Assembly (NCBI GenBank): GCA_947627205.1
Contig: CANQVE010000002.1
Location: 124,001 to 188,000, forward strand
DNA: 64,000 nt
Direction of reading: 5' to 3'
Origin: an uncultured Clostridia bacterium
GTDB taxonomy: Bacteria > Bacillota > Clostridia > Oscillospirales > Ruminococcaceae
The position numbers and the translations under genes are program-made. The notes beneath the pieces were generated by a model, which did no database searches, was not told where the DNA came from, and worked only from the letters and a program-made list of their open reading frames with translations. Within the stretch, counting starts at the first letter, position 1. The number at the start of each line of letters is the position of its first letter. This document shows, in pieces, positions 1 to 64,000 of this stretch.

Positions 1-663
1 GGACAGATACTCGAACACAGAGGAATAACAACAGGCGCGCATATTGAGCGAATAAAAGATGTATGCGACGAAAGGTTTGACTCTGTAAATGTTTCTGCAA
101 ATCAGCTTAATGCTCTAAAGAGCGGTTTTCCTGTTATTTCGGCAGAAGTTGAAGAAAAAATGCGCGAAGTTATAAACAGCGCAAGAATGAATATGGACAG
201 CGTCGGCGGGATAGTTGAATGTGCCGCGGTAGGATTTCCTGCGGGAATAGGCTCGCCGATGATGGACGGGCTGGAAAATATAATTTCACGTTTGGTTTTT
301 TCAATTCCTGCGGTAAAAGGAATTGAATTCGGAAACGGTTTTTCTTGCGCTGATATTTTCGGCAGTGAGAACAATGATGAATTTTATATCGAAAACGGAA
401 AAGTCCTTACTAAAACAAACAACCACGGAGGAATTCTGGGCGGGATAAGCTCGGGAATGCCTATAATTTTCCGAGCGGCATTTAAACCTACGCCGTCTAT
501 TTCCCGTTTGCAGAAGAGCATTGATTTCAAGGAGATGACCGAAACAGAGCTTGAAATAAAAGGAAGACACGATCCGTGCATAGTTCCGCGCGCAGTGCCT
601 TGCGCAGAAGCGGCGCTCAATATCGCGCTTTTGTCTGCAATGTTAAACGATCCGAATATTTAA
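1..663 (+). CDS. aroC: Chorismate synthase, 3' part (5' end outside window)
   Basis: Open frame from the window edge: GQILEHRGITTGAHIERI...GFPAGIGSPMMDGLE...KTNNHGGILGGISSGMPI...GRHDPCIVPRAVPCAEA, which are chorismate synthase motifs. Confidence 0.95.
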   Translation, partial: GQILEHRGITTGAHIERIKDVCDERFDSVNVSANQLNALKSGFPVISAEVEEKMREVINSARMNMDSVGGIVECAAVGFPAGIGSPMMDGLENIISRLVFSIPAVKGIEFGNGFSCADIFGSENNDEFYIENGKVLTKTNNHGGILGGISSGMPIIFRAAFKPTPSISRLQKSIDFKEMTETELEIKGRHDPCIVPRAVPCAEAALNIALLSAMLNDPNI

Positions 664-679
664 AAAGGAGGATTTGGTT

Positions 680-1225
680 TTGGAAGTTCCAAGAATACGA
701 GTTGAAAATATTGACGATATATGCGTTCTGATATGTCACCTTATCTATTCTCTCGGCTGTCCGCTGTCTAAAAATCAACTTATAGAAATAACATCTCTTG
801 AAGATGCGGTAAACTATTTCGGACTTTTGAAAGCTCTTGATAAAGCAAAAGGACATCTGCTGAAAGAGATCGTAACAGACAATGAAACTGTATATTCAAA
901 TACAGAGTTCGGGATAAAGGCTGCTCGTGAGCTTGGTTCAAATGTTCCGCTCTCGGTTCGTGATAAAATGTTTAAAGAAGCTGTAAGAGTCTACACGCGT
1001 GACGCTATGAAGAAAAAAGGCTCTATGATAGCCGTTAGATATATTGAAAACTCCGACAAAACGTGTACTATCGGCATCAGGGTAATGGACGAGGAAACTG
1101 CAAAACAGAAATATTTTCTTGAAATTACCGCTGAAAATTCAGCAAAAGCGGATCATATCAAAAATAAGATAAAAACCTCTCCAAAGGATTTTATTAAATA
1201 TCTTGATGATTTTTTTAATGAATAA
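680..1225 (+). CDS. DUF4364-like hypothetical protein; likely TTG start at 680 after AAAGGAGG
   Basis: ORF 674..1225; strong SD at 665-672; VLEVPRIRVENIDDICVLICHLIYSLGCPLSKNQLIEI resembles the DUF4364 N-terminus (from memory). Confidence 0.75.
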   Translation: MEVPRIRVENIDDICVLICHLIYSLGCPLSKNQLIEITSLEDAVNYFGLLKALDKAKGHLLKEIVTDNETVYSNTEFGIKAARELGSNVPLSVRDKMFKEAVRVYTRDAMKKKGSMIAVRYIENSDKTCTIGIRVMDEETAKQKYFLEITAENSAKADHIKNKIKTSPKDFIKYLDDFFNE

Positions 1226-1235
1226 TTGTACAGTA

Positions 1236-1270
1236 AAACGGCTTGATATAATTCAAGCCGTTTATTTTTT
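1236..1270. terminator. Bidirectional intrinsic terminator
   Basis: AAACGGCTTGA-TATAAT-TCAAGCCGTTT followed by ATTTTTTT, between convergent genes. Confidence 0.85.
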
Positions 1271-3396
1271 TAATTGTTAAACATCTCGGTTTCATTATTG
1301 CCCGAAAGACTGACATTATTCGGAGAAAGCCAATCGTCCTGCGGTCCGCATACAATCCTGGAGAAAATATAAGCGCGGCGCAGACTGAGAACTGCCCGAG
1401 CCTGATAGCTTCCCGAGCGAGTTATCTCAACAGCAAGAGCAGCATCGGGATTTTTTCCGTCAATAAGCGCAAGCGGTATCATAAACGCTTCTGAATAGAC
1501 GTCGGGAAGATAAGCGGGAACAGCGGTTTTAAAGTTTCGTTTAACGCGCTTTCCTGCAGTTTCAACAGCGTTCCGCAAAGAATTTTGTATCCTGAAAGAC
1601 AACTTTCCGCTTTTTGAATACAGTTCTTTTAACATTTCACAGAGCTTTATCCGTTCTTCTTTTTGCGTTTCGGTTTTTATTTTCGGAATAATATCCATTG
1701 CTTCACGAACGTCAAAAAACTGCTCGGAAAGATATTCGGGCGGGAAACGTTCTATATTATCCAAAAACAGCCGTTCATAGTCAACATACATATATTTTGC
1801 GGTATTGAAGATCAGATCTTCGCTGTTTTCAAAATAAACCGCCTGCCGAGGCAGTCTGTCAAACATCTCTCGGATATTTTTGCCCTTGACACTTGAAAAC
1901 GCCGTACAAAATCCCGCAAGTTCATGATCGCCATATTCGTTATACTCAAAAACAGCGTAAATATCGTCGTAATTTTTATCTGCAAGCCCTGTGTTAAATG
2001 AGGCATAATTTCTCGAAACGCAAAACTTTTTCTCGGATATTATTTTTTTCAGCGTATATCTTAAATACTCGCCGAGCATTTGGATATCCCATTCTTCATC
2101 TAATGCAAGTGCCTTTAGCTTACACAACATTGTTATGTCTGTAAAAGCATAATTTTCGGGATATTTTGCAACAACAGACGTCTTGCTGTCACGGACAAAT
2201 GTATCGACATAATATAAGAACCACTCTTTTCCCTCGTATGCGCTCGGCTTCAATGTAAGCTCCACACAACTGCCGTCGCTCTTTTTGTATCTGGTGGGGA
2301 AAATCATTTTACCGCCGTAAAAACGTACAGTCCCGTTCTTTCTTGCCGTTTCAAAATCCTCTGTGATGTTATCGTTAAGTTGAAAGTAATCGACAGATAT
2401 CCCGTTTTCTTCAATAAAATTTTTGAGAATAGACATCGGCTTTACGGGTAAATTGCAAAAATCGCTCAGCCTGCCCAAAGGAATTTTACTGCTTTTCATA
2501 TATCCCGCATTATAAGCGTCGACAGCTTCGGCGGTTTTCTCAGGTTTTGATCTTCCCGCATCTCTGATAGTAACGAGATATTGAGGCACACCGCCTAGTA
2601 TCATCTCTTTTAACTCCAGAAAAGGCAGTTTAGCGAGAAAATCTTTCATTTTCCCGTATCCATACTTTAGCCTGTCAACTCCGCGGTCGGTCAGAAGTTT
2701 GCTGATCGCCGCCATGTGATGCGGTTTATTGAGCGGGAAATTATCACAAAGCAAATTATAGATACGCTGTTTTTCTTCATCGGGAATTTCCGACGGCTTT
2801 CTTTCGGGAATGATTGAAGAAGTATAATAAGTCCTAGCTTTTTCAAATGAAAAATAAAGGCTTTTTCCGTATGAATTAAGATTTTTTGTGATTATTCCGT
2901 TTATCATCTGCCCGTCATGACAACGCTCTATCGGAAAAATATATTTATCTCCGAGGAAAACAAGTTCGTCAGACTTCCCTGCTTCTTCAAACCTGCTGAA
3001 AACCAACTGTTTCATCTGCTGTACGGTCAGATCATTTCCAAGTATCTTTGAAAGCGCATAAAGCGACTGCTGTGTCATTTCAATGATATCATCATTTAAG
3101 ATGATATTTTTTGTTCCAAAAAAATTATCGGCGGGGTGTTTATATTCTTCCGAATTATTTTTGTCACCATTAAGCCAATCTTTAATTAAAATAAACCCGC
3201 TGTTTCTGTCGTCCTGAAACATAAACACTTCGGGGAAATCTTCGCATAGTTCTTCAAAAGAGCCGTATCCCATTTTTTCGGGCGAAAATCCGTTTGTATA
3301 AAGCCAATCATAAACCCTCGATATTTTATACAAACCCGCGTCTGCAAACTGTCTTTTTATACAACTATACAACTGTAATTTTTCTTCGTCTTTCAA
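1270..3396 (-). CDS. Multidomain protein with two LOTUS/OST-HTH-like segments and a DUF3825-like region
   Basis: 708 aa; two similar segments (YKISRVYDWLYTNGFSPEKMGYGSFEELCEDFPEVFMFQ and HHMAAISKLLTDRGVDRLKYGYGKMKDFLAKLPFLEL); LKALALDEEWD...FNTGLADKNYDDIYAVFE resembles DUF3825. Confidence 0.6.
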   Translation of the reverse strand: MKDEEKLQLYSCIKRQFADAGLYKISRVYDWLYTNGFSPEKMGYGSFEELCEDFPEVFMFQDDRNSGFILIKDWLNGDKNNSEEYKHPADNFFGTKNIILNDDIIEMTQQSLYALSKILGNDLTVQQMKQLVFSRFEEAGKSDELVFLGDKYIFPIERCHDGQMINGIITKNLNSYGKSLYFSFEKARTYYTSSIIPERKPSEIPDEEKQRIYNLLCDNFPLNKPHHMAAISKLLTDRGVDRLKYGYGKMKDFLAKLPFLELKEMILGGVPQYLVTIRDAGRSKPEKTAEAVDAYNAGYMKSSKIPLGRLSDFCNLPVKPMSILKNFIEENGISVDYFQLNDNITEDFETARKNGTVRFYGGKMIFPTRYKKSDGSCVELTLKPSAYEGKEWFLYYVDTFVRDSKTSVVAKYPENYAFTDITMLCKLKALALDEEWDIQMLGEYLRYTLKKIISEKKFCVSRNYASFNTGLADKNYDDIYAVFEYNEYGDHELAGFCTAFSSVKGKNIREMFDRLPRQAVYFENSEDLIFNTAKYMYVDYERLFLDNIERFPPEYLSEQFFDVREAMDIIPKIKTETQKEERIKLCEMLKELYSKSGKLSFRIQNSLRNAVETAGKRVKRNFKTAVPAYLPDVYSEAFMIPLALIDGKNPDAALAVEITRSGSYQARAVLSLRRAYIFSRIVCGPQDDWLSPNNVSLSGNNETEMFNN

Positions 3397-3411
3397 AATT
3401 ATTCTCCTGTT

Positions 3412-4368
3412 TTAATCTGATGAATTTTCCGAATTATCCGAATTTACGAGATCCCCTATATCGTCAAGATAATTCGCGTCTTCTATATAAATATGGTCTA
3501 CAAGCTCTGTCAGGCGCGTTTCCGAATAGTCCTGAAGATATCTTCCCTCAACATCTAGTTTGTAGCTATGGAAAGTGCTTTGATTTGTAAAATGGAAATC
3601 CGTAATGTTTATATCCATTATTCTGAAGCCGTCGATTATTTTTTTACAATCAGACGCAAAAGCGCTCGGCGCCGAATATATTCCGCCAAATTCAACATTT
3701 ACCGTTACCTTGTCCGCCGCGGAAAGCGCCTCAATGCCTTTCGTAACTCCCGTTCCGTCGGGATTTAGGTCAACTTCTACTTCCATTGATTCAATATCCG
3801 TTATGTAGCGCAGTTCTTTATAGCTTCTGTCATAAATTTCCGCCGCTATCGTTCGGTTGTTATATTCAATTTTATCCTTGTTATAGGAATGATTTAAAAC
3901 AACGCCCATTGTACAACAGCCGACAACAAGCGCCGCCGAAACAATAACGCTTATTATGTTTATTTTCAATCTTCCGTGAGTTATAAGCAAAGTAACGAGA
4001 ATTTCTATTCCGAATAAAATAGCCGCTATAGGCGAAAGTTTTAAGGGAATAAGATAATCGGGCGACTGTGAAAACAAACAGCAGATCATAATTATTCCGA
4101 ACGTTATAAGTATAAGCCCGAGAGAGATAACTCCTACGCCCTTTTTTAAAATCTCCCGTGTAAAACGCTCTGAAGCAGCAAAAGTGTGTTTTTGATTTTC
4201 GGCAATTTCGGTCGAATGGCGTTTGAGCATTTCATCAAACGCGCCGAGAAGCTGTTTTTGTTTTTCATCTAGCTCGTGCGCTGTTTCGTTTGTAGTTTCT
4301 GTTGGCGTTTCGGTTTCAACCGCATTATCTACCGCTATTCCGCCTTGATTTTCCTGATTTTCTGTCAC
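3412..4368 (-). CDS. Hypothetical membrane protein (3-4 TM segments)
   Basis: 318 aa ORF with hydrophobic segments GVISLGLILITFGIIMICCLF, LSPIAAILFGIEILVTLLI and IISVIVSAALVVGCCTMGVVL. Confidence 0.6.
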   Translation of the reverse strand: MTENQENQGGIAVDNAVETETPTETTNETAHELDEKQKQLLGAFDEMLKRHSTEIAENQKHTFAASERFTREILKKGVGVISLGLILITFGIIMICCLFSQSPDYLIPLKLSPIAAILFGIEILVTLLITHGRLKINIISVIVSAALVVGCCTMGVVLNHSYNKDKIEYNNRTIAAEIYDRSYKELRYITDIESMEVEVDLNPDGTGVTKGIEALSAADKVTVNVEFGGIYSAPSAFASDCKKIIDGFRIMDINITDFHFTNQSTFHSYKLDVEGRYLQDYSETRLTELVDHIYIEDANYLDDIGDLVNSDNSENSSD

Positions 4369-4685
4369 TGCTTGTCCTCCCCTCTAAGTAATTCCTGCAC
4401 TTTAGATTATAACAAAATTTCAACCACTTGTCAATGACGAATATTGTCTTTAATGCTTATTTTTTGGCAATAAAGGCAATAACATAAGAAAAAGCGGTAT
4501 CCTTTTAGAGGTTAGAGACAAGGTGTAAGAGGTAAGAAATCAAAGGTTGTTTTGGAGATAAAGTTATCTGGCTTTCAAAGAAAGAAGTTAGAGGCTAGAA
4601 TTTGTTTTAAACGGAAATTACTTTTCCGCTCATATTCTAGCCTCAAAGCCTCTAAGCCTCAAATCCTCTAATTTTTTAAACAGGA

Positions 4686-4728
4686 AAAAAGCGGTATCCT
4701 TTTGGAATACCGCTTTATGTTTTTGTTC
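4686..4728 (-). terminator. Intrinsic terminator of gap
   Basis: Minus strand AAAGCGGTATTCCAAAAGGATACCGCTTTTTT just downstream of the gap stop. Confidence 0.85.
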
Positions 4729-4739
4729 AAAGCCTATTA

Positions 4740-5774
4740 TTAAAGCTCTGCAAAATACTTTATGGTTCTTACCATCTGGGAAGTATAGGAGTTCTCGTTA
4801 TCATACCAAGAAACTACCTGTACCTGATAGAGATCGTCGCCAACCTTTGAAACCATTGTCTGAGTAGCGTCGAACAATGAACCGTATCTCATTCCGATAA
4901 CGTCGGAAGAAACGATCTGGTCTTCATTGTAGCCGAAAGACTCGGAAGCAGCAGCTTTCATAGCAGCGTTGATAGCTTCCTTAGTAACGTCAGCTTTCTT
5001 AACAACAGCCGTAAGGATAGTGGTAGAACCTGTAGGAACAGGAACACGCTGTGCAGAACCGATAAGTTTTCCGTTAAGCTCGGGGATAACAAGTCCTATC
5101 GCCTTTGCAGCACCCGTAGAGTTAGGAACGATGTTAGCGGCGCCCGCTCTGGCTCTTCTGAGGTCGCCCTTTCTGTGAGGACCGTCAAGGATCATCTGGT
5201 CGCCTGTATAAGCGTGGATAGTGCTCATGATACCGCTCTGGATAGGAGCATAATCATTAAGAGCCTTAGCCATAGGAGCAAGACAGTTTGTCGTGCAGGA
5301 AGCAGCAGAGATGATCTGATCTTCCTTTGAAAGTGTCTTTTCGTTTACGGAATAAACGATAGTCTTGAGGTCGTTTCCTGCGGGAGCGGAAATAACAACT
5401 TTCTTAGCGCCTGCATTGATATGAGCCATTGACTTTTCTTTTGAGCAGTAGAAACCTGTACATTCAAGAACAACATCAACGCCTATCTCGCCCCAAGGAA
5501 GATCCTTTGCTTCTTTTTCAGCGTAGATCTTAAGAGTCTTTCCGTCAACGGTGATAGTGTTATTCTCATCATCAGCGGAAACCGTGTGAAGATTTTCACC
5601 GATAACGCCGCAGTAGCCTTTCTGCGCGGTATCATACTTTAAAAGATTTGCGAGCATTGAGGGCTTTGTGAGGTCGTTTATAGCGACAACATCATAACCC
5701 TCTGCGCCGAACATCTGTCTGAAAGCAAGACGTCCGATACGACCGAAACCATTGATTGCAACTTTAACTGCCAT
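4740..5774 (-). CDS. gap: Glyceraldehyde-3-phosphate dehydrogenase, type I
   Basis: [21 protein letters not shown]...[15 protein letters not shown]...[16 protein letters not shown] at 5774 is preferred over the longer ORF. Confidence 0.98.
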
Positions 5775-6001
5775 TGGAATATTCCTCCTGAAAATTAAAA
5801 TTTGATAATTCCTATCAACTAATATTATACAAAATTTTCCGAAAATTATCAAGTGACTTAGAAAAATTTCTCTAACGATATAAGTAAACTTTTTTCACAA
5901 TATTTTGTATATTTTGCACAAATGCGTTCTTTTATTTCACTTTTTTTAACCGATTTGTTGCAAAGATGTTTTAAACGAAAACACTTTCCTATATATATTT
6001 T

Positions 6002-6955
6002 CTATTCAAAATACTTCATAAACCACAACCCGCGAATATCATTCACTTTAAATTCTTTTCCGTTCAGATATTCAAGAATACCCGCGTCTGTTGTGAATTT
6101 AAACCTTATCTTATAAGAACATAATGCCTGAAATTTTGCTTTAAACGGCTTGTTCTTCTCATTGCTCCCGTATTTGCCGTCGCCGAGCAGAGGACAGCCT
6201 ATATGAGCAAAATGCGCGCGAATCTGGTGAGTTCTTCCCGTAAGCAAGTCGACCTCTAAAAGCGAAAGGTCTTCCCTGCTTCCTAAAACTCGGTATTTCG
6301 TCTTTATTGTGAGAAAGTCCTGTTTAGGAATGTCGGAAATAACAACGCGGTTTTCGTCCGAGAGTTTTTTCAGATACGCCGTAAGCACCGTTTCTTTTTG
6401 GGCAGGATTTCCGAATACCGCGCATAAATAGAGCTTTTCTATTTCCCTGTCGCGGAGCTTTTGATTTAATATCCGCAATGCCTCGGCATTTTTTGCCGCG
6501 ATGACTATTCCGCTCGTGTTTCGGTCAATTCGGTTTACAAGCGCAGGAACAAAGCTCTGTTCGTTTTCGGGCTTATATTCGCCCTTTTCCTCAAGATAGC
6601 AAAGTATGCGGTTTATAAGCGTGTCCTGAGAGTTTTCGTTGTCCTCGTGCACAACAAGTCCGCACGGCTTGTCACAGAGAAGAATATTTTCGTCCTCATA
6701 GATAACGCTTATATCGGAGGAAATATCCTTTTTTTCAACAGCCTTTTTTGAAAGCAATTCTTCACTCAGATAAAATCTGAAAACATCGCCCTCTTTTAGT
6801 ATAGTGTTAGGCTCGGCTTTGGCGCCGTTCAGCTTTATCCGTTTTTTCCTCATCAGCTTGCAGACAAGAGTTGTTTTAAGATTTGGATATGCTTTTGATA
6901 AAAACCTGTCGGCACGCTGACCGGCGTCATTCTTTTTAACAGTTATCTCAGTCAT
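6002..6955 (-). CDS. RluA-family pseudouridine synthase
   Basis: S4-like N-terminus; VNRIDRNTSGIVIAAKNAEA; LLTGRTHQIRAHFAHIGCPLLGDGKYG. Confidence 0.93.
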   Translation of the reverse strand: MTEITVKKNDAGQRADRFLSKAYPNLKTTLVCKLMRKKRIKLNGAKAEPNTILKEGDVFRFYLSEELLSKKAVEKKDISSDISVIYEDENILLCDKPCGLVVHEDNENSQDTLINRILCYLEEKGEYKPENEQSFVPALVNRIDRNTSGIVIAAKNAEALRILNQKLRDREIEKLYLCAVFGNPAQKETVLTAYLKKLSDENRVVISDIPKQDFLTIKTKYRVLGSREDLSLLEVDLLTGRTHQIRAHFAHIGCPLLGDGKYGSNEKNKPFKAKFQALCSYKIRFKFTTDAGILEYLNGKEFKVNDIRGLWFMKYFE

Positions 6956-8779
6956 TTACTTTTTCAATTTTGCTTCTGCCTTTAAGCGAAGATCGCGTTC
7001 AAGAATTACTTTTCTGAGTCTAATGTTCTTGGGCGTTACTTCTACAAGCTCGTCGTCCTGGATAAATTCAAGGCTTTCTTCAAGGCTCATCTGCTTGCAC
7101 GGAATAAGATGAAGAGCGTCGTCAGAACCCGAAGCGCGGGTGTTTGTAAGGTGCTTTTTCTTGCATACATTTACGACAATATCTCCCGCTTTCGGTGATA
7201 CGCCGACTATCATTCCCTCGTATACCTCAACGCCCGCGTCAATGAACAATGTTCCGCGCTCCTGGGCGTTGAACAGTCCGTAGGTTACGGCTGTTCCTGT
7301 TTCCCATGCAACAAGAGAGCCTGCCGTTCTTCTGGCTATGTCTCCGTAATAAGGCTTATAGCTGTCGAAGATCGTGTTCATAACGCCCTCGCCTTTTGTA
7401 TCTGTAAGGAATTCGCTTCTATAGCCGAAAAGACCTCTTGACGGTACGAGGTATTCCAGCCTTGTGCGAGTTCCTATGGGGTGCATTTCAACCATTTCGC
7501 CCTTACGCTGTCCCATTTTCTCCATAACAGAGCCGACGGCATATTCGGGAACATCTATTATAACTCGCTCTACAGGCTCGCATTTTACTCCGTCAATTTC
7601 CTTGTACAAAACGCGCGGCGTGCTTACGGAAAGCTCATAGCCCTCTCTGCGCATAGTTTCAATAAGTATCGAAAGGTGCATTTCGCCGCGTCCCGCAACA
7701 TTCATGGAATCGGTCGTATTGCTGTCAGAAACACGCAGAGAAACGTCCTTTAATGTTTCGCGGATAAGTCTTTCGCGTATCTGGCGGGATGTAACGTATT
7801 TTCCCTCTCTGCCTGCAAAAGGAGAGGTGTTTACGGAAAAAGTCATTTCTACCGTAGGATCGCTTATCTTTACAAAAGAAAGCGGTTCGGGGTTATTTAC
7901 CGAGCAGATAGTTTGTCCGATAGTAACGCCCTCAATTCCCGAAAAAGCAATTATATCGCCTACAGATGCGCTCTCAACAGGCACTTTGTTCAATCCCTCA
8001 AACTGATTGAGCGAAACTATCTTAGCCTTAAAGGGAGCTGTTCTGTTGTGATAATCGCAGACCATTACTTCCTGATTTTGCTTTATAACTCCGCGCTCTA
8101 CCCTGCCTATCGCAATTCTTCCCACATAATCGTTATAATCAATTGACGAAACAAGCACCTGCAGATCGCCGTTTTCATCTCCCTCGGGCGCGGGAATGTG
8201 TTCGATTATCTTCTCAAAAAGAGGCTTGAAATCCGTTCCCATTTCGTCGGGATTGTATGACGAACAGCCGAGTCTTCCCGAACAGAAAACCACGGGGCTG
8301 TCGAGCTGTTCTTCTGTTGCGTCAAGATCGAGCAGAAGTTCAAGCACCTCATCTACGACCTCATGATTTCTTGCGTCGGGACGGTCTGTTTTGTTTACTA
8401 CTACAATTATCTTGTGACCAAGTTCAAGAGCCTTTTGCAGGACAAAACGCGTCTGAGGCATTGTTCCCTCAAAGCTGTCTACCAAAAGCAAAACGCCGTT
8501 TACCATTTTAAGTATGCGCTCTACCTCTCCCGAAAAGTCGGCGTGTCCGGGAGTATCTACTATGTTTATCTTTACGCCGTTGTACATACAAGACGTGTTT
8601 TTTGCGAGAATAGTAATTCCGCGCTCGCGCTCGATATCGTTGTTGTCCATAACGCGATCCTGGACAGCCTGATTTTCGCGGAACGCTCCCCCCTGCTTTA
8701 ACATTTCATCTACAAGCGTTGTCTTTCCGTGGTCGACGTGCGCTATTATCGCAATATTCCTAAGATCTTCTCTAACCAA
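6956..8779 (-). CDS. typA: Translational GTPase TypA/BipA
   Basis: [20 protein letters not shown]...[12 protein letters not shown]...[16 protein letters not shown]...[11 protein letters not shown]; TypA C-terminal region. Confidence 0.97.
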
Positions 8780-8826
8780 ATTTGCTCACTTTCCTTTTTC
8801 TTGATATATAGATTTACATCAAAAGT

Positions 8827-8954
8827 ATTATACAATAAATTCGCAAGAATTTATTGTATAATTGTCCATTACCGCACGGAGCAAAATTTTGTAAAAAATT
8901 TTGCGGATGTGCGTGGACATAAATGTATAATAATCGCTCTGCGATTATTATACA
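8827..8954. repeat. Cluster of three consecutive perfect stem-loops
   Basis: 8827-8862 (16-bp arms, GCAA loop), 8881-8904 (10-bp arms, GTAA loop, with outer partial stem TGTCCA...TGGACA), 8924-8954 (14-bp arms, TCT loop). Confidence 0.85.
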
Positions 8955-9051
8955 ACATTTTCCTTATTTCTACAAGATGATAATTTAAAAAACGTGTTTT
9001 TAATTATTTTAATCAAACATTAACCCCTGTTTTTATGCATTTTAACAACAA

Positions 9052-10062
9052 TCAAGCAACATTTCCCAAAAAATTCTTTTCGGTTTCAACTCTAAGTTCC
9101 GAGCCGTCGCTTACCATAACAATATTTCCGTCGCGGGAAGTAGCATAAAATTCATAACAGCCTGCGTTTTCAAGGCGGTCGAAAACCTCGCTCCGAGGGT
9201 GTCCGTAGTAATTTATCTCCGCAACTTCAAACACGGCTATATCAGGCGTTACTTTCAGCAGGAATTCCTCCGAGCTAGAACCTGCGCTTCCGTGGTGACC
9301 GACTTTTAAAACGTCAGCGTCAATATCCGCTCCGCTTTCAATAAGATCCTTTTCGCCTATACTTGTGAGATCTCCCGTAAACAAAAATGAATTTTCTCCG
9401 TCTACAAATTTAGTAACTACCGAAAAATCATTCAGGTCGTCATAATAGTCTACCGTCGGCGCAAGTATCTCAATATAACTGTCGTCATCAATAAAATATT
9501 TCTCGCCGACTTCGGCATATTCCGCGTCAATGTTTTTCATGTCTATTTCCGCCATCATTTTTAAATAGCTTACAGTGTCGGGAACAAGGTCTACGGGAAT
9601 TCTCGGCATTACTATCTTGTCAACATTATATTCCATAAGTACCTTGTATATTGAGCCGATATGGTCGCCGTGAGGGTGGGTGCATATCAGAAGATCTATT
9701 TTCTCTATCTCCTGAAAATTCAAATAGCCGAAAATATTTCCCGAAGTATCTTCTAATCCCCCGTCAATAAGAACGGTATAATTATTTGTGACAATAAGTT
9801 CACTGTCAGCCTGTCCGACATCTATAAAATGAACGACAGCTTCATTTTCTTTAGGTTTTACGAGCGGTTTTATACCGCCTCCGAAAAAGATGACAACGTC
9901 GTTTGAAGACGGTATCCATTCGATTTTAAGGAACTTGTCGTTTACAAAGAAAAACAGTGCTGCAACCGAAATAATTATCAGCACTGTCGATACGACTTTT
10001 CTGTATATCCGTTTAACGCTTGGTTTTCTTTTTACGGATATTTGTTTCTTTTTTTGGGGCAT
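9052..10062 (-). CDS. ComEC/Rec2-like metallo-beta-lactamase-fold protein (no competence channel domain)
   Basis: HFIDVGQADSELIVTNNYTVLIDGG...ICTHPHGDHIGSI...VGHHGSAGSSSEEFL; single N-terminal TM segment. Confidence 0.85.
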   Translation of the reverse strand: MPQKKKQISVKRKPSVKRIYRKVVSTVLIIISVAALFFFVNDKFLKIEWIPSSNDVVIFFGGGIKPLVKPKENEAVVHFIDVGQADSELIVTNNYTVLIDGGLEDTSGNIFGYLNFQEIEKIDLLICTHPHGDHIGSIYKVLMEYNVDKIVMPRIPVDLVPDTVSYLKMMAEIDMKNIDAEYAEVGEKYFIDDDSYIEILAPTVDYYDDLNDFSVVTKFVDGENSFLFTGDLTSIGEKDLIESGADIDADVLKVGHHGSAGSSSEEFLLKVTPDIAVFEVAEINYYGHPRSEVFDRLENAGCYEFYATSRDGNIVMVSDGSELRVETEKNFLGNVA

Positions 10063-11866
10063 TGTTTTTCCTTTCGGGAAGTGTTTTATCGGGAGCAATC
10101 AGACATTCTCCGCCAAAGCCGATAAGGTCACGGCGCTTTGCAATTGTAAGCGCTTTTTCCACAAGCGCGCGGTTCTTCGGCATAAAATACTGCAGCAAAG
10201 CGCGCTGCATTGCTTTTTCTTCAGCAGTTCTGGGAACAAATACGGGCTCCATTGTATAAGGATCTAAGCCCGTGTAGAACATTGCCGTGGAAATAGTCCC
10301 CGGAGTGGGATAAAAGTCCTGAACCTGTTCGGGGCGGATATTGTGCTTTTTCTCAAAAAGCGCAAGCTCTATCGCGTCACTCAATGTACAGCCCGGGTGC
10401 GACGACATAAGATAAGGCACAAGATACTGCTCTTTTCCGCATTTTTTAGTTGCCTTATAAAACTTTTTTTCAAACTCCTCGTATACCTCGATATGCGGTT
10501 TTCCCATCAGATCGAGAACTCTGTTAGAGGCGTGTTCGGGCGCAACTTTGAGCTGACCGCTGACATGGTATTCTACAAGCTCGTCGAGGAAATTTGTGTT
10601 TTTATCCAGAAGCAGATAATCAAACCTAATTCCCGAACGGATAAAAACTTTCTTTACTTTTTTAATTGACCGCAGTTTACGCAAAAGCGCGATATAATCG
10701 CTGTGGTCGGCGTTTATGTTTTTACAAGGCGTCGGAGCTAAACATTTTCTGCCTTTGCAAAGTCCGTGTTCTTTCTGATTTTCGCAGGACGGGTGACGGA
10801 AATTTGCGGTAGGTCCGCCGACGTCGTGTATATATCCCTTAAAATTCGGCTTTTGCGTCAGCATAACCGCTTCGTTTAAAACCGACTCTTCGCTTCTTGT
10901 CTGAACTTTTCTGCCTTGGTGAAGTGCTATTGAACAGAAATTGCAGAAACCGAAACAGCCTCGGTTATGGGTTATCGAAAACTCTATCTCCTGTATTGCA
11001 GGAACTCCGCCGTCTTTTTCGTACATCGGGTGGTAAGTCCGCATATACGGCAGTTCGTATGCATAGTCAAACTCCTTTTGAGTTACGGAACGCTGAGGCG
11101 GATTTTGCACGAGCATCATATTTCCGTGGCGCTGGATAATTGTTCTTCCGTAGACCTCGTCCTGCTCGTCATACTGCTTTCTGCAAGCCTTGGCATAGGC
11201 TTTTTTGTTGGTGCTTACTATTTCATAGCTGTCGCACTGAACAGCGCCGAGAGGCGTATTTTCGGGCTTTGTCAGATAACAAGTGCCTCTCAAATCGTGC
11301 ATATCCGAGAGCTTTTGTCCCTGTTTAAAGCGGTTGAGCATTTCCGAGAGCGTGACTTCTCCCATCCCGTACATAAGAAGCTCCGCTCCGCTGTCAACCA
11401 GAATTGACGGCATTACGCTGTCGCTCCAATAATCGTAGTGCGCAAATCTGCGCAGTGACGCTTCAAGTCCGCCTATTTCTATCTCCGTATCGGGAAACAG
11501 GCGCTTTAACGCCTTGCAGTAGGTTATCACCGCTCTGTCGGGGCGTTTTCCGCCCTTTCCTCCGGGAGAATAAGCGTCGTCGTTACGCTTTTTCAGCGCA
11601 ACGGTATAATTCGACACCATGCTGTCAATATTCCCGCCCGTCACCATAAAGCAATGCTTCGGCTTTCCGAGCTTTCTGAAATCATCGTCGCTTATCGGCT
11701 GGGCGATAATGCCGACCGAAAATCCCGCCGCTTCTGCCATACGCGAGATTATGGCTATACCAAACGTCGGGTGGTCAATATAAGCGTCGCCCGTCACGCA
11801 GATAAAGTCAAGCTGTGATATCCCGCGTTCTTTCATATCCTCTTTGCATACAGGCAAAAACGGCAT
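10013..11866 (-). CDS. YgiQ family radical SAM protein
   Basis: ITHNRGCFGFCNFCSIALHQGRKVQTRS (radical SAM CxxxCxxC); DFICVTGDAYIDHPTFG N-terminus typical of YgiQ. Confidence 0.93.
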   Translation of the reverse strand: MPFLPVCKEDMKERGISQLDFICVTGDAYIDHPTFGIAIISRMAEAAGFSVGIIAQPISDDDFRKLGKPKHCFMVTGGNIDSMVSNYTVALKKRNDDAYSPGGKGGKRPDRAVITYCKALKRLFPDTEIEIGGLEASLRRFAHYDYWSDSVMPSILVDSGAELLMYGMGEVTLSEMLNRFKQGQKLSDMHDLRGTCYLTKPENTPLGAVQCDSYEIVSTNKKAYAKACRKQYDEQDEVYGRTIIQRHGNMMLVQNPPQRSVTQKEFDYAYELPYMRTYHPMYEKDGGVPAIQEIEFSITHNRGCFGFCNFCSIALHQGRKVQTRSEESVLNEAVMLTQKPNFKGYIHDVGGPTANFRHPSCENQKEHGLCKGRKCLAPTPCKNINADHSDYIALLRKLRSIKKVKKVFIRSGIRFDYLLLDKNTNFLDELVEYHVSGQLKVAPEHASNRVLDLMGKPHIEVYEEFEKKFYKATKKCGKEQYLVPYLMSSHPGCTLSDAIELALFEKKHNIRPEQVQDFYPTPGTISTAMFYTGLDPYTMEPVFVPRTAEEKAMQRALLQYFMPKNRALVEKALTIAKRRDLIGFGGECLIAPDKTLPERKNNAPKKETNIRKKKTKR

Positions 11867-11910
11867 AAATTATCCTCTCAATTCACTTTCTATAATTTCA
11901 GGCAGTCAAT

Positions 11911-13179
11911 TCAGTCCCCGCAGATCTCTCTTGCTATTTTATTCGCTCTTTTGTACACTTCATCAGCGTCAACAGTCAAAAACTTTCCGTCCTCGTACAG
12001 AATTTTCCCGTCAATAACGGTCATCTTTACATTCTGCTTAGAGCCTGCGTATACAAGATTTTTCGCAATATTATGAACAGGCTGCATATTCGGCTGTGCA
12101 AGGTCGATAACTGCAAGATCAGCGCGCTTACCTGCGGCAAGAACATCACAGTCGTTAAGTCCCATAGCTTTCGCACCGCCTTTTGTTGCCATTTCAAGCA
12201 CTCCAAATGCAGGACACGCCGCCGCGTCGTTTTCCTTGACTTTCTGCAATCCCGCGGCAAGGAACATTTCCTTGAACATATCAAGGCAGTTGTTAGACGC
12301 CGCGCCGTCTGTTCCTATTGCGAAATTCGTCATGCCGTGACGTTTCATTTCGCAGATCGGCGCAATTCCGCTTGCAAGTTTGAGATTTGAAGCAGGGTTT
12401 GTCACCATATATAAACCCTTATCGCGGAAGATCTCCATATCGCGCTCGTCAAACCAAACGCAGTGAAAACCTCCCCCGCCGTATTCAAACATTCCGAGCT
12501 TGTCGAAAAGCTGAGTAGGTGTCATTTTATAGCGCTCGATACAGCCGTCAACCTCCGCTTTCGTTTCGCTGTTGTGCGTGAACATAGGCGATTTATACTT
12601 CTGCGCAAGTTTTGCAAGAGCTTCAAGAGTTTCGAGCTTAGTGGTATACTCTGCATGAAAACCAAGCTGATATGAAATAAGCGGATCATAGTTATTGTAG
12701 GTGTTATATTCTTCCTCAATGCCCTCTACAGTTCCGCCGAAATCGTTTATTGAACCGCAAATTACCGTTCTGAAGCCCATATCGGTATTAGCTTTAGCGT
12801 AGCTCGGGAGCTTGAAATACATATCGAAACTTGAAGTTATACCACTTGTGAGATACTCCATATTGCCGAGCTGAGTGAAAACGTAAATTGCCTCTTCAGT
12901 AAGTTTAGCCTCATGCGGGAAAACCTGTTCGTACAGCCAGTCGTTAAGAGGCAGATCGTCCGCAAAAGAGCGCAGAAACGTCATAGCGGTGTGAGTATGC
13001 GCGTCTTTAAAGCCGGGAATAATAAGGTTTCCGCAAAGGTCGATCTCACGGTCAAAATCTCCGTTCTGCTTTTCACTGCCGATATATGAAATCAGACCGC
13101 CGTCGGTGCAGAGTTCTCCGTTTATGATGTTTTCATTCTCCATTGTGAGTATCTTCGCGTTATAAAAGCGCAGTTTCAT
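11911..13179 (-). CDS. Amidohydrolase, 5-methylthioadenosine/S-adenosylhomocysteine deaminase-like
   Basis: LIIPGFKDAHTHTAMTFLRSFADDLPLNDWL; NPASNLKLASGIAPI; GTDGAASNNCLDMF; adjacent to mtnA. Confidence 0.88.
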   Translation of the reverse strand: MKLRFYNAKILTMENENIINGELCTDGGLISYIGSEKQNGDFDREIDLCGNLIIPGFKDAHTHTAMTFLRSFADDLPLNDWLYEQVFPHEAKLTEEAIYVFTQLGNMEYLTSGITSSFDMYFKLPSYAKANTDMGFRTVICGSINDFGGTVEGIEEEYNTYNNYDPLISYQLGFHAEYTTKLETLEALAKLAQKYKSPMFTHNSETKAEVDGCIERYKMTPTQLFDKLGMFEYGGGGFHCVWFDERDMEIFRDKGLYMVTNPASNLKLASGIAPICEMKRHGMTNFAIGTDGAASNNCLDMFKEMFLAAGLQKVKENDAAACPAFGVLEMATKGGAKAMGLNDCDVLAAGKRADLAVIDLAQPNMQPVHNIAKNLVYAGSKQNVKMTVIDGKILYEDGKFLTVDADEVYKRANKIAREICGD

Positions 13180-13197
13180 AAAATCTACCTCCGATAA

Positions 13198-14229
13198 TCA
13201 GCCGAACAGTTTCTTTAACGAATTTGTATACGGATAACGGCAAATTCCCTTTTCCGTAACAATAGCGGTTATAAGCTCGGCGGGCGTTACGTCAAACGCA
13301 GGATTAAAACATTTTACTTCATTTTCGGCAACAGGCTTTTCAAAGAACTTTGTCTTTATTTCGCCGCTGTCGCGTTCTTCAATAACTATCTTGTCACCGT
13401 TTTCGCAATTGAAGTCAATTGTAGAACTTGGACAGAAAACGTAAAACGGGATATTGTGGAACTTCGCGTTTATCGCAACAGAGCGCGTTCCTATCTTATT
13501 TGCGGTGTCGCCGTTTGCGGCTACTCTGTCACAGCCTACAAAGCAGGCGTTTATTTTTCCCTGCGACATAAGAAGTGACGCAGCATTGTCGCATATCAGC
13601 GTAACGTCAATTCCCGCATGGTTAAGCTCAAAACTCGTGAGCCTTGCGCCTTGCAAAAGCGGACGTGTTTCATCGCTGAAAACATGAAAGTTATATCCTT
13701 TTTCTTTGCCCAGAAGAAGCGTTCCAAGTCCCGTTCCGTATTCGGACGCGGCAAGCGCTCCCGCGTTACAGTGAGTCAGAATACCGTCACCGTCTTTCAC
13801 GAGAGTAAGCCCGTATTCGGAGATCGCTCTGCACATCTGCCTGTCCTCGTCATAAATTTTCGTACACTCCTCATAAAGCAAAGGGATCGCCGATTTTTTA
13901 TCAGCGCCCTTTACCGCCGAAAGCATACGCTCGACAGCGTGAGAAAGATTTACCGCTGTAGGTCTTGACGAAACAAGATAAAGTCCGAGCTTTTTTAATT
14001 CGTCATAAAAATTATTTTCACTAAGTTTTTTGGCGCAGACGTACATTCCAAATCCCGCGGAAATGCCTATTGCGGGAGCACCGCGCACCCGAAGCTCTTT
14101 TATTGCCTCGAAAACAGCTTCGGGAGTTTCAAGACGCAAAAACTTTATCTCGTTTGGAAGAAGCGTCTGGTCGATTATTTCAACAGCATTTTTATCCTCG
14201 GAAAGTCTGACTGTAAAAATCTTGTCCAT
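13198..14229 (-). CDS. mtnA: S-methyl-5-thioribose-1-phosphate isomerase
   Basis: [76 protein letters not shown]. Confidence 0.95.
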
Positions 14230-14239
14230 ATTTGTTCTG

Positions 14240-15187
14240 TCAGTTGAAATATACAAGCTCGCTGTCGGCTTTTTCGGTCGGAGCTACAGACCTTGCAAGA
14301 ATGACAGGTCCTACTCCTCTGTAAACTTCCTGTTTTTCTCCGACAATTCTGCCTGTGACTTCCACCCAATCTCCGTCTTTAAATTTACTTTCATCGGGGC
14401 ATTTTACAAGTATCCCCACGACCTGAATATCGTTTGCACAGCAGGTCATGGCTCTTCTTGAAATCACGAAATAGCCTTTCGGGACATTTTTCGCTCTGAA
14501 AACCATTCCGCGGACTCTGATATTTCTGTTGTTATAGCGCTTTGAATTGCTCATTATATCAACATACCAAAGCCCGAAATCATCATGAACGATTTCAATA
14601 GGATCGGCGTTTACGTCAAACGGCATTTCGTCGTCGCCCTGAAATCCCTGCTCGACCTCGCCGTCCATATACTCGAACATCATATCAATGCGTGGATTTA
14701 ACGATTTTAAGATCCTGCGCAGGCGCTTTTTATCGACTTTTCCCTGTTCGCAGCGATTGAATATGACAATATCAGCGACCGCGATATTATCCGATAAAAG
14801 CTGACGCATATTGTTGAGATAAACGTCAAATCTCGTGTGATCCACAAACATAAATATCTGATAAAAAACCCAATTTTTCGGAGCTTTCTGCTCCATATCC
14901 CTTAGGCTCCACATTCCGTTATATTCGAGCATAACTCTTGATGGTCTGTGCTTTTCTACAAGTGCAGTGAGGTTTTCGGGGTTAAAATCATCTTCGTCCT
15001 CAATAAATTCAACAACGGACTTGGACGCTTTCAGAATTTTCTCATCATATTCTATTTCGCCGTCCTCGCAGGCAATAACAAGCGTTCTCTCGCCTCTGCT
15101 GAACTCTCTGTCATTCAGTGTTTCAAGAATAAACGACGTTTTTCCGCTTTCGAGAAAACCTGTCATTAAATAAACGGGTATTTCCAT
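14240..15187 (-). CDS. G3E/CobW-family GTPase fused to a YcgQ/TIGR03943-like C-terminal domain
   Basis: [18 protein letters not shown]-loop; C-terminal [59 protein letters not shown]. Confidence 0.8.
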
Positions 15188-15199
15188 TTTAAACTCCAA

Positions 15200-16315
15200 T
15201 CAGACACCGAAAAGTGCCTTTATCTTTTCTTCGTCAAGTTTTGAACCGATAACGCACATTTTTCCCGTAACGTCCGCAGAACCGTTTCTTATCTCGTATT
15301 CTTCGGGAACAAAGTCAAACTCGATCCAGCCGTCCTTGCCCTCTACAATGCCTTTTGCTCTCAAAACAACGCCGTATTCCTCGTTTGAGAGCTTTGAGAG
15401 CGCATTTTCAAGTTCTTCCTTTGTAAACTTCTTTGCCGTTTCAATTCCCATGGAAGTAAACACTTCGTCTGCATGGTGGTGATGATGGTGATGATGTTCG
15501 TCATGGCAGTGACATTCCTCGCCGTCGTGATGATGATGTTCGTGTTCATCTTCGTCATCTTCGTCATGGTGGTGATGGTGTTCATGCTCATCTTCGTCAT
15601 GGTGATAATGTTCATGCTCATCTTCATCATCTTCGTCATGGTGGTGGTGTTCATGCTCATCTTCATCTTCGTCATCATGATGATGAGCAAGAGTTTCTTT
15701 AAGCAGGTCATCGGCGAATTTATTTTCATTTTCCATTGCCTGCAAGATCTGCGCACCGCTTATTTCGTCCCAATTTGTAGTGACAATTGCAGCGTTAGGA
15801 TTAAGCTCCTTTATCTGAGCGATCGCCGCCGCGAGTTTTTCTTCACTGAGCTTCTGAGAACGGCTCAAAACAATGGTCTTTGCTGTTTCGACCTGATTTT
15901 TATAGAACTCTCCGAAGTTCTTCATATACATTCTGATCTTTGTCGCGTCAACAACGGTCGTATAACTGTTCAGAACGATATCTTCGCTTTTGATATCCAT
16001 GACAGCTTTTATAACGTCCGAGAGCTTTCCGACACCCGACGGCTCTATCAATATTCTGTCGGGGGCAAATTCTTCAAGCACTTTTTGGAGAGCCTTTCCG
16101 AAATCTCCTACCAATGAACAGCAGATACAGCCCTGGTTCATTTCGGTGACCTGAATGCCCGCGTCTTTCATAAATCCGCCGTCAATTCCTATCTCGCCGA
16201 ACTCATTTTCGATAAGGACAAGTTTTTCACCGTTATAGCCCTCTTTAAGCAGCTTTTTTATGAGCGTTGTTTTACCTGCTCCCAAAAAGCCGGAAAAAAC
16301 ATCTATCTTTGTCAT
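15200..16315 (-). CDS. G3E/CobW-family GTPase (putative metal chaperone) with a long His/Asp/Glu-rich insert
   Basis: MTKIDVFSGFLGAGKTTLIKKLL; NQGCICCSLVGDF (CxCC metal motif); HEHHHHDEDDEDEHEHYHHDEDEHEHHHHH... insert. Confidence 0.92.
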   Translation of the reverse strand: MTKIDVFSGFLGAGKTTLIKKLLKEGYNGEKLVLIENEFGEIGIDGGFMKDAGIQVTEMNQGCICCSLVGDFGKALQKVLEEFAPDRILIEPSGVGKLSDVIKAVMDIKSEDIVLNSYTTVVDATKIRMYMKNFGEFYKNQVETAKTIVLSRSQKLSEEKLAAAIAQIKELNPNAAIVTTNWDEISGAQILQAMENENKFADDLLKETLAHHHDDEDEDEHEHHHHDEDDEDEHEHYHHDEDEHEHHHHHDEDDEDEHEHHHHDGEECHCHDEHHHHHHHHADEVFTSMGIETAKKFTKEELENALSKLSNEEYGVVLRAKGIVEGKDGWIEFDFVPEEYEIRNGSADVTGKMCVIGSKLDEEKIKALFGV

Positions 16316-16347
16316 TTTATACACCTCTGATACCTTTCATTTAATTT

Positions 16348-16366
16348 TGCAAATCCCATATTTGCA
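16348..16366. promoter_or_regulatory. Candidate operator TGCAAAT-CCCAT-ATTTGCA upstream of the His-rich GTPase gene
   Basis: Perfect 7-bp inverted arms immediately downstream of a candidate minus-strand promoter. Confidence 0.5.
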
Positions 16367-16377
16367 TTACACATTAT

Positions 16378-16406
16378 ATTGTACCACTTTTTTAATTTAT
16401 AGTCAA
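16378..16406 (-). promoter_or_regulatory. Candidate sigma-A promoter TTGACT-N17-TACAAT for the His-rich GTPase gene
   Basis: Reverse complement reads TTGACT (16406-16401), 17-bp spacer, TACAAT (16383-16378). Confidence 0.5.
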
Positions 16407-16453
16407 TATCTTTTATGTAAAAAAATACCGCGCATTATAATAACAAATAAAAA

Positions 16454-16482
16454 TGTCCCGTCCTGCAAAAACAGAACGGGAC
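16454..16482 (-). terminator. Intrinsic terminator downstream of the repeat-rich adhesin
   Basis: Minus strand GTCCCGTTCTG-TTTTTG-CAGGACGGGAC followed by ATTTTTATTT. Confidence 0.85.
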
Positions 16483-16497
16483 AAATCTAATCAAATA

Positions 16498-19338
16498 TTA
16501 CTGATCTTTTTTCTTGCGCTTCATAGCTGCCGCCGCAACAGTAGCTCCAAAAGCAACCGCCGCGCCTACGCCCAATCCTGCAGATGTATCTTCTACACCC
16601 GTATAAGGATTATCGCCAAGCGGAACATCATCATCGTCGATTATAACGATATCGTCAAAGTGATTGTCGTCAGAATCGCTGTCGATAGCAGTATCCGTAT
16701 CATCATCGAAATCATCCATCTCGATATCATCAACAACTATCGTATCGTCGCTCGGAGTATCTGTATCCTCGGGAGCGTCAACAACTTCGTCGTCAACGTC
16801 ATCGATTACGGGCTCATTCGGTTCTTCTGTAGGCTCATCAGGTGTATCATCTACGGGTTCGTCGGGAGTTACATCTATTGCAGGCTCTTCCGGCGTTTCG
16901 TCTGCGGGCTCGTCGGGTGTTTCATCAACAGGCTCGTCAGGCGTATCGTCTACAGGCTCGTCGGGAATATCGTCCTCGGGAAGATCTTCCTCATCAGCGT
17001 CAACTGTATTATCCTCTGTGTAGTCATCACCTACATCAGGTTCATCTTCAACGTCAGTAACATCATCTGTTACCTGATCCTCGGGAGTATCGTCTGTGGG
17101 CTCATCAGGAGTATCGTCTACAGGCTCATCAGGAGTATCGTCTGTGGGCTCGTCAGGTGTATCGTCTGTGGGCTCGTCAGGAGTATCATCTGCGGGCTCA
17201 TCAGGTGCATCATCTGTAGGCTCATCAGGAGTATCGTCCGTAGGCTCATCGGGTGTGTCGTCCGTGGGCTCGTCAGGAGTATCATCTGTGGGTTCATCGG
17301 GAGTATCATCTGTGGGCTCATCAGGTGTATCATCTGTAGGCTCATCGGGTGTGTCGTCCGTGGGCTCATCAGGCGTATCATCTGTAGGCTCGTCGGGTGT
17401 ATCGTCCGTAGGCTCGTCAGGTGTGTCGTCTGTAGGCTCGTCGGGAGTATCGTCCGTGGGCTCATCAGGTGTATCATCTGTAGGCTCGTCGGGTGTATCG
17501 TCCGTGGGCTCATCAGGTGTGTCGTCCGTAGGCTCATCAGGTGTGTCATCCGTAGGCTCATCAGGTGTATCATCTGTAGGCTCATCAGGAGTATCGTCCG
17601 TAGGCTCATCGGGTGTGTCGTCCGTGGGCTCATCAGGAGTATCGTCCGTAGGCTCATCGGGTGTGTCGTCCGTGGGCTCATCAGGCGTATCATCTGTAGG
17701 CTCATCGGGAGTATCGTCCGTCGGCTCATCAGGAGTGTCATCTGTCGGCTCGTCAGGCGTGTCATCTGTAGGCTCATCAGGTGTATCGTCAACTACATCA
17801 TCACCGTCGTCGCCATCATCTACGACTGTATCATCAGGACCGTCGTCCTCATCATCAGGTTCATCGGGAGTGTCATCCGTGGGCTCATCGGGCGTGTCGC
17901 CGTCATCAGTCTCAATGGACTTATCTTCCTCTTCTACCTTATCTTCCTTGTCATCATCAGGCGTCGTATCGTCAGAATCGTCATCATCGGGCGTGGTGTC
18001 ATCGGTATCATCATCACCGTCATCACCGCCGCCGATCTCGTCTTCTTCGTCGCCGTCGTCAGTGTCGCCGTTATCCTGAACAACGTCTTTGTCGATATCC
18101 TTATCCTCGTCGTCCTGATCTTCCTCGTCGGGAGTTGTTGCATCCTGCTCATCGTCAACAGAGGGAGCAGAACCGTCATCAGCAGTAACCTGGTGGATCT
18201 CGTTGTTCATTCTGACATCGCTTGCGAATACGCTTCCGCTGAGAACACCGTCATTGAAGAAGTGCGCGTTCGGAGCAACTACGATACCGCCCATCTGCGA
18301 AGTCTTTATATCGCCGGCATAATTGCCGAAGTTAAACGTAACATTAGCGTTAGAAAGGTTCCAGTTGATCTTGTCATCACCGTTATCGTTTACACAGCCC
18401 ATGTCAACATAAGTCGTGCTGTCATCGGTGATAACGTTGATTATAACCTTAACTCCGCCGTTTCTGGACAGGAGCTTCTGCAGATACTCGCCGTTTGCAC
18501 TGAGGTCATCACTGCTGACGCTCGCAACAAGCGTCTGTCCGGGCTGAACTGCACCCGTCTCAATAGCATAGACCGCATCTCTAAGAGAGCTTCCCGAATC
18601 CTCAGCGGAGAATCCGACTTCATCTATGAGGTTCTGACCTGCTGTAGCCATAGAGTCAAGTTTTCCGCCGATATTCGCGAACGTATCATTCGCGTCAGCG
18701 CGGCGAATGGAAACCTTTTCGGGGTGTCCCTGGCAGTCAATTATGTAATCTCTTCCGCCCGCATTGAATGTGATCTTGCTTGCGTCTCCGCCCTCAACTA
18801 TCTCGAAGTCAAAGCCGAAAACAAGCTCGTATGAAGTACCCTCGTAAATGCCGAGCTTTATTGTCGAATCGCCGTCCTGAGGAAGCTCTGCGATATAGCA
18901 TGTATAAACGCTCGGAGCTTCAGCGCCGTTTCTCTCAAAGTTAGCGGCAACGTTGGTGTTATAAACATCAAATTTATTAACTTTTTCCGCGCAGATATTG
19001 CCCTCAACGTGTATTCCGTACATATTCAGGTCTTTGGTATACGCCGCGAAACCCTTGTACCCGGAAAGCTCGTTATTGAAATCTGCAACAGCACTCGCAT
19101 CTTCTGACGCAATGTAAACATTCGAGCCGCACTTGAGATACGCTTCGTTAGAACCGATATCGTTCCGCGCGCTTTCGGTCACATTGTTATTGTCGTCATT
19201 GTTTGCGTCATCGCCCGGATTAACGGCCGCGGACGCAGAAAGCGCACCCGCGCGCGAACCCAGAACAGTAACAGCAAACGCGAACATAAAAGCGACTTTT
19301 CCCTTGTTGGTCTTTTTCCTTTTTTCTTCATTCGACAT
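16498..19338 (-). CDS. Secreted cell-surface adhesin: choice-of-anchor-A-like N-terminal domain, long DDTPDEPT repeat stalk, NPYTG-type C-terminal anchor
   Basis: Signal sequence; GGIVVAPNAHFFNDGVLSGSVFASDVRMNNEIHQV typical of choice-of-anchor A domains; (DDTPDEPT)n; C-term NPYTGVEDTSAGLGVGAAVAFGATVAAAAMKRKKKDQ. Confidence 0.85.
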   Translation of the reverse strand: MSNEEKRKKTNKGKVAFMFAFAVTVLGSRAGALSASAAVNPGDDANNDDNNNVTESARNDIGSNEAYLKCGSNVYIASEDASAVADFNNELSGYKGFAAYTKDLNMYGIHVEGNICAEKVNKFDVYNTNVAANFERNGAEAPSVYTCYIAELPQDGDSTIKLGIYEGTSYELVFGFDFEIVEGGDASKITFNAGGRDYIIDCQGHPEKVSIRRADANDTFANIGGKLDSMATAGQNLIDEVGFSAEDSGSSLRDAVYAIETGAVQPGQTLVASVSSDDLSANGEYLQKLLSRNGGVKVIINVITDDSTTYVDMGCVNDNGDDKINWNLSNANVTFNFGNYAGDIKTSQMGGIVVAPNAHFFNDGVLSGSVFASDVRMNNEIHQVTADDGSAPSVDDEQDATTPDEEDQDDEDKDIDKDVVQDNGDTDDGDEEDEIGGGDDGDDDTDDTTPDDDDSDDTTPDDDKEDKVEEEDKSIETDDGDTPDEPTDDTPDEPDDEDDGPDDTVVDDGDDGDDVVDDTPDEPTDDTPDEPTDDTPDEPTDDTPDEPTDDTPDEPTDDTPDEPTDDTPDEPTDDTPDEPTDDTPDEPTDDTPDEPTDDTPDEPTDDTPDEPTDDTPDEPTDDTPDEPTDDTPDEPTDDTPDEPTDDTPDEPTDDTPDEPTDDTPDEPTDDTPDEPTDDTPDEPTDDTPDEPTDDTPDEPTDDTPDEPTDDAPDEPADDTPDEPTDDTPDEPTDDTPDEPVDDTPDEPTDDTPEDQVTDDVTDVEDEPDVGDDYTEDNTVDADEEDLPEDDIPDEPVDDTPDEPVDETPDEPADETPEEPAIDVTPDEPVDDTPDEPTEEPNEPVIDDVDDEVVDAPEDTDTPSDDTIVVDDIEMDDFDDDTDTAIDSDSDDNHFDDIVIIDDDDVPLGDNPYTGVEDTSAGLGVGAAVAFGATVAAAAMKRKKKDQ
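17080..17795. repeat. 24-bp tandem repeat array encoding DDTPDEPT octapeptides (nearly 30 units)
   Basis: Repeated TC(A/G)TC(T/C)GT(A/G/C)GGCTC(A/G)TC(A/G)GG(A/T/C)GTRTC units with mostly synonymous variation. Confidence 0.95.
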
Positions 19339-19558
19339 GGCTGTCATCTCCTAAAAACAATAACAAATAGATACAATTCTCCACCTATTGTGGTTATTAT
19401 CATTATAGCATTTTAAATATTAAATGTCAATAGTTTTGATAAAAAACATTTACAAAATTTCCACAAATCCTACAAACTTTTTTAGCTGATTTTAACAAAA
19501 ATTCAGCAGTCCTCAAAAATGTTATTAACCGAAAACGGCTGATTTGTGAAAGATAATG

Positions 19559-20611
19559 TCAGACAACTCTTTTCGCCATGATGTCGGAATTGTACGCGCA
19601 CTTTACGGCGGTATCTGCGGTGATAATACCCGACTTGTACATATTCAGCAGACTGTTGTCCATTGTGGTCATTCCGGGAGCAGACTGTATGACGGAATCA
19701 ATCTGATGTGTCTTTTCATCACGGATAAGAGTTCTTATCGCGCTGTTCATTGTCATTATCTCGAAAGCGGGGGTATACTTCCCCTCTGTAGACATAACGA
19801 GCTGCTGGGAAATAACGGCGTTCAGCACCATGGAAAGCTGAATTCTTATCTGGTGCTGCTGGTTTGTAGGAAATACGTCAATTATCCTGTCAATGGTGTT
19901 TGCCGCGCCGAGAGTATGGAGCGTTGAAAGCACGAGCTGACCTGTTTCGGCGGCAGTCATTGCGACGCTTATTGTTTCATAATCGCGCATTTCTCCGAGC
20001 AGAATTACGTCGGGTGACTGTCTCAAAGCGGAGCGGAGCGCGCTTAAATAGCTCTCGGTGTCGATATTTATTTCGCGCTGGCTGATTATGCTCTTTTTAT
20101 GCTTGTGCAGGAACTCTATGGGATCTTCTATCGTGATGATATGCCCCGAACGTTCTTCATTTATCTTTTCGATAATGCAGGACAATGTCGTGGATTTTCC
20201 GCTTCCCGCAGGTCCCGTGACAAGAACGATCCCGCTTTTCAGTTTTGAAAGTTTCATTACGCTTTCGGGGATACCGAGCTGTTCGGGTTCGGGAAGCGTA
20301 AACGGAACATATCTCAAGACCGCCGCAAACGAGCCGCGCTGTTTGTAGATATTTGCACGAAATCTTCCCATTCCGACGACCGATATAGAAAAATCCATTT
20401 CCTTTTCGGGGAGATCTTCAATGTCAAACTTATAGCCTCCGAGCTTGTAAATTTCATAAACATACTCTTTTGTCACAGCAGGAGTTAGCGGGCATTCGTT
20501 TATTTTTACAAGATCTCCGTTTGCCTTATAGCTAAGAGCCGCGCCCGAAATTATGAATATATCCGAGGCGGAATTGTCCGCGGCAATTTTTAAAATTTCA
20601 AGTAATTCCAT
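19559..20611 (-). CDS. pilT: PilT-type type IV pilus ATPase
   Basis: VLVTGPAGSGKSTTLSCIIEKIN; ITIEDPIEFLHKHKKSIISQREI; SALRQSPDVILLGEMRD; STLHTLGAANTIDRIIDVFP; AIRTLIRDEKTHQIDSVIQ. Confidence 0.93.
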   Translation of the reverse strand: MELLEILKIAADNSASDIFIISGAALSYKANGDLVKINECPLTPAVTKEYVYEIYKLGGYKFDIEDLPEKEMDFSISVVGMGRFRANIYKQRGSFAAVLRYVPFTLPEPEQLGIPESVMKLSKLKSGIVLVTGPAGSGKSTTLSCIIEKINEERSGHIITIEDPIEFLHKHKKSIISQREINIDTESYLSALRSALRQSPDVILLGEMRDYETISVAMTAAETGQLVLSTLHTLGAANTIDRIIDVFPTNQQHQIRIQLSMVLNAVISQQLVMSTEGKYTPAFEIMTMNSAIRTLIRDEKTHQIDSVIQSAPGMTTMDNSLLNMYKSGIITADTAVKCAYNSDIMAKRVV

Positions 20612-20626
20612 ATCTTCCTCAAATCG

Positions 20627-21103
20627 TCAAAATGTTCCGTCCCAGACATTCAGTCCGGGATCGTCCTCAAACGTATCGTTTGTGATACTCTTCCATTCGT
20701 TTATTTTAAACTCGCCGTTCTCAAAGAAAGCAACGCTCGCAAATATGCTTTGCCTGTCGTTTATGCCGACGGAATATTCTGCGGTACAGCCGTTTGGCAG
20801 GCTTTTTACGGAAACGCCCTCTATAGTTTTCGCTTCTTCTTCAAAACTTTCCGCAAAGAACGCCGAACCTTTGAGTTCAAAAGCTATTTCATCAAGCCTC
20901 GACAGAATTTCTTTTGCCGACATATCCGCCGCGTAATAATTCTTCAGATAGTTCCCTGCCCTGTCGTTCAGAGCGTCGTTAGAGCCTGCCGCGCGAAAAC
21001 TAAGCACAGCGAAAACGGTCAGGCACAAAATAGCGAAGATTATCATAACAGTGATATATCCGACGCCTATCCCCGCGTTTTTTTGCTGTTTACGTCCGTT
21101 CAT
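20627..21103 (-). CDS. Hypothetical pseudopilin-like protein with N-terminal TM segment
   Basis: GYITVMIIFAILCLTVFAVLSFRAAGSND...; position in the pilT/pilC operon. Confidence 0.6.
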   Translation of the reverse strand: MNGRKQQKNAGIGVGYITVMIIFAILCLTVFAVLSFRAAGSNDALNDRAGNYLKNYYAADMSAKEILSRLDEIAFELKGSAFFAESFEEEAKTIEGVSVKSLPNGCTAEYSVGINDRQSIFASVAFFENGEFKINEWKSITNDTFEDDPGLNVWDGTF

Positions 21104-21491
21104 CGCTGCCTCCGTTCTTTACATAAGCGGCGCAGGTGAAATAATAGATCTTTCTGCCGTTTTCGGTAAAAATAAGAGTTAGTTTTGAAAACGTCCCTGC
21201 CGCGTTTTCGGTTTTTTCCTCGTCCTTTGCGACTGTTATTTTATCGTCGAGCTTTCCGCATTCGGCTGAAACTATCTTCATTGTTTCGTCATAATCGCCG
21301 TTTAAAGAATACACCTCCGCGACAGACTGCGAGAAAACTATAACGCTTTCAAGAGTTTCTCCCGCGCGGGATTTTTTATCGGCGCCCGCAAAAACGGACA
21401 ATATGACAGCGCCCGAAATGCTGAAAAACAGCAGAGATATTATCATCTCGATAAAAAACAAATTCAGCGGACGTTTTGTAGATCTTTTCAT
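21090..21491 (-). CDS. Prepilin-like protein
   Basis: LNLFFIEMIISLLFFSISGAVILSVFAGADKK resembles a prepilin N-terminus with a Glu5-like residue. Confidence 0.65.
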   Translation of the reverse strand: MKRSTKRPLNLFFIEMIISLLFFSISGAVILSVFAGADKKSRAGETLESVIVFSQSVAEVYSLNGDYDETMKIVSAECGKLDDKITVAKDEEKTENAAGTFSKLTLIFTENGRKIYYFTCAAYVKNGGSDERT

Positions 21492-21934
21492 TGTTCCGTT
21501 CCTTTCCGCACAATTGCGGAGCTTGTTTTTTTGCCTACGTTTACGGTTATCTTATAGAGCTCTTCGGTTTCTTTTATTTCGACGCCGTTCAGTTCAAATA
21601 TCCTTTCGCCGCCCGAAAGCTCATATTCGGAGCCTGCCGCGACTGTTTTTTCATACAGTCCGCCGTCGGAATAGTAGATAATGTTTGCAATACCGCCGTT
21701 CTGCAGTATCATTCCGTTTTCCGACAGCTCAACTTTTTCGGAGCTTTTTATCTTGTTTGAAAGATATCTTATCGAAGCTGAAGCAGTAAAATCCGTTGTG
21801 TAGTTGTCGTTTATCCTGCTGTAAGAACCCGCCGCCGAAGCAATTATCATCATCATGCACACCGCGAAAAGCAAAAACAGCAGCATACTTCCGACAGTGC
21901 TTATTGTGTCGGCTGTATTCTTGTAGTTTCTCAC
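21488..21934 (-). CDS. DUF4860-like pseudopilin-type protein
   Basis: NTADTISTVGSMLLFLLFAVCMMMIIASAAGSYSRI; operon context. Confidence 0.55.
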   Translation of the reverse strand: MRNYKNTADTISTVGSMLLFLLFAVCMMMIIASAAGSYSRINDNYTTDFTASASIRYLSNKIKSSEKVELSENGMILQNGGIANIIYYSDGGLYEKTVAAGSEYELSGGERIFELNGVEIKETEELYKITVNVGKKTSSAIVRKGTEQ

Positions 21935-21938
21935 CGTC

Positions 21939-22253
21939 TTACCGCCTTTCGATTATTGTTATTGTCGGTCTGATATTTGAAGCAATGCATTCATAATGCA
22001 CTATGTATTTTTTATTGTCTACGACAACGCCGTAATTGTCTATAAGATAATCCATGCTTTCGGGATATACCCCCTCTATCGCATAGCAAACGGTCACGCC
22101 GTTTTCGACTGTCGCTTTTACATTATCAAGCTCTTTTTTCTCAACAGCATTATTCGCATTTGCAATTCCGCAGATTATCCAGACTATCATTATCATAAAT
22201 GCGGCAATAGGCAACGCCGCCGAAAAGACTCTTCTGAATGAAAATCGTTTCAT
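21939..22253 (-). CDS. Small pseudopilin-like hypothetical protein
   Basis: N-terminal TM (AALPIAAFMIMIVWIICGIANA) and short soluble tail in the pilus-like operon. Confidence 0.5.
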   Translation of the reverse strand: MKRFSFRRVFSAALPIAAFMIMIVWIICGIANANNAVEKKELDNVKATVENGVTVCYAIEGVYPESMDYLIDNYGVVVDNKKYIVHYECIASNIRPTITIIERR

Positions 22254-22257
22254 TTTT

Positions 22258-23295
22258 TCACCCTATAACTGACATTATATTCATAAGAGGGATCATTACC
22301 GATAGCAAGACCGCTCCTATTATCGTCGTCAGGACAATTACTATAAGAGGCTCTATTACGGAAACTATCCCCGAAGCGGCTTCCTGTGCCTCATAGTCAC
22401 AGCGCTCCGAGAGTTTTTTCCACGACTGTTCAAACGAGCCCGAGGTATAAGAAAATTTGAGAGAATGAGCGAACATAGACGGGAAAATATCTGATGTAGA
22501 GATAACGTCGGCGAAGTATTCCCCGCCAAGAACACGCTCTCTGCATTTATCGAGCTTTTTTATTAAGGCTTTGTCATTTATCAGCGACGAAGCGTAGAGA
22601 GGCATTTCTTCGGGAGCTATTCCCGCAGAAGCCATAAGGCTCATTGCGCTCGATATTTTTGCAAGAGAAAACTTTCTAGAAATTCTTTTTGTAAGCGGAA
22701 ATACCGTCAGAAATCCCGAAAGCCCGCGCTTTACCGAGGGTATCAGCGACAAAAGAGCGATCATTACCGCCGCCGCTATTATTATAAGAAGCGCCGCTAA
22801 AATTACCCAGCCTATAGTATATGCGGTATTCACGGCGGAGCTTACTGTTTCGCTAACGGACGCGTCAAACTGCGAGAATATCTCGCTGAACATCGGAAGT
22901 ACCAGAACGATAAGCACAATTATTACCGCGGTCATCATAAACAACAGCATAAGCGGGTGTATCACCGCGGACCTTACTGTTCTGCTAAGCTCTGCCCTGT
23001 TCTCATAATATTCCGAAAGATCTCTTGAAACGCCCTCGAGGCGCCCCGTTACGCCTCCGATCTTTACCATATTTACAGCGTATTCGGGAAATTTTCCGCA
23101 TTCTTCCATTGCTTCGCCGAGCGTTTTTCCGCCGTTTATGCTTTTTGAAAGCTCGCCGCAGATCTCTTTTATGCGCTTATCTTCCAAGTCGTCATGCAAA
23201 ATTTCCAATCCGTCCGAAAGCTGCATACCTGCATTGAGCATCAAAGCAAGCTGTTCAAAAAAATACGCCGTTTCATCCGAAGATAGGTTCTTCAT
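22258..23295 (-). CDS. Type II secretion system F / PilC family protein
   Basis: FFEQLALMLNAGMQLSDGLEIL...VVLPMFSEIFSQF...IEPLIVIVLTTIIGAVLLSVMIPLMNIMSVIG. Confidence 0.9.
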   Translation of the reverse strand: MKNLSSDETAYFFEQLALMLNAGMQLSDGLEILHDDLEDKRIKEICGELSKSINGGKTLGEAMEECGKFPEYAVNMVKIGGVTGRLEGVSRDLSEYYENRAELSRTVRSAVIHPLMLLFMMTAVIIVLIVLVLPMFSEIFSQFDASVSETVSSAVNTAYTIGWVILAALLIIIAAAVMIALLSLIPSVKRGLSGFLTVFPLTKRISRKFSLAKISSAMSLMASAGIAPEEMPLYASSLINDKALIKKLDKCRERVLGGEYFADVISTSDIFPSMFAHSLKFSYTSGSFEQSWKKLSERCDYEAQEAASGIVSVIEPLIVIVLTTIIGAVLLSVMIPLMNIMSVIG

Positions 23296-23311
23296 TTTTT
23301 ATCTCCTTATT

Positions 23312-24496
23312 TTAATAATAATAAACAGCATTATAGTTCGAGCCGTTCATAATATAGTCCGCAATTGTTTTCTTGTCGGACGCACTCGCATAAAACGTTG
23401 CGTCCGCAAGGTTATATCCCCTGCTGCTCATAAGCAGTTCGGGAGTTATCCACCCCGTCTGCTCGGTATATACCTCGTTCCATGCGTGGTAGATATCGGG
23501 ACTTGCATATCCTATAACGAGCCTTGTGGGTATTCCCTGAGAGCGAAGCATAGCCGACATAAGCGACGCATAGTCGAAACATATCCCCTTTTTGCTTTTA
23601 AGAGTTTTATCGGGATCGGGTATATATCCGCTCTTTACCGTTGAGGCAAGATAATGGTCGTAGGTGATATTGTCCGATATATAGAGAAATACCGCGGAAA
23701 TTTTATCAATAGTTCCTGTTTTTCCCGCGCACAGTTCGGCGGCTTTCTTTACACATTCGGAGCTTTTTTTGTAGCTCACGAACTGATTTGGATAAGTATA
23801 GGGCGTTATATTGTCCTTTACTTGAACACTTACGCTTTCAGTGAGTAAAGTCGAATAGGTGTTTCCCGATATGTTTTCAAACACATAGAAGCTGTACTGA
23901 CCGCTCCCGCACGACAGAGGGAAATATACGGCCATTCCGTTTACGGGAACGTCGAAGTTATATGTCTTATCTTTGCAGACATATCTGAACTTAACGCGCT
24001 TGCTGTTTCCCGTATATTTGACCGAAATATATCCCTTTACGGCGTTTGAATAATCTATGACTACAGCGTTTTTGGTCTTGTCGGTGATTATTGCCGTGCC
24101 GGGCGAAGTCGGTGTTTCAAAGTCGGGAATAACGACATTCGGCGGAGGAGCAGAGCTTGACGAACTGCTAGGGACGCGTGATGAAGAAGCGACCGCTGAA
24201 GAAGAACCCGATGAATATGCCGACGAAAAAACAGATGATGACACGGAATATTCGGACGAGCTTTCTGAAATGCCTGATGAATAAACAGACGAACTCGGAA
24301 GAGAACTGCTCGAAAAAGCAGACGAACTTTCGCTCTCTGCAGACGAAGAAACAATTTCCGACGACTGTTCGGACGATATGCTGTCCGAGGAATTGCTTTT
24401 CTCGAACGAACACCCGCACAAAGACAGACCAAGGAGGACTACAAGCGCAGTTATCCTGTAATTCAGCGGTTTTTCACCGCCTTTTTTGACGCTCAT
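23312..24496 (-). CDS. Lipoprotein with Ser-rich linker and transglutaminase-like domain
   Basis: Lipobox-like LVVLLGLSLCGC; (SSS)-rich linker; KKGICFDYASLMSAMLRSQGIPTRLVIGYASPDIYHAWNEVYTEQTGWITPE. Confidence 0.88.
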   Translation of the reverse strand: MSVKKGGEKPLNYRITALVVLLGLSLCGCSFEKSNSSDSISSEQSSEIVSSSAESESSSAFSSSSLPSSSVYSSGISESSSEYSVSSSVFSSAYSSGSSSAVASSSRVPSSSSSSAPPPNVVIPDFETPTSPGTAIITDKTKNAVVIDYSNAVKGYISVKYTGNSKRVKFRYVCKDKTYNFDVPVNGMAVYFPLSCGSGQYSFYVFENISGNTYSTLLTESVSVQVKDNITPYTYPNQFVSYKKSSECVKKAAELCAGKTGTIDKISAVFLYISDNITYDHYLASTVKSGYIPDPDKTLKSKKGICFDYASLMSAMLRSQGIPTRLVIGYASPDIYHAWNEVYTEQTGWITPELLMSSRGYNLADATFYASASDKKTIADYIMNGSNYNAVYYY

Positions 24497-24518
24497 ATTA
24501 CTCCCCTTTCATAGTGTG

Positions 24519-27500
24519 TTACTTGCTGAGTTTAAGGTCGCGGAGAAGAATATAGTTTTCATCTACTTCATTATACAGTTTATTCGGATTTCCGTTAAGT
24601 ATCTGTGAAATATAATCTCCCGCAAGACGGTAAAACTCATCTTCATAGTGAACGATATTCGCCCCGCCGTATATATATTTATCGGACGAGTAGAATTTCT
24701 TTGAAATATCTATGACATAGCATTTTGTAACGCTCGCGAAGCGTTCTTCGCAAAGCGCGATAAACTTTCTCTTTATATTGTTGAGCCTGTCGGAGCCGAA
24801 CTGTTCGAGCTTATAGTCGAGAGTTATATAACTGCTCTTGGGTTCGGTTTTAATAAGAATAATATTGTCGCCGTAAAGTTCAGCTACTTCTTCTGCAAAC
24901 TTTGTTATCATATCACAGCAATGATCCATTGTCCGCTTTTCAAACAAATAACATTCGACGCAGTATTTTCTTATATTCGTGTAAAATTCGGTGCTTACAA
25001 AGAAGTCGTCAAGCTCGAAAAGGCTTCCCTCATATTCAGCCATTCGGCAGATAACATCGTAAAAATCAAGCAATATCCAGCTCGAATTGCTTTCTTCAAG
25101 CACTTTGAAACCGTTTCTGTTAAATGCGTCAAGGGCAGTTTTTCTCCTGTATGCGCTACCCTTGAAAGTATCGGCGCTTTCGGGGAAATCGACTTTGACG
25201 GGATCTTCATAGTTCAGTATAGGCGCTTGTTTCTGAATGAACGTTCCTATCTGGGCGTCTCGGCAGCAATTGAGCGATTCTCTAGAAACTGCGCTTCCCC
25301 ATATATCGACCGTCATCATGTTAAGGTCGGTGGCATAACGCCTGAACTGCGGTTTTCCGCGAAGCAGGAAAACAAGCTCGGCGTTGTATTCGTTTACGGG
25401 TATACCCGTCTGAGCCGACAATAATTTTGCCATGGATTTTACGATATTGTAATTTCCCAGAAACGCAGGCTTGAAGAATTCGTATGTGCGTTCAAGTCCG
25501 CCTCTTTGTACTGCCTCGATTATCTCCGCCGCACGGCAGACTTCTTCAGCATAAGGATCGTTTTCAAAGAACTTGCGGACAGATGACAACTCGCAGGTAC
25601 CCGAAGCCTTGAGCTTTAAAAGCCTTGTACGGTTGTTCGCGGCAAACTCCTTGTTGGTTTTTGCTATGATATTGTCCGCCGCACAGCTCATATCCAAAAG
25701 GCGCTTATTATAAGAACGCGCGGTCATGCTGTCATAATATTTAAGCACTCTTTCAAACCATGAGTCCAAATCGGGCTTATTGACACAAGTTCTTCCCTTT
25801 TCGGAAGTTATTTCCACAAACGCTCTGTATGCTTCTTCATAATATTCGTCCTCGAAATCATTGCCGTCTACGTTTGAAAAGAACTTTCCCGAAAGGTCTA
25901 TAACGCGCGGTTTTACAAGCTCAATGAAATAATCTTCCATTGCGCGGATAAACTTGTTTGTACGGTCGGGCGCGGGAACGGTGCGAAGCTCGGTTTTCTT
26001 TACACGGGCGTTTGTAATCTTGGTGCGGAAAAGAACTATCTGCTTTCCCGAAACGACTGCAAGCAGTTTTTCCGCATAGCTCTTTATAAGAGGCTTATAT
26101 ATAGCCTCTCCGAAAGGAGGACGTATCTTTATCATTTCATCTTTATGACGTGCATAAAATTCGCTTTTTATAAAGCTCTTTGAATTTGTAAAATAGCTCT
26201 GATCTTCACCGTTGTCAATTCTAAGACAGGAATATGAACCCGCGCCAAAAAAATCCACGGCGATATAATCGGGCTTTGAAGAATAAACATATTCCGACAG
26301 GTCTTTTGAAAATTCAAGCGCAAGACGTCCGTCTCCGTTTTTCTCCAAGAATACGGGCTTTGAGCCGAGAGAAAGCTGGGAAACAAACATTGCCGTATCG
26401 TCTGTTCTGAAGCCGTTTCCCGAAGTGAATATCTTTTTTAAAAGCATTGAACCCGAAAGCATTATCTTCGGTTTTTTGCCGTAATAGCCGAGTTTATTTC
26501 CAAAAAACTTTGAAGTCCTTTCAAAGCTCTCCTCGGTAAATTCGCTGTGAGGAGGATATGCGCGCACTACCGCGGCGCCGAATTCCCTGTTTTCACTGCA
26601 TACGGGCACATACGACAGAGCGGCGGATATTCTTCCGTTCTTCTTTTTAAGTTTTACGCAAAGAATGATACCGTCGCGGTTTTCGCTCACATCATGCATT
26701 GTCGAAAGGAAATTTCCGAGAGAATAAAGACAAGGCACCGTTCTTCCGTCCGCAGTATTGATATAAGAAAGTTTTTGTATAACATGCGGATGAGAACCGA
26801 CAATAAGATCCGCTCCTGCTTCAGCCATAAACTCCGCAGTTTCAACTTGCTGTTCAACGACCGTCGGCGTGTTCATGCTTCCCCAATGCTGGACAGCTAT
26901 TATATATTCCGCGCCTCTTGCTTTAGCGCGCGAGATTAGTCTTTCAAAATTGTTCCTGCCAAATCTTCCGAGCGTCGTCGTCAGATGATGTCTGTCCGAA
27001 ACGGTATCGTCAAGACCGTTTGAAACAGAGCTTACGGCAATAAACCCGACTTTAATGCCGTTTATTGTAACAATAACGGGATTTCTGCCGAGAGTTCCTA
27101 TATTGTCCATTCCGAGATCTTCGATATTTTCCACCGTTTCGGACAATCCGTCAGCGCCCGCGTCGCAGTTGTGGTTTGTCGCTGTAACAAGACCTTTGAA
27201 GCCCGCGCGGGAAATTGCCGAAAGAAAAGTAGACGGAGAGTTTGAGTTAGAAGCTCCGTTTTCAAGTCTTAAGGTTTCGTTCTCAAACGGCGCGCCGTCA
27301 TAGCATACCGCTTCGAGAACGCCGACGGCATAATCAGCCTCGCCGAGCGTTTCCTTTATTCCCGCAAACGCCTCGGAAAAATCGTATGCGAACGCCCTCG
27401 TTGAGCTTTTCTGCGCAAGGGTACACATGATATCTCCCGCAAGCATGATTGTCGCATAATTTTCCGACGATGAATACGAACGCTCGACCTCTATCTTTGT

Positions 27501-27995
27501 TTCAAACATTTCGCCGTCGGAAGCGGTTATCTTTACGGTGCAGGAACCTGCTCTTCTCGCGGTTACGACGCCCGACATATCGACTGCCGCTATTTTTTCG
27601 TTTGATGAAATAAACGACCTTATGCGCGGAACGGAATTTTCGCGCTCGCATTTTATCTGCGCAGTTTCTCCCGCTTTCATGCAGATAGTTTTCTGCGCTT
27701 TTAATTTTGTGCTTATCGGAGTAAACGCAACTTTCTCGCTCGCAGTTCCGACATTTTCCTTTCCGTTTTTAAGCGTAAAAGCACGGATCCTTACAAGATA
27801 CTCCTCATTATTTTCAAATCCCAGAACGCTCTTTTCGCAGGTCTGAGAATAGCGTATCTTTATACAGCTTTCCATTTCGGAAGCCCTGAAGAAGTACAGC
27901 TTGTAGCCGTCCGCGCCCTCTACCGCGTCCCACCTCGCAAAACAAGCTCCGTCCCCGCCTGCGACATTAAAATTATTCGGAGCTTTTAATTTCAT
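24519..27995 (-). CDS. CapA-family (PGA synthesis-like) protein with N-terminal Fn3/Big2-like domains and two C-terminal DUF6270/SGNH-like regions
   Basis: ATIMLAGDIMCTLAQKS; VAVQHWG-like IIAVQHWGSMNTP; GADLIVGSHPHVIQKL; C-term MTVDIWGSAVSRESLNCC. Confidence 0.8.
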   Translation of the reverse strand: MKLKAPNNFNVAGGDGACFARWDAVEGADGYKLYFFRASEMESCIKIRYSQTCEKSVLGFENNEEYLVRIRAFTLKNGKENVGTASEKVAFTPISTKLKAQKTICMKAGETAQIKCERENSVPRIRSFISSNEKIAAVDMSGVVTARRAGSCTVKITASDGEMFETKIEVERSYSSSENYATIMLAGDIMCTLAQKSSTRAFAYDFSEAFAGIKETLGEADYAVGVLEAVCYDGAPFENETLRLENGASNSNSPSTFLSAISRAGFKGLVTATNHNCDAGADGLSETVENIEDLGMDNIGTLGRNPVIVTINGIKVGFIAVSSVSNGLDDTVSDRHHLTTTLGRFGRNNFERLISRAKARGAEYIIAVQHWGSMNTPTVVEQQVETAEFMAEAGADLIVGSHPHVIQKLSYINTADGRTVPCLYSLGNFLSTMHDVSENRDGIILCVKLKKKNGRISAALSYVPVCSENREFGAAVVRAYPPHSEFTEESFERTSKFFGNKLGYYGKKPKIMLSGSMLLKKIFTSGNGFRTDDTAMFVSQLSLGSKPVFLEKNGDGRLALEFSKDLSEYVYSSKPDYIAVDFFGAGSYSCLRIDNGEDQSYFTNSKSFIKSEFYARHKDEMIKIRPPFGEAIYKPLIKSYAEKLLAVVSGKQIVLFRTKITNARVKKTELRTVPAPDRTNKFIRAMEDYFIELVKPRVIDLSGKFFSNVDGNDFEDEYYEEAYRAFVEITSEKGRTCVNKPDLDSWFERVLKYYDSMTARSYNKRLLDMSCAADNIIAKTNKEFAANNRTRLLKLKASGTCELSSVRKFFENDPYAEEVCRAAEIIEAVQRGGLERTYEFFKPAFLGNYNIVKSMAKLLSAQTGIPVNEYNAELVFLLRGKPQFRRYATDLNMMTVDIWGSAVSRESLNCCRDAQIGTFIQKQAPILNYEDPVKVDFPESADTFKGSAYRRKTALDAFNRNGFKVLEESNSSWILLDFYDVICRMAEYEGSLFELDDFFVSTEFYTNIRKYCVECYLFEKRTMDHCCDMITKFAEEVAELYGDNIILIKTEPKSSYITLDYKLEQFGSDRLNNIKRKFIALCEERFASVTKCYVIDISKKFYSSDKYIYGGANIVHYEDEFYRLAGDYISQILNGNPNKLYNEVDENYILLRDLKLSK

Positions 27996-28039
27996 ATAAC
28001 TACAGTCCTTTCACATAAACTTTTTATAATTCAATTTAT

Positions 28040-30067
28040 TTAAACTACGCCCTCGGAAGTCAATCCGCGCGTAAATCTCCCGCTCGGCTTTATATGCTCG
28101 TCATACATTTTTACTATGCTTTCAATATCCGTTTCGTCAGTGAAACAAAATACAATGAAATCAAATCTTCCGAGCATTTCGGGCTTGTCGCTCAAAACAA
28201 GCGGATCGGGATTTAATAGCTCAACGCATCTTCCCTTGCATGAAACAGGTATCTCCCGCCCGAAGCGGTCGTATATCATTTTTTTGCACTCTTGCCTGCC
28301 CCCGTATATCCCGCAGGTATTTCCGTCAGCAATCGGACACCTGCGCATGAGCGTAAGCGGAAGTTTTCCGTAAGCTACTATGCCCGCAGGAATACCGCTT
28401 TTTACCGCTGAAAGCACAGAAGCACTTCCCTCGACCGAAAGAGTTATATCCGAAAAACCGAGCTTTTCGCATACTCCCGCCGATACGGAATTGAGGATAT
28501 TCATTCTGAAACCGCCATGTATTTTAAATCCGCACTCTTTTAAAATTCTCGTATGCGCAAGTGTCTGGGCATATCCGTTTTCAAAGCCCATTTTTCGCAG
28601 CTTGCAAAGGCGCGCTCTGTCTGCCGCTTCGTCAATTATCAAAGGCGGAGAAACTGCTATTCTCTGCTTTTCGGGAATATCCTCTGAAAGCAGCTCCATG
28701 GGCGCATATATCATTTCAAACGAAAGACTTAGCGCCTGAATAAGCTGTTTTACATTACTGACTTCGGCGCGGTAAGATGTCTTTTTCGGCAAATTACGCT
28801 CGGTCGTTTTTATCTTCGGCTCGTATATATTATAAGTATGTGTATTCTTTTCAAGAACAAGAGCCTCCAGCTTTTCGCATGCATCCCGCCTTAATGCATT
28901 CAGCACGGAAGCAGGCACAAACAGCCTTTCTTCTACAACAGCGGAAATTTCTCCCGCATAAAACTGCGTCCCCCCAAACTTTGCTATTCTTTCACAAACG
29001 GTCTTTTCGTCGAGAGGTTTTCCTGTGGCTGTTTCGGGAATATCCGAGCTTTTGCAAACAACCTCTCCGTATTTACAGCTTGCTTTTAAATAAACAGGCT
29101 CTCCCGCGGATATCTTTACAAAAACATCGGCCTTTATTCTAGGAAACTCGTTCTTATAAAGCTCGCGGATAGAACCGAGCGTTTTGGAAGTAATTTCAAC
29201 ATCGTCCTTTTTTCGGATACCGTTCATGTTCTTCATACTGCCCGTAAAATATCCGTCTGTAAGTCCGCTTCGCGAAAAGACGTTTTTAAGGCGCTCTCCG
29301 TCAAATTCCTTTTCTCCGACGCTTTTAACGCACGCGTCAACAGAACATGCTACATATTCGGGACGCTTCATTCTTCCCTCTATTTTAAACGAAGCAATTT
29401 CCGAAAGCTCGGGAAGATATTTTACAACAGATCCGTCCTTTAAAGAAATAACGTTATGCCGTCCGTCTACGCTGAAATCTAGTCTGCAGGGCTGGGCGCA
29501 CAGTCCGCGGTTTCCGCTTCTTCCGCCGAAAAACGCGCTCATATAGCACTGACCGCTTACCGATGTACAAAGCGCGCCGTGAACAAAAATTTCAAGTTCA
29601 ATATCGGTATTTCTGCTTATGTTTAAAATCTCGTCTTTGGAAAGCTCGCGCCCTAAAACCACTCTCGAAAAGCCGAGTTCTTCCGCCGCTTTTACTCCCG
29701 AAACGCTGTTCAGCGTCATCTGCGTAGAAGCATGGCGAGGCATTTCGGGACAAATCAGGCGTATAAGCTCCGCCGCTCCCAAGTCCTGAACAATAATTCC
29801 GTCAGCGCCGCATTTTACCGCTGTTTTTACGCATTCCGCAAGTTCCGGCAGTTCTTTGTCATAGACAAGCGTATTCAGCGCCACATAGAGCTTTACACCG
29901 CGTTTATGACATTCGGCTACCGCTTTTTCAAGATCGGAGTCCGAAAAATTCTCGGCATTTTTTCTCGCGGAAAAGTTTTTCATTCCCGCATAAACTGCGT
30001 CCGCGCCAGATCTTAATGCCGCGAAAAGGCTTTCAAAGCTCCCGCAAGGCGCAAGTATCTCGCTCAT
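28040..30067 (-). CDS. U32 family peptidase
   Basis: EILAPCGSFESLFAALRSGADAVYAG; FVHGALCTSVSGQCYMSAFFGGRSGNRGLCAQPCR. Confidence 0.95.
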   Translation of the reverse strand: MSEILAPCGSFESLFAALRSGADAVYAGMKNFSARKNAENFSDSDLEKAVAECHKRGVKLYVALNTLVYDKELPELAECVKTAVKCGADGIIVQDLGAAELIRLICPEMPRHASTQMTLNSVSGVKAAEELGFSRVVLGRELSKDEILNISRNTDIELEIFVHGALCTSVSGQCYMSAFFGGRSGNRGLCAQPCRLDFSVDGRHNVISLKDGSVVKYLPELSEIASFKIEGRMKRPEYVACSVDACVKSVGEKEFDGERLKNVFSRSGLTDGYFTGSMKNMNGIRKKDDVEITSKTLGSIRELYKNEFPRIKADVFVKISAGEPVYLKASCKYGEVVCKSSDIPETATGKPLDEKTVCERIAKFGGTQFYAGEISAVVEERLFVPASVLNALRRDACEKLEALVLEKNTHTYNIYEPKIKTTERNLPKKTSYRAEVSNVKQLIQALSLSFEMIYAPMELLSEDIPEKQRIAVSPPLIIDEAADRARLCKLRKMGFENGYAQTLAHTRILKECGFKIHGGFRMNILNSVSAGVCEKLGFSDITLSVEGSASVLSAVKSGIPAGIVAYGKLPLTLMRRCPIADGNTCGIYGGRQECKKMIYDRFGREIPVSCKGRCVELLNPDPLVLSDKPEMLGRFDFIVFCFTDETDIESIVKMYDEHIKPSGRFTRGLTSEGVV

Positions 30068-31224
30068 AGAGTAAGCTGACCGTCCTCAAGCGCGTCCTTT
30101 AATTGCTTTTCAAGGGCAGTGTTTTCCTTTTTAAGCGTCTTTACCTGTTTTGTAAGTTTTTCATTTCTCTCCTTAATTGCCGAAAGCTGTTCTTTCACGG
30201 CTTCAAGCTCTCCGCCGTTGTTATCCGACGCCTTTAAAGAGGCATTTTCGCTTTCTAACTGCGAATACTTTGCTTTAAGCTCTTTAAGCTCCGCATTTGC
30301 TTTTACGTTCTTGTCCTTTGAAAGAACGTCCAATTGTTTCCTAAGGTCTTTCTCCGACTTTTCAAGCTCGTCATACATTGCCTCGAGCGCTTTATAATCA
30401 TCTGCGCTCGCGGTCTTGCTCTTGAGCTTCTTTTCAAGGTCGCTCACTTTTAAAGCCTTTTCAGCATTTTCCTTTGAAAGTTTTTCATATTGCTCTTTCT
30501 GCTTTGCCGCGTCGGCTTCTGCTTTATCGGCGCGCGACTTTTCGCGGTTAAATGCTTCTTCAAAATTCATAGCTTTGTCGAGCTTTTCAAGCAGTCTTTT
30601 ATTTTCCTCGGAAACTTTTACCGCTTTTTTATTTTCCGCGGTAAGCTCCGTGATACGCTTTTCCTTTTCAGAAACGGCTTTTTTCTGCTTTTCCGTTTCT
30701 GCGGCGTTTGCGCTTGCTTCTTTTGAAAGGTCGGTGTTTTTCTTTTTAAGATCGGAAACGGTGCGTTCTGCTTCGTCGAGCTTAGATTTCAGCTTATCGC
30801 TCTCCGAGGCTTTTTCATTTGCCGTTTTAAGCGTTTCGGCAAGCTGTTCGTTTTTACCCTCAAGCTCCGAAAAACGCTTTGAAAGTTTGTCAAACTCGGT
30901 TTTCAGCCTTTTAAGCTCGTCACTGTCAGCTTTCAGCTTTTTGTTTTCTTCGATTGCGTCTGCTGCCTTTTCTTCAACAGCTTTAAGACGTGTTATCTCT
31001 GCGCTTGCTGAAGAAAGCATTTCTTCAAGCTCGCAAAGCTCGTTTGAAATTTCAAGCGCGGAATATACGGCGGCATCTTCGCGGCGCAGGTCGATATTTG
31101 CCGAACAATATTCTTCCATTTTCTTGTCGATCTTTTCGGCAGCAGACATAAGGAGCTTTGAATTGTCCGTAACGAGCTTGTAATTTCTTCCGCCTATTGT
31201 GACAGTGATCTTTTCGTTTAACAT
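30064..31224 (-). CDS. ZapA-like cell division protein with long C-terminal coiled coil
   Basis: KITVTIGGRNYKLVTDNSKLLMSAAEKIDKKMEEY, then Lys/Glu-rich coiled coil; overlaps U32 gene start. Confidence 0.8.
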   Translation of the reverse strand: MLNEKITVTIGGRNYKLVTDNSKLLMSAAEKIDKKMEEYCSANIDLRREDAAVYSALEISNELCELEEMLSSASAEITRLKAVEEKAADAIEENKKLKADSDELKRLKTEFDKLSKRFSELEGKNEQLAETLKTANEKASESDKLKSKLDEAERTVSDLKKKNTDLSKEASANAAETEKQKKAVSEKEKRITELTAENKKAVKVSEENKRLLEKLDKAMNFEEAFNREKSRADKAEADAAKQKEQYEKLSKENAEKALKVSDLEKKLKSKTASADDYKALEAMYDELEKSEKDLRKQLDVLSKDKNVKANAELKELKAKYSQLESENASLKASDNNGGELEAVKEQLSAIKERNEKLTKQVKTLKKENTALEKQLKDALEDGQLTL

Positions 31225-31367
31225 TTCCTTATTCCTTTCCTTTCAAAAAAAGATTATTTTCAGACTGTATATAAAGCCTTATATGCGTTGTTAGTAACAC
31301 TGCTCATTATACAGGCTTACTCATTTACATTATAATACATTTTCTCTCTCATTTCAATAGGAAAATA

Positions 31368-31402
31368 CAAAAAAATTCAGAGCCGAAAAAATTCGGCTCT
31401 GA
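31368..31402 (-). terminator. Intrinsic terminator of citrate synthase gene
   Basis: Minus strand CAGAGCCGAA-TTTT-TTCGGCTCTG followed by AATTTTTTTG. Confidence 0.85.
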
Positions 31403-31410
31403 TAATTAGA

Positions 31411-32757
31411 TCAATTGCTGTTTTCAGCTTCAGCACGCTTCATAACGCTCATATATGCAGGACGAATAATTTTGCCCGCGCTTATAAGCTCTTCGAGCCT
31501 GTGAGCGCTCCAGCCCGCAATTCTTGCTATGGCAAATATCGCGGTAAAGAGTTCTGTCGGAATTCCGAGCATATCATAAACAAAACCGCTGTAGAAATCG
31601 ACGTTCGGGCTTACGCCTTTCATTATCTTGCGCTTTTCGGCAATAAGTTTCGGCGCGGCATCCTCAACGTACTTATAAAGAAGCATATCGTCCTCGCGCT
31701 CTTTTGCCGCCGCAAGTTTTTCGACAAACCCTCTGAATATCCTCTCTCTCGGATCGGAAAGCGAATATACCGCGTGTCCCATGCCGTAGATAAGCCCCTT
31801 GCGGTCAAAGGCTTCTCCCGCAAGTATCTTTCCGAGATAATCATAGACCTCTTCATAATCCTTGGTGTCTTTGACATTCTGACGGATATTGTCCATCATT
31901 TCCATGACCTTTATGTTTGCGCCGCCATGTTTAGGTCCTTTGAGCGACGACATTGCCGCGGCGATCGTCGAATAAGTATCCGAGCCCGAAGAAGTTACAA
32001 CGCGGGTAGTAAATGTGGAGTTGTTTCCGCCGCCGTGTTCCATGTGGAGCATAAGCGCAACGTCAAGAACTTTTGCCTCCAGCGGAGAATACTGCTTGTC
32101 CGGGCGAAGCATCATAAGCAGATTTTCAGCCGTTGAAAGCGAGCTGTCGGGGCGGTGTATATACATGCTTTCATCATTTTCATAATGATTGTAAGCATGA
32201 TAGGCATATACCGCGAGCATAGGAAACTCGGCTATGAGCATTATGCACTGATAAAGGCTGTCCTCAAACTTTCCCGAATTTGTGGTAGGATCGTATGAAG
32301 CAAGCGTTAAAATGCTCCTCGTCATAGAGTTCATAATATCCTTGCTCGGCGCTTTCATTATAACGTCGCGGGTAAAGTTTGTCGGAAGAGAACGGCATTT
32401 TCCGAGAATTTCCTTAAAGCGCTCTGTTTCTTTTTCATTCGGCATTTCTCCGAAAATAAGAAGATAAGCCGCTTTTTCAAAACCGTAACAGCTGTCTCCG
32501 CACATGGAAACAAGGTCCTTTACATTATATCCGCGATACCAAAGCTCTCCCTCGCACGGCACTTCGTTTCCGTTTTCATCCTTTGTAAAGGAAACCATTT
32601 TTGAAATGGTCGTAAGTCCCGTAAGAACGCCTTTTCCGTTTATGTCGCGAAGTCCGCGGTTTACACCGTACTTTTTAAAAAGCTCATCGGATATCTCGTC
32701 ATTCTTTCTGCAAATTTCCTGTTTTTCCGCTGCATATTCTCTGATCTCATCAGTCAT
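31411..32757 (-). CDS. Citrate synthase
   Basis: GLTTISKMVSFTKDENGNEVPCEGELWYRGYNVKDL; LHMEHGGGNNSTFTTRVVTSSGSDTYSTIAAAMSSLKGPKHGGAN; GMGHAVYSLSDPR. Confidence 0.95.
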   Translation of the reverse strand: MTDEIREYAAEKQEICRKNDEISDELFKKYGVNRGLRDINGKGVLTGLTTISKMVSFTKDENGNEVPCEGELWYRGYNVKDLVSMCGDSCYGFEKAAYLLIFGEMPNEKETERFKEILGKCRSLPTNFTRDVIMKAPSKDIMNSMTRSILTLASYDPTTNSGKFEDSLYQCIMLIAEFPMLAVYAYHAYNHYENDESMYIHRPDSSLSTAENLLMMLRPDKQYSPLEAKVLDVALMLHMEHGGGNNSTFTTRVVTSSGSDTYSTIAAAMSSLKGPKHGGANIKVMEMMDNIRQNVKDTKDYEEVYDYLGKILAGEAFDRKGLIYGMGHAVYSLSDPRERIFRGFVEKLAAAKEREDDMLLYKYVEDAAPKLIAEKRKIMKGVSPNVDFYSGFVYDMLGIPTELFTAIFAIARIAGWSAHRLEELISAGKIIRPAYMSVMKRAEAENSN

Positions 32758-32905
32758 ATTATCCCTCCTCATAAATAAATATAAACGTTTATGGAAAACT
32801 GTCTGCAAACAGTTTTCTAAATATGTATATTAAATTGATTATAACATAAAAAAGAAAATAAATCAAGTCAAACGAAAAAATTTCACAAAATTATCAAATA
32901 CATAA

Positions 32906-32934
32906 TTGACACATATCGGAATTTCGGTTATAAT
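32906..32934 (+). promoter_or_regulatory. Consensus sigma-A promoter TTGACA-N17-TATAAT for the P-type ATPase
   Basis: TTGACA at 32906, TATAAT at 32929, 17-bp spacing. Confidence 0.85.
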
Positions 32935-32959
32935 TAACAATGGAAAGCGGTGAATAAAC

Positions 32960-35146
32960 TTGAAAGAAATTGACTTAAACAAAGGCTTAAGCTCCGAAGA
33001 AGCAAAGGGTATGCCCGAAAACAGCGGCGGAGTCAAGACCAAAAGCATAGGAAGAATAATCAGCTCTAATATTTTCACGCTCTTTAACCTTATAAACGTA
33101 ATTATCGCCGTTGCTTTGGCTCTTGTCGGGAGCTGGAGAAATATGCTGTTTATGGGCGTTGTCATAGGAAATGCCGCGATAGGTATTTTCGAGGAGATAC
33201 GCGCAAAGATAAAGATAGATAAGCTGAAAATATTAAATGCGCCGAAAGCAAACGTTATACGCGACGGAAAAGAAATTGAGATACCGTTTGAAAGAGTCGT
33301 CGAAAACGATCTTATCGTTTTGAGAAACGGAAACTCCGTCTGCGCGGACTGCATTGTGCTTGAGGGAAATGCTGAAGTAAACGAAAGCCTGCTTACGGGA
33401 GAAAGCGATCCTGTTTTAAAGCGCAAGGGCGATATGCTCTACTCGGGAAGTTTTATAACGAGCGGTCACTGCAAGGCTCAGGCAACAAAAGTCGGAGACG
33501 AGAGCCTTTCGGGAAAGATAACTGCAACTGCTAAAAAGCCGATAAAGCGCCGTTCGGCTATGATGAACGACATAAACAAGATACTGAAAATAGTTTCGGC
33601 TTGTATTTTTCCGTTTGGAGCGGTCTTATTCGTAAAAGCATATTTCTTTTCGGAAACTCCGCTTGTACAAAGCGTTGAACAGACTTCCGCGGCGCTTATA
33701 GGAATGATACCCGAGGGGCTTCTGCTTCTGACAAGCACCGCCCTTGCGGTAAGCTCTATAAGGCTCGCGCACAAGAAAACGCTCTGCCAGAACCTTTACT
33801 GCGCCGAAAGGCTGTCGAGAGCAGACGTTCTTTGCATTGACAAAACAGGAACTCTGACAGAGGGAAAACTTAAACTTGAAGAAATAATTCCCGTTGACGA
33901 AACGTTTGACATTAACTCGGCGTTATATTCGTTCATAAATGCATTTGACGCTCCAAACGCCACGGCAAAGGCAATTTCCGAGGGAATTTCAGAATGTGAC
34001 GCAGAAAAGCCTCTTAATGTAGTAGAATTTTCATCGGAAAGAAAATGGAGCGCCGCGGCGTTTGAAACTTACGGAACGCTTATTCTCGGAGCGGAAGAAT
34101 TTATTTTCGGAAATAATAAACTTTGCGGGAAGTTTTCGGGTTCGGGGCTTAGGGTGCTTGTTCTTGCACAAAGCAATGAACGAATTACCGACGGAAAACT
34201 TCCGCATAATATAACCGCGAAAGCTATAATAACACTTTCCGATACTATAAGACCGTCCGCCGAAAAAGCTCTTAAATTTTTCAGAGAACAAGGCGTACAG
34301 CTTAAAATAATAAGCGGAGACGCGCCCGAAACAGTTGCGGAGATCGCGAAAAAGTGCGGATTTGAGGGAAAATGTACGGATATGTCGAAAGCCGAAAAAG
34401 AAAAGCTCTCGGAAATTGCCGAGCAAAATTCGATATTCGGCAGAGCTAAGCCCGACCAGAAAGTTGAAATAATAAAAGCGCTTCAGGCTTCGGGGCATAC
34501 CGTAGCAATGATAGGCGACGGAGTAAACGACGTTCCCGCTATGATCGCGGCGGACTGCTCTGCGGCGCTTAAATCGGGGAGCGACGCGGCAAAGTGTGTA
34601 TGCGAGCTTGTGCTTTTAAACTCGGATTTTGCTTCACTCTCGGACTGCGTAAACGAGGGACGGCGTTGTATTAACAACATCGAACGCTCGTCGGCGCTGT
34701 TTCTTGTAAAGACAATTTTTTCTTTTATACTTTCGGCATTTTTCCTGTTTTTGCCGTACAACTATCCTTTCAAGCCCATACAGCTCACGCTCATAAGTGC
34801 GCTTATGATAGGCGCGCCGTCCTTTCTGCTGACCTTTGAGCCGAATTTCAGCATTGTTCGCGGAAGTTTTGCAAAAAACGCGCTTAAACGCGCCGTGCCG
34901 TTCGGGATAATTGCTTCGGTCGGTGTTGTCCTGCTTGAAATAATTTTCGGAAATTTCGGCTTTTCCGCCGATTTCATTTCGACAATTTGCACGTTTTTTA
35001 CTGCGGCGGTCTGCTTTGCTTCGCTTGTCCGCGTATGTTTACCGATAAGCAAAAAGCGCTTAGTTATGTGTATTATCCTGCTCGCGGCGTTCATTTCGGC
35101 GGCGCTCCTCTTCCCCGATATTTTCTTCCTGAAATTTACGCCCTGA
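32960..35146 (+). CDS. Cation-translocating P-type ATPase (CtpE/Exp7-like); TTG start
   Basis: CIDKTGTLTEGKL; GMIPEGLLLLTSTALAV; MIGDGVNDVPAMIAADCSAALKSGSDAAK. Confidence 0.92.
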   Translation: MKEIDLNKGLSSEEAKGMPENSGGVKTKSIGRIISSNIFTLFNLINVIIAVALALVGSWRNMLFMGVVIGNAAIGIFEEIRAKIKIDKLKILNAPKANVIRDGKEIEIPFERVVENDLIVLRNGNSVCADCIVLEGNAEVNESLLTGESDPVLKRKGDMLYSGSFITSGHCKAQATKVGDESLSGKITATAKKPIKRRSAMMNDINKILKIVSACIFPFGAVLFVKAYFFSETPLVQSVEQTSAALIGMIPEGLLLLTSTALAVSSIRLAHKKTLCQNLYCAERLSRADVLCIDKTGTLTEGKLKLEEIIPVDETFDINSALYSFINAFDAPNATAKAISEGISECDAEKPLNVVEFSSERKWSAAAFETYGTLILGAEEFIFGNNKLCGKFSGSGLRVLVLAQSNERITDGKLPHNITAKAIITLSDTIRPSAEKALKFFREQGVQLKIISGDAPETVAEIAKKCGFEGKCTDMSKAEKEKLSEIAEQNSIFGRAKPDQKVEIIKALQASGHTVAMIGDGVNDVPAMIAADCSAALKSGSDAAKCVCELVLLNSDFASLSDCVNEGRRCINNIERSSALFLVKTIFSFILSAFFLFLPYNYPFKPIQLTLISALMIGAPSFLLTFEPNFSIVRGSFAKNALKRAVPFGIIASVGVVLLEIIFGNFGFSADFISTICTFFTAAVCFASLVRVCLPISKKRLVMCIILLAAFISAALLFPDIFFLKFTP

Positions 35147-35184
35147 AATATTTGAAAAAGATATAAAAATTTTTATAAAACCTA

Positions 35185-35213
35185 TTGACAAACGAGTTTG
35201 GTTATGGTATAAT
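35185..35213 (+). promoter_or_regulatory. Perfect consensus promoter for initiator tRNA
   Basis: TTGACA-N17-TATAAT. Confidence 0.9.
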
Positions 35214-35247
35214 ATTTTTTGTTGAGCGACTGCTTGACGTATTATAT

Positions 35248-35324
<77 letters not shown>

Positions 35325-35325
35325 G

Positions 35326-35366
35326 TGAAAATCCCTTGCTATGCTTTGCATAGCAAGGGATTTTCA
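35326..35366. repeat. Perfect 19-bp inverted repeat directly 3' of tRNA
   Basis: TGAAAATCCCTTGCTATGC-TTT-GCATAGCAAGGGATTTTCA. Confidence 0.9.
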
Positions 35367-35448
35367 GTATACAGTGTACAGTGTACAGTATTCAGTAAAT
35401 GTATCCGCTTCGCGGATAATATTTAGATTGTTTTCAAACCAAAAACTT

Positions 35449-35486
35449 TTTGCCCCTCCATGTTGTTCACGGAGGGGCTTTTCTTA
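35449..35486 (-). terminator. Terminator-like hairpin downstream of the hybrid kinase
   Basis: GCCCCTCCATG-TTGTT-CACGGAGGGGC with flanking T/A runs. Confidence 0.7.
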
Positions 35487-35487
35487 T

Positions 35488-38070
35488 TTACTTGTTTTTC
35501 AGTAGTATATCGGTGACTGCCTCGATAAGTTTTTCAACGTCTATCGGCTTTGCAATATGCGCGTTCATTCCGCAGTCAATAGCGCGTTTCTTGTCCTCCT
35601 CAAAGGCGTTTGCCGTCATTGCTACTATCGGTATCCCTGCCTGTGCGGGATTTTCTAAAGCGCGTATCTCTTTTGTCGCGGCATAGCCGTCCATAACGGG
35701 CATCTGGATATCCATAAGGATAAGTTTATAATATCCGTCAGATGAACTCTTGACCATATCAACGGCTTCTTTTCCGTTCTCCGCTTTTTCGACAACAAAC
35801 CCGCGCTCTATAAGAAGTTCCTCTGCTATCTCGCGGTTAAGCTCGTTGTCCTCGACCAGAAGCAATCTCGTTCCTTTTATAAGCGAATTGTCGAAAGCGG
35901 GCTTTTCTTCTTTGCTTACAACCTCGCCGCCTGCCGCCTCGGCAAGTATATCGCGAAGATCCGAAAGGAAGATAGGCTTGCTGCAGAATGCCGTAACGCC
36001 TGCCGCGCGGGCTTCTTCTTCAATATCTGTCCAGTCATAAGCCGTGATTATTATGATAGGCGTTGTATCGCCTATAAAGGCGCGTATCTGTCTTACTACC
36101 TCAATTCCGTTAAGGTCGGGCAAAAGCCAGTCGATTATGTAAGCCTTGTATTCATCGCCCAGCTCGTATGCCTGCTTTGCGTGAAGAACGGCTTCTTTTC
36201 CGCGGAGCACCCAATCGGGGCGCATTCCTATATGGTGGAGCATTTTTGCAACGCTGTCGCAGGTCGAGAAATTATCGTCAGCGATAAGCGCGCGCAGACC
36301 GCTAAGTTCATATATCGCCGTTGGCTTTTTCGGCTCGGACTGAAGTCTGAACTCGAGGTTTATAATAAACTCCGTTCCCTTGTCCTTTTCGGAATGGACT
36401 TCAATTGTACCGCCCATTGCGTCAACAATGTTTTTAGTAATCGCCATACCGAGACCTGTGCCCTGAATACCGCTTATCGTCGAGGTATGTTCGCGCTCAA
36501 ACGGCTCGAAAATGTGCTTTGTAAATTCCTCGCTCATTCCTATGCCGTTGTCTTTAACGCGTATTTCATAAGCTCCGAAACCGCTCGGCGCGTTCGGTTT
36601 CTGGCGAATGGTAAGACCGACGCTTCCGCCCGCAGGGGTGAATTTAATTGCATTTGACAGCAAGTTTAAAATGACCTGGTTTGTGTGCAGTTTATCGCAG
36701 TAGATATCCTCGTCGATGACGTCAACGGTGTCCATATAGAAATTGAGCTGTTTTGACTTCATCTGCGTCTGGATAATATTTCTCATATCGCGGAATATAT
36801 CCGAGATAGAACATTCCTTTTCCTCGATATTCAGCTTTCCCGATTCGATACGGCTCATGTCTAGGATATCGTTTATAAGGCTTAGCATGTGATTGCTCGA
36901 AGAAAGTATTTTCTTTAAATACTCCTCGGTCTTTTCGCGGTTGTCAAGATTAGCCTGAACAAGCGTTGTATAGCCGATTATGGCGTTCATGGGGGTTCTT
37001 ATGTCGTGCGACATATTTGACAAGAACATACTTTTCGCCTTGTCGGCGGCTTCGGCTTTTTTCAGCTTTTCGGTAAGCACCGCCTGCTGTACAGCTTGTT
37101 TAGTATACTTGCGGTAATTGCTCGTAACCCAGATATAATAGATTATCATTGCCACGAGGAGAATTATACCAACTATAAACCAGATTTTCTGAACGGCGAA
37201 TACGCTTGCGAAAACTTCGCTTTCGGGGACTTGAACGGCTATTACCCACTCATTCATTCCCGCGGGGGCATAATACATATACTGCCAGCCGTCTGTTTTC
37301 GGAGTTCGGAAAACGACATAGCCCTTTTCGAGCCTTTTCATGCTGTCGGTATACTCTTCCCAGGCAGGATCGTCTTTTGTTTCGAGTGCGTAGCCTGCAC
37401 CCGAAAAATTGTCTATATTTCCAAGCTCATCATGATATGTATCAAGAATGAAATTTCCCGTCTTTGATTCAAATATATATACTTCAGCCGAGGCGTTATA
37501 AATGTTATCAATATTAAGCGTCGGCTCAAGATTTTCAAGGTCTGTAAGTCCATATAGAACCGCAACCACTTTTCCGTTTCTCTTTATAGGCACAAAATGG
37601 CGCAGAACAGGCTTTTCCGAGCCTATCATTGACACACGGTTTGAAACGTGTTCTACGAGTTTAGATTCTTCGGCAAACGAAATATCCTCGCTTATGTTTG
37701 CGTCTGTTATAGTGCCGTCCGAGGAAAGAATAGTCTCGTTCGGCATAAGTATCTTTATCTGCATAAGCTCAAAAAGAGAAGAGTTTGCGGACATAACAGC
37801 CAGAGCAGATTTCGTATCGAAAGTGTCCAGATTTGAGAGCATATCTGCCGTTGCGTTGAGCATACTGCTGTCTCGCTTAAATTTCGCAGTAACTTCGCTT
37901 ATAACAGTATTAACGCCCTCTTCCATTCTGCCTATAGACCTTTCGCGCAGAACATCTACTATCATAAAATAGGCTATCAAAAGACTGACTATTATAACAA
38001 CGATAATGAGCCCCGTCGGAAAAAGACTTTTATTGAGCATTTTTCCTTTTTCAACTATCTTCTTAAACAT
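35488..38070 (-). CDS. Hybrid sensor histidine kinase with two receiver domains
   Basis: FLSNMSHDIRTPMNAIIGYT; NGIGMSEEFTKHIFEPFEREHTSTISGIQGTGLGMAI; two REC domains (ALIADDN..., LLLVEDNELNREIAEELL...LMDIQMPVMDGY). Confidence 0.95.
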   Translation of the reverse strand: MFKKIVEKGKMLNKSLFPTGLIIVVIIVSLLIAYFMIVDVLRERSIGRMEEGVNTVISEVTAKFKRDSSMLNATADMLSNLDTFDTKSALAVMSANSSLFELMQIKILMPNETILSSDGTITDANISEDISFAEESKLVEHVSNRVSMIGSEKPVLRHFVPIKRNGKVVAVLYGLTDLENLEPTLNIDNIYNASAEVYIFESKTGNFILDTYHDELGNIDNFSGAGYALETKDDPAWEEYTDSMKRLEKGYVVFRTPKTDGWQYMYYAPAGMNEWVIAVQVPESEVFASVFAVQKIWFIVGIILLVAMIIYYIWVTSNYRKYTKQAVQQAVLTEKLKKAEAADKAKSMFLSNMSHDIRTPMNAIIGYTTLVQANLDNREKTEEYLKKILSSSNHMLSLINDILDMSRIESGKLNIEEKECSISDIFRDMRNIIQTQMKSKQLNFYMDTVDVIDEDIYCDKLHTNQVILNLLSNAIKFTPAGGSVGLTIRQKPNAPSGFGAYEIRVKDNGIGMSEEFTKHIFEPFEREHTSTISGIQGTGLGMAITKNIVDAMGGTIEVHSEKDKGTEFIINLEFRLQSEPKKPTAIYELSGLRALIADDNFSTCDSVAKMLHHIGMRPDWVLRGKEAVLHAKQAYELGDEYKAYIIDWLLPDLNGIEVVRQIRAFIGDTTPIIIITAYDWTDIEEEARAAGVTAFCSKPIFLSDLRDILAEAAGGEVVSKEEKPAFDNSLIKGTRLLLVEDNELNREIAEELLIERGFVVEKAENGKEAVDMVKSSSDGYYKLILMDIQMPVMDGYAATKEIRALENPAQAGIPIVAMTANAFEEDKKRAIDCGMNAHIAKPIDVEKLIEAVTDILLKNK

Positions 38071-38201
38071 ATCGCATCTTCTTTCATAAAAGGAAATCTA
38101 CCAAACCAAACGTTAAAATTACCTATTTTAATTATATCATTTTATGACAATATTGTCAAGTAGTAAACAATTTTTTGCGTTCAACTCTGAATAAACAAAA
38201 A

Positions 38202-38233
38202 CGGCATTACAGCACAAACTTGCTGCAATGCCG
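38202..38233 (-). terminator. Intrinsic terminator of second hybrid kinase
   Basis: Minus strand CGGCATTGCAGCAAGTTTGTGCTGTAATGCCG followed by TTTTTG. Confidence 0.8.
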
Positions 38234-38248
38234 ATTAGTGAATTTTGT

Positions 38249-40321
38249 TTATTTGTCCATTTTTTCAAGCAGATCGTCCAGATCAACGGGCTTTGTGACA
38301 AAATCGTTCATTCCTGCGTCAAGCGCACGTTCGTGTTCTTCGTTAAACGAATTTGCAGTGCAGGCTATTATCTTTACGGTTTTAGCGTCTGAACGATTAA
38401 AAGCGCGTATGGCTTTTGTCGCCTCATATCCGTCGAGTTCGGGCATAAGAAGATCCATTATGATTATCCCGTAGGTATTTACCTCGGACTTTTCAAACAG
38501 TTCGACTGCCTCTTTTCCGTTTTGTGCAATATCGGTTTTATACCCCACGCTGTCAAGAAGATCGGAAATTATCTCGGCGTTAAGCTCGTTGTCGTCTGCG
38601 ACAAGAACACGCTGATTTACATTCACAGCGACGTTCTGCACGGTTTCGGGAGCGGCGGCAGGCTCTGCGCTGAATTTAAAGGTAAACGTACTTCCCTTTC
38701 CCTTTTCGCTTTCGCAGGTAAGATCTCCGTCCATAAGGCGGGCAAGTCTTCGGCTTATTGAAAGCCCCAAGCCTGTTCCCTGATTGCCTTTTGAGACTGT
38801 ATCAAGCTCCTGTGCGAATGCGTCGAAAACGTGTGATATAAATTCTTCGCTCATTCCCCTGCCGTTGTCGGAAACGGTGAAAATATTGACGATATCATTT
38901 CCGCTTTTTTCCTGTTTGAGCGTGAACTTTACGGTCCCGCCCGAACGGGTGAATTTACCCGCATTGTCCAAAAGGTTGAACAATATCTGCTGTATTCTTA
39001 CGCTGTCGCCGACAATATAAGGCTCTTTTATATCGAGCGAAGTCTGAAAATCAATGTTCCTGTCCCTCATTGAGCTTTTGGCTGTTGTTATGACTGAATC
39101 GGCAAGAAGCGAAAGATCAACGGTTTTCTTGTCCAGCTTGAACACATTTGCCTGGAGCTTTGACGAATCGAGCAGGTCGTTTACGAGCGTAAGGAGGTAT
39201 TTAGCAGTAACGGTAGACTGACTTAAATATTCTTCGAGCTTATTTTTATTGTCAAGATTTTGCGACATAAGCCGATTTAAGCCGACCATACCGTTTAACG
39301 GCGTTCTTATCTCATGGCTCATTGTCGAGAGGAACTCTCCCCTTGCCTTTGCATTTGCATGGTTTTCGGCTATTCGTATCCTCTGACGTATAAGGATAAC
39401 TGCAAGAACGATTATTGCCACGGAAGCTATGCACACAATAAACGTCGTATATTTATAACGGCTGAAAAAATCCTCAAAATTATAGCTGTACTGATTTTCC
39501 ATTACGCCCTCTATAACGTAATTTAAAACTTCGTCCTCTGACAGGCAGGCAATGGATTTATCGAGGATATCTATAAGTATTCCCCCGTCTTTTTGCGACT
39601 GTTCGGAATTTTCGCCGAACTGTACGACCGCGGAAAAACAAAGCTCATCATCAAGCCCCACAACGGGTATAACTTTAAGATTTTCATATTTCGGCTTTGA
39701 GAGCCAATATTCTACTACATACTGGTTTTGTATCATAAGGTCTGCCTGTCTGCTGTTTACTGCGTCAAGGCATTCGGAGATAGAGTCGTAATCCTGTATC
39801 TTAAAATTCGGGAAAGATTTCGATAAAACCGTTTTGAGCGTCTGCGAGCCTGTCGCAACTGCAACGGTAAACTCTCCGTCCGAGCGGAATTCAAATCCGT
39901 CATGCGCAACGACAACTTTTCGGCTCGACAAATAAGGAGAGCTTATAAGTATTCCGCGGGCGTGTTTGTTTTCTTCGTTGAACTCAACGCTTGTAACAAG
40001 GTCTAAGCCCTCGCCCGTTAGATAATCGTATGTAACGTCTTTTGTCGGAAGCTGTTTATACTCAAACTTTATCCCGCATATCCCGCTTATACGGTCGAGG
40101 ATATACCGTGAAATTCCTGAAAATTCGCCGTTATCTGAAAAGCTGACGGGTATTCTGTCGGGTACAAATCCTACTTTAAGAGACTTATGAGCGGATATAT
40201 ATTCCTGTTCTTCGGGAGTAAATTCGGGAACTTTCTGCGTCTGTTCTTCGGCCGGCACGCAAAGCATAAGCGCCGTGACAAGGAAAATTGACAGGAAAAA
40301 AGAGCATAATCTTTTTGCCAA
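38249..40321 (-). CDS. Hybrid histidine kinase with N-terminal periplasmic solute-binding (SBP_bac_3-like) domain and C-terminal receiver
   Basis: TPEEQEYISAHKSLKVGFVPDRIPVSFSDNGEFSGISRYILDRI; FLSTMSHEIRTPLNGMVGLN; REC MDLLMPELDGYEATKAIR. Confidence 0.93.
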   Translation of the reverse strand: MAKRLCSFFLSIFLVTALMLCVPAEEQTQKVPEFTPEEQEYISAHKSLKVGFVPDRIPVSFSDNGEFSGISRYILDRISGICGIKFEYKQLPTKDVTYDYLTGEGLDLVTSVEFNEENKHARGILISSPYLSSRKVVVAHDGFEFRSDGEFTVAVATGSQTLKTVLSKSFPNFKIQDYDSISECLDAVNSRQADLMIQNQYVVEYWLSKPKYENLKVIPVVGLDDELCFSAVVQFGENSEQSQKDGGILIDILDKSIACLSEDEVLNYVIEGVMENQYSYNFEDFFSRYKYTTFIVCIASVAIIVLAVILIRQRIRIAENHANAKARGEFLSTMSHEIRTPLNGMVGLNRLMSQNLDNKNKLEEYLSQSTVTAKYLLTLVNDLLDSSKLQANVFKLDKKTVDLSLLADSVITTAKSSMRDRNIDFQTSLDIKEPYIVGDSVRIQQILFNLLDNAGKFTRSGGTVKFTLKQEKSGNDIVNIFTVSDNGRGMSEEFISHVFDAFAQELDTVSKGNQGTGLGLSISRRLARLMDGDLTCESEKGKGSTFTFKFSAEPAAAPETVQNVAVNVNQRVLVADDNELNAEIISDLLDSVGYKTDIAQNGKEAVELFEKSEVNTYGIIIMDLLMPELDGYEATKAIRAFNRSDAKTVKIIACTANSFNEEHERALDAGMNDFVTKPVDLDDLLEKMDK

Positions 40322-40395
40322 GATACAACATCTCCATTTTTATACATTATATACAATATTATACTCTTTTTATATTGATTTGTCAATAGTTATGT

Positions 40396-40962
40396 CTAAT
40401 TTATATCTGAACTCTCTGAAGATGCAAGCCTTTCGATACTTTTTCCCAAAGCAAGCTGTTCGGTATAAATATCTGTACATTTTCTGTATTTTTCAAAAAG
40501 TATCTTTGCTTTTTCGGCATTTCCGTATACTTTCCAACAGCCGGCGCATTTATAACCGCCTGCTTTATTTAAAATAAATCCGCGGACATCTTCGGGAGGA
40601 TATCCGAGAAAAAGCCCTATCTCATGCGGAAATTCCTTACATTCCGAAAGTCTTTTCATAAGATGTGTTATACAGCGTTCGGGCATTTCGGTCGAATATC
40701 CCAAAGAACGCAGTATCTCACAGGCTTCCGAGTTGTTCAGGTCTGACGAAAGCATTGAGGGGCGGTATACATATACGAGCGCGCGTCCGCCGCGGTATTG
40801 CAGAGGCAGAAGTCTTATGCCTTTGCTTCTTAATCGGCGGTTATAACTGCGGAAATCTTCACGCATTATATTGCCGTTTTCATATTTGCAGGAAAACAAG
40901 CTCCCTGTTTTTATCCCCGCAAGCGTGGGAGAGCAATATTTAACAAGTTTTTCTTCGGACAT
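40396..40962 (-). CDS. DUF3793 family protein
   Basis: HEIGLFLGYPPEDVRGFILNKAGGYKCAGCWKVYGNAEKAKILFEKYRKCT. Confidence 0.85.
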   Translation of the reverse strand: MSEEKLVKYCSPTLAGIKTGSLFSCKYENGNIMREDFRSYNRRLRSKGIRLLPLQYRGGRALVYVYRPSMLSSDLNNSEACEILRSLGYSTEMPERCITHLMKRLSECKEFPHEIGLFLGYPPEDVRGFILNKAGGYKCAGCWKVYGNAEKAKILFEKYRKCTDIYTEQLALGKSIERLASSESSDIN

Positions 40963-41017
40963 TTTTTCACCTTTTCGACAATTAACAATAAAATTTAAAA
41001 TTGTTATTTACAATATA

Positions 41018-41033
41018 GTTAGTCTAAACTAAC
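41018..41033. promoter_or_regulatory. Palindromic DtxR/Fe-box-like site GTTAGTCTAAACTAAC
   Basis: Near-perfect palindrome about 55 bp upstream of the DUF3793 start. Confidence 0.5.
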
Positions 41034-41111
41034 CGATATTATTATACATCAGCTCATTTATTTTGTCAAGCGGATTTATAAAATAATTTCAGCAATATTA
41101 TTCATCAGCTA

Positions 41112-41154
41112 AGAAAAAATATCCCCTCACGGAAGATAAAACTTCCGTAAGGGG
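41112..41154 (-). terminator. Intrinsic terminator of giant adhesin
   Basis: Minus strand CCCCTTACGGAAG-TTTTATC-TTCCGTGAGGGG followed by ATATTTTTTCT. Confidence 0.85.
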
Positions 41155-41192
41155 AAATGCTTTAATAACTAAGAGGCTAAGTAATTAACCGA

Positions 41193-44100
41193 TTATTTCC
41201 TCTTTTTCTTGCTGAATATAACTATCGCCGCGCCCGAAAGTACCGCCAGGACAGCTGCGCCGCCCGTAACGCCTGTTTCGGGAGAAGAATCGGTTTTGAG
41301 GGAATCCTCCATTACAACTACCGTAACTTCTCCGTTTCCTTTTACTTCAAAGGTGATAGGAAGCGCTGTTTCATAGCCGTCGGGAGCATTCAACTCGATA
41401 AGCGTATACTTCTCGCCTGCCGTAAGCCCTGTTATTCTGTAAGAGCTGTCCGAAGATATCCATCTTTCAACGATAACGCCGTTTTTGTTCTTCAGGATAA
41501 GATGAGCGCCTGCAAGTGCATTGCCGTTTTCGTCGACCTTTGTGATTTCCGTTACCGTCAGCGCATTTTCAAAAGCAAATTCGGTGAGAGAACCGTCTGC
41601 GTTGACCGTGAACTTCTGCGGTTCGGAAATCGCATAGCCGTCGGGAGCTTTCGTTTCGGTTATCGTGTAAGTTTCGCCCGCGACAAGACCTGTGATTTGG
41701 TGAGGTTCTGTTTTCGACTCCCACTCGTCAACCTTAGTGCCGTTCTTGTCTGTTACAATAAGATGAGCGCCTGCAATGGGCTGATTATTTTCGTCAACCT
41801 TGGTTATTTCCGTTACCGTCAGTTCATTACCAAAGGTAACAACTGTAACCTTGTCGCTCTCGACCTTAAACGTTTTCGGTTCGGAAATCGCATAGCCGTC
41901 GGGAGCTTTCGTTTCGGTTATCGTATAAGTTTTGCCCGCTACAAGACCTGTGATTTGGTGAGGTTCTGTTTTCGACTCCCACTCGTCAACCTTAGTGCCT
42001 TTCTCGTCTGTTACAACGAGATGTGCGCCTGCAAGTGCATCGCCGTTTTCATCGACCTTTGTGATCTCGGTTTCGGTCTTTGAGTCTGTCATTCTGACGA
42101 TGGTCGTTGCCTTTACGGTGAACTGAATTTCCTTTGCTACGGTATAGCCGTCGGGAGCAGAAAGCTCAATTAAAGTATAGGTTTTTCCTGCCGTCAGCTT
42201 TTCAATGACCTTTACTTCGTTTCCTGTAACCCAATCAGCTACGGTATCGCCGTTTTCGTCTTTCAGAATAAGGTGAGCGTTCGGAACGAAATTTCCGTCC
42301 TTATCTGTCTTGCTTATCTCGGTAACAGTAACGGTATCTGTCATTTTAAGTTCAAGGACAGTGCCGTCGCCTTTTACGGTAAACTCAATGGTTTCTGCCG
42401 TGTTATAGCCGTCAGGAGCAGTTTTTTCGGAGAGATAATATGTTTCTCCCGCAATAAGACCTGTAATGGTATGAGCGCCTGTTGCCGTTGTCCATGCGTC
42501 AACGGGCTTTCCGTTCTTGTCTGTTACAACAAGTTCAGCGCCCAAAAGAGGATCGCCGTTTTCGTCAACTTTGGTTATCTCGGTTACAGTTGCAGTGTTT
42601 GTAATATTAACTGTAATTGTATTGCTTTCAGCGTCTTCGGAACGTACATATTCTGACGTATATCCGTCGGGAACAATTTCCTTAACGTCATACTTGACAG
42701 CAACAGGCTTTACAACTCCGTCTGCCTTTGTATAAGTGTACTTATCAAGATCATCAAATTTATATGTCCACTTATCACCCGATTTTGTCCATACGGGAAC
42801 AGCGCCCTTTACTTCCGCGCCGTTCGCTTTAAGTATAATCGTTATGTCATCAGGTCTGATATCCTCGCTGTCGTTAACCCAGAACTTTGTTCCCTGAACA
42901 GTAACTTTCTCGGGAGCGAAAGTGTTGGTTATGTTTATCTTGCCGTCGGGAGCAACAGTTGTTTCCGATTTATAGAAAGGAACTTTAACTTCTTCGAGAG
43001 TATAGGTTATTTCATTTCCTGCCTTATCACTTTCGGGAAGCCCGCTTACGGTAAATGTCCACTTGTCGCCGTCTTTTGTCCATTCGGTTTTATAAGTGCC
43101 TTTATAGGGTGTTCCGTTTGCAAAAAGCACAAGCGTTATGTCATCAGGTCTGACATCATAACCGCTATCGCCTGCCCAGGTCTTTGTGCCCGAAATACTT
43201 ACCGCTTTTATATTGAGGAATTTCAGAACATTAGAAGCTACATTTCCCTCGTATTCGGGAATTTCAGCGTTTCCGAGAACCGCAGTTATTTTTTCTGCAA
43301 GCGCCTTTGTATCTGCATCGGGAGTTGCAACTTCTCTCGGATCTTCAACATTGCTGTCGCCTTTGAGCTTGAAATAAGTTCCTATATCATCAACTGCAAA
43401 TCCCTCGGGAGCGGAAACTTCTTTGAGCCAATAAATTCTGTCAAGAGGAAGATCGTTTATTACTACACTGCCCGACTCGGGAATTACAACAGGTTCTGCG
43501 AGCATAGCATCTTCGGTTACATCTCCGAAGTTGTTATAAACGCTGTAGAGCATAAATTCCGCGCCCGCAAGGCTGTGTTCAACGCCGTTTTCAACAAAAT
43601 ACTTGCTGATAGTGACAGAGCCTGTTTCGTTTATGACGTATGCCTGAACTTTGCCGTTAAAAGAAGCGGTTTTTACTTCGGCGGATGCGTTATCCTGGTT
43701 AAGACCGTCTATTGTAAATTTGTTGTTTGTTTCTTTGAGCCAATTCGGATTTACACCCGGATCTACATCAATGACAGTATCATAAACTATCTTTACATAG
43801 GCTTCATCGGGAATATTGAAAACAACGGTATTCCCATCTGAGGGATCGTATGAGAACGAATATTCCGCTCCTTTCAGAGCTTCTTCAGTATTTCCGTCAA
43901 TAAACTGAACGGTTTCGGGAAGAAGAATTAAATGCTCGTTCATCACATCTTTTACAGTAAGCGTTTTTGAATCTTTGATAAGTTCAAGAGCAAGCGGGTT
44001 TATTTCAAGAGTATACCGCGCTTTCATTCTCATGTCCGTGACGTAGTTTTCAGGATCAAATTCTTCATCAACTATAACGCCCGACTTTTTGGCTAACTGC

Positions 44101-46988
44101 GGGAATTTTTTAGCGACAGAAACCGTATTAGATTCTTTAGTTGTGACGTCATAAGTAACTGTCGCGCTGTTTTTGAATGTATAAGAAGAAACGTCGGCAT
44201 GTTCGGAAATAAAGTCTTTTTCAATATCCGAACTGAAGAAGAACGCAATTCTTTTTGCCGACAGTTCTTTTGCCTTTGCTTCAAAATCTGCGGGAGTGGT
44301 AAATTTTATTGTGATCTTTCTTTCGGTTTCATCATAAGCTACCGTATAGCAAGAACTGTCCAGCTCACATTTTTCAAGAGTTTTGGAGGTGGATAAACTG
44401 CTTGATGAAGATGAATAGCCGGATCCGTCCCAATAAACAGCGATCAGCGAGTCTTTATTGAACTTCAAGCCCTCGGGGAGCTTATCTTCAAACGTCAGAA
44501 CATCTGCTTTGCCGTCTCTGTTTGAAGAAATATTGTCAACGGTAATGCTGAACCACCATCCGATAGACATATCATCAGCAAGAGTCTTTTTCTCGCCGCC
44601 GAAACTAACCGACGTTATGCTGTTCTTTGAAAAGTTGCTGAGATTGGGCTTGTCATCGCCTTTTTCGGGAGCCTTATATTGGAGAGTGAAGTTGTCGTTA
44701 TACGGCGGCTCGTCATTTACCTGGAGTGTAGAAGTATTATAAATATTCCTCATCGCTTCTACAAACATATCGGGAATGCTGTATGTACCGTCGCCGTTGT
44801 CTTTGAGCTTTATCTTGGAGTAGTATCTGATAACGCCGTCTAAGTTTCCGTCCAAAATAGCGGAATTAAAAATGAAGCTACTAAAATCAGAGCATGAATT
44901 TGTATCAACAGACCATCTATATCTATCTACATTCAACGATCCTGATGTTATCAAACCGCATTGAGATAAAGATGTTCCGTTCTTATAGAATAATTGCAAA
45001 GCAAAATCATTCGTGTCAAAATAATGCGTAGCAGGATCTGTAAAGCCTGAAACACCCGGATAATATTCGTTATTATAGTATTGATATTGACCGTTTACAT
45101 ATTTTCCGTTTGCAGCAGAAACAAAGCCAAGAATATCTGAAAGAGTAACTTTTCCGCCGCTATTATATAATTTCTTCAAATCGTTGGCTTTTAATGTAAT
45201 TTCCCAAGGAATATCAAGAGTAGACGGATCATGATCTACATCAGGGAAAATATCGCTAAGATTATTAGAAGCACTAGAAGTAAGTCCATACTTATAAGTA
45301 TACCAATTTTTATCAGGACCTTTTGGTTCATAGCCATGAGATTCATAATTACCGGAATTAATACCGAGATTCTTATCCAAAACGTCTATTCCCGGGATTT
45401 CAGAAAAAATATTTGTATAACTAACGGGATAATCTTTTACTCTAACATCCACTTTGTTTACGATAGGACCATTGTTCTGGATACCGTTCTTATTTATATC
45501 ATCATCAAGAATAATAATTCTATACTTAAATCCACGGGAACCATCATTATTTTTATAAAATCCATTATAACAAGCATGATTCAGTTCAGATTCATTCCAA
45601 GTAACTTTTTCCAGATTTCCATCGTTTTGATAAAGGAGATAACTCAAATATGAACCGCCATTATATCCGTTTATACGACTTCCATTAATATAATATTTTC
45701 CATAATAACCATCGTAAAAAGGCAACCATGTTTCATCGCGATTAAGCCTGTTTAAAAATTGATCTTTAAATGTTTTAAGTATTGCTTTAAATTCATTATC
45801 ATCTAAATAATAAAATCCGGTATTTATTCCAATATCGTATTCAAGAACTCTGCAATACTTTACTTTGCCGTTGCTCGTATCTGTAACAGGGACAGTATCA
45901 ATAAACGAACCGTTATAAGGATAAGACCATAAACTTGCAGATTTTGTAACTGACGGTTTATTTGTACTGATCGAAGTACGGGCTTCCTTTTGAGCAGGGT
46001 TCCCATCTGTATCTATATAATCTGCATAAACAGTATTTACAATACTCTTGTTTGCATTAACATACTCTTGCATTAGATCCTCTTCAGAGATCTGAGCAGT
46101 ATACTGTATATTATAAGTGGTAGAAGTATTCTTTCCTGCACCTGCGACCTGTGAAAGAACAATTTTTCCCTCGGGAGACATCTCATACGAAGCAGGCTTT
46201 CCTCCGCTGGTGACAGAGAGGGTACCCTCTTTTACAGAAAAATATTCGGGAAGAATGTCCGTAACAGTAACAGAATCAATAAAGCCTTTAATTGTAACTG
46301 AAATAGAATAAATTGCAGTAAAGTTACCTAAACCATCGTCGGCTAAAGCGTTTGATTTATTCTTAGAGATGCTGACGCTTCCGTTAGAGACATTGTTGTC
46401 ATAGATAACATCAACGCTCTTTTCTCCGTATCCTAGCTTCTGTTTGGAACCGTTTTTGACAGTGCCGTCCTTGTCAAGCTCAATTACGCCGTCAATAATA
46501 AGACCGCCGCTTATGTTGGACTTGTCCTTGACTTTATCTTTGTCGAGGGCAGCTTGGAAATATGTCTTTCTGTCAACGCCCGATGTATCGTCTGAAAAGA
46601 CCTTGTATGTACCTATAGCGTCGCCCTCATAATAGAGAGTTCCCTCGGCAGGCACAGTAAAATTTATACCGTGAGTATTTATCTCGGTCTGTAAATTATA
46701 ATTATCGAGATTGTTCGGTATAAGCCATTTCAGATAAAATTTTACATTATCGCCGTCTTTAACATAAAGAGTATCTTCTGTTTTGCTTACGTCGACAAAA
46801 TCAATGTTTTTATCACTTGGTTTATACCAAAGATGATAATCCACGATTTCCATTTCGACAAAATCTTCCGCTTCTTCTGCGCTTGCTCTGAAGTTCAGCG
46901 AGAACGCCGAGAACACAGAGATCAAAAGCGCGAAAGCTGTCAATACGGATATCGCCTTATCACGGAATTGCCTGACAGCAGTTTTCAT
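41193..46988 (-). CDS. Giant Cna_B/SpaA-like repeat surface protein with SPETG sorting signal
   Basis: Signal peptide; isopeptide-type segments (VSISGTKTWAGDSGYDVRPDDITLVLFANG; VTVQGTKFWVNDSEDIRPDDITIILKANG); repeated TVTEITKVDENG..L.GAHLVVTDKNGTKVDEW units; C-term SPETGVTGGAAVLAVLSGAAIVIFSKKKRK. Confidence 0.93.
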   Translation of the reverse strand: MKTAVRQFRDKAISVLTAFALLISVFSAFSLNFRASAEEAEDFVEMEIVDYHLWYKPSDKNIDFVDVSKTEDTLYVKDGDNVKFYLKWLIPNNLDNYNLQTEINTHGINFTVPAEGTLYYEGDAIGTYKVFSDDTSGVDRKTYFQAALDKDKVKDKSNISGGLIIDGVIELDKDGTVKNGSKQKLGYGEKSVDVIYDNNVSNGSVSISKNKSNALADDGLGNFTAIYSISVTIKGFIDSVTVTDILPEYFSVKEGTLSVTSGGKPASYEMSPEGKIVLSQVAGAGKNTSTTYNIQYTAQISEEDLMQEYVNANKSIVNTVYADYIDTDGNPAQKEARTSISTNKPSVTKSASLWSYPYNGSFIDTVPVTDTSNGKVKYCRVLEYDIGINTGFYYLDDNEFKAILKTFKDQFLNRLNRDETWLPFYDGYYGKYYINGSRINGYNGGSYLSYLLYQNDGNLEKVTWNESELNHACYNGFYKNNDGSRGFKYRIIILDDDINKNGIQNNGPIVNKVDVRVKDYPVSYTNIFSEIPGIDVLDKNLGINSGNYESHGYEPKGPDKNWYTYKYGLTSSASNNLSDIFPDVDHDPSTLDIPWEITLKANDLKKLYNSGGKVTLSDILGFVSAANGKYVNGQYQYYNNEYYPGVSGFTDPATHYFDTNDFALQLFYKNGTSLSQCGLITSGSLNVDRYRWSVDTNSCSDFSSFIFNSAILDGNLDGVIRYYSKIKLKDNGDGTYSIPDMFVEAMRNIYNTSTLQVNDEPPYNDNFTLQYKAPEKGDDKPNLSNFSKNSITSVSFGGEKKTLADDMSIGWWFSITVDNISSNRDGKADVLTFEDKLPEGLKFNKDSLIAVYWDGSGYSSSSSSLSTSKTLEKCELDSSCYTVAYDETERKITIKFTTPADFEAKAKELSAKRIAFFFSSDIEKDFISEHADVSSYTFKNSATVTYDVTTKESNTVSVAKKFPQLAKKSGVIVDEEFDPENYVTDMRMKARYTLEINPLALELIKDSKTLTVKDVMNEHLILLPETVQFIDGNTEEALKGAEYSFSYDPSDGNTVVFNIPDEAYVKIVYDTVIDVDPGVNPNWLKETNNKFTIDGLNQDNASAEVKTASFNGKVQAYVINETGSVTISKYFVENGVEHSLAGAEFMLYSVYNNFGDVTEDAMLAEPVVIPESGSVVINDLPLDRIYWLKEVSAPEGFAVDDIGTYFKLKGDSNVEDPREVATPDADTKALAEKITAVLGNAEIPEYEGNVASNVLKFLNIKAVSISGTKTWAGDSGYDVRPDDITLVLFANGTPYKGTYKTEWTKDGDKWTFTVSGLPESDKAGNEITYTLEEVKVPFYKSETTVAPDGKINITNTFAPEKVTVQGTKFWVNDSEDIRPDDITIILKANGAEVKGAVPVWTKSGDKWTYKFDDLDKYTYTKADGVVKPVAVKYDVKEIVPDGYTSEYVRSEDAESNTITVNITNTATVTEITKVDENGDPLLGAELVVTDKNGKPVDAWTTATGAHTITGLIAGETYYLSEKTAPDGYNTAETIEFTVKGDGTVLELKMTDTVTVTEISKTDKDGNFVPNAHLILKDENGDTVADWVTGNEVKVIEKLTAGKTYTLIELSAPDGYTVAKEIQFTVKATTIVRMTDSKTETEITKVDENGDALAGAHLVVTDEKGTKVDEWESKTEPHQITGLVAGKTYTITETKAPDGYAISEPKTFKVESDKVTVVTFGNELTVTEITKVDENNQPIAGAHLIVTDKNGTKVDEWESKTEPHQITGLVAGETYTITETKAPDGYAISEPQKFTVNADGSLTEFAFENALTVTEITKVDENGNALAGAHLILKNKNGVIVERWISSDSSYRITGLTAGEKYTLIELNAPDGYETALPITFEVKGNGEVTVVVMEDSLKTDSSPETGVTGGAAVLAVLSGAAIVIFSKKKRK

Positions 46989-47182
46989 AACCACTCCACC
47001 TCTCATAAATCAAAAAATCGGACAGTCCTTTTTATCCGCAAGGACAATAACCCTTATAACATTATAACTCTTTTATATACGGTTTGTCAATATGATATTT
47101 TTAAAATATGTGTCGGACCTCAGCATTTGAATATTTTCAACGGAATGGAAAATAAATGTACATTCACTGAGATAATATGCTA

Positions 47183-47473
47183 TTACAAAATTAGTGTACT
47201 TTCCTGATCAAATCCTTTGTCTGTTCCAATAATTTCAACTCGATGCTCCCAATTTTTACCAAGATTATAAAACCTCACCGAATCAGCTTTTATATCTATT
47301 ACTTTAGAAATTCTATTCTTTACATCTGCCAATTGTGCGGGATCTATCAGCATTTCAAACACCGAGTTTTGTACCCTTACTCCGAATTTTTCACATATTC
47401 TCGCAACTTTTCGCAGGCGTTTTGCACCCTTTTCATTTGAAAAATCAACGTCATACGTCACTAACATCATCAT
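47183..47473 (-). CDS. cas2: CRISPR-associated endonuclease Cas2 (type I-C)
   Basis: MMLVTYDVDFSNEKGAKRLRKVARICEKFGVRVQNSVFEMLIDPAQ. Confidence 0.97.
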   Translation of the reverse strand: MMMLVTYDVDFSNEKGAKRLRKVARICEKFGVRVQNSVFEMLIDPAQLADVKNRISKVIDIKADSVRFYNLGKNWEHRVEIIGTDKGFDQESTLIL

Positions 47474-47477
47474 AATA

Positions 47478-48500
47478 TCACCTCCAGAAAAACGGCGGGT
47501 AAACGTCAAGGTCACCGCGCAAATGCCTGGCTAAGAGCATTGCCTGGCAATATGGAATAAGACCTATCGGAACTTTTTCTTTCAAAAACGGATGAGTTAT
47601 TTCTTCCTTTTTTCTTGCTTGCCATTTGTCGATTACTGTTTTGTAGGCTTTGTCGGTGAGTTTAATTTCTCCGTTTTTATTGCTGAAATCATCAGAGTTT
47701 ATCTGTTTTAAGTTTACAAGTGAAATTACAAATCTGTCACAAAGCGGCGCCCTTAATTCCTCCATGATGTCCAAAGCCAAAGAAGGTCTTCCGGGACGCA
47801 GCGTATGCAAATATCCGGCTGCAGTGTCAAGCCCTACTGATTCCAAAGCCGACTGCATGTCATTTTTCATCAGCATATAAGCAAACGACAAAAGAGCGTT
47901 TATTTTATTTTCGGGCGGACGGCGACTTCTTTTTTCAAACTGCATTTCGGGATCGTTGTTTTTCAGCATTTCATCAAACACACTAAAATAGTAATTTGCC
48001 GCCAAACCTTCAATTCCGCGCATTCCGTCAATATTATCGGTTTTAAGAAGTTTTTCATGATATTCTGCTAACATTTCCGCTGAACGTTGTAATTTTTCAG
48101 CCCGATCAGGAGAATTATCCCTTGCACTTTTAAGTAAAACAAATCGGCTGTTTGCTAACTTTCCGCTTAGAATATTACGAACGATCTCAACTGACTGTTC
48201 AGAGTTTATAATATCAAACTGTTTTTTACGAAGAAGTACATTTCCGCTTACTGCTCCATAAGTTCGACCGTAAAATTTTCCGTTGTCGGAATGAAACGAA
48301 ATTGAAATTCCTCTTTCCCCGCAAAATCCGATTAGCGGCGTTGAAACTGTCGTATTTTTTAGGAGAACTATTGATTCGATAGTGTGAGCAGGTATGTGAG
48401 CCTTGTCCTCACCGTTTATTTTCACAGCAATGTTTTCGTTTTTACAATAAACATAACTATCCTCCGAAAGTATATAAAGCACATTTCCGAGTTTCTTCAT
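47478..48500 (-). CDS. cas1: CRISPR-associated endonuclease Cas1 (type I-C)
   Basis: MKKLGNVLYILSEDSYVYCKNENIAVKINGEDKAHIPAHTIESIVLL...GLAANYYFSVFDEML...LSFAYMLM. Confidence 0.97.
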   Translation of the reverse strand: MKKLGNVLYILSEDSYVYCKNENIAVKINGEDKAHIPAHTIESIVLLKNTTVSTPLIGFCGERGISISFHSDNGKFYGRTYGAVSGNVLLRKKQFDIINSEQSVEIVRNILSGKLANSRFVLLKSARDNSPDRAEKLQRSAEMLAEYHEKLLKTDNIDGMRGIEGLAANYYFSVFDEMLKNNDPEMQFEKRSRRPPENKINALLSFAYMLMKNDMQSALESVGLDTAAGYLHTLRPGRPSLALDIMEELRAPLCDRFVISLVNLKQINSDDFSNKNGEIKLTDKAYKTVIDKWQARKKEEITHPFLKEKVPIGLIPYCQAMLLARHLRGDLDVYPPFFWR

Positions 48501-48501
48501 T

Positions 48502-49158
48502 TTATTCCTCCTTAAATGAATTATGTATCATCGTTATATATTTTTTCGCCGATTTTTCTGTGTTTGGCATGCATAGATCATTAAGGGAACATTTTTTGCA
48601 TTTTGGAGAACATTCAGCCTGTGGAACGGTTTGTGAATTTAATAAATTCAAAAGTTGTACTGCCGTTTCAAAGACTGCTTTTCTTTTGTCCTCGTCAAAA
48701 ATCACTTCATGCCGTCTGTGCGAGGTAATATAAAATACAGCTCCTTTATCTATATGACAATTATACATTTCTTCTATACACATTGTCTGTGCGCATAATT
48801 GAAGTTCATATTCTGTTTCATTACGCAAAACGCCGTGTTTATATTCAATCGGATAAGGAATATATTTTTTGTTATCCAAAAACGGGATAACAAAGCCGTT
48901 TATATCTTCATTCATTTCAACTGCGTCGCACTTGCCGAACAAATGCATTTTCTCGGATAAAACAGGCATATCTGTTATGACAATGCAATTTGATGTATGC
49001 TCTGCAGCGGGAGTGTGAACATGCTCGTGTTCACCTCTGCCCATAGCCGTATACGAATTTTCGTTCCATAATTGTTCGATCATTATAAGAGCTGCTCGTC
49101 TTTTGCAATAATTATATTGCGAAATATATGACAAAGGAATTGTTATATTGTCTTCCAT
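48502..49158 (-). CDS. cas4: CRISPR-associated protein Cas4
   Basis: IPLSYISQYNYCKRRAALI; PIEYKHG; C-terminal CSPKCKKCSLNDLC Fe-S cysteines; adjacent to cas1. Confidence 0.96.
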   Translation of the reverse strand: MEDNITIPLSYISQYNYCKRRAALIMIEQLWNENSYTAMGRGEHEHVHTPAAEHTSNCIVITDMPVLSEKMHLFGKCDAVEMNEDINGFVIPFLDNKKYIPYPIEYKHGVLRNETEYELQLCAQTMCIEEMYNCHIDKGAVFYITSHRRHEVIFDEDKRKAVFETAVQLLNLLNSQTVPQAECSPKCKKCSLNDLCMPNTEKSAKKYITMIHNSFKEE

Positions 49159-49168
49159 AAAATTCTCC

Positions 49169-52100
49169 TTTTCAAGTTTTACCCCGCGTGGGGGTATCGC
49201 AAATTCTTTTTTGGCTTCATCTACTTCTTTAGTGTTTCAAGTCATACCCCAGCGTGGGTGTATCCGTTGAGAGCTATGCGGAATTCATACCCGAAACGTT
49301 TCAAGTCATACCCCCGCGTGGGGGGTATCAGGTAAAACAGCTCGCTCAATCCGTTTTTGAGAGTTTCAAGTCATACCCCCGCGTGGGGGGTATCATCCGC
49401 AGTCGGCTCTAAATCCTCTGGAGCAGGTGTTTCAAGTCATACCCCCGCGTGGGGGTATCTCGTTCCCCTAGAAGAAATGACTTTGACGTTAATGTTTCAA
49501 GTCATACCCCCGCGTGGGGGGGTATCAGGCGGGCTGTTGAAGAAAATCGACGTCCCGCCTGTTTCAAGTCATACCCCCGCGTGGGGGGTATCCGGCGTGA
49601 GCTATTTTTGCGGTTCGGTGATGAGCGTTTCAAGTCATACCCCCGCGTGGGATCCGCCCAGCTCAAACCCGCCTGTTGTTTGCCCCTGGTTTCAAGTCAT
49701 ACCCCCGCGTGGGGGGTATCCATTTCCAAGCCCGTATTAAAAAATACATACTTGTTTCAAGTCATACCCCCGCGTGGGGGGTATCAGCCCCAACAATTAA
49801 AATCATTCCACTTTTTATGTTTCAAGTCATACCCCCGCGTGGGGGGTATCACTTCTTCTGTTTTGGTTGTTTTCAGCGAGCGTGTTTCAAGTCATACCCC
49901 CGCGTGGGGGGTATCCCCAAAGGTGCGTATATACAGAAAGTGCAGAAGTTTCAAGTCATACCCCCGCGTGGGGGGTATCCCCAAAGGTGCGTATATACAG
50001 AAAGTGCAGAAGTTTCAAGTCATACCCCCGCGTGGGGGGTATCGTATTTGAAGACGCTATTGTTGATGTGATAGGTTTCAAGTCATACCCCCGCGTGGGG
50101 GGTATCAACATTCACGGCATTGAAAAAGTTGTCGTTATTGTTTCAAGTCATACCCCCGCGTGGGGGTATCCAGTTACGGGCTAATCAGTATCAACAGCAA
50201 ATGCGTTTCAAGTCATACCCCCGCGTGGGGAGTATCCCAGAGAGGTCACTATTTGAGGGATAGCCCAAGTTTCAAGTCATACCCCCGCGTGGGGGGTATC
50301 TTTTATCGCATGACGAGTGTTTTCTTTGTGAGTGTTTCAAGTCATACCCCCGCGTGGGGGGTATCTTGACAATTATATCTCTGTATCGGAAAGCGAATTT
50401 GTTTCAAGTCATACCCCCGCGTGGGGGGGTATCAGAATAATTTTTGAAAGGAAAAAATATAAATGCTGTTTCAAGTCATACCCCCGCGTGGGGGGTATCA
50501 GAATAATTTTTGAAAGGAAAAAATATAAATGCTGTTTCAAGTCATACCCCCGCGTGGGGGGTATCCAAAGGGCGTGAAGTATTACACTGTAAGTGGTGCG
50601 GTTTCAAGTCATACCCCCGCGTGGGGGGTATCCTGCCCTTTTCTTATAGTACTGTTGCTTTGGTCGTTTCAAGTCATACCCCCGCGTGGGGGGTATCATT
50701 GATAGCCGCCGCCGCTATCGGCGACGCCATAGTTTCAAGTCATACCCCCGCGTGGGGGGTATCCCAAATTCCTCGTTCATAAAATCATCAAATACCGAGT
50801 TTCAAGTCATACCCCCGCGGGGGGGGTATCCCCATATGCACTAATGTAAGAAAAAATGGCGAAATATCGCGGTTTTTAGATGTTTAACCGTAATTTTTAA
50901 CTTAAAAATGTTTGAAAAATAATTAGATATTTACTAATTTAATCTTTTATGATAATGGAAAAAGTGAGTATTATAGCCATTTGCTAACAAAGTTAGTGCA
51001 TATGGGGGGTATCCCCAAGCTCGGAGATAACGCCGTTAAACACTACGTTTCAAGTCATACCCCCGCGGGGGGGTATCATAGGATTTGATTTGCTTATATT
51101 TCACCTTCCCTGTTTCAAGTCATACCCCCGCGGGGGGGGTATCAAATACCACGGAAAAGGTTATTTCCTGAACATGGTTTCAAGTCATACCCCCGCGTGG
51201 GGGGTATCATCCCCGGCAATAACTTTATTCTTTGCACTCATGTTTCAAGTCATACCCCCGCGTGGGGGGGTATCGGGAACTGTTCCTGTTGAGAGTATGG
51301 CAGAACAGTTTCAAGTCATACCCCCGCGTGGGGGGTATCCTATCGGCAGGACGGGGAGAAAGGGAAAGAACATGTTTCAAGTCATACCCCCGCGTGGGGG
51401 GTATCCAGTGCCTTGTACATCTCCTGCCTTGCGTTTTCCGTTTCAAGTCATACCCCCGCGTGGGGGGTATCGGAAATGCTTGTATCAATCGGGCGCGACC
51501 TTAAGTTTCAAGTCATACCCCCGCGTGGGGGGTATCGGAAATGCTTGTATCAATCGGGCGCGACCTTAAGTTTCAAGTCATACCCCCGCGTGGGGGGTAT
51601 CCGCAGAAGTAAGAAAGCAGAAGTGCTACGAAATGTTTCAAGTCATACCCCCGCGTGGGGGGTATCGCGAAAACATGCCGAAACGCTCACGGCTTGATGT
51701 TTCAAGTCATACCCCCGCGTGGGGGGTATCGGAAGCTTGCGCCGAAAGAGTGCGTATCATTGGTTTCAAGTCATACCCCCGCGTGGGGGGTATCCAGCAT
51801 TTTTGGCATATAAAATCGGTATCATAGTTTCAAGTCATACCCCCGCGTGGGGGTATCTGTTTCTTCGTCAAGTTCTCTCAGTTCCTTTTCGTTTCAAGTC
51901 ATACCCCCGCGTGGGGGGTATCAGCGATAACTTGTAGTTTACATTTACGTTTTTAGTTTCAAGTCATACCCCCGCGTGGGGGGTATCAGGCTACCTCTGC
52001 AAAAAGCGCGGTCTGGATTACGTTTCAAGTCATACCCCCGCGTGGGGGGTATCCGTTGTGGTTTTTCCCTCTTTCTGTCTTTATTAGTTTCAAGTCATAC

Positions 52101-55100
52101 CCCCGCGTGGGGGGTATCTGCGGCTTGGGTTTACAGCTCTACGCTGTATGGTGTTTCAAGTCATACCCCCGCGTGGGGGGTATCCGCCTTTTGTGCGCCC
52201 GGTGTTGAAAATTATAGGTTTCAAGTCATACCCCCGCGTGGGGGGTATCTTGTTATATTCTTGATGGAAACGTGCTGATTCCTGTTTCAAGTCATACCCC
52301 CGCGTGGGGGGTATCGTGAAGAATGTGCGTATATTTGCCGCTGATTTTGGGTTTCAAGTCATACCCCCGCGTGGGGGGTATCCGCTCGGCAGCTCTGGCG
52401 GCTCTGCCTCGTCCGGGTTTCAAGTCATACCCCCGCGTGGGGGGTATCCGCGACGGCGTGACAATAGGAAAAATCGGTACAGTTTCAAGTCATACCCCCG
52501 CGTGGGGGGTATCAAAGTGCGTATACAAAAAACCTCTTAATGGAAATGTTTCAAGTCATACCCCCGCGTGGGGGGTATCCAGATCCCCTAATAATGACGC
52601 AAAACCTCGGCAAGTTTCAAGTCATACCCCCGCGTGGGGGGTATCCTTTGCCGTTTCAAGCTCCTGTTTTTCTGCGTATGTTTCAAGTCATACCCCCGCG
52701 TGGGGGGTATCTGTTGCATACCCGTTGAGAACTCCATTGATAGTGTTTCAAGTCATACCCCCGCGTGGGGGTATCGCGCCGCCTGCGCGGCAAAAGAACT
52801 TCTTACATGTTTCAAGTCATACCCCCGCGTGGGGGGTATCTGCGCCGTTTGCGACGGGTATCGTCTGTCCCATAGTTTCAAGTCATACCCCCGCGTGGGG
52901 GGTATCCCGCCCTGTTGCCTTAAAAGGATAACTTCATCGCCGTTTCAAGTCATACCCCCGCGTGGGGGGTATCACACTTCCGGCAGAATTACAACATTGG
53001 GGTTTTTGTTTCAAGTCATACCCCCGCGTGGGGGGTATCTGTACGCCTGCGACATTGTTCATTTTTGTAAAGTTTCAAGTCATACCCCCGCGTGGGGGGT
53101 ATCAGGAGCCGTTTGTACTTTACGACGGCACAAACCGCGTTTCAAGTCATACCCCCGCGTGGGGGGTATCGATTTTATCTTGAACCGCAATCACGGAACT
53201 AACGTTTCAAGTCATACCCCCGCGTGGGGGGTATCCTTGAATGATAATAAATCAATCGCACTTTCAAAGTTTCAAGTCATACCCCCGCGTGGGGGGTATC
53301 CGTTGTACTCATACCGTCGCTTATTGCCTTTCTGTTTCAAGTCATACCCCCGCGTGGGGGTATCATTATGGCTTTGCTGTCGGAATTAAGCTGTCCGGTT
53401 TCAAGTCATACCCCCGCGTGGGGGGTATCCTTGTTGCTTACTGCCCGTAATCGAGCGGGTATGTTTCAAGTCATACCCCCGCGTGGGGGGTATCAGTTCT
53501 GCAAACGGGATTTCTTCACCCGCTTTTGTTTCAAGTCATACCCCCGCGTGGGGGGTATCGCATAACCGAGATTGAGATAATTTGCCGCTGTAGTTTCAAG
53601 TCATACCCCCGCGTGGGGGGTATCTTCATCTTTAAAATCCTCTCTTTCTTAAGATATGTTTCAAGTCATACCCCCGCGTGGGGGGTATCAAGAATTGGTT
53701 GGGTGATCTCCACCGCTGTATAGTTTCAAGTCATACCCCCGCGTGGGGGGTATCGTTTGCTTGGGAAGAAAACTGTCAGTGCAAATCAAGTTTCAAGTCA
53801 TACCCCCGCGTGGGGGGTATCTCAAGGCTTTACTTTCAATTAGTTGTTTGAGCAGTTTCAAGTCATACCCCCGCGTGGGGGGTATCGAATTGCATCGGAC
53901 GGCATAAAGCGATCCCAAACGTTTCAAGTCATACCCCCGCGTGGGGGGTATCATACCGATATGAAGCAATATACCCTTTGTATGTTTCAAGTCATACCCC
54001 CGCGTGGGGGGTATCCGTCTCAGCTGAGGGCGGCGAGGTCGAGAAGGTGTTTCAAGTCATACCCCCGCGTGGGGGGTATCAGAAAGTGGCCTACGAGGTC
54101 ACGGGCAACAAGATGTTTCAAGTCATACCCCCGCGTGGGGGGTATCGTTTCTTCGCCGCTTTGTCCTCGGCCTTTGCCGTGTTTCAAGTCATACCCCCGC
54201 GTGGGGGGTATCTGACTGTATCTATTATTTCTCTTGCGCTGGTTGTTTCAAGTCATACCCCCGCGTGGGGGGTATCCAGCTTATTTTACCGCCGCTTGTG
54301 GAGTTCCTCGTTTCAAGTCATACCCCCGCGTGGGGGGTATCTTCACGACTATTGGCAAGCTCACTTTTTAAGAAGTTTCAAGTCATACCCCCGCGTGGGG
54401 GGTATCCGCATAGAGCCGTCAGCGTTCGTTGTTTCTATTGTGTTTCAAGTCATACCCCCGCGTGGGGGTATCTTTGTCGATTTCCGCGCCTGTCAGGTCC
54501 TTAACGTTTCAAGTCATACCCCCGCGTGGGGGGTATCTCAACAGCATTTACAGCATTTTTGCCGTTCTTTTTGTTTCAAGTCATACCCCCGCGTGGGGGG
54601 TATCCGTCATACCTTGCAGGCGACGTTCCGAGCGCGTTGTTTCAAGTCATACCCCCGCGTGGGGGGTATCTTTCCCGAATGGGAATGACCCGTCACGAAG
54701 ATGTTTCAAGTCATACCCCCGCGTGGGGGGTATCCTGTATCTGCCTTACGACAAAAGACGGCGGTTCTGTTTCAAGTCATACCCCCGCGTGGGGGGTATC
54801 GCGAACTGCAGAAGAAAATTGAGGAGCTCAAAGTTTCAAGTCATACCCCCGCGTGGGGGGTATCCTGTCAGAAAGCTTGAGGGACAAACTATGAAAATGT
54901 TTCAAGTCATACCCCCGCGTGGGGGGTATCCTGTATCTTCGGCAGAAAATCCCAATGATCCCGCGTTTCAAGTCATACCCCCGCGTGGGGGGTATCATTT
55001 CGGGAGAGTGTGATCCTCCCGCACCAATAGGTTTCAAGTCATACCCCCGCGTGGGGGGTATCCAATATTTTATGATGCCTAATAATCCTCTAATAGTTTC

Positions 55101-57478
55101 AAGTCATACCCCCGCGTGGGGGGTATCGTCCGACTGTCTTCCCTTTACCCTCTTATTATATGTTTCAAGTCATACCCCCGCGTGGGGGGTATCTTCCATT
55201 GCATACGCCGTTTTTGTCCGCATTGTGTTTCAAGTCATACCCCCGCGTGGGGGGTATCCGGATAAATCAAATTCTTCTGCAAGCGGTTCGTGTTTCAAGT
55301 CATACCCCCGCGTGGGGGGTATCTGCGAACTTTGCCCTTATCCGACTTCAATATGTGTTTCAAGTCATACCCCCGCGTGGGGGGTATCATAGCTTACAGT
55401 GAGCAACAAGTAATCAATATATAGTTTCAAGTCATACCCCCGCGTGGGGGGTATCCAGGATTGGAGCAAAGTTGCACTGATTGATACCGGTTTCAAGTCA
55501 TACCCCCGCGTGGGGGGTATCCAGGCGTTATAATTCCGCTCCATTCGCCCAAAGTTTCAAGTCATACCCCCGCGTGGGGGGTATCTCCAGTTCCTCAGCC
55601 TCCGCGGCCAGCTCGGAAGTTTCAAGTCATACCCCCGCGTGGGGGGTATCATAAGCTCTATTGCAACTCCAACCGCTACCGATGTTTCAAGTCATACCCC
55701 CGCGTGGGGGGTATCATAGAAAATATTATGTGCGAGAGGTATTGGTATGTTTCAAGTCATACCCCCGCGTGGGGGGTATCCCGCACGCCTAAATCAGCAA
55801 CCCTTGATATGCGGTTTCAAGTCATACCCCCGCGTGGGGGGTATCTATTTTATCCATTTTCGCCTTTTAATACGCTTTCGTTTCAAGTCATACCCCCGCG
55901 TGGGGGGTATCTCAGGGCTTTATGCTTACGGGGATACATTGCGCGTTTCAAGTCATACCCCCGCGTGGGGGGTATCTTTTTGGGAAGAAAGGGGTATGAG
56001 TATGGATATGTTTCAAGTCATACCCCCGCGTGGGGGGTATCAATTCTATTTGAATAGTTTCTTCATCACTTCCGTGTTTCAAGTCATACCCCCGCGTGGG
56101 GGGTATCGGGGAAAGGTAAAAAGAAAGGAACATGTTTTTTGAGTTTCAAGTCATACCCCCGCGTGGGGGGTATCGCTTGAATTAGTGAAAAAAATCCCAG
56201 AAATCATTGTTTCAAGTCATACCCCCGCGTGGGGGGTATCGAAATTAGTCTGTCAGGCGCGAACCTGACAGAAGTTTCAAGTCATACCCCCGCGTGGGGG
56301 GTATCGGTTCACCTTTACAACTTGCAGGAAGGGGTTCAGGTTTCAAGTCATACCCCCGCGTGGGGGGTATCTTTCAGATACTCATCAGGGGTGTTTTTTT
56401 ACTAGTTTCAAGTCATACCCCCGCGTGGGGGGTATCGTCGAGGGCCGCCCGAAGGCGCGCCGCTATAAGGTTTCAAGTCATACCCCCGCGTGGGGGGTAT
56501 CGGCCGTCAAACACTTCGCTCCGCCTGATGACCTGTTTCAAGTCATACCCCCGCGTGGGGGGTATCACGCTCGCGGTGTTCAGCTCTGCGAGGTAGGAGG
56601 TTTCAAGTCATACCCCCGCGTGGGGGGTATCAGCTGTATCTCTTTTTTGAGATAGTAGAGCTGTGTTTCAAGTCATACCCCCGCGTGGGGGGTATCTTTG
56701 CGTGTAGTCCTTGTTCTCGCTTTGCGTCAGGTTTCAAGTCATACCCCCGCGTGGGGGGTATCCAGCGCCGCTACGAGTCGAACACCGCCTACCTGTTTCA
56801 AGTCATACCCCCGCGTGGGGGGTATCTCAGGGGGGAGTTCAGAGGGGGTTCGCCCCTTTCTGTTTCAAGTCATACCCCCGCGTGGGGGGTATCAAGTGCG
56901 AGGGTTTACGCGGTGGGTGGCAAACAGTTTCAAGTCATACCCCCGCGTGGGGGGTATCGAGCTGGCGAAAGCACGGCAGGCCACGTTTTATGTTTCAAGT
57001 CATACCCCCGCGTGGGGGGTATCCTCCCTAAATCCCATTCATCGCTTGATGATATGTGTTTCAAGTCATACCCCCGCGTGGGGGGTATCTTCTTTGGCGT
57101 GTCCCCGGTCTACCTCATCGGAGTTTCAAGTCATACCCCCGCGTGGGGGGTATCCCTGCTGCCCTTGCCGGGGTGTTTGTCCGCCCTGTTTCAAGTCATA
57201 CCCCCGCGTGGGGGGTATCGTGTAATTATGGAACGACTATCAGGGGATTTCGTTTCAAGTCATACCCCCGCGTGGGGGGTATCGAATTTTGCAGGAACTC
57301 CTCGCAGAGGTGAGAAGTTTCAAGTCATACCCCCGCGTGGGGGGTATCCCTGTATGCGGATCAGTTCAAGGCGAATATGCAGTTTCAAGTCATACCCCCG
57401 CGTGGGGGGTATCATGCCGTGGGTAATAAACTGTAAAGGAGAATAAGTTTCAAGTCATACCCCCGCGTGGGGGGTATC
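49169..57478 (-). CRISPR. Type I-C CRISPR array, about 124 repeats plus one degenerate terminal and one truncated repeat; crRNA-sense repeat GATACCCCCCACGCGGGGGTATGACTTGAAAC (32 bp), spacers mostly 33-35 bp
   Basis: Plus-strand GTTTCAAGTCATACCCCCGCGTGGGGGGTATC recurring every 63-68 bp. Orientation assigned from the I-C-like 3' handle (TTGAAAC), the AT-rich leader at the cas7 side and degenerate repeats at the cas4 side. Confidence 0.98.
50830..51007. mobile_element. MITE-like small inverted-repeat element inserted in the CRISPR array
   Basis: Perfect 15-bp terminal inverted repeats CCCCATATGCACTAA / TTAGTGCATATGGGG with further imperfect inverted similarity (AAAATGGC / GCCATTT); AT-rich non-coding interior; flanked by duplicated repeat-end sequence. 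Confidence 0.75.
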
Positions 57479-57662
57479 TGCAAAATTGCACAAAAAATCG
57501 CTATGACCGGCCTTTTTTTAAGTCGAAATGTATAATTCATTATGCAAAAAGCAGAATAATTTATATTTATCGTTAAAAATTAACGACAAATTGTTATTTT
57601 TTCTGCGCGAACCCGCAGGGGGTTTTGCACCCGATTGGAGTCTGCGCAAAGTTCTGTGATTT
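57479..57662 (-). promoter_or_regulatory. CRISPR leader (AT-rich), between array and cas7
   Basis: Non-repeat AT-rich region on the crRNA-5' side; includes TGCAA-AA-TTGCA at the repeat junction and CGTTAA-AAA-TTAACG inverted repeat. Confidence 0.75.
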
Positions 57663-57694
57663 GTTTCAAATCATATTCCCGCATGAAGATAATC
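57663..57694 (-). other. Degenerate CRISPR repeat (psi-repeat) outside the array, adjacent to cas7 stop
   Basis: GTTTCAAATCATATTCCCGCATGAAGATAATC: exactly 32 nt, 23/32 identical to the array repeat, with the 3' handle (crRNA sense GATTTGAAAC) almost intact. Confidence 0.8.
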
Positions 57695-57696
57695 TG

Positions 57697-58689
57697 TTAT
57701 CTGAACAAATCGCTATTTGCAGGAACAGTTTTCCACTGTATCTCACTGTAAGGATCTGTCAAAAATCCTACTTCAACTCCTTTCGGAACGCTGTCTGTTT
57801 TGATTTGGAAGTTATAGTCTGTATAATTTCTGGCAAATTCAATTTCGGGATTTCTTGAAACGCTTACAAGCTCAAATAATTTATGTGCAGGCGCACAACC
57901 GAGCTTGCTCTGACGCTTGCGCTGATTAAGGTCGCTATCGGTTCCCACATGCTTAAAAATTATCAAAGGAGTTATTACCGACATTTCGCCCTTGCTTGCA
58001 GAACGGTCATGTTCATACATATTAAGTATTGCCTCGAAAAGTATCTTCAGATCTTTGTCATCAAATCCCGTTTCTTCGGCAAGATTTGCGCTTATAAACC
58101 CTCTTGCCTCATAAAGTCCATACGGAATAAGCTGTTTTCTTCCCATTGTGCGGAGTTTTTCCTCATCGGTTGCTTTCTCGGCCTTTTCGTAATCTTCATA
58201 CGAAACAGCGCCCTTTACATCCTCTGTTTTGCACATTCTTGTAATTGAAATATCAAGCGGCAAAATAGGATCTACCGATTTTGCAAACGTTATCTGAACA
58301 GGTCCGCGGACTTGTCCCGCGTTTGGTCCTGTTGAAAGAACGCCGCCGAAAGTCCTCACATCATAAAACAGTTCACAGGCTTTTCTGCGCGACTTGTAAA
58401 GGCTGTCCTTGTCCTTTGCGCCCATTTCCACGCCTGCAAGTGATTTTGATTTTGCGATAAACTTATTGATGTTAGTTGCATTTTGCATAATTATGCTCAT
58501 GCCGTCTTCCTCTGGATAAGCCGCCTGGATATAATTTCTTATGCGGCGTTTAATTGCGGCGTCTGTTATGTAGCCGTGCATATCCTGCGGATCTACACGA
58601 GGAGAGTTTCCCATGTCGGGATCGCCGTTGGGGTTACCGTTCACACACTGAATGTAGAACATAATTTCGTATCTGTTTTCAATAGCCAT
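57697..58689 (-). CDS. cas7: Type I-C Cascade backbone protein Cas7
   Basis: NRYEIMFYIQCVNGNPNGDPDMGNSPRVDPQDMHGYITDAAIKRRIRNYI; DVRTFGGVLSTGPNAGQVRGPVQITFAKSVDPI. Confidence 0.97.
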   Translation of the reverse strand: MAIENRYEIMFYIQCVNGNPNGDPDMGNSPRVDPQDMHGYITDAAIKRRIRNYIQAAYPEEDGMSIIMQNATNINKFIAKSKSLAGVEMGAKDKDSLYKSRRKACELFYDVRTFGGVLSTGPNAGQVRGPVQITFAKSVDPILPLDISITRMCKTEDVKGAVSYEDYEKAEKATDEEKLRTMGRKQLIPYGLYEARGFISANLAEETGFDDKDLKILFEAILNMYEHDRSASKGEMSVITPLIIFKHVGTDSDLNQRKRQSKLGCAPAHKLFELVSVSRNPEIEFARNYTDYNFQIKTDSVPKGVEVGFLTDPYSEIQWKTVPANSDLFR

Positions 58690-58692
58690 TTT

Positions 58693-60510
58693 TTATTCCT
58701 CCGTTACTGTTTTTTTCTTGTATATTTCCTCGTTCTGTGCATAATAACCCAGAGCGAATTCCGACTGCTGTTCAAGGGTAAAGGTTTTCGGAAGTGAACT
58801 GCCGATTTTTGACGCAATGTCACTTAACATCTTGTCATAATACACCGCACTTCCCTTTTGCTCCTGACCGAGCTTTGAAAGATGATGCTGCGACAGCATT
58901 GCCAGCTTTCCGAACACAAGCGCGGGCGATGTGCATGCAGATGTAAAATACCGTTCTACAACGCCTGCGTTTACATCTCCGAGCGCTTTATTCTGGATAG
59001 CCGCATAGACCGCTATCATTCGTCCGAGTTGGTAAGCCTTTGACGGACTTTCGGGATTTAAGTTTTCCATTATCAAATATTCCTCCTTGTTTTGATTTCT
59101 GTATTTTCTGTTAAGCCAGACTTTTAAGATCTGACAAGATACCCTGTCTATATTTCTCCGCTTGCGGGTTTCGTCATTCGACGAGTTGTACATATCGTGA
59201 CGAATATAGTTTACAGCCCTTACTGCAACCGTATCGGGCAACTCGGTGTTATGCGTTATTGCGTAAATTATTCTTGGAGAAATTCCCGAAAGCTCTTTGT
59301 TTACTCGTTCGGCAAACTTCCCGCCGGATGTGCTGTATGACACAAGCCTTGAATAAATTGCAAATAATTTCCTATAACGATTTCCACATAATGACAGATC
59401 ATCATACCACTGCTTTATGTTTTTGAAAAGCTCACCGTAAGTACCCTCGTCATAACTTCGCACCATAACTCTACCGTTTACGCCGCTTAATGACATCATA
59501 TAGTATCTGTTTTTAGGCTCTTCGGGACATATCCCTTTTTGTATACAGTCAAAAAGTCCGCGCACATACGACTCGTCAGTTTGCTTGTCCTCATCGTCGC
59601 TTTGTTCGTCCTCGCCGCCGCTAAAACCGAAATCAAAATCCAAAACGTCGAAAATATCCGCTTCCACAGGCTTTGAGTACCAATGAATATTTTTAGCACC
59701 TGCTAGAGAGTTCGATTTTTTGTTGCCCTTATTTTTTCCTTTTACCGCGTCAATTGACTTCGACTCGCTTAAAAGTGTTGTAAGCGCCGCGTTTACAGCA
59801 GTTATTGCTTCATCGGACACTGAGGCATTCGCTGCTTGTTTAAATCCGTAAGAACAGTATGCGTCTTTATCATAACCGATAATTGTATCACCGCTTGTGT
59901 GACCGCCTACACTTACCAAACCCGAGAACTTAGGAGCAGTCCGCACGGGCTCTGTAAGTTCCCCCGTTATAAAGCAGCGAACTTTTCCGCTCTGCTCTTT
60001 TTTAGATGAGGTTTTCTTTTCCTTGTTGCTAGCACGAAATTCTTCCCACCAATCAAAATAGCATGGATCGCTCTCCAAAGGGTTGCCGTCAAATTTAATG
60101 CTGACTAAAGTGTCGGATTTGAATTTCTTTGTAGGTAGATTTGAAATAATAACATCCCGCTGTTCTTCGAGAGATCTAACTGCTTTCGCAAAAACAGGAC
60201 TAAACTGACCAATATCACGCATACGCGACATATAAAAATCATATTTTGTCTGCCGAGGAAATTTCCCGTCTTTATCGGGAAGATTTAAAATGATCTCCGC
60301 TTTTTCGGCTATAATGTTGCTTTTCGTGAAACTTTGCGCCGCGCTTCCCATATCGGGGCAAAATGTCTTTTTGTCGTCATCTACTGCGTCAAATCCGACA
60401 AAATTTCCGTTTACATCAAAAGATATGTAATACTTTACAGACTTTTCCTTAAACCCCGGACGCGCCGTAATGCCGTTGTCTACCGCGTATTTATACAGCT
60501 CTTCAAGCAT
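58693..60510 (-). CDS. cas8c: Type I-C large subunit Cas8c
   Basis: Position and length (~605 aa); GKVRCFITGELTEPVRTAPKFSGLVSVGGHTSGDTIIGYDKDAYCSYGFKQAANASVS; start at 60510 with GGAGGTGG SD. Confidence 0.93.
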   Translation of the reverse strand: MLEELYKYAVDNGITARPGFKEKSVKYYISFDVNGNFVGFDAVDDDKKTFCPDMGSAAQSFTKSNIIAEKAEIILNLPDKDGKFPRQTKYDFYMSRMRDIGQFSPVFAKAVRSLEEQRDVIISNLPTKKFKSDTLVSIKFDGNPLESDPCYFDWWEEFRASNKEKKTSSKKEQSGKVRCFITGELTEPVRTAPKFSGLVSVGGHTSGDTIIGYDKDAYCSYGFKQAANASVSDEAITAVNAALTTLLSESKSIDAVKGKNKGNKKSNSLAGAKNIHWYSKPVEADIFDVLDFDFGFSGGEDEQSDDEDKQTDESYVRGLFDCIQKGICPEEPKNRYYMMSLSGVNGRVMVRSYDEGTYGELFKNIKQWYDDLSLCGNRYRKLFAIYSRLVSYSTSGGKFAERVNKELSGISPRIIYAITHNTELPDTVAVRAVNYIRHDMYNSSNDETRKRRNIDRVSCQILKVWLNRKYRNQNKEEYLIMENLNPESPSKAYQLGRMIAVYAAIQNKALGDVNAGVVERYFTSACTSPALVFGKLAMLSQHHLSKLGQEQKGSAVYYDKMLSDIASKIGSSLPKTFTLEQQSEFALGYYAQNEEIYKKKTVTEE

Positions 60511-61162
60511 TGTTTCCACCTCCATCGGGACGTAAAACGCTTTCATCATGAAAATCGGGAATATTTATCACTCCGTTTTCCATCTTTGCACGAAACAGTG
60601 TCACATAAGGCTCTGCGTTCTTTGTGACCTTTGAAACATCAAGATCGAAAACATCATACAGCATTAACCCCAGATCTCTGCTTTCTTTTATCGGCTGAAG
60701 ATCGCTCGGGTTGTCAAAATAACATACAAACTCGCGCAAACCAAACGACGGCTGGCAAAAGCATTTTCCGTGGTCAACGCGGTTTTTCGCCTGAGCGTAA
60801 AGCTGTTCAAGCGTGCCCGAAAAATCCTTGCGCTTTACAATTTCCGCTGTGATCCGATAGCGAACATCTTTCAAAACCACGCTCTGGCGCTGGGTGCGAT
60901 CGTCCTCAACAAGCATCGGAGTTAGATTTCCGATTTTGGAATTTATCACCTCGTTGCGCTTGAAACTCGTGAATTGTATCGGCTTTAACACCTCGATCTT
61001 CTTGACTTGCCAATAAAATTCAACGGGTTTTGAATAGATAGACGCTAAAACTCCCCTCGCCGCCGACGGCGTTATCACGGGATAACTTAGTCTTTCCACC
61101 TTGCTCTCCGGTCTGGAAAAACACGCAAAATCTGCCCAAACCTCAACATTAAATTGTTTCAA
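60503..61162 (-). CDS. cas5c: Type I-C Cas5c (predicted crRNA-processing endonuclease)
   Basis: FNVEVWADFACFSRPESKVERLSYPVITPSAARGVLASIYSKPVEFYWQVKKIEVLKPIQFTSFKRNEV. Confidence 0.96.
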   Translation of the reverse strand: MKQFNVEVWADFACFSRPESKVERLSYPVITPSAARGVLASIYSKPVEFYWQVKKIEVLKPIQFTSFKRNEVINSKIGNLTPMLVEDDRTQRQSVVLKDVRYRITAEIVKRKDFSGTLEQLYAQAKNRVDHGKCFCQPSFGLREFVCYFDNPSDLQPIKESRDLGLMLYDVFDLDVSKVTKNAEPYVTLFRAKMENGVINIPDFHDESVLRPDGGGNNA

Positions 61163-61173
61163 GTTTCCACCTC

Positions 61174-63351
61174 CTAATATCTATAATCAAGACTGCTGTC
61201 ATTGTCAAAGACAAGGCCCTCGTCTTTTGTGTAAAATTTTTTTGCCGAAAGAATAAACCAATCATACGTTTCAAATTTTCCTCGGCTTGTGACTAACGCA
61301 GCAGGACGCTCGCAAAGCTCCGATAATTTCTCATCATTATAACTTGTTACGGTTATTGGAGCAGCGCGCTTTATCCATGATTTTGTAATTCCCTTTTCTG
61401 TGGCTTCTTTATACAATTCATCGAATAATTCGCGCTCGCCCTCATACGGCACAAGAACATTAACTCCCGTTTTTCCGATCAATTTATACCGTTTTTCAAC
61501 TTCTTCAAAATCAAAATTATTAACGGCGTTTACAAGCTCTTTTTTGTCCTCGCTGCAATCTTTAAAAAGTTCGGCATAATATTCTCTTATATGTTCGGGA
61601 TTGTTGATGTCAATGCTGTGACGTGCGGAAATTAAGCGAACGCAATTCGCGGCATTTCCGTAAAACGGCGATGGATACAACTTCTCTTCATTCGGAATAA
61701 ATACAGTCATTTTCCCGTCTGTTTTTCCGTTCCTGTTGCAGCGTCCCGCACATTGAATTATAGAATCAAGCGGCGCTAATGCTCTGTACATCACGTCAAA
61801 ATCAAGGTCAACTCCTGCCTCTATACATGAAGTTGAAACCAGCCTGCAAGAAAGACCATTTTTCTGACGTTGAATTATTTCCTCTATAACTTTTGCGCGA
61901 TGTGACTTGCACATATCAGTTGAAATATAAAAACAGTCGTCCACGCGTTCTTTCAGCAGAGAAAATAACTTGTGAGAATGATCTTTTCTGTTCACAACAC
62001 AGCAGACGCTTTTTTCACACGCCATTTCTTCTGCAATAGTTTCAAGATCCGTAGACTCGGAGATATTCCATTCAACATTAACTCGCCGTGTTTTTTCATA
62101 AAGCAAACGAGGATCGGAAATTATCTCTCTCGGTGCGTAATTTATATCTTTTCTAAGATCCAATGCCGGCTGTGTTGCCGTAGACATAACAACCGTGCAG
62201 CGAAACATTTCACAAAGCGAATTAAGCGATTCCATGCTTGTTCCCATAAGCTCCGCAGGAAGACTTTGCGCCTCGTCAAACACTATAACGCTGTTTGCTA
62301 TGCTGTGCAAAAATCTCATGTCTGCGGGCATTCTCTTAAACAGAGTTTCAAAGAATTTAACTGAGGTTGTAACAATAACAGGCGACGTCCACCTTTCCGC
62401 AAAAAGTTTTGTCTGCTCATTATAATTAGTCATACTGTGAGCTTCAAGAACATTCCCGCAAATCTCACGGTATATTTTCGCATTCTGGTCAATTATCGAC
62501 AAAAACGGCAAAACAAAAATAATTCGTTCCTTTTTAAATTTTTCGGCATGCTTTGCGGCAAATCCCAAAAGCGCAAGAGTTTTCCCTGTTCCCGTCGGCG
62601 CGGTAAGAGTAAATACCCCGCTTTCTTTTTCAGCCGCGGCAACACAATCGTTGTAAACACTGCTGCGGATATTATTTAATTCGGGATTGGAATTTGAATT
62701 TTTAATTATTTCCGCACGGTATTTTTCAAGGTTTTCAAATATCAATTCCGGATTTATTTTTTCATCTGTCGATTTTTCTATATACTCCTCGTCCTCATGA
62801 GTTGCCGATGCCGTGTAATCAGCATCGGCAAGGCAGGAAAGCAACATTCTTGTGTGCAGCATACGCGGCAGATTTTTATAAAATGAATTATTTTCATCTA
62901 TCATTTTTAAATTAAAACTTGGAATTCCAACCTCGTTTTTAAGAAAAGCTAACGCAGTTTTGTATTGTTCTGCACCCGATACCGCAAACACTCTGCCTGT
63001 TTTGTCTTTGGAATTTTCGGTTTCATAAGAGTCCCTAAGCCTGCCCTCAATTTCATTGTCAATTCCTTTATGATGCGCGTAAACTACCCGTGCAAGGAGT
63101 TTCTGCTTACTCTGCCAAAGGAAAAACGCCCCGCAGGCTTCGTGATTTATTCCGTGTTCTTTATGTTCAAGAACGTCCTGAAACTTTTTTGATGCTTTTC
63201 CCGCGTCATGAAACAAACCTAGAAGTTCTCCGCAATCGCCTTCTCCGAATGATTCTGCGAACTGCCGCGCAAGATCAGATGTCTTTTTCAGATGAACTTT
63301 TAAAAGTTCTTTTTCTCCAAAGCTGTTTTCCGACCTCGAATAATACGTCAT
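61174..63351 (-). CDS. cas3: CRISPR-associated helicase/nuclease Cas3 (HD domain + helicase)
   Basis: LLGLFHDAGKASKKFQ (HD); TAPTGTGKTLALL; VIVFDEAQSLPAE; CAGRCNRNG. Confidence 0.97.
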   Translation of the reverse strand: MTYYSRSENSFGEKELLKVHLKKTSDLARQFAESFGEGDCGELLGLFHDAGKASKKFQDVLEHKEHGINHEACGAFFLWQSKQKLLARVVYAHHKGIDNEIEGRLRDSYETENSKDKTGRVFAVSGAEQYKTALAFLKNEVGIPSFNLKMIDENNSFYKNLPRMLHTRMLLSCLADADYTASATHEDEEYIEKSTDEKINPELIFENLEKYRAEIIKNSNSNPELNNIRSSVYNDCVAAAEKESGVFTLTAPTGTGKTLALLGFAAKHAEKFKKERIIFVLPFLSIIDQNAKIYREICGNVLEAHSMTNYNEQTKLFAERWTSPVIVTTSVKFFETLFKRMPADMRFLHSIANSVIVFDEAQSLPAELMGTSMESLNSLCEMFRCTVVMSTATQPALDLRKDINYAPREIISDPRLLYEKTRRVNVEWNISESTDLETIAEEMACEKSVCCVVNRKDHSHKLFSLLKERVDDCFYISTDMCKSHRAKVIEEIIQRQKNGLSCRLVSTSCIEAGVDLDFDVMYRALAPLDSIIQCAGRCNRNGKTDGKMTVFIPNEEKLYPSPFYGNAANCVRLISARHSIDINNPEHIREYYAELFKDCSEDKKELVNAVNNFDFEEVEKRYKLIGKTGVNVLVPYEGERELFDELYKEATEKGITKSWIKRAAPITVTSYNDEKLSELCERPAALVTSRGKFETYDWFILSAKKFYTKDEGLVFDNDSSLDYRY

Positions 63352-63390
63352 ATCTGTTGCTCCTTATTAGAAAAAATTGCTATTTTTTAC

Positions 63391-63419
63391 ATTATAGCAT
63401 TTATAAATATTAAAATCAA
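63391..63419 (-). promoter_or_regulatory. Candidate cas operon promoter TTGATT-N17-TATAAT
   Basis: Minus strand TTGATT (63419-63414), 17-bp spacer, TATAAT (63396-63391), upstream of cas3 SD AAGGAG. Confidence 0.75.
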
Positions 63420-63427
63420 TATAAGAA

Positions 63428-63476
63428 AATAAAAAAAATGTCCGTGTCGGTGAAAATATACACCAACATGGACAAT
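63428..63476 (-). terminator. Intrinsic terminator of the WYL gene
   Basis: Minus strand TGTCCATGTTGGTG-TATATTTT-CACCGACACGGACA followed by TTTTTTTTATTTTC. Confidence 0.8.
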
Positions 63477-63493
63477 TTTATTTCTATGATACA

Positions 63494-64000
63494 TTATGTA
63501 TCTTTCATTTCACTGAATGCTTTTTTGACTTTTGCGGGACTTATAATTTTTATTTCCCCATTGAATTGAAACACCCAAGCGAAAAACGTTCGGCTTGGCG
63601 CAACGTCAACGATAGCCTTGAAATAACCATCTGTTGAGGGGACAGTTTCCACTTCTAAACCGAAGCGGTCTATTACCGACTTCATAAGTTCGTTTTTGCA
63701 CCTAAGCGTTACTTTTACAACCTCGTCCGAGCTATACATGTGTAAGTTTTTGTTTACAAAATCTGCGATACTAAAATCATCAGGTTCTGGTACACGAATA
63801 ACATTCATTATTTCAACGTTTAACATTCTGTCAGCGCGCAAAGAAATCACTTTTTCATGTTTTACAGAATATCCGATAACGTAATAATACCCATCGTCCC
63901 ATGTCATTCCATAAGGACTTAATTTATAACTATCGCCATTATTTTTAAGAATTTTATTTTTCTGAACATCATATTCAAAATACTTAAATGAGATCTGATG
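63494..64000 (-). CDS. WYL-domain transcriptional regulator, C-terminal part (5' end outside window)
   Basis: Frame open to window end: ISFKYFEYDVQKNKILKNNGDSYKLSPYGMTWDDGYYYVIGYSVKHEKVISLRADRMLNVEI, a WYL-domain signature. Confidence 0.88.
   Translation of the reverse strand, partial: HQISFKYFEYDVQKNKILKNNGDSYKLSPYGMTWDDGYYYVIGYSVKHEKVISLRADRMLNVEIMNVIRVPEPDDFSIADFVNKNLHMYSSDEVVKVTLRCKNELMKSVIDRFGLEVETVPSTDGYFKAIVDVAPSRTFFAWVFQFNGEIKIISPAKVKKAFSEMKDT

Follow-up and report, generated by a model that had tools for sequence, protein, structure and literature searches.

The window analysed here, a 64-kb stretch of DNA (64,000 nucleotides) from the genome of an uncultured gut Clostridia bacterium, carries a type I-C CRISPR locus whose array is interrupted by a short insertion (Table 1). 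The type I-C set is complete (cas3, cas5c, cas8c, cas7c, cas4, cas1c and cas2c) and all seven genes are open; the host system appears to be intact. The array sits between cas7 and the cas4-cas1-cas2 genes (47183-63351); in most type I-C loci the array usually follows cas2. The leader is inferred to lie on the right, in the region 57479-57697, because the repeat sense ends GACTTGAAAC, the repeats at the left end are degenerate and the right end is AT-rich.

Table 1. Features of the type I-C locus and of the element inserted in its array (positions in the window)
Feature	Position	Strand	Details
cas4-cas1-cas2	47183..49158	-	ORFs intact; adjoins the array at its trailer end
Type I-C CRISPR array	49234..57478	-	124 recognised repeats; seen from the element, 99 lie towards the leader and 25 towards the trailer
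Complete CRISPR repeat on the left flank	50799..50830	-	GCGG variant; retained
Target duplication, left copy	50822..50832	.	GGGGGTATCCC; on the + strand, the last 9 nt of the repeat plus CC
MITE	50833..51004	.	172 bp, AT-rich, non-coding; perfect 12-bp TIRs CATATGCACTAA/TTAGTGCATATG; present in two more identical copies elsewhere in the genome
Left TIR	50833..50844	+	CATATGCACTAA (CCCCATATGCACTAA with the target Cs counted)
Right TIR	50993..51004	-	
Target duplication, right copy	51005..51015	.	GGGGGTATCCC
33-nt spacer	51014..51046	-	downstream (crRNA sense) repeat displaced by the element
cas3-cas5c-cas8c-cas7c	57697..63351	-	ORFs intact

Several other features of the locus were recorded. Three pairs of neighbouring spacers are identical (49916/49980, 50434/50500 and 51472/51537), reflecting either tandem duplications of repeat-spacer units or assembly effects. 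Within the array's trailer portion, at 49627-49660, a repeat is truncated on its G-rich side (CGTGGGATCCGCC) by an internal deletion. Beyond the cas4-cas1-cas2 genes, positions 41193-47006 encode a putative surface protein of 1937 aa, with several repeats of Cna-B-like appearance and a C-terminal hydrophobic stretch followed by a basic tail. In a contig of a rabbit-gut MAG (L018), CRISPR repeats stand head to head (near 685 on the + strand and 10881 on the - strand), which points to an inverted junction within the array or else to a fold-back in the assembly.

The sequence bears out the 15-bp inverted pair CCCCATATGCACTAA/TTAGTGCATATGGGG and the duplicated flanks that the earlier note had described (50798-51046). 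The TIRs are perfect over 12 bp, and reach 15 bp when the C/G of the target is included. Element boundaries were set by the CAT end, as used in related IS, and anchoring the ends in this way corrects the size given previously, about 178 bp, to 172 bp. The ORF list contains no frame over this short, non-coding element, and no other perfect 15-bp inverted pair spaced by 60-300 bp was found in the window outside the array. Excision of the element together with one duplication leaves the repeat at 50799-50830 followed by a 33-nt spacer, CCCAAGCTCGGAGATAACGCCGTTAAACACTAC, as had been proposed. In the reconstructed empty site the repeat directly adjoins the spacer starting CCCAAGCTC, and spacers of 33 nt are the commonest in the array (58/124). 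A GCGG variant is confined to the three repeats around the element (50799, 51047 and 51112) and occurs nowhere else in the array; being common to all three, it therefore predates the insertion or is independent of it.

The genome to which the window belongs (2.25 Mb in 54 contigs) holds two more copies, on contigs G000:C33 and C32, identical to the array copy over 172/172 bp, and the three identical copies thus occupy three different contigs. Both additional copies sit outside any CRISPR array, within about 150-340 bp of contig ends, one with GGGCTTTGCCC on both sides and the other with GGGCAAAGCCC on both sides (in the L003 orientation). A GGG-N5-CCC target, the preference of IS231A, with an 11-bp duplication is found at all three copies, the targets being GGGGGTATCCC, GGGCTTTGCCC and GGGCAAAGCCC. 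The identity of the three copies, each with a separate matching duplication of its own, is the sequence signature of recent transposition, and the element in the array is a genuine insertion, though an ordinary kind of event. The MITE reading proposed earlier holds up, given these identical copies with independent target duplications and a related element of another genome that combines the same left end with an IS4-type transposase. Copies with the same TIRs, which the earlier note had suggested looking for in the genome, were thus recovered; the matching transposase sought along with them was found neither in this genome nor in the genus. The DNA of the element had no match in plasmid and phage collections.

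Relatives in other genomes consist largely of fragments. A truncated relative, a right-end fragment with 95% identity, is present in a sister species (G007). Ends starting CATATGCACTAACTTA occur in G033, G002, G242 and G758, mostly directly at contig ends, as would be expected of multicopy IS that collapse in assembly. GGG-N5-CCC-like sequence adjoins the ends in G033, G002 and G242 and the majority of the G758 and G998 ends. In G998 (L194-L202), about 12 single ends CATATGCACTAACCTA/CATACGCACTAACTTA lie beside GGG-N5-CCC-like sites; neither a second end nor a transposase was found for them, and they are possibly a degenerate one-ended repeat family. A scan of viral contigs for CCCATATGCACTAA returned 74 matches, about the chance level, with no convincing inverted pair.

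A link to a transposase comes from G314, a member of another family of the same order. Its genome contains three MITEs of 210-260 bp with ends CATATGCACTAA and CATTTGCACTAA, each flanked left and right by GGGG-N5-CCCC, and also a larger element in which the same left end is followed by an IS4-type transposase. The transposase gene is interrupted by a nested insertion, otherwise broken and cut by a contig end. One fragment of 127 aa matches the NCBIfam model transpos_IS4_1 with E=8.9e-5, which is below the curated whole-protein cut-off as expected of a short fragment, and another matches PF01609 (DDE_Tnp_1) with E=0.0013, also below the curated cut-off; the C-terminal YREK region was not recovered from these fragments. 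The nested element itself (L150, G314:C29, reverse strand, about 1881-2752), which we take to be IS427-type, is flanked by a TTA duplication within the IS4-type gene; with ends and a duplication of its own, its transposase was rejected as a partner of the MITE. The PF01609 transposases of the genus, among them one in G033 that is presumably IS1182-like, were rejected as well, since the loci examined have no matching ends. No intact autonomous copy with the same ends was found among the genomes examined. Multicopy IS are often absent from draft assemblies, and several of the related contigs end about 70-115 bp inside the IS.

Plasmid-borne IS and characterised families help to place the element. 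The best plasmid relative of the G314 transposase is an Acinetobacter IS (34% identity over 127 aa), which has ends CATACGCGCCAACTTAAG starting with CAT, an 11-bp duplication ACCTAAACACC and the motif Y-2-R-3-E-6-K (YREK). The next is IS421/IS186, two near-identical elements, whose transposase is about 30% identical to the G314 fragment. All six IS421 loci have the TIR CATAAGCGCTAACTTAA and duplications of 10-11 bp, of the type GGATACTGTC or GGGGCTTACCC; this TIR agrees with the MITE ends at 13/17 positions and with the related IS ends at 14-15. The likeness extends to the GGGG..CCCC targets and to duplications of 10-11 bp, whereas IS421/IS186 is an autonomous enterobacterial IS of 1339 bp and the present element is non-autonomous, 172 bp long and inserted at targets with N5 spacing. 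The target preference of IS186 is GGGG(N6/N7)CCCC (PMC6925257). The IS231 subgroup has ends of the form CAT-------AA--TAA--- and direct repeats of 10-12 bp (De Palmenaer et al., PMC2266710), and MIC231 cassettes are trans-activated by the IS231 transposase (PMC1196294). The left end of the MITE, CATATGCACTAATGTAA, fits this pattern fully, and the right end fits at CAT and AA but not at TAA. With IS231 and MIC231 the MITE would share these ends, duplications within the 10-12-bp range and the occurrence of trans-mobilised derivatives; it differs in having no cargo gene, in its host, an uncultured Clostridia-type lineage, and in that its own genome yielded no partner transposase. The element would therefore be best classed as a MITE descended from an IS4-family IS of the IS231/IS186 type.

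How such an element came to lie in an array can be followed at the level of its target. The repeats of the array end GGGGGGTATC and the affected spacer starts CCC; the GGGG-N5-CCCC target is present because a repeat ending GGGGGTATC precedes a spacer with this start, and two more vacant sites of the same repeat/CCC-spacer kind lie at 49906 and 49970. Genome-wide there are 52 GGGG-N5-CCCC sites, six of which, in three pairs, are duplications that the element itself produced, and therefore about 49 sites existed before insertion. Many of the other sites are GGGGCTTTGCCCC-type hairpins, as at the landing sites of the other two copies. Before insertion, 4/49 strict sites were inside the array and none in the remainder of the 64-kb window; the array amounts to 0.37% of the genome yet holds about 8% of the targets. 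For one of three insertions to hit the array, the probability is therefore about 0.2, which calls for no special link to CRISPR, and the insertion into the array is fully accounted for by the target preference of the transposon.

We put at about 93% the probability that a non-autonomous MITE derivative of an IS4-family, IS231/IS186-like IS transposed into the array. A transposase supplied in trans would have cut out the 172-bp element and inserted it at GGGG-N5-CCCC through a staggered cut; this site would arise where a repeat ending GGGGGGTATC meets a spacer beginning CCC.

An unlikely alternative is that the insertion was selected as a switch, with an internal promoter or terminator governing expression of the 25 trailer-side repeats and cas4-cas1-cas2. 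AT-rich insertions often bring promoters, and the minus strand has a TATAAT-like hexamer close to the element's right end; however, a consensus scan inside the element detected no above-chance promoter reading along the array and no terminator, and the target preference already explains the insertion in full. Another alternative, quite improbable, assigns the element to a family whose duplications are 5 bp long (IS1634-type, for example) and counts the C4/G4 as part of the TIR. The earlier note had left the duplication length ambiguous among 5, 7, 9, 11 and 13 bp, and at each palindromic target it can indeed be read as anything in that range. However, ends flanked by CTC or other non-CCC sequence also occur, which puts the element start at CAT, and at the CAT ends of the relatives, IS421 and the Acinetobacter IS, the duplications are unambiguously 10-11 bp long. 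By analogy with the IS231 subgroup and IS421/IS186 the choice narrows to 11 bp, the length fixed for the array copy by comparison with IS421 and the Acinetobacter IS.

That a multicopy MITE was mis-stitched into the array during assembly is very unlikely. The other two copies do lie close to contig ends, where assemblies break up in multicopy sequence, but each copy has a matching duplication on both sides, and a chimera would not yield GGGGGTATCCC on both sides together with a restored 33-nt spacer. Finally, a decayed older leader or a scar from the fusion of two arrays with an internal leader between them, the counter-reading named in the earlier note, would likewise be AT-rich, non-coding and flanked by repeats, but the chance of it is negligible: similarity to the real leader (57479-57697) is limited to an 11-bp chance match, the TIRs are perfect and the target duplication exact, and the identical copies outside any CRISPR array already refute it.

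The consequences of the MITE insertion for the array appear to be limited. It had been suggested that one repeat lost its handle; instead, the left repeat (50799-50830) is complete, and the right side duplicates only the first 9 nt of the repeat in crRNA sense. The upstream repeat and 5' handle are kept for every spacer, and Cas5c would for this reason still cut all units. Only the spacer at 51014-51046 has no downstream repeat hairpin, since 9 nt of repeat and the MITE come after it, and a single crRNA precursor extended at its 3' side by about 180 nt is predicted. Processing is probably altered for this one guide RNA only, and the effect on immunity would be small. The TIRs can pair in the transcript, and the fold of the region has z = -5.1, weak evidence given that the region includes two repeat hairpins. 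An exact 24-nt search of IMG/VR for the target of the affected spacer found no match.

MITEs in CRISPR arrays are rare but already known. HqIRS37 in a CRISPR of Haloquadratum walsbyi HBSQ001 (PMC3119063) is likewise a MITE inserted in an array; it interrupts a spacer of a residual locus that has five spacers and no cas genes, whereas the site here is a repeat-spacer junction in a large array with intact cas genes. One IS and a 132-bp MITE have been reported in euryarchaeal CRISPR loci (summarised in PMC4390879), and insertions of IS and MITEs into cas genes are widespread (PMC10359306). What the present case adds is of mild interest, namely an insertion site composed jointly by a repeat and a spacer. 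It is doubtful, though conceivable, that G-rich CRISPR repeats are a recurrent landing pad for IS186/IS231-type elements, so that spacer acquisition makes insertion sites and arrays are systematically interrupted; if this were true, each new spacer starting CC/CCC on the G-rich side would create a GGG-N5-CCC target at the junction. The insertion provides a base-level account of how a transposon may land in an array that offers already-preferred targets, without any special interaction with CRISPR, and it makes a testable prediction, that of a single crRNA with a long 3' tail and processing that would otherwise be normal.
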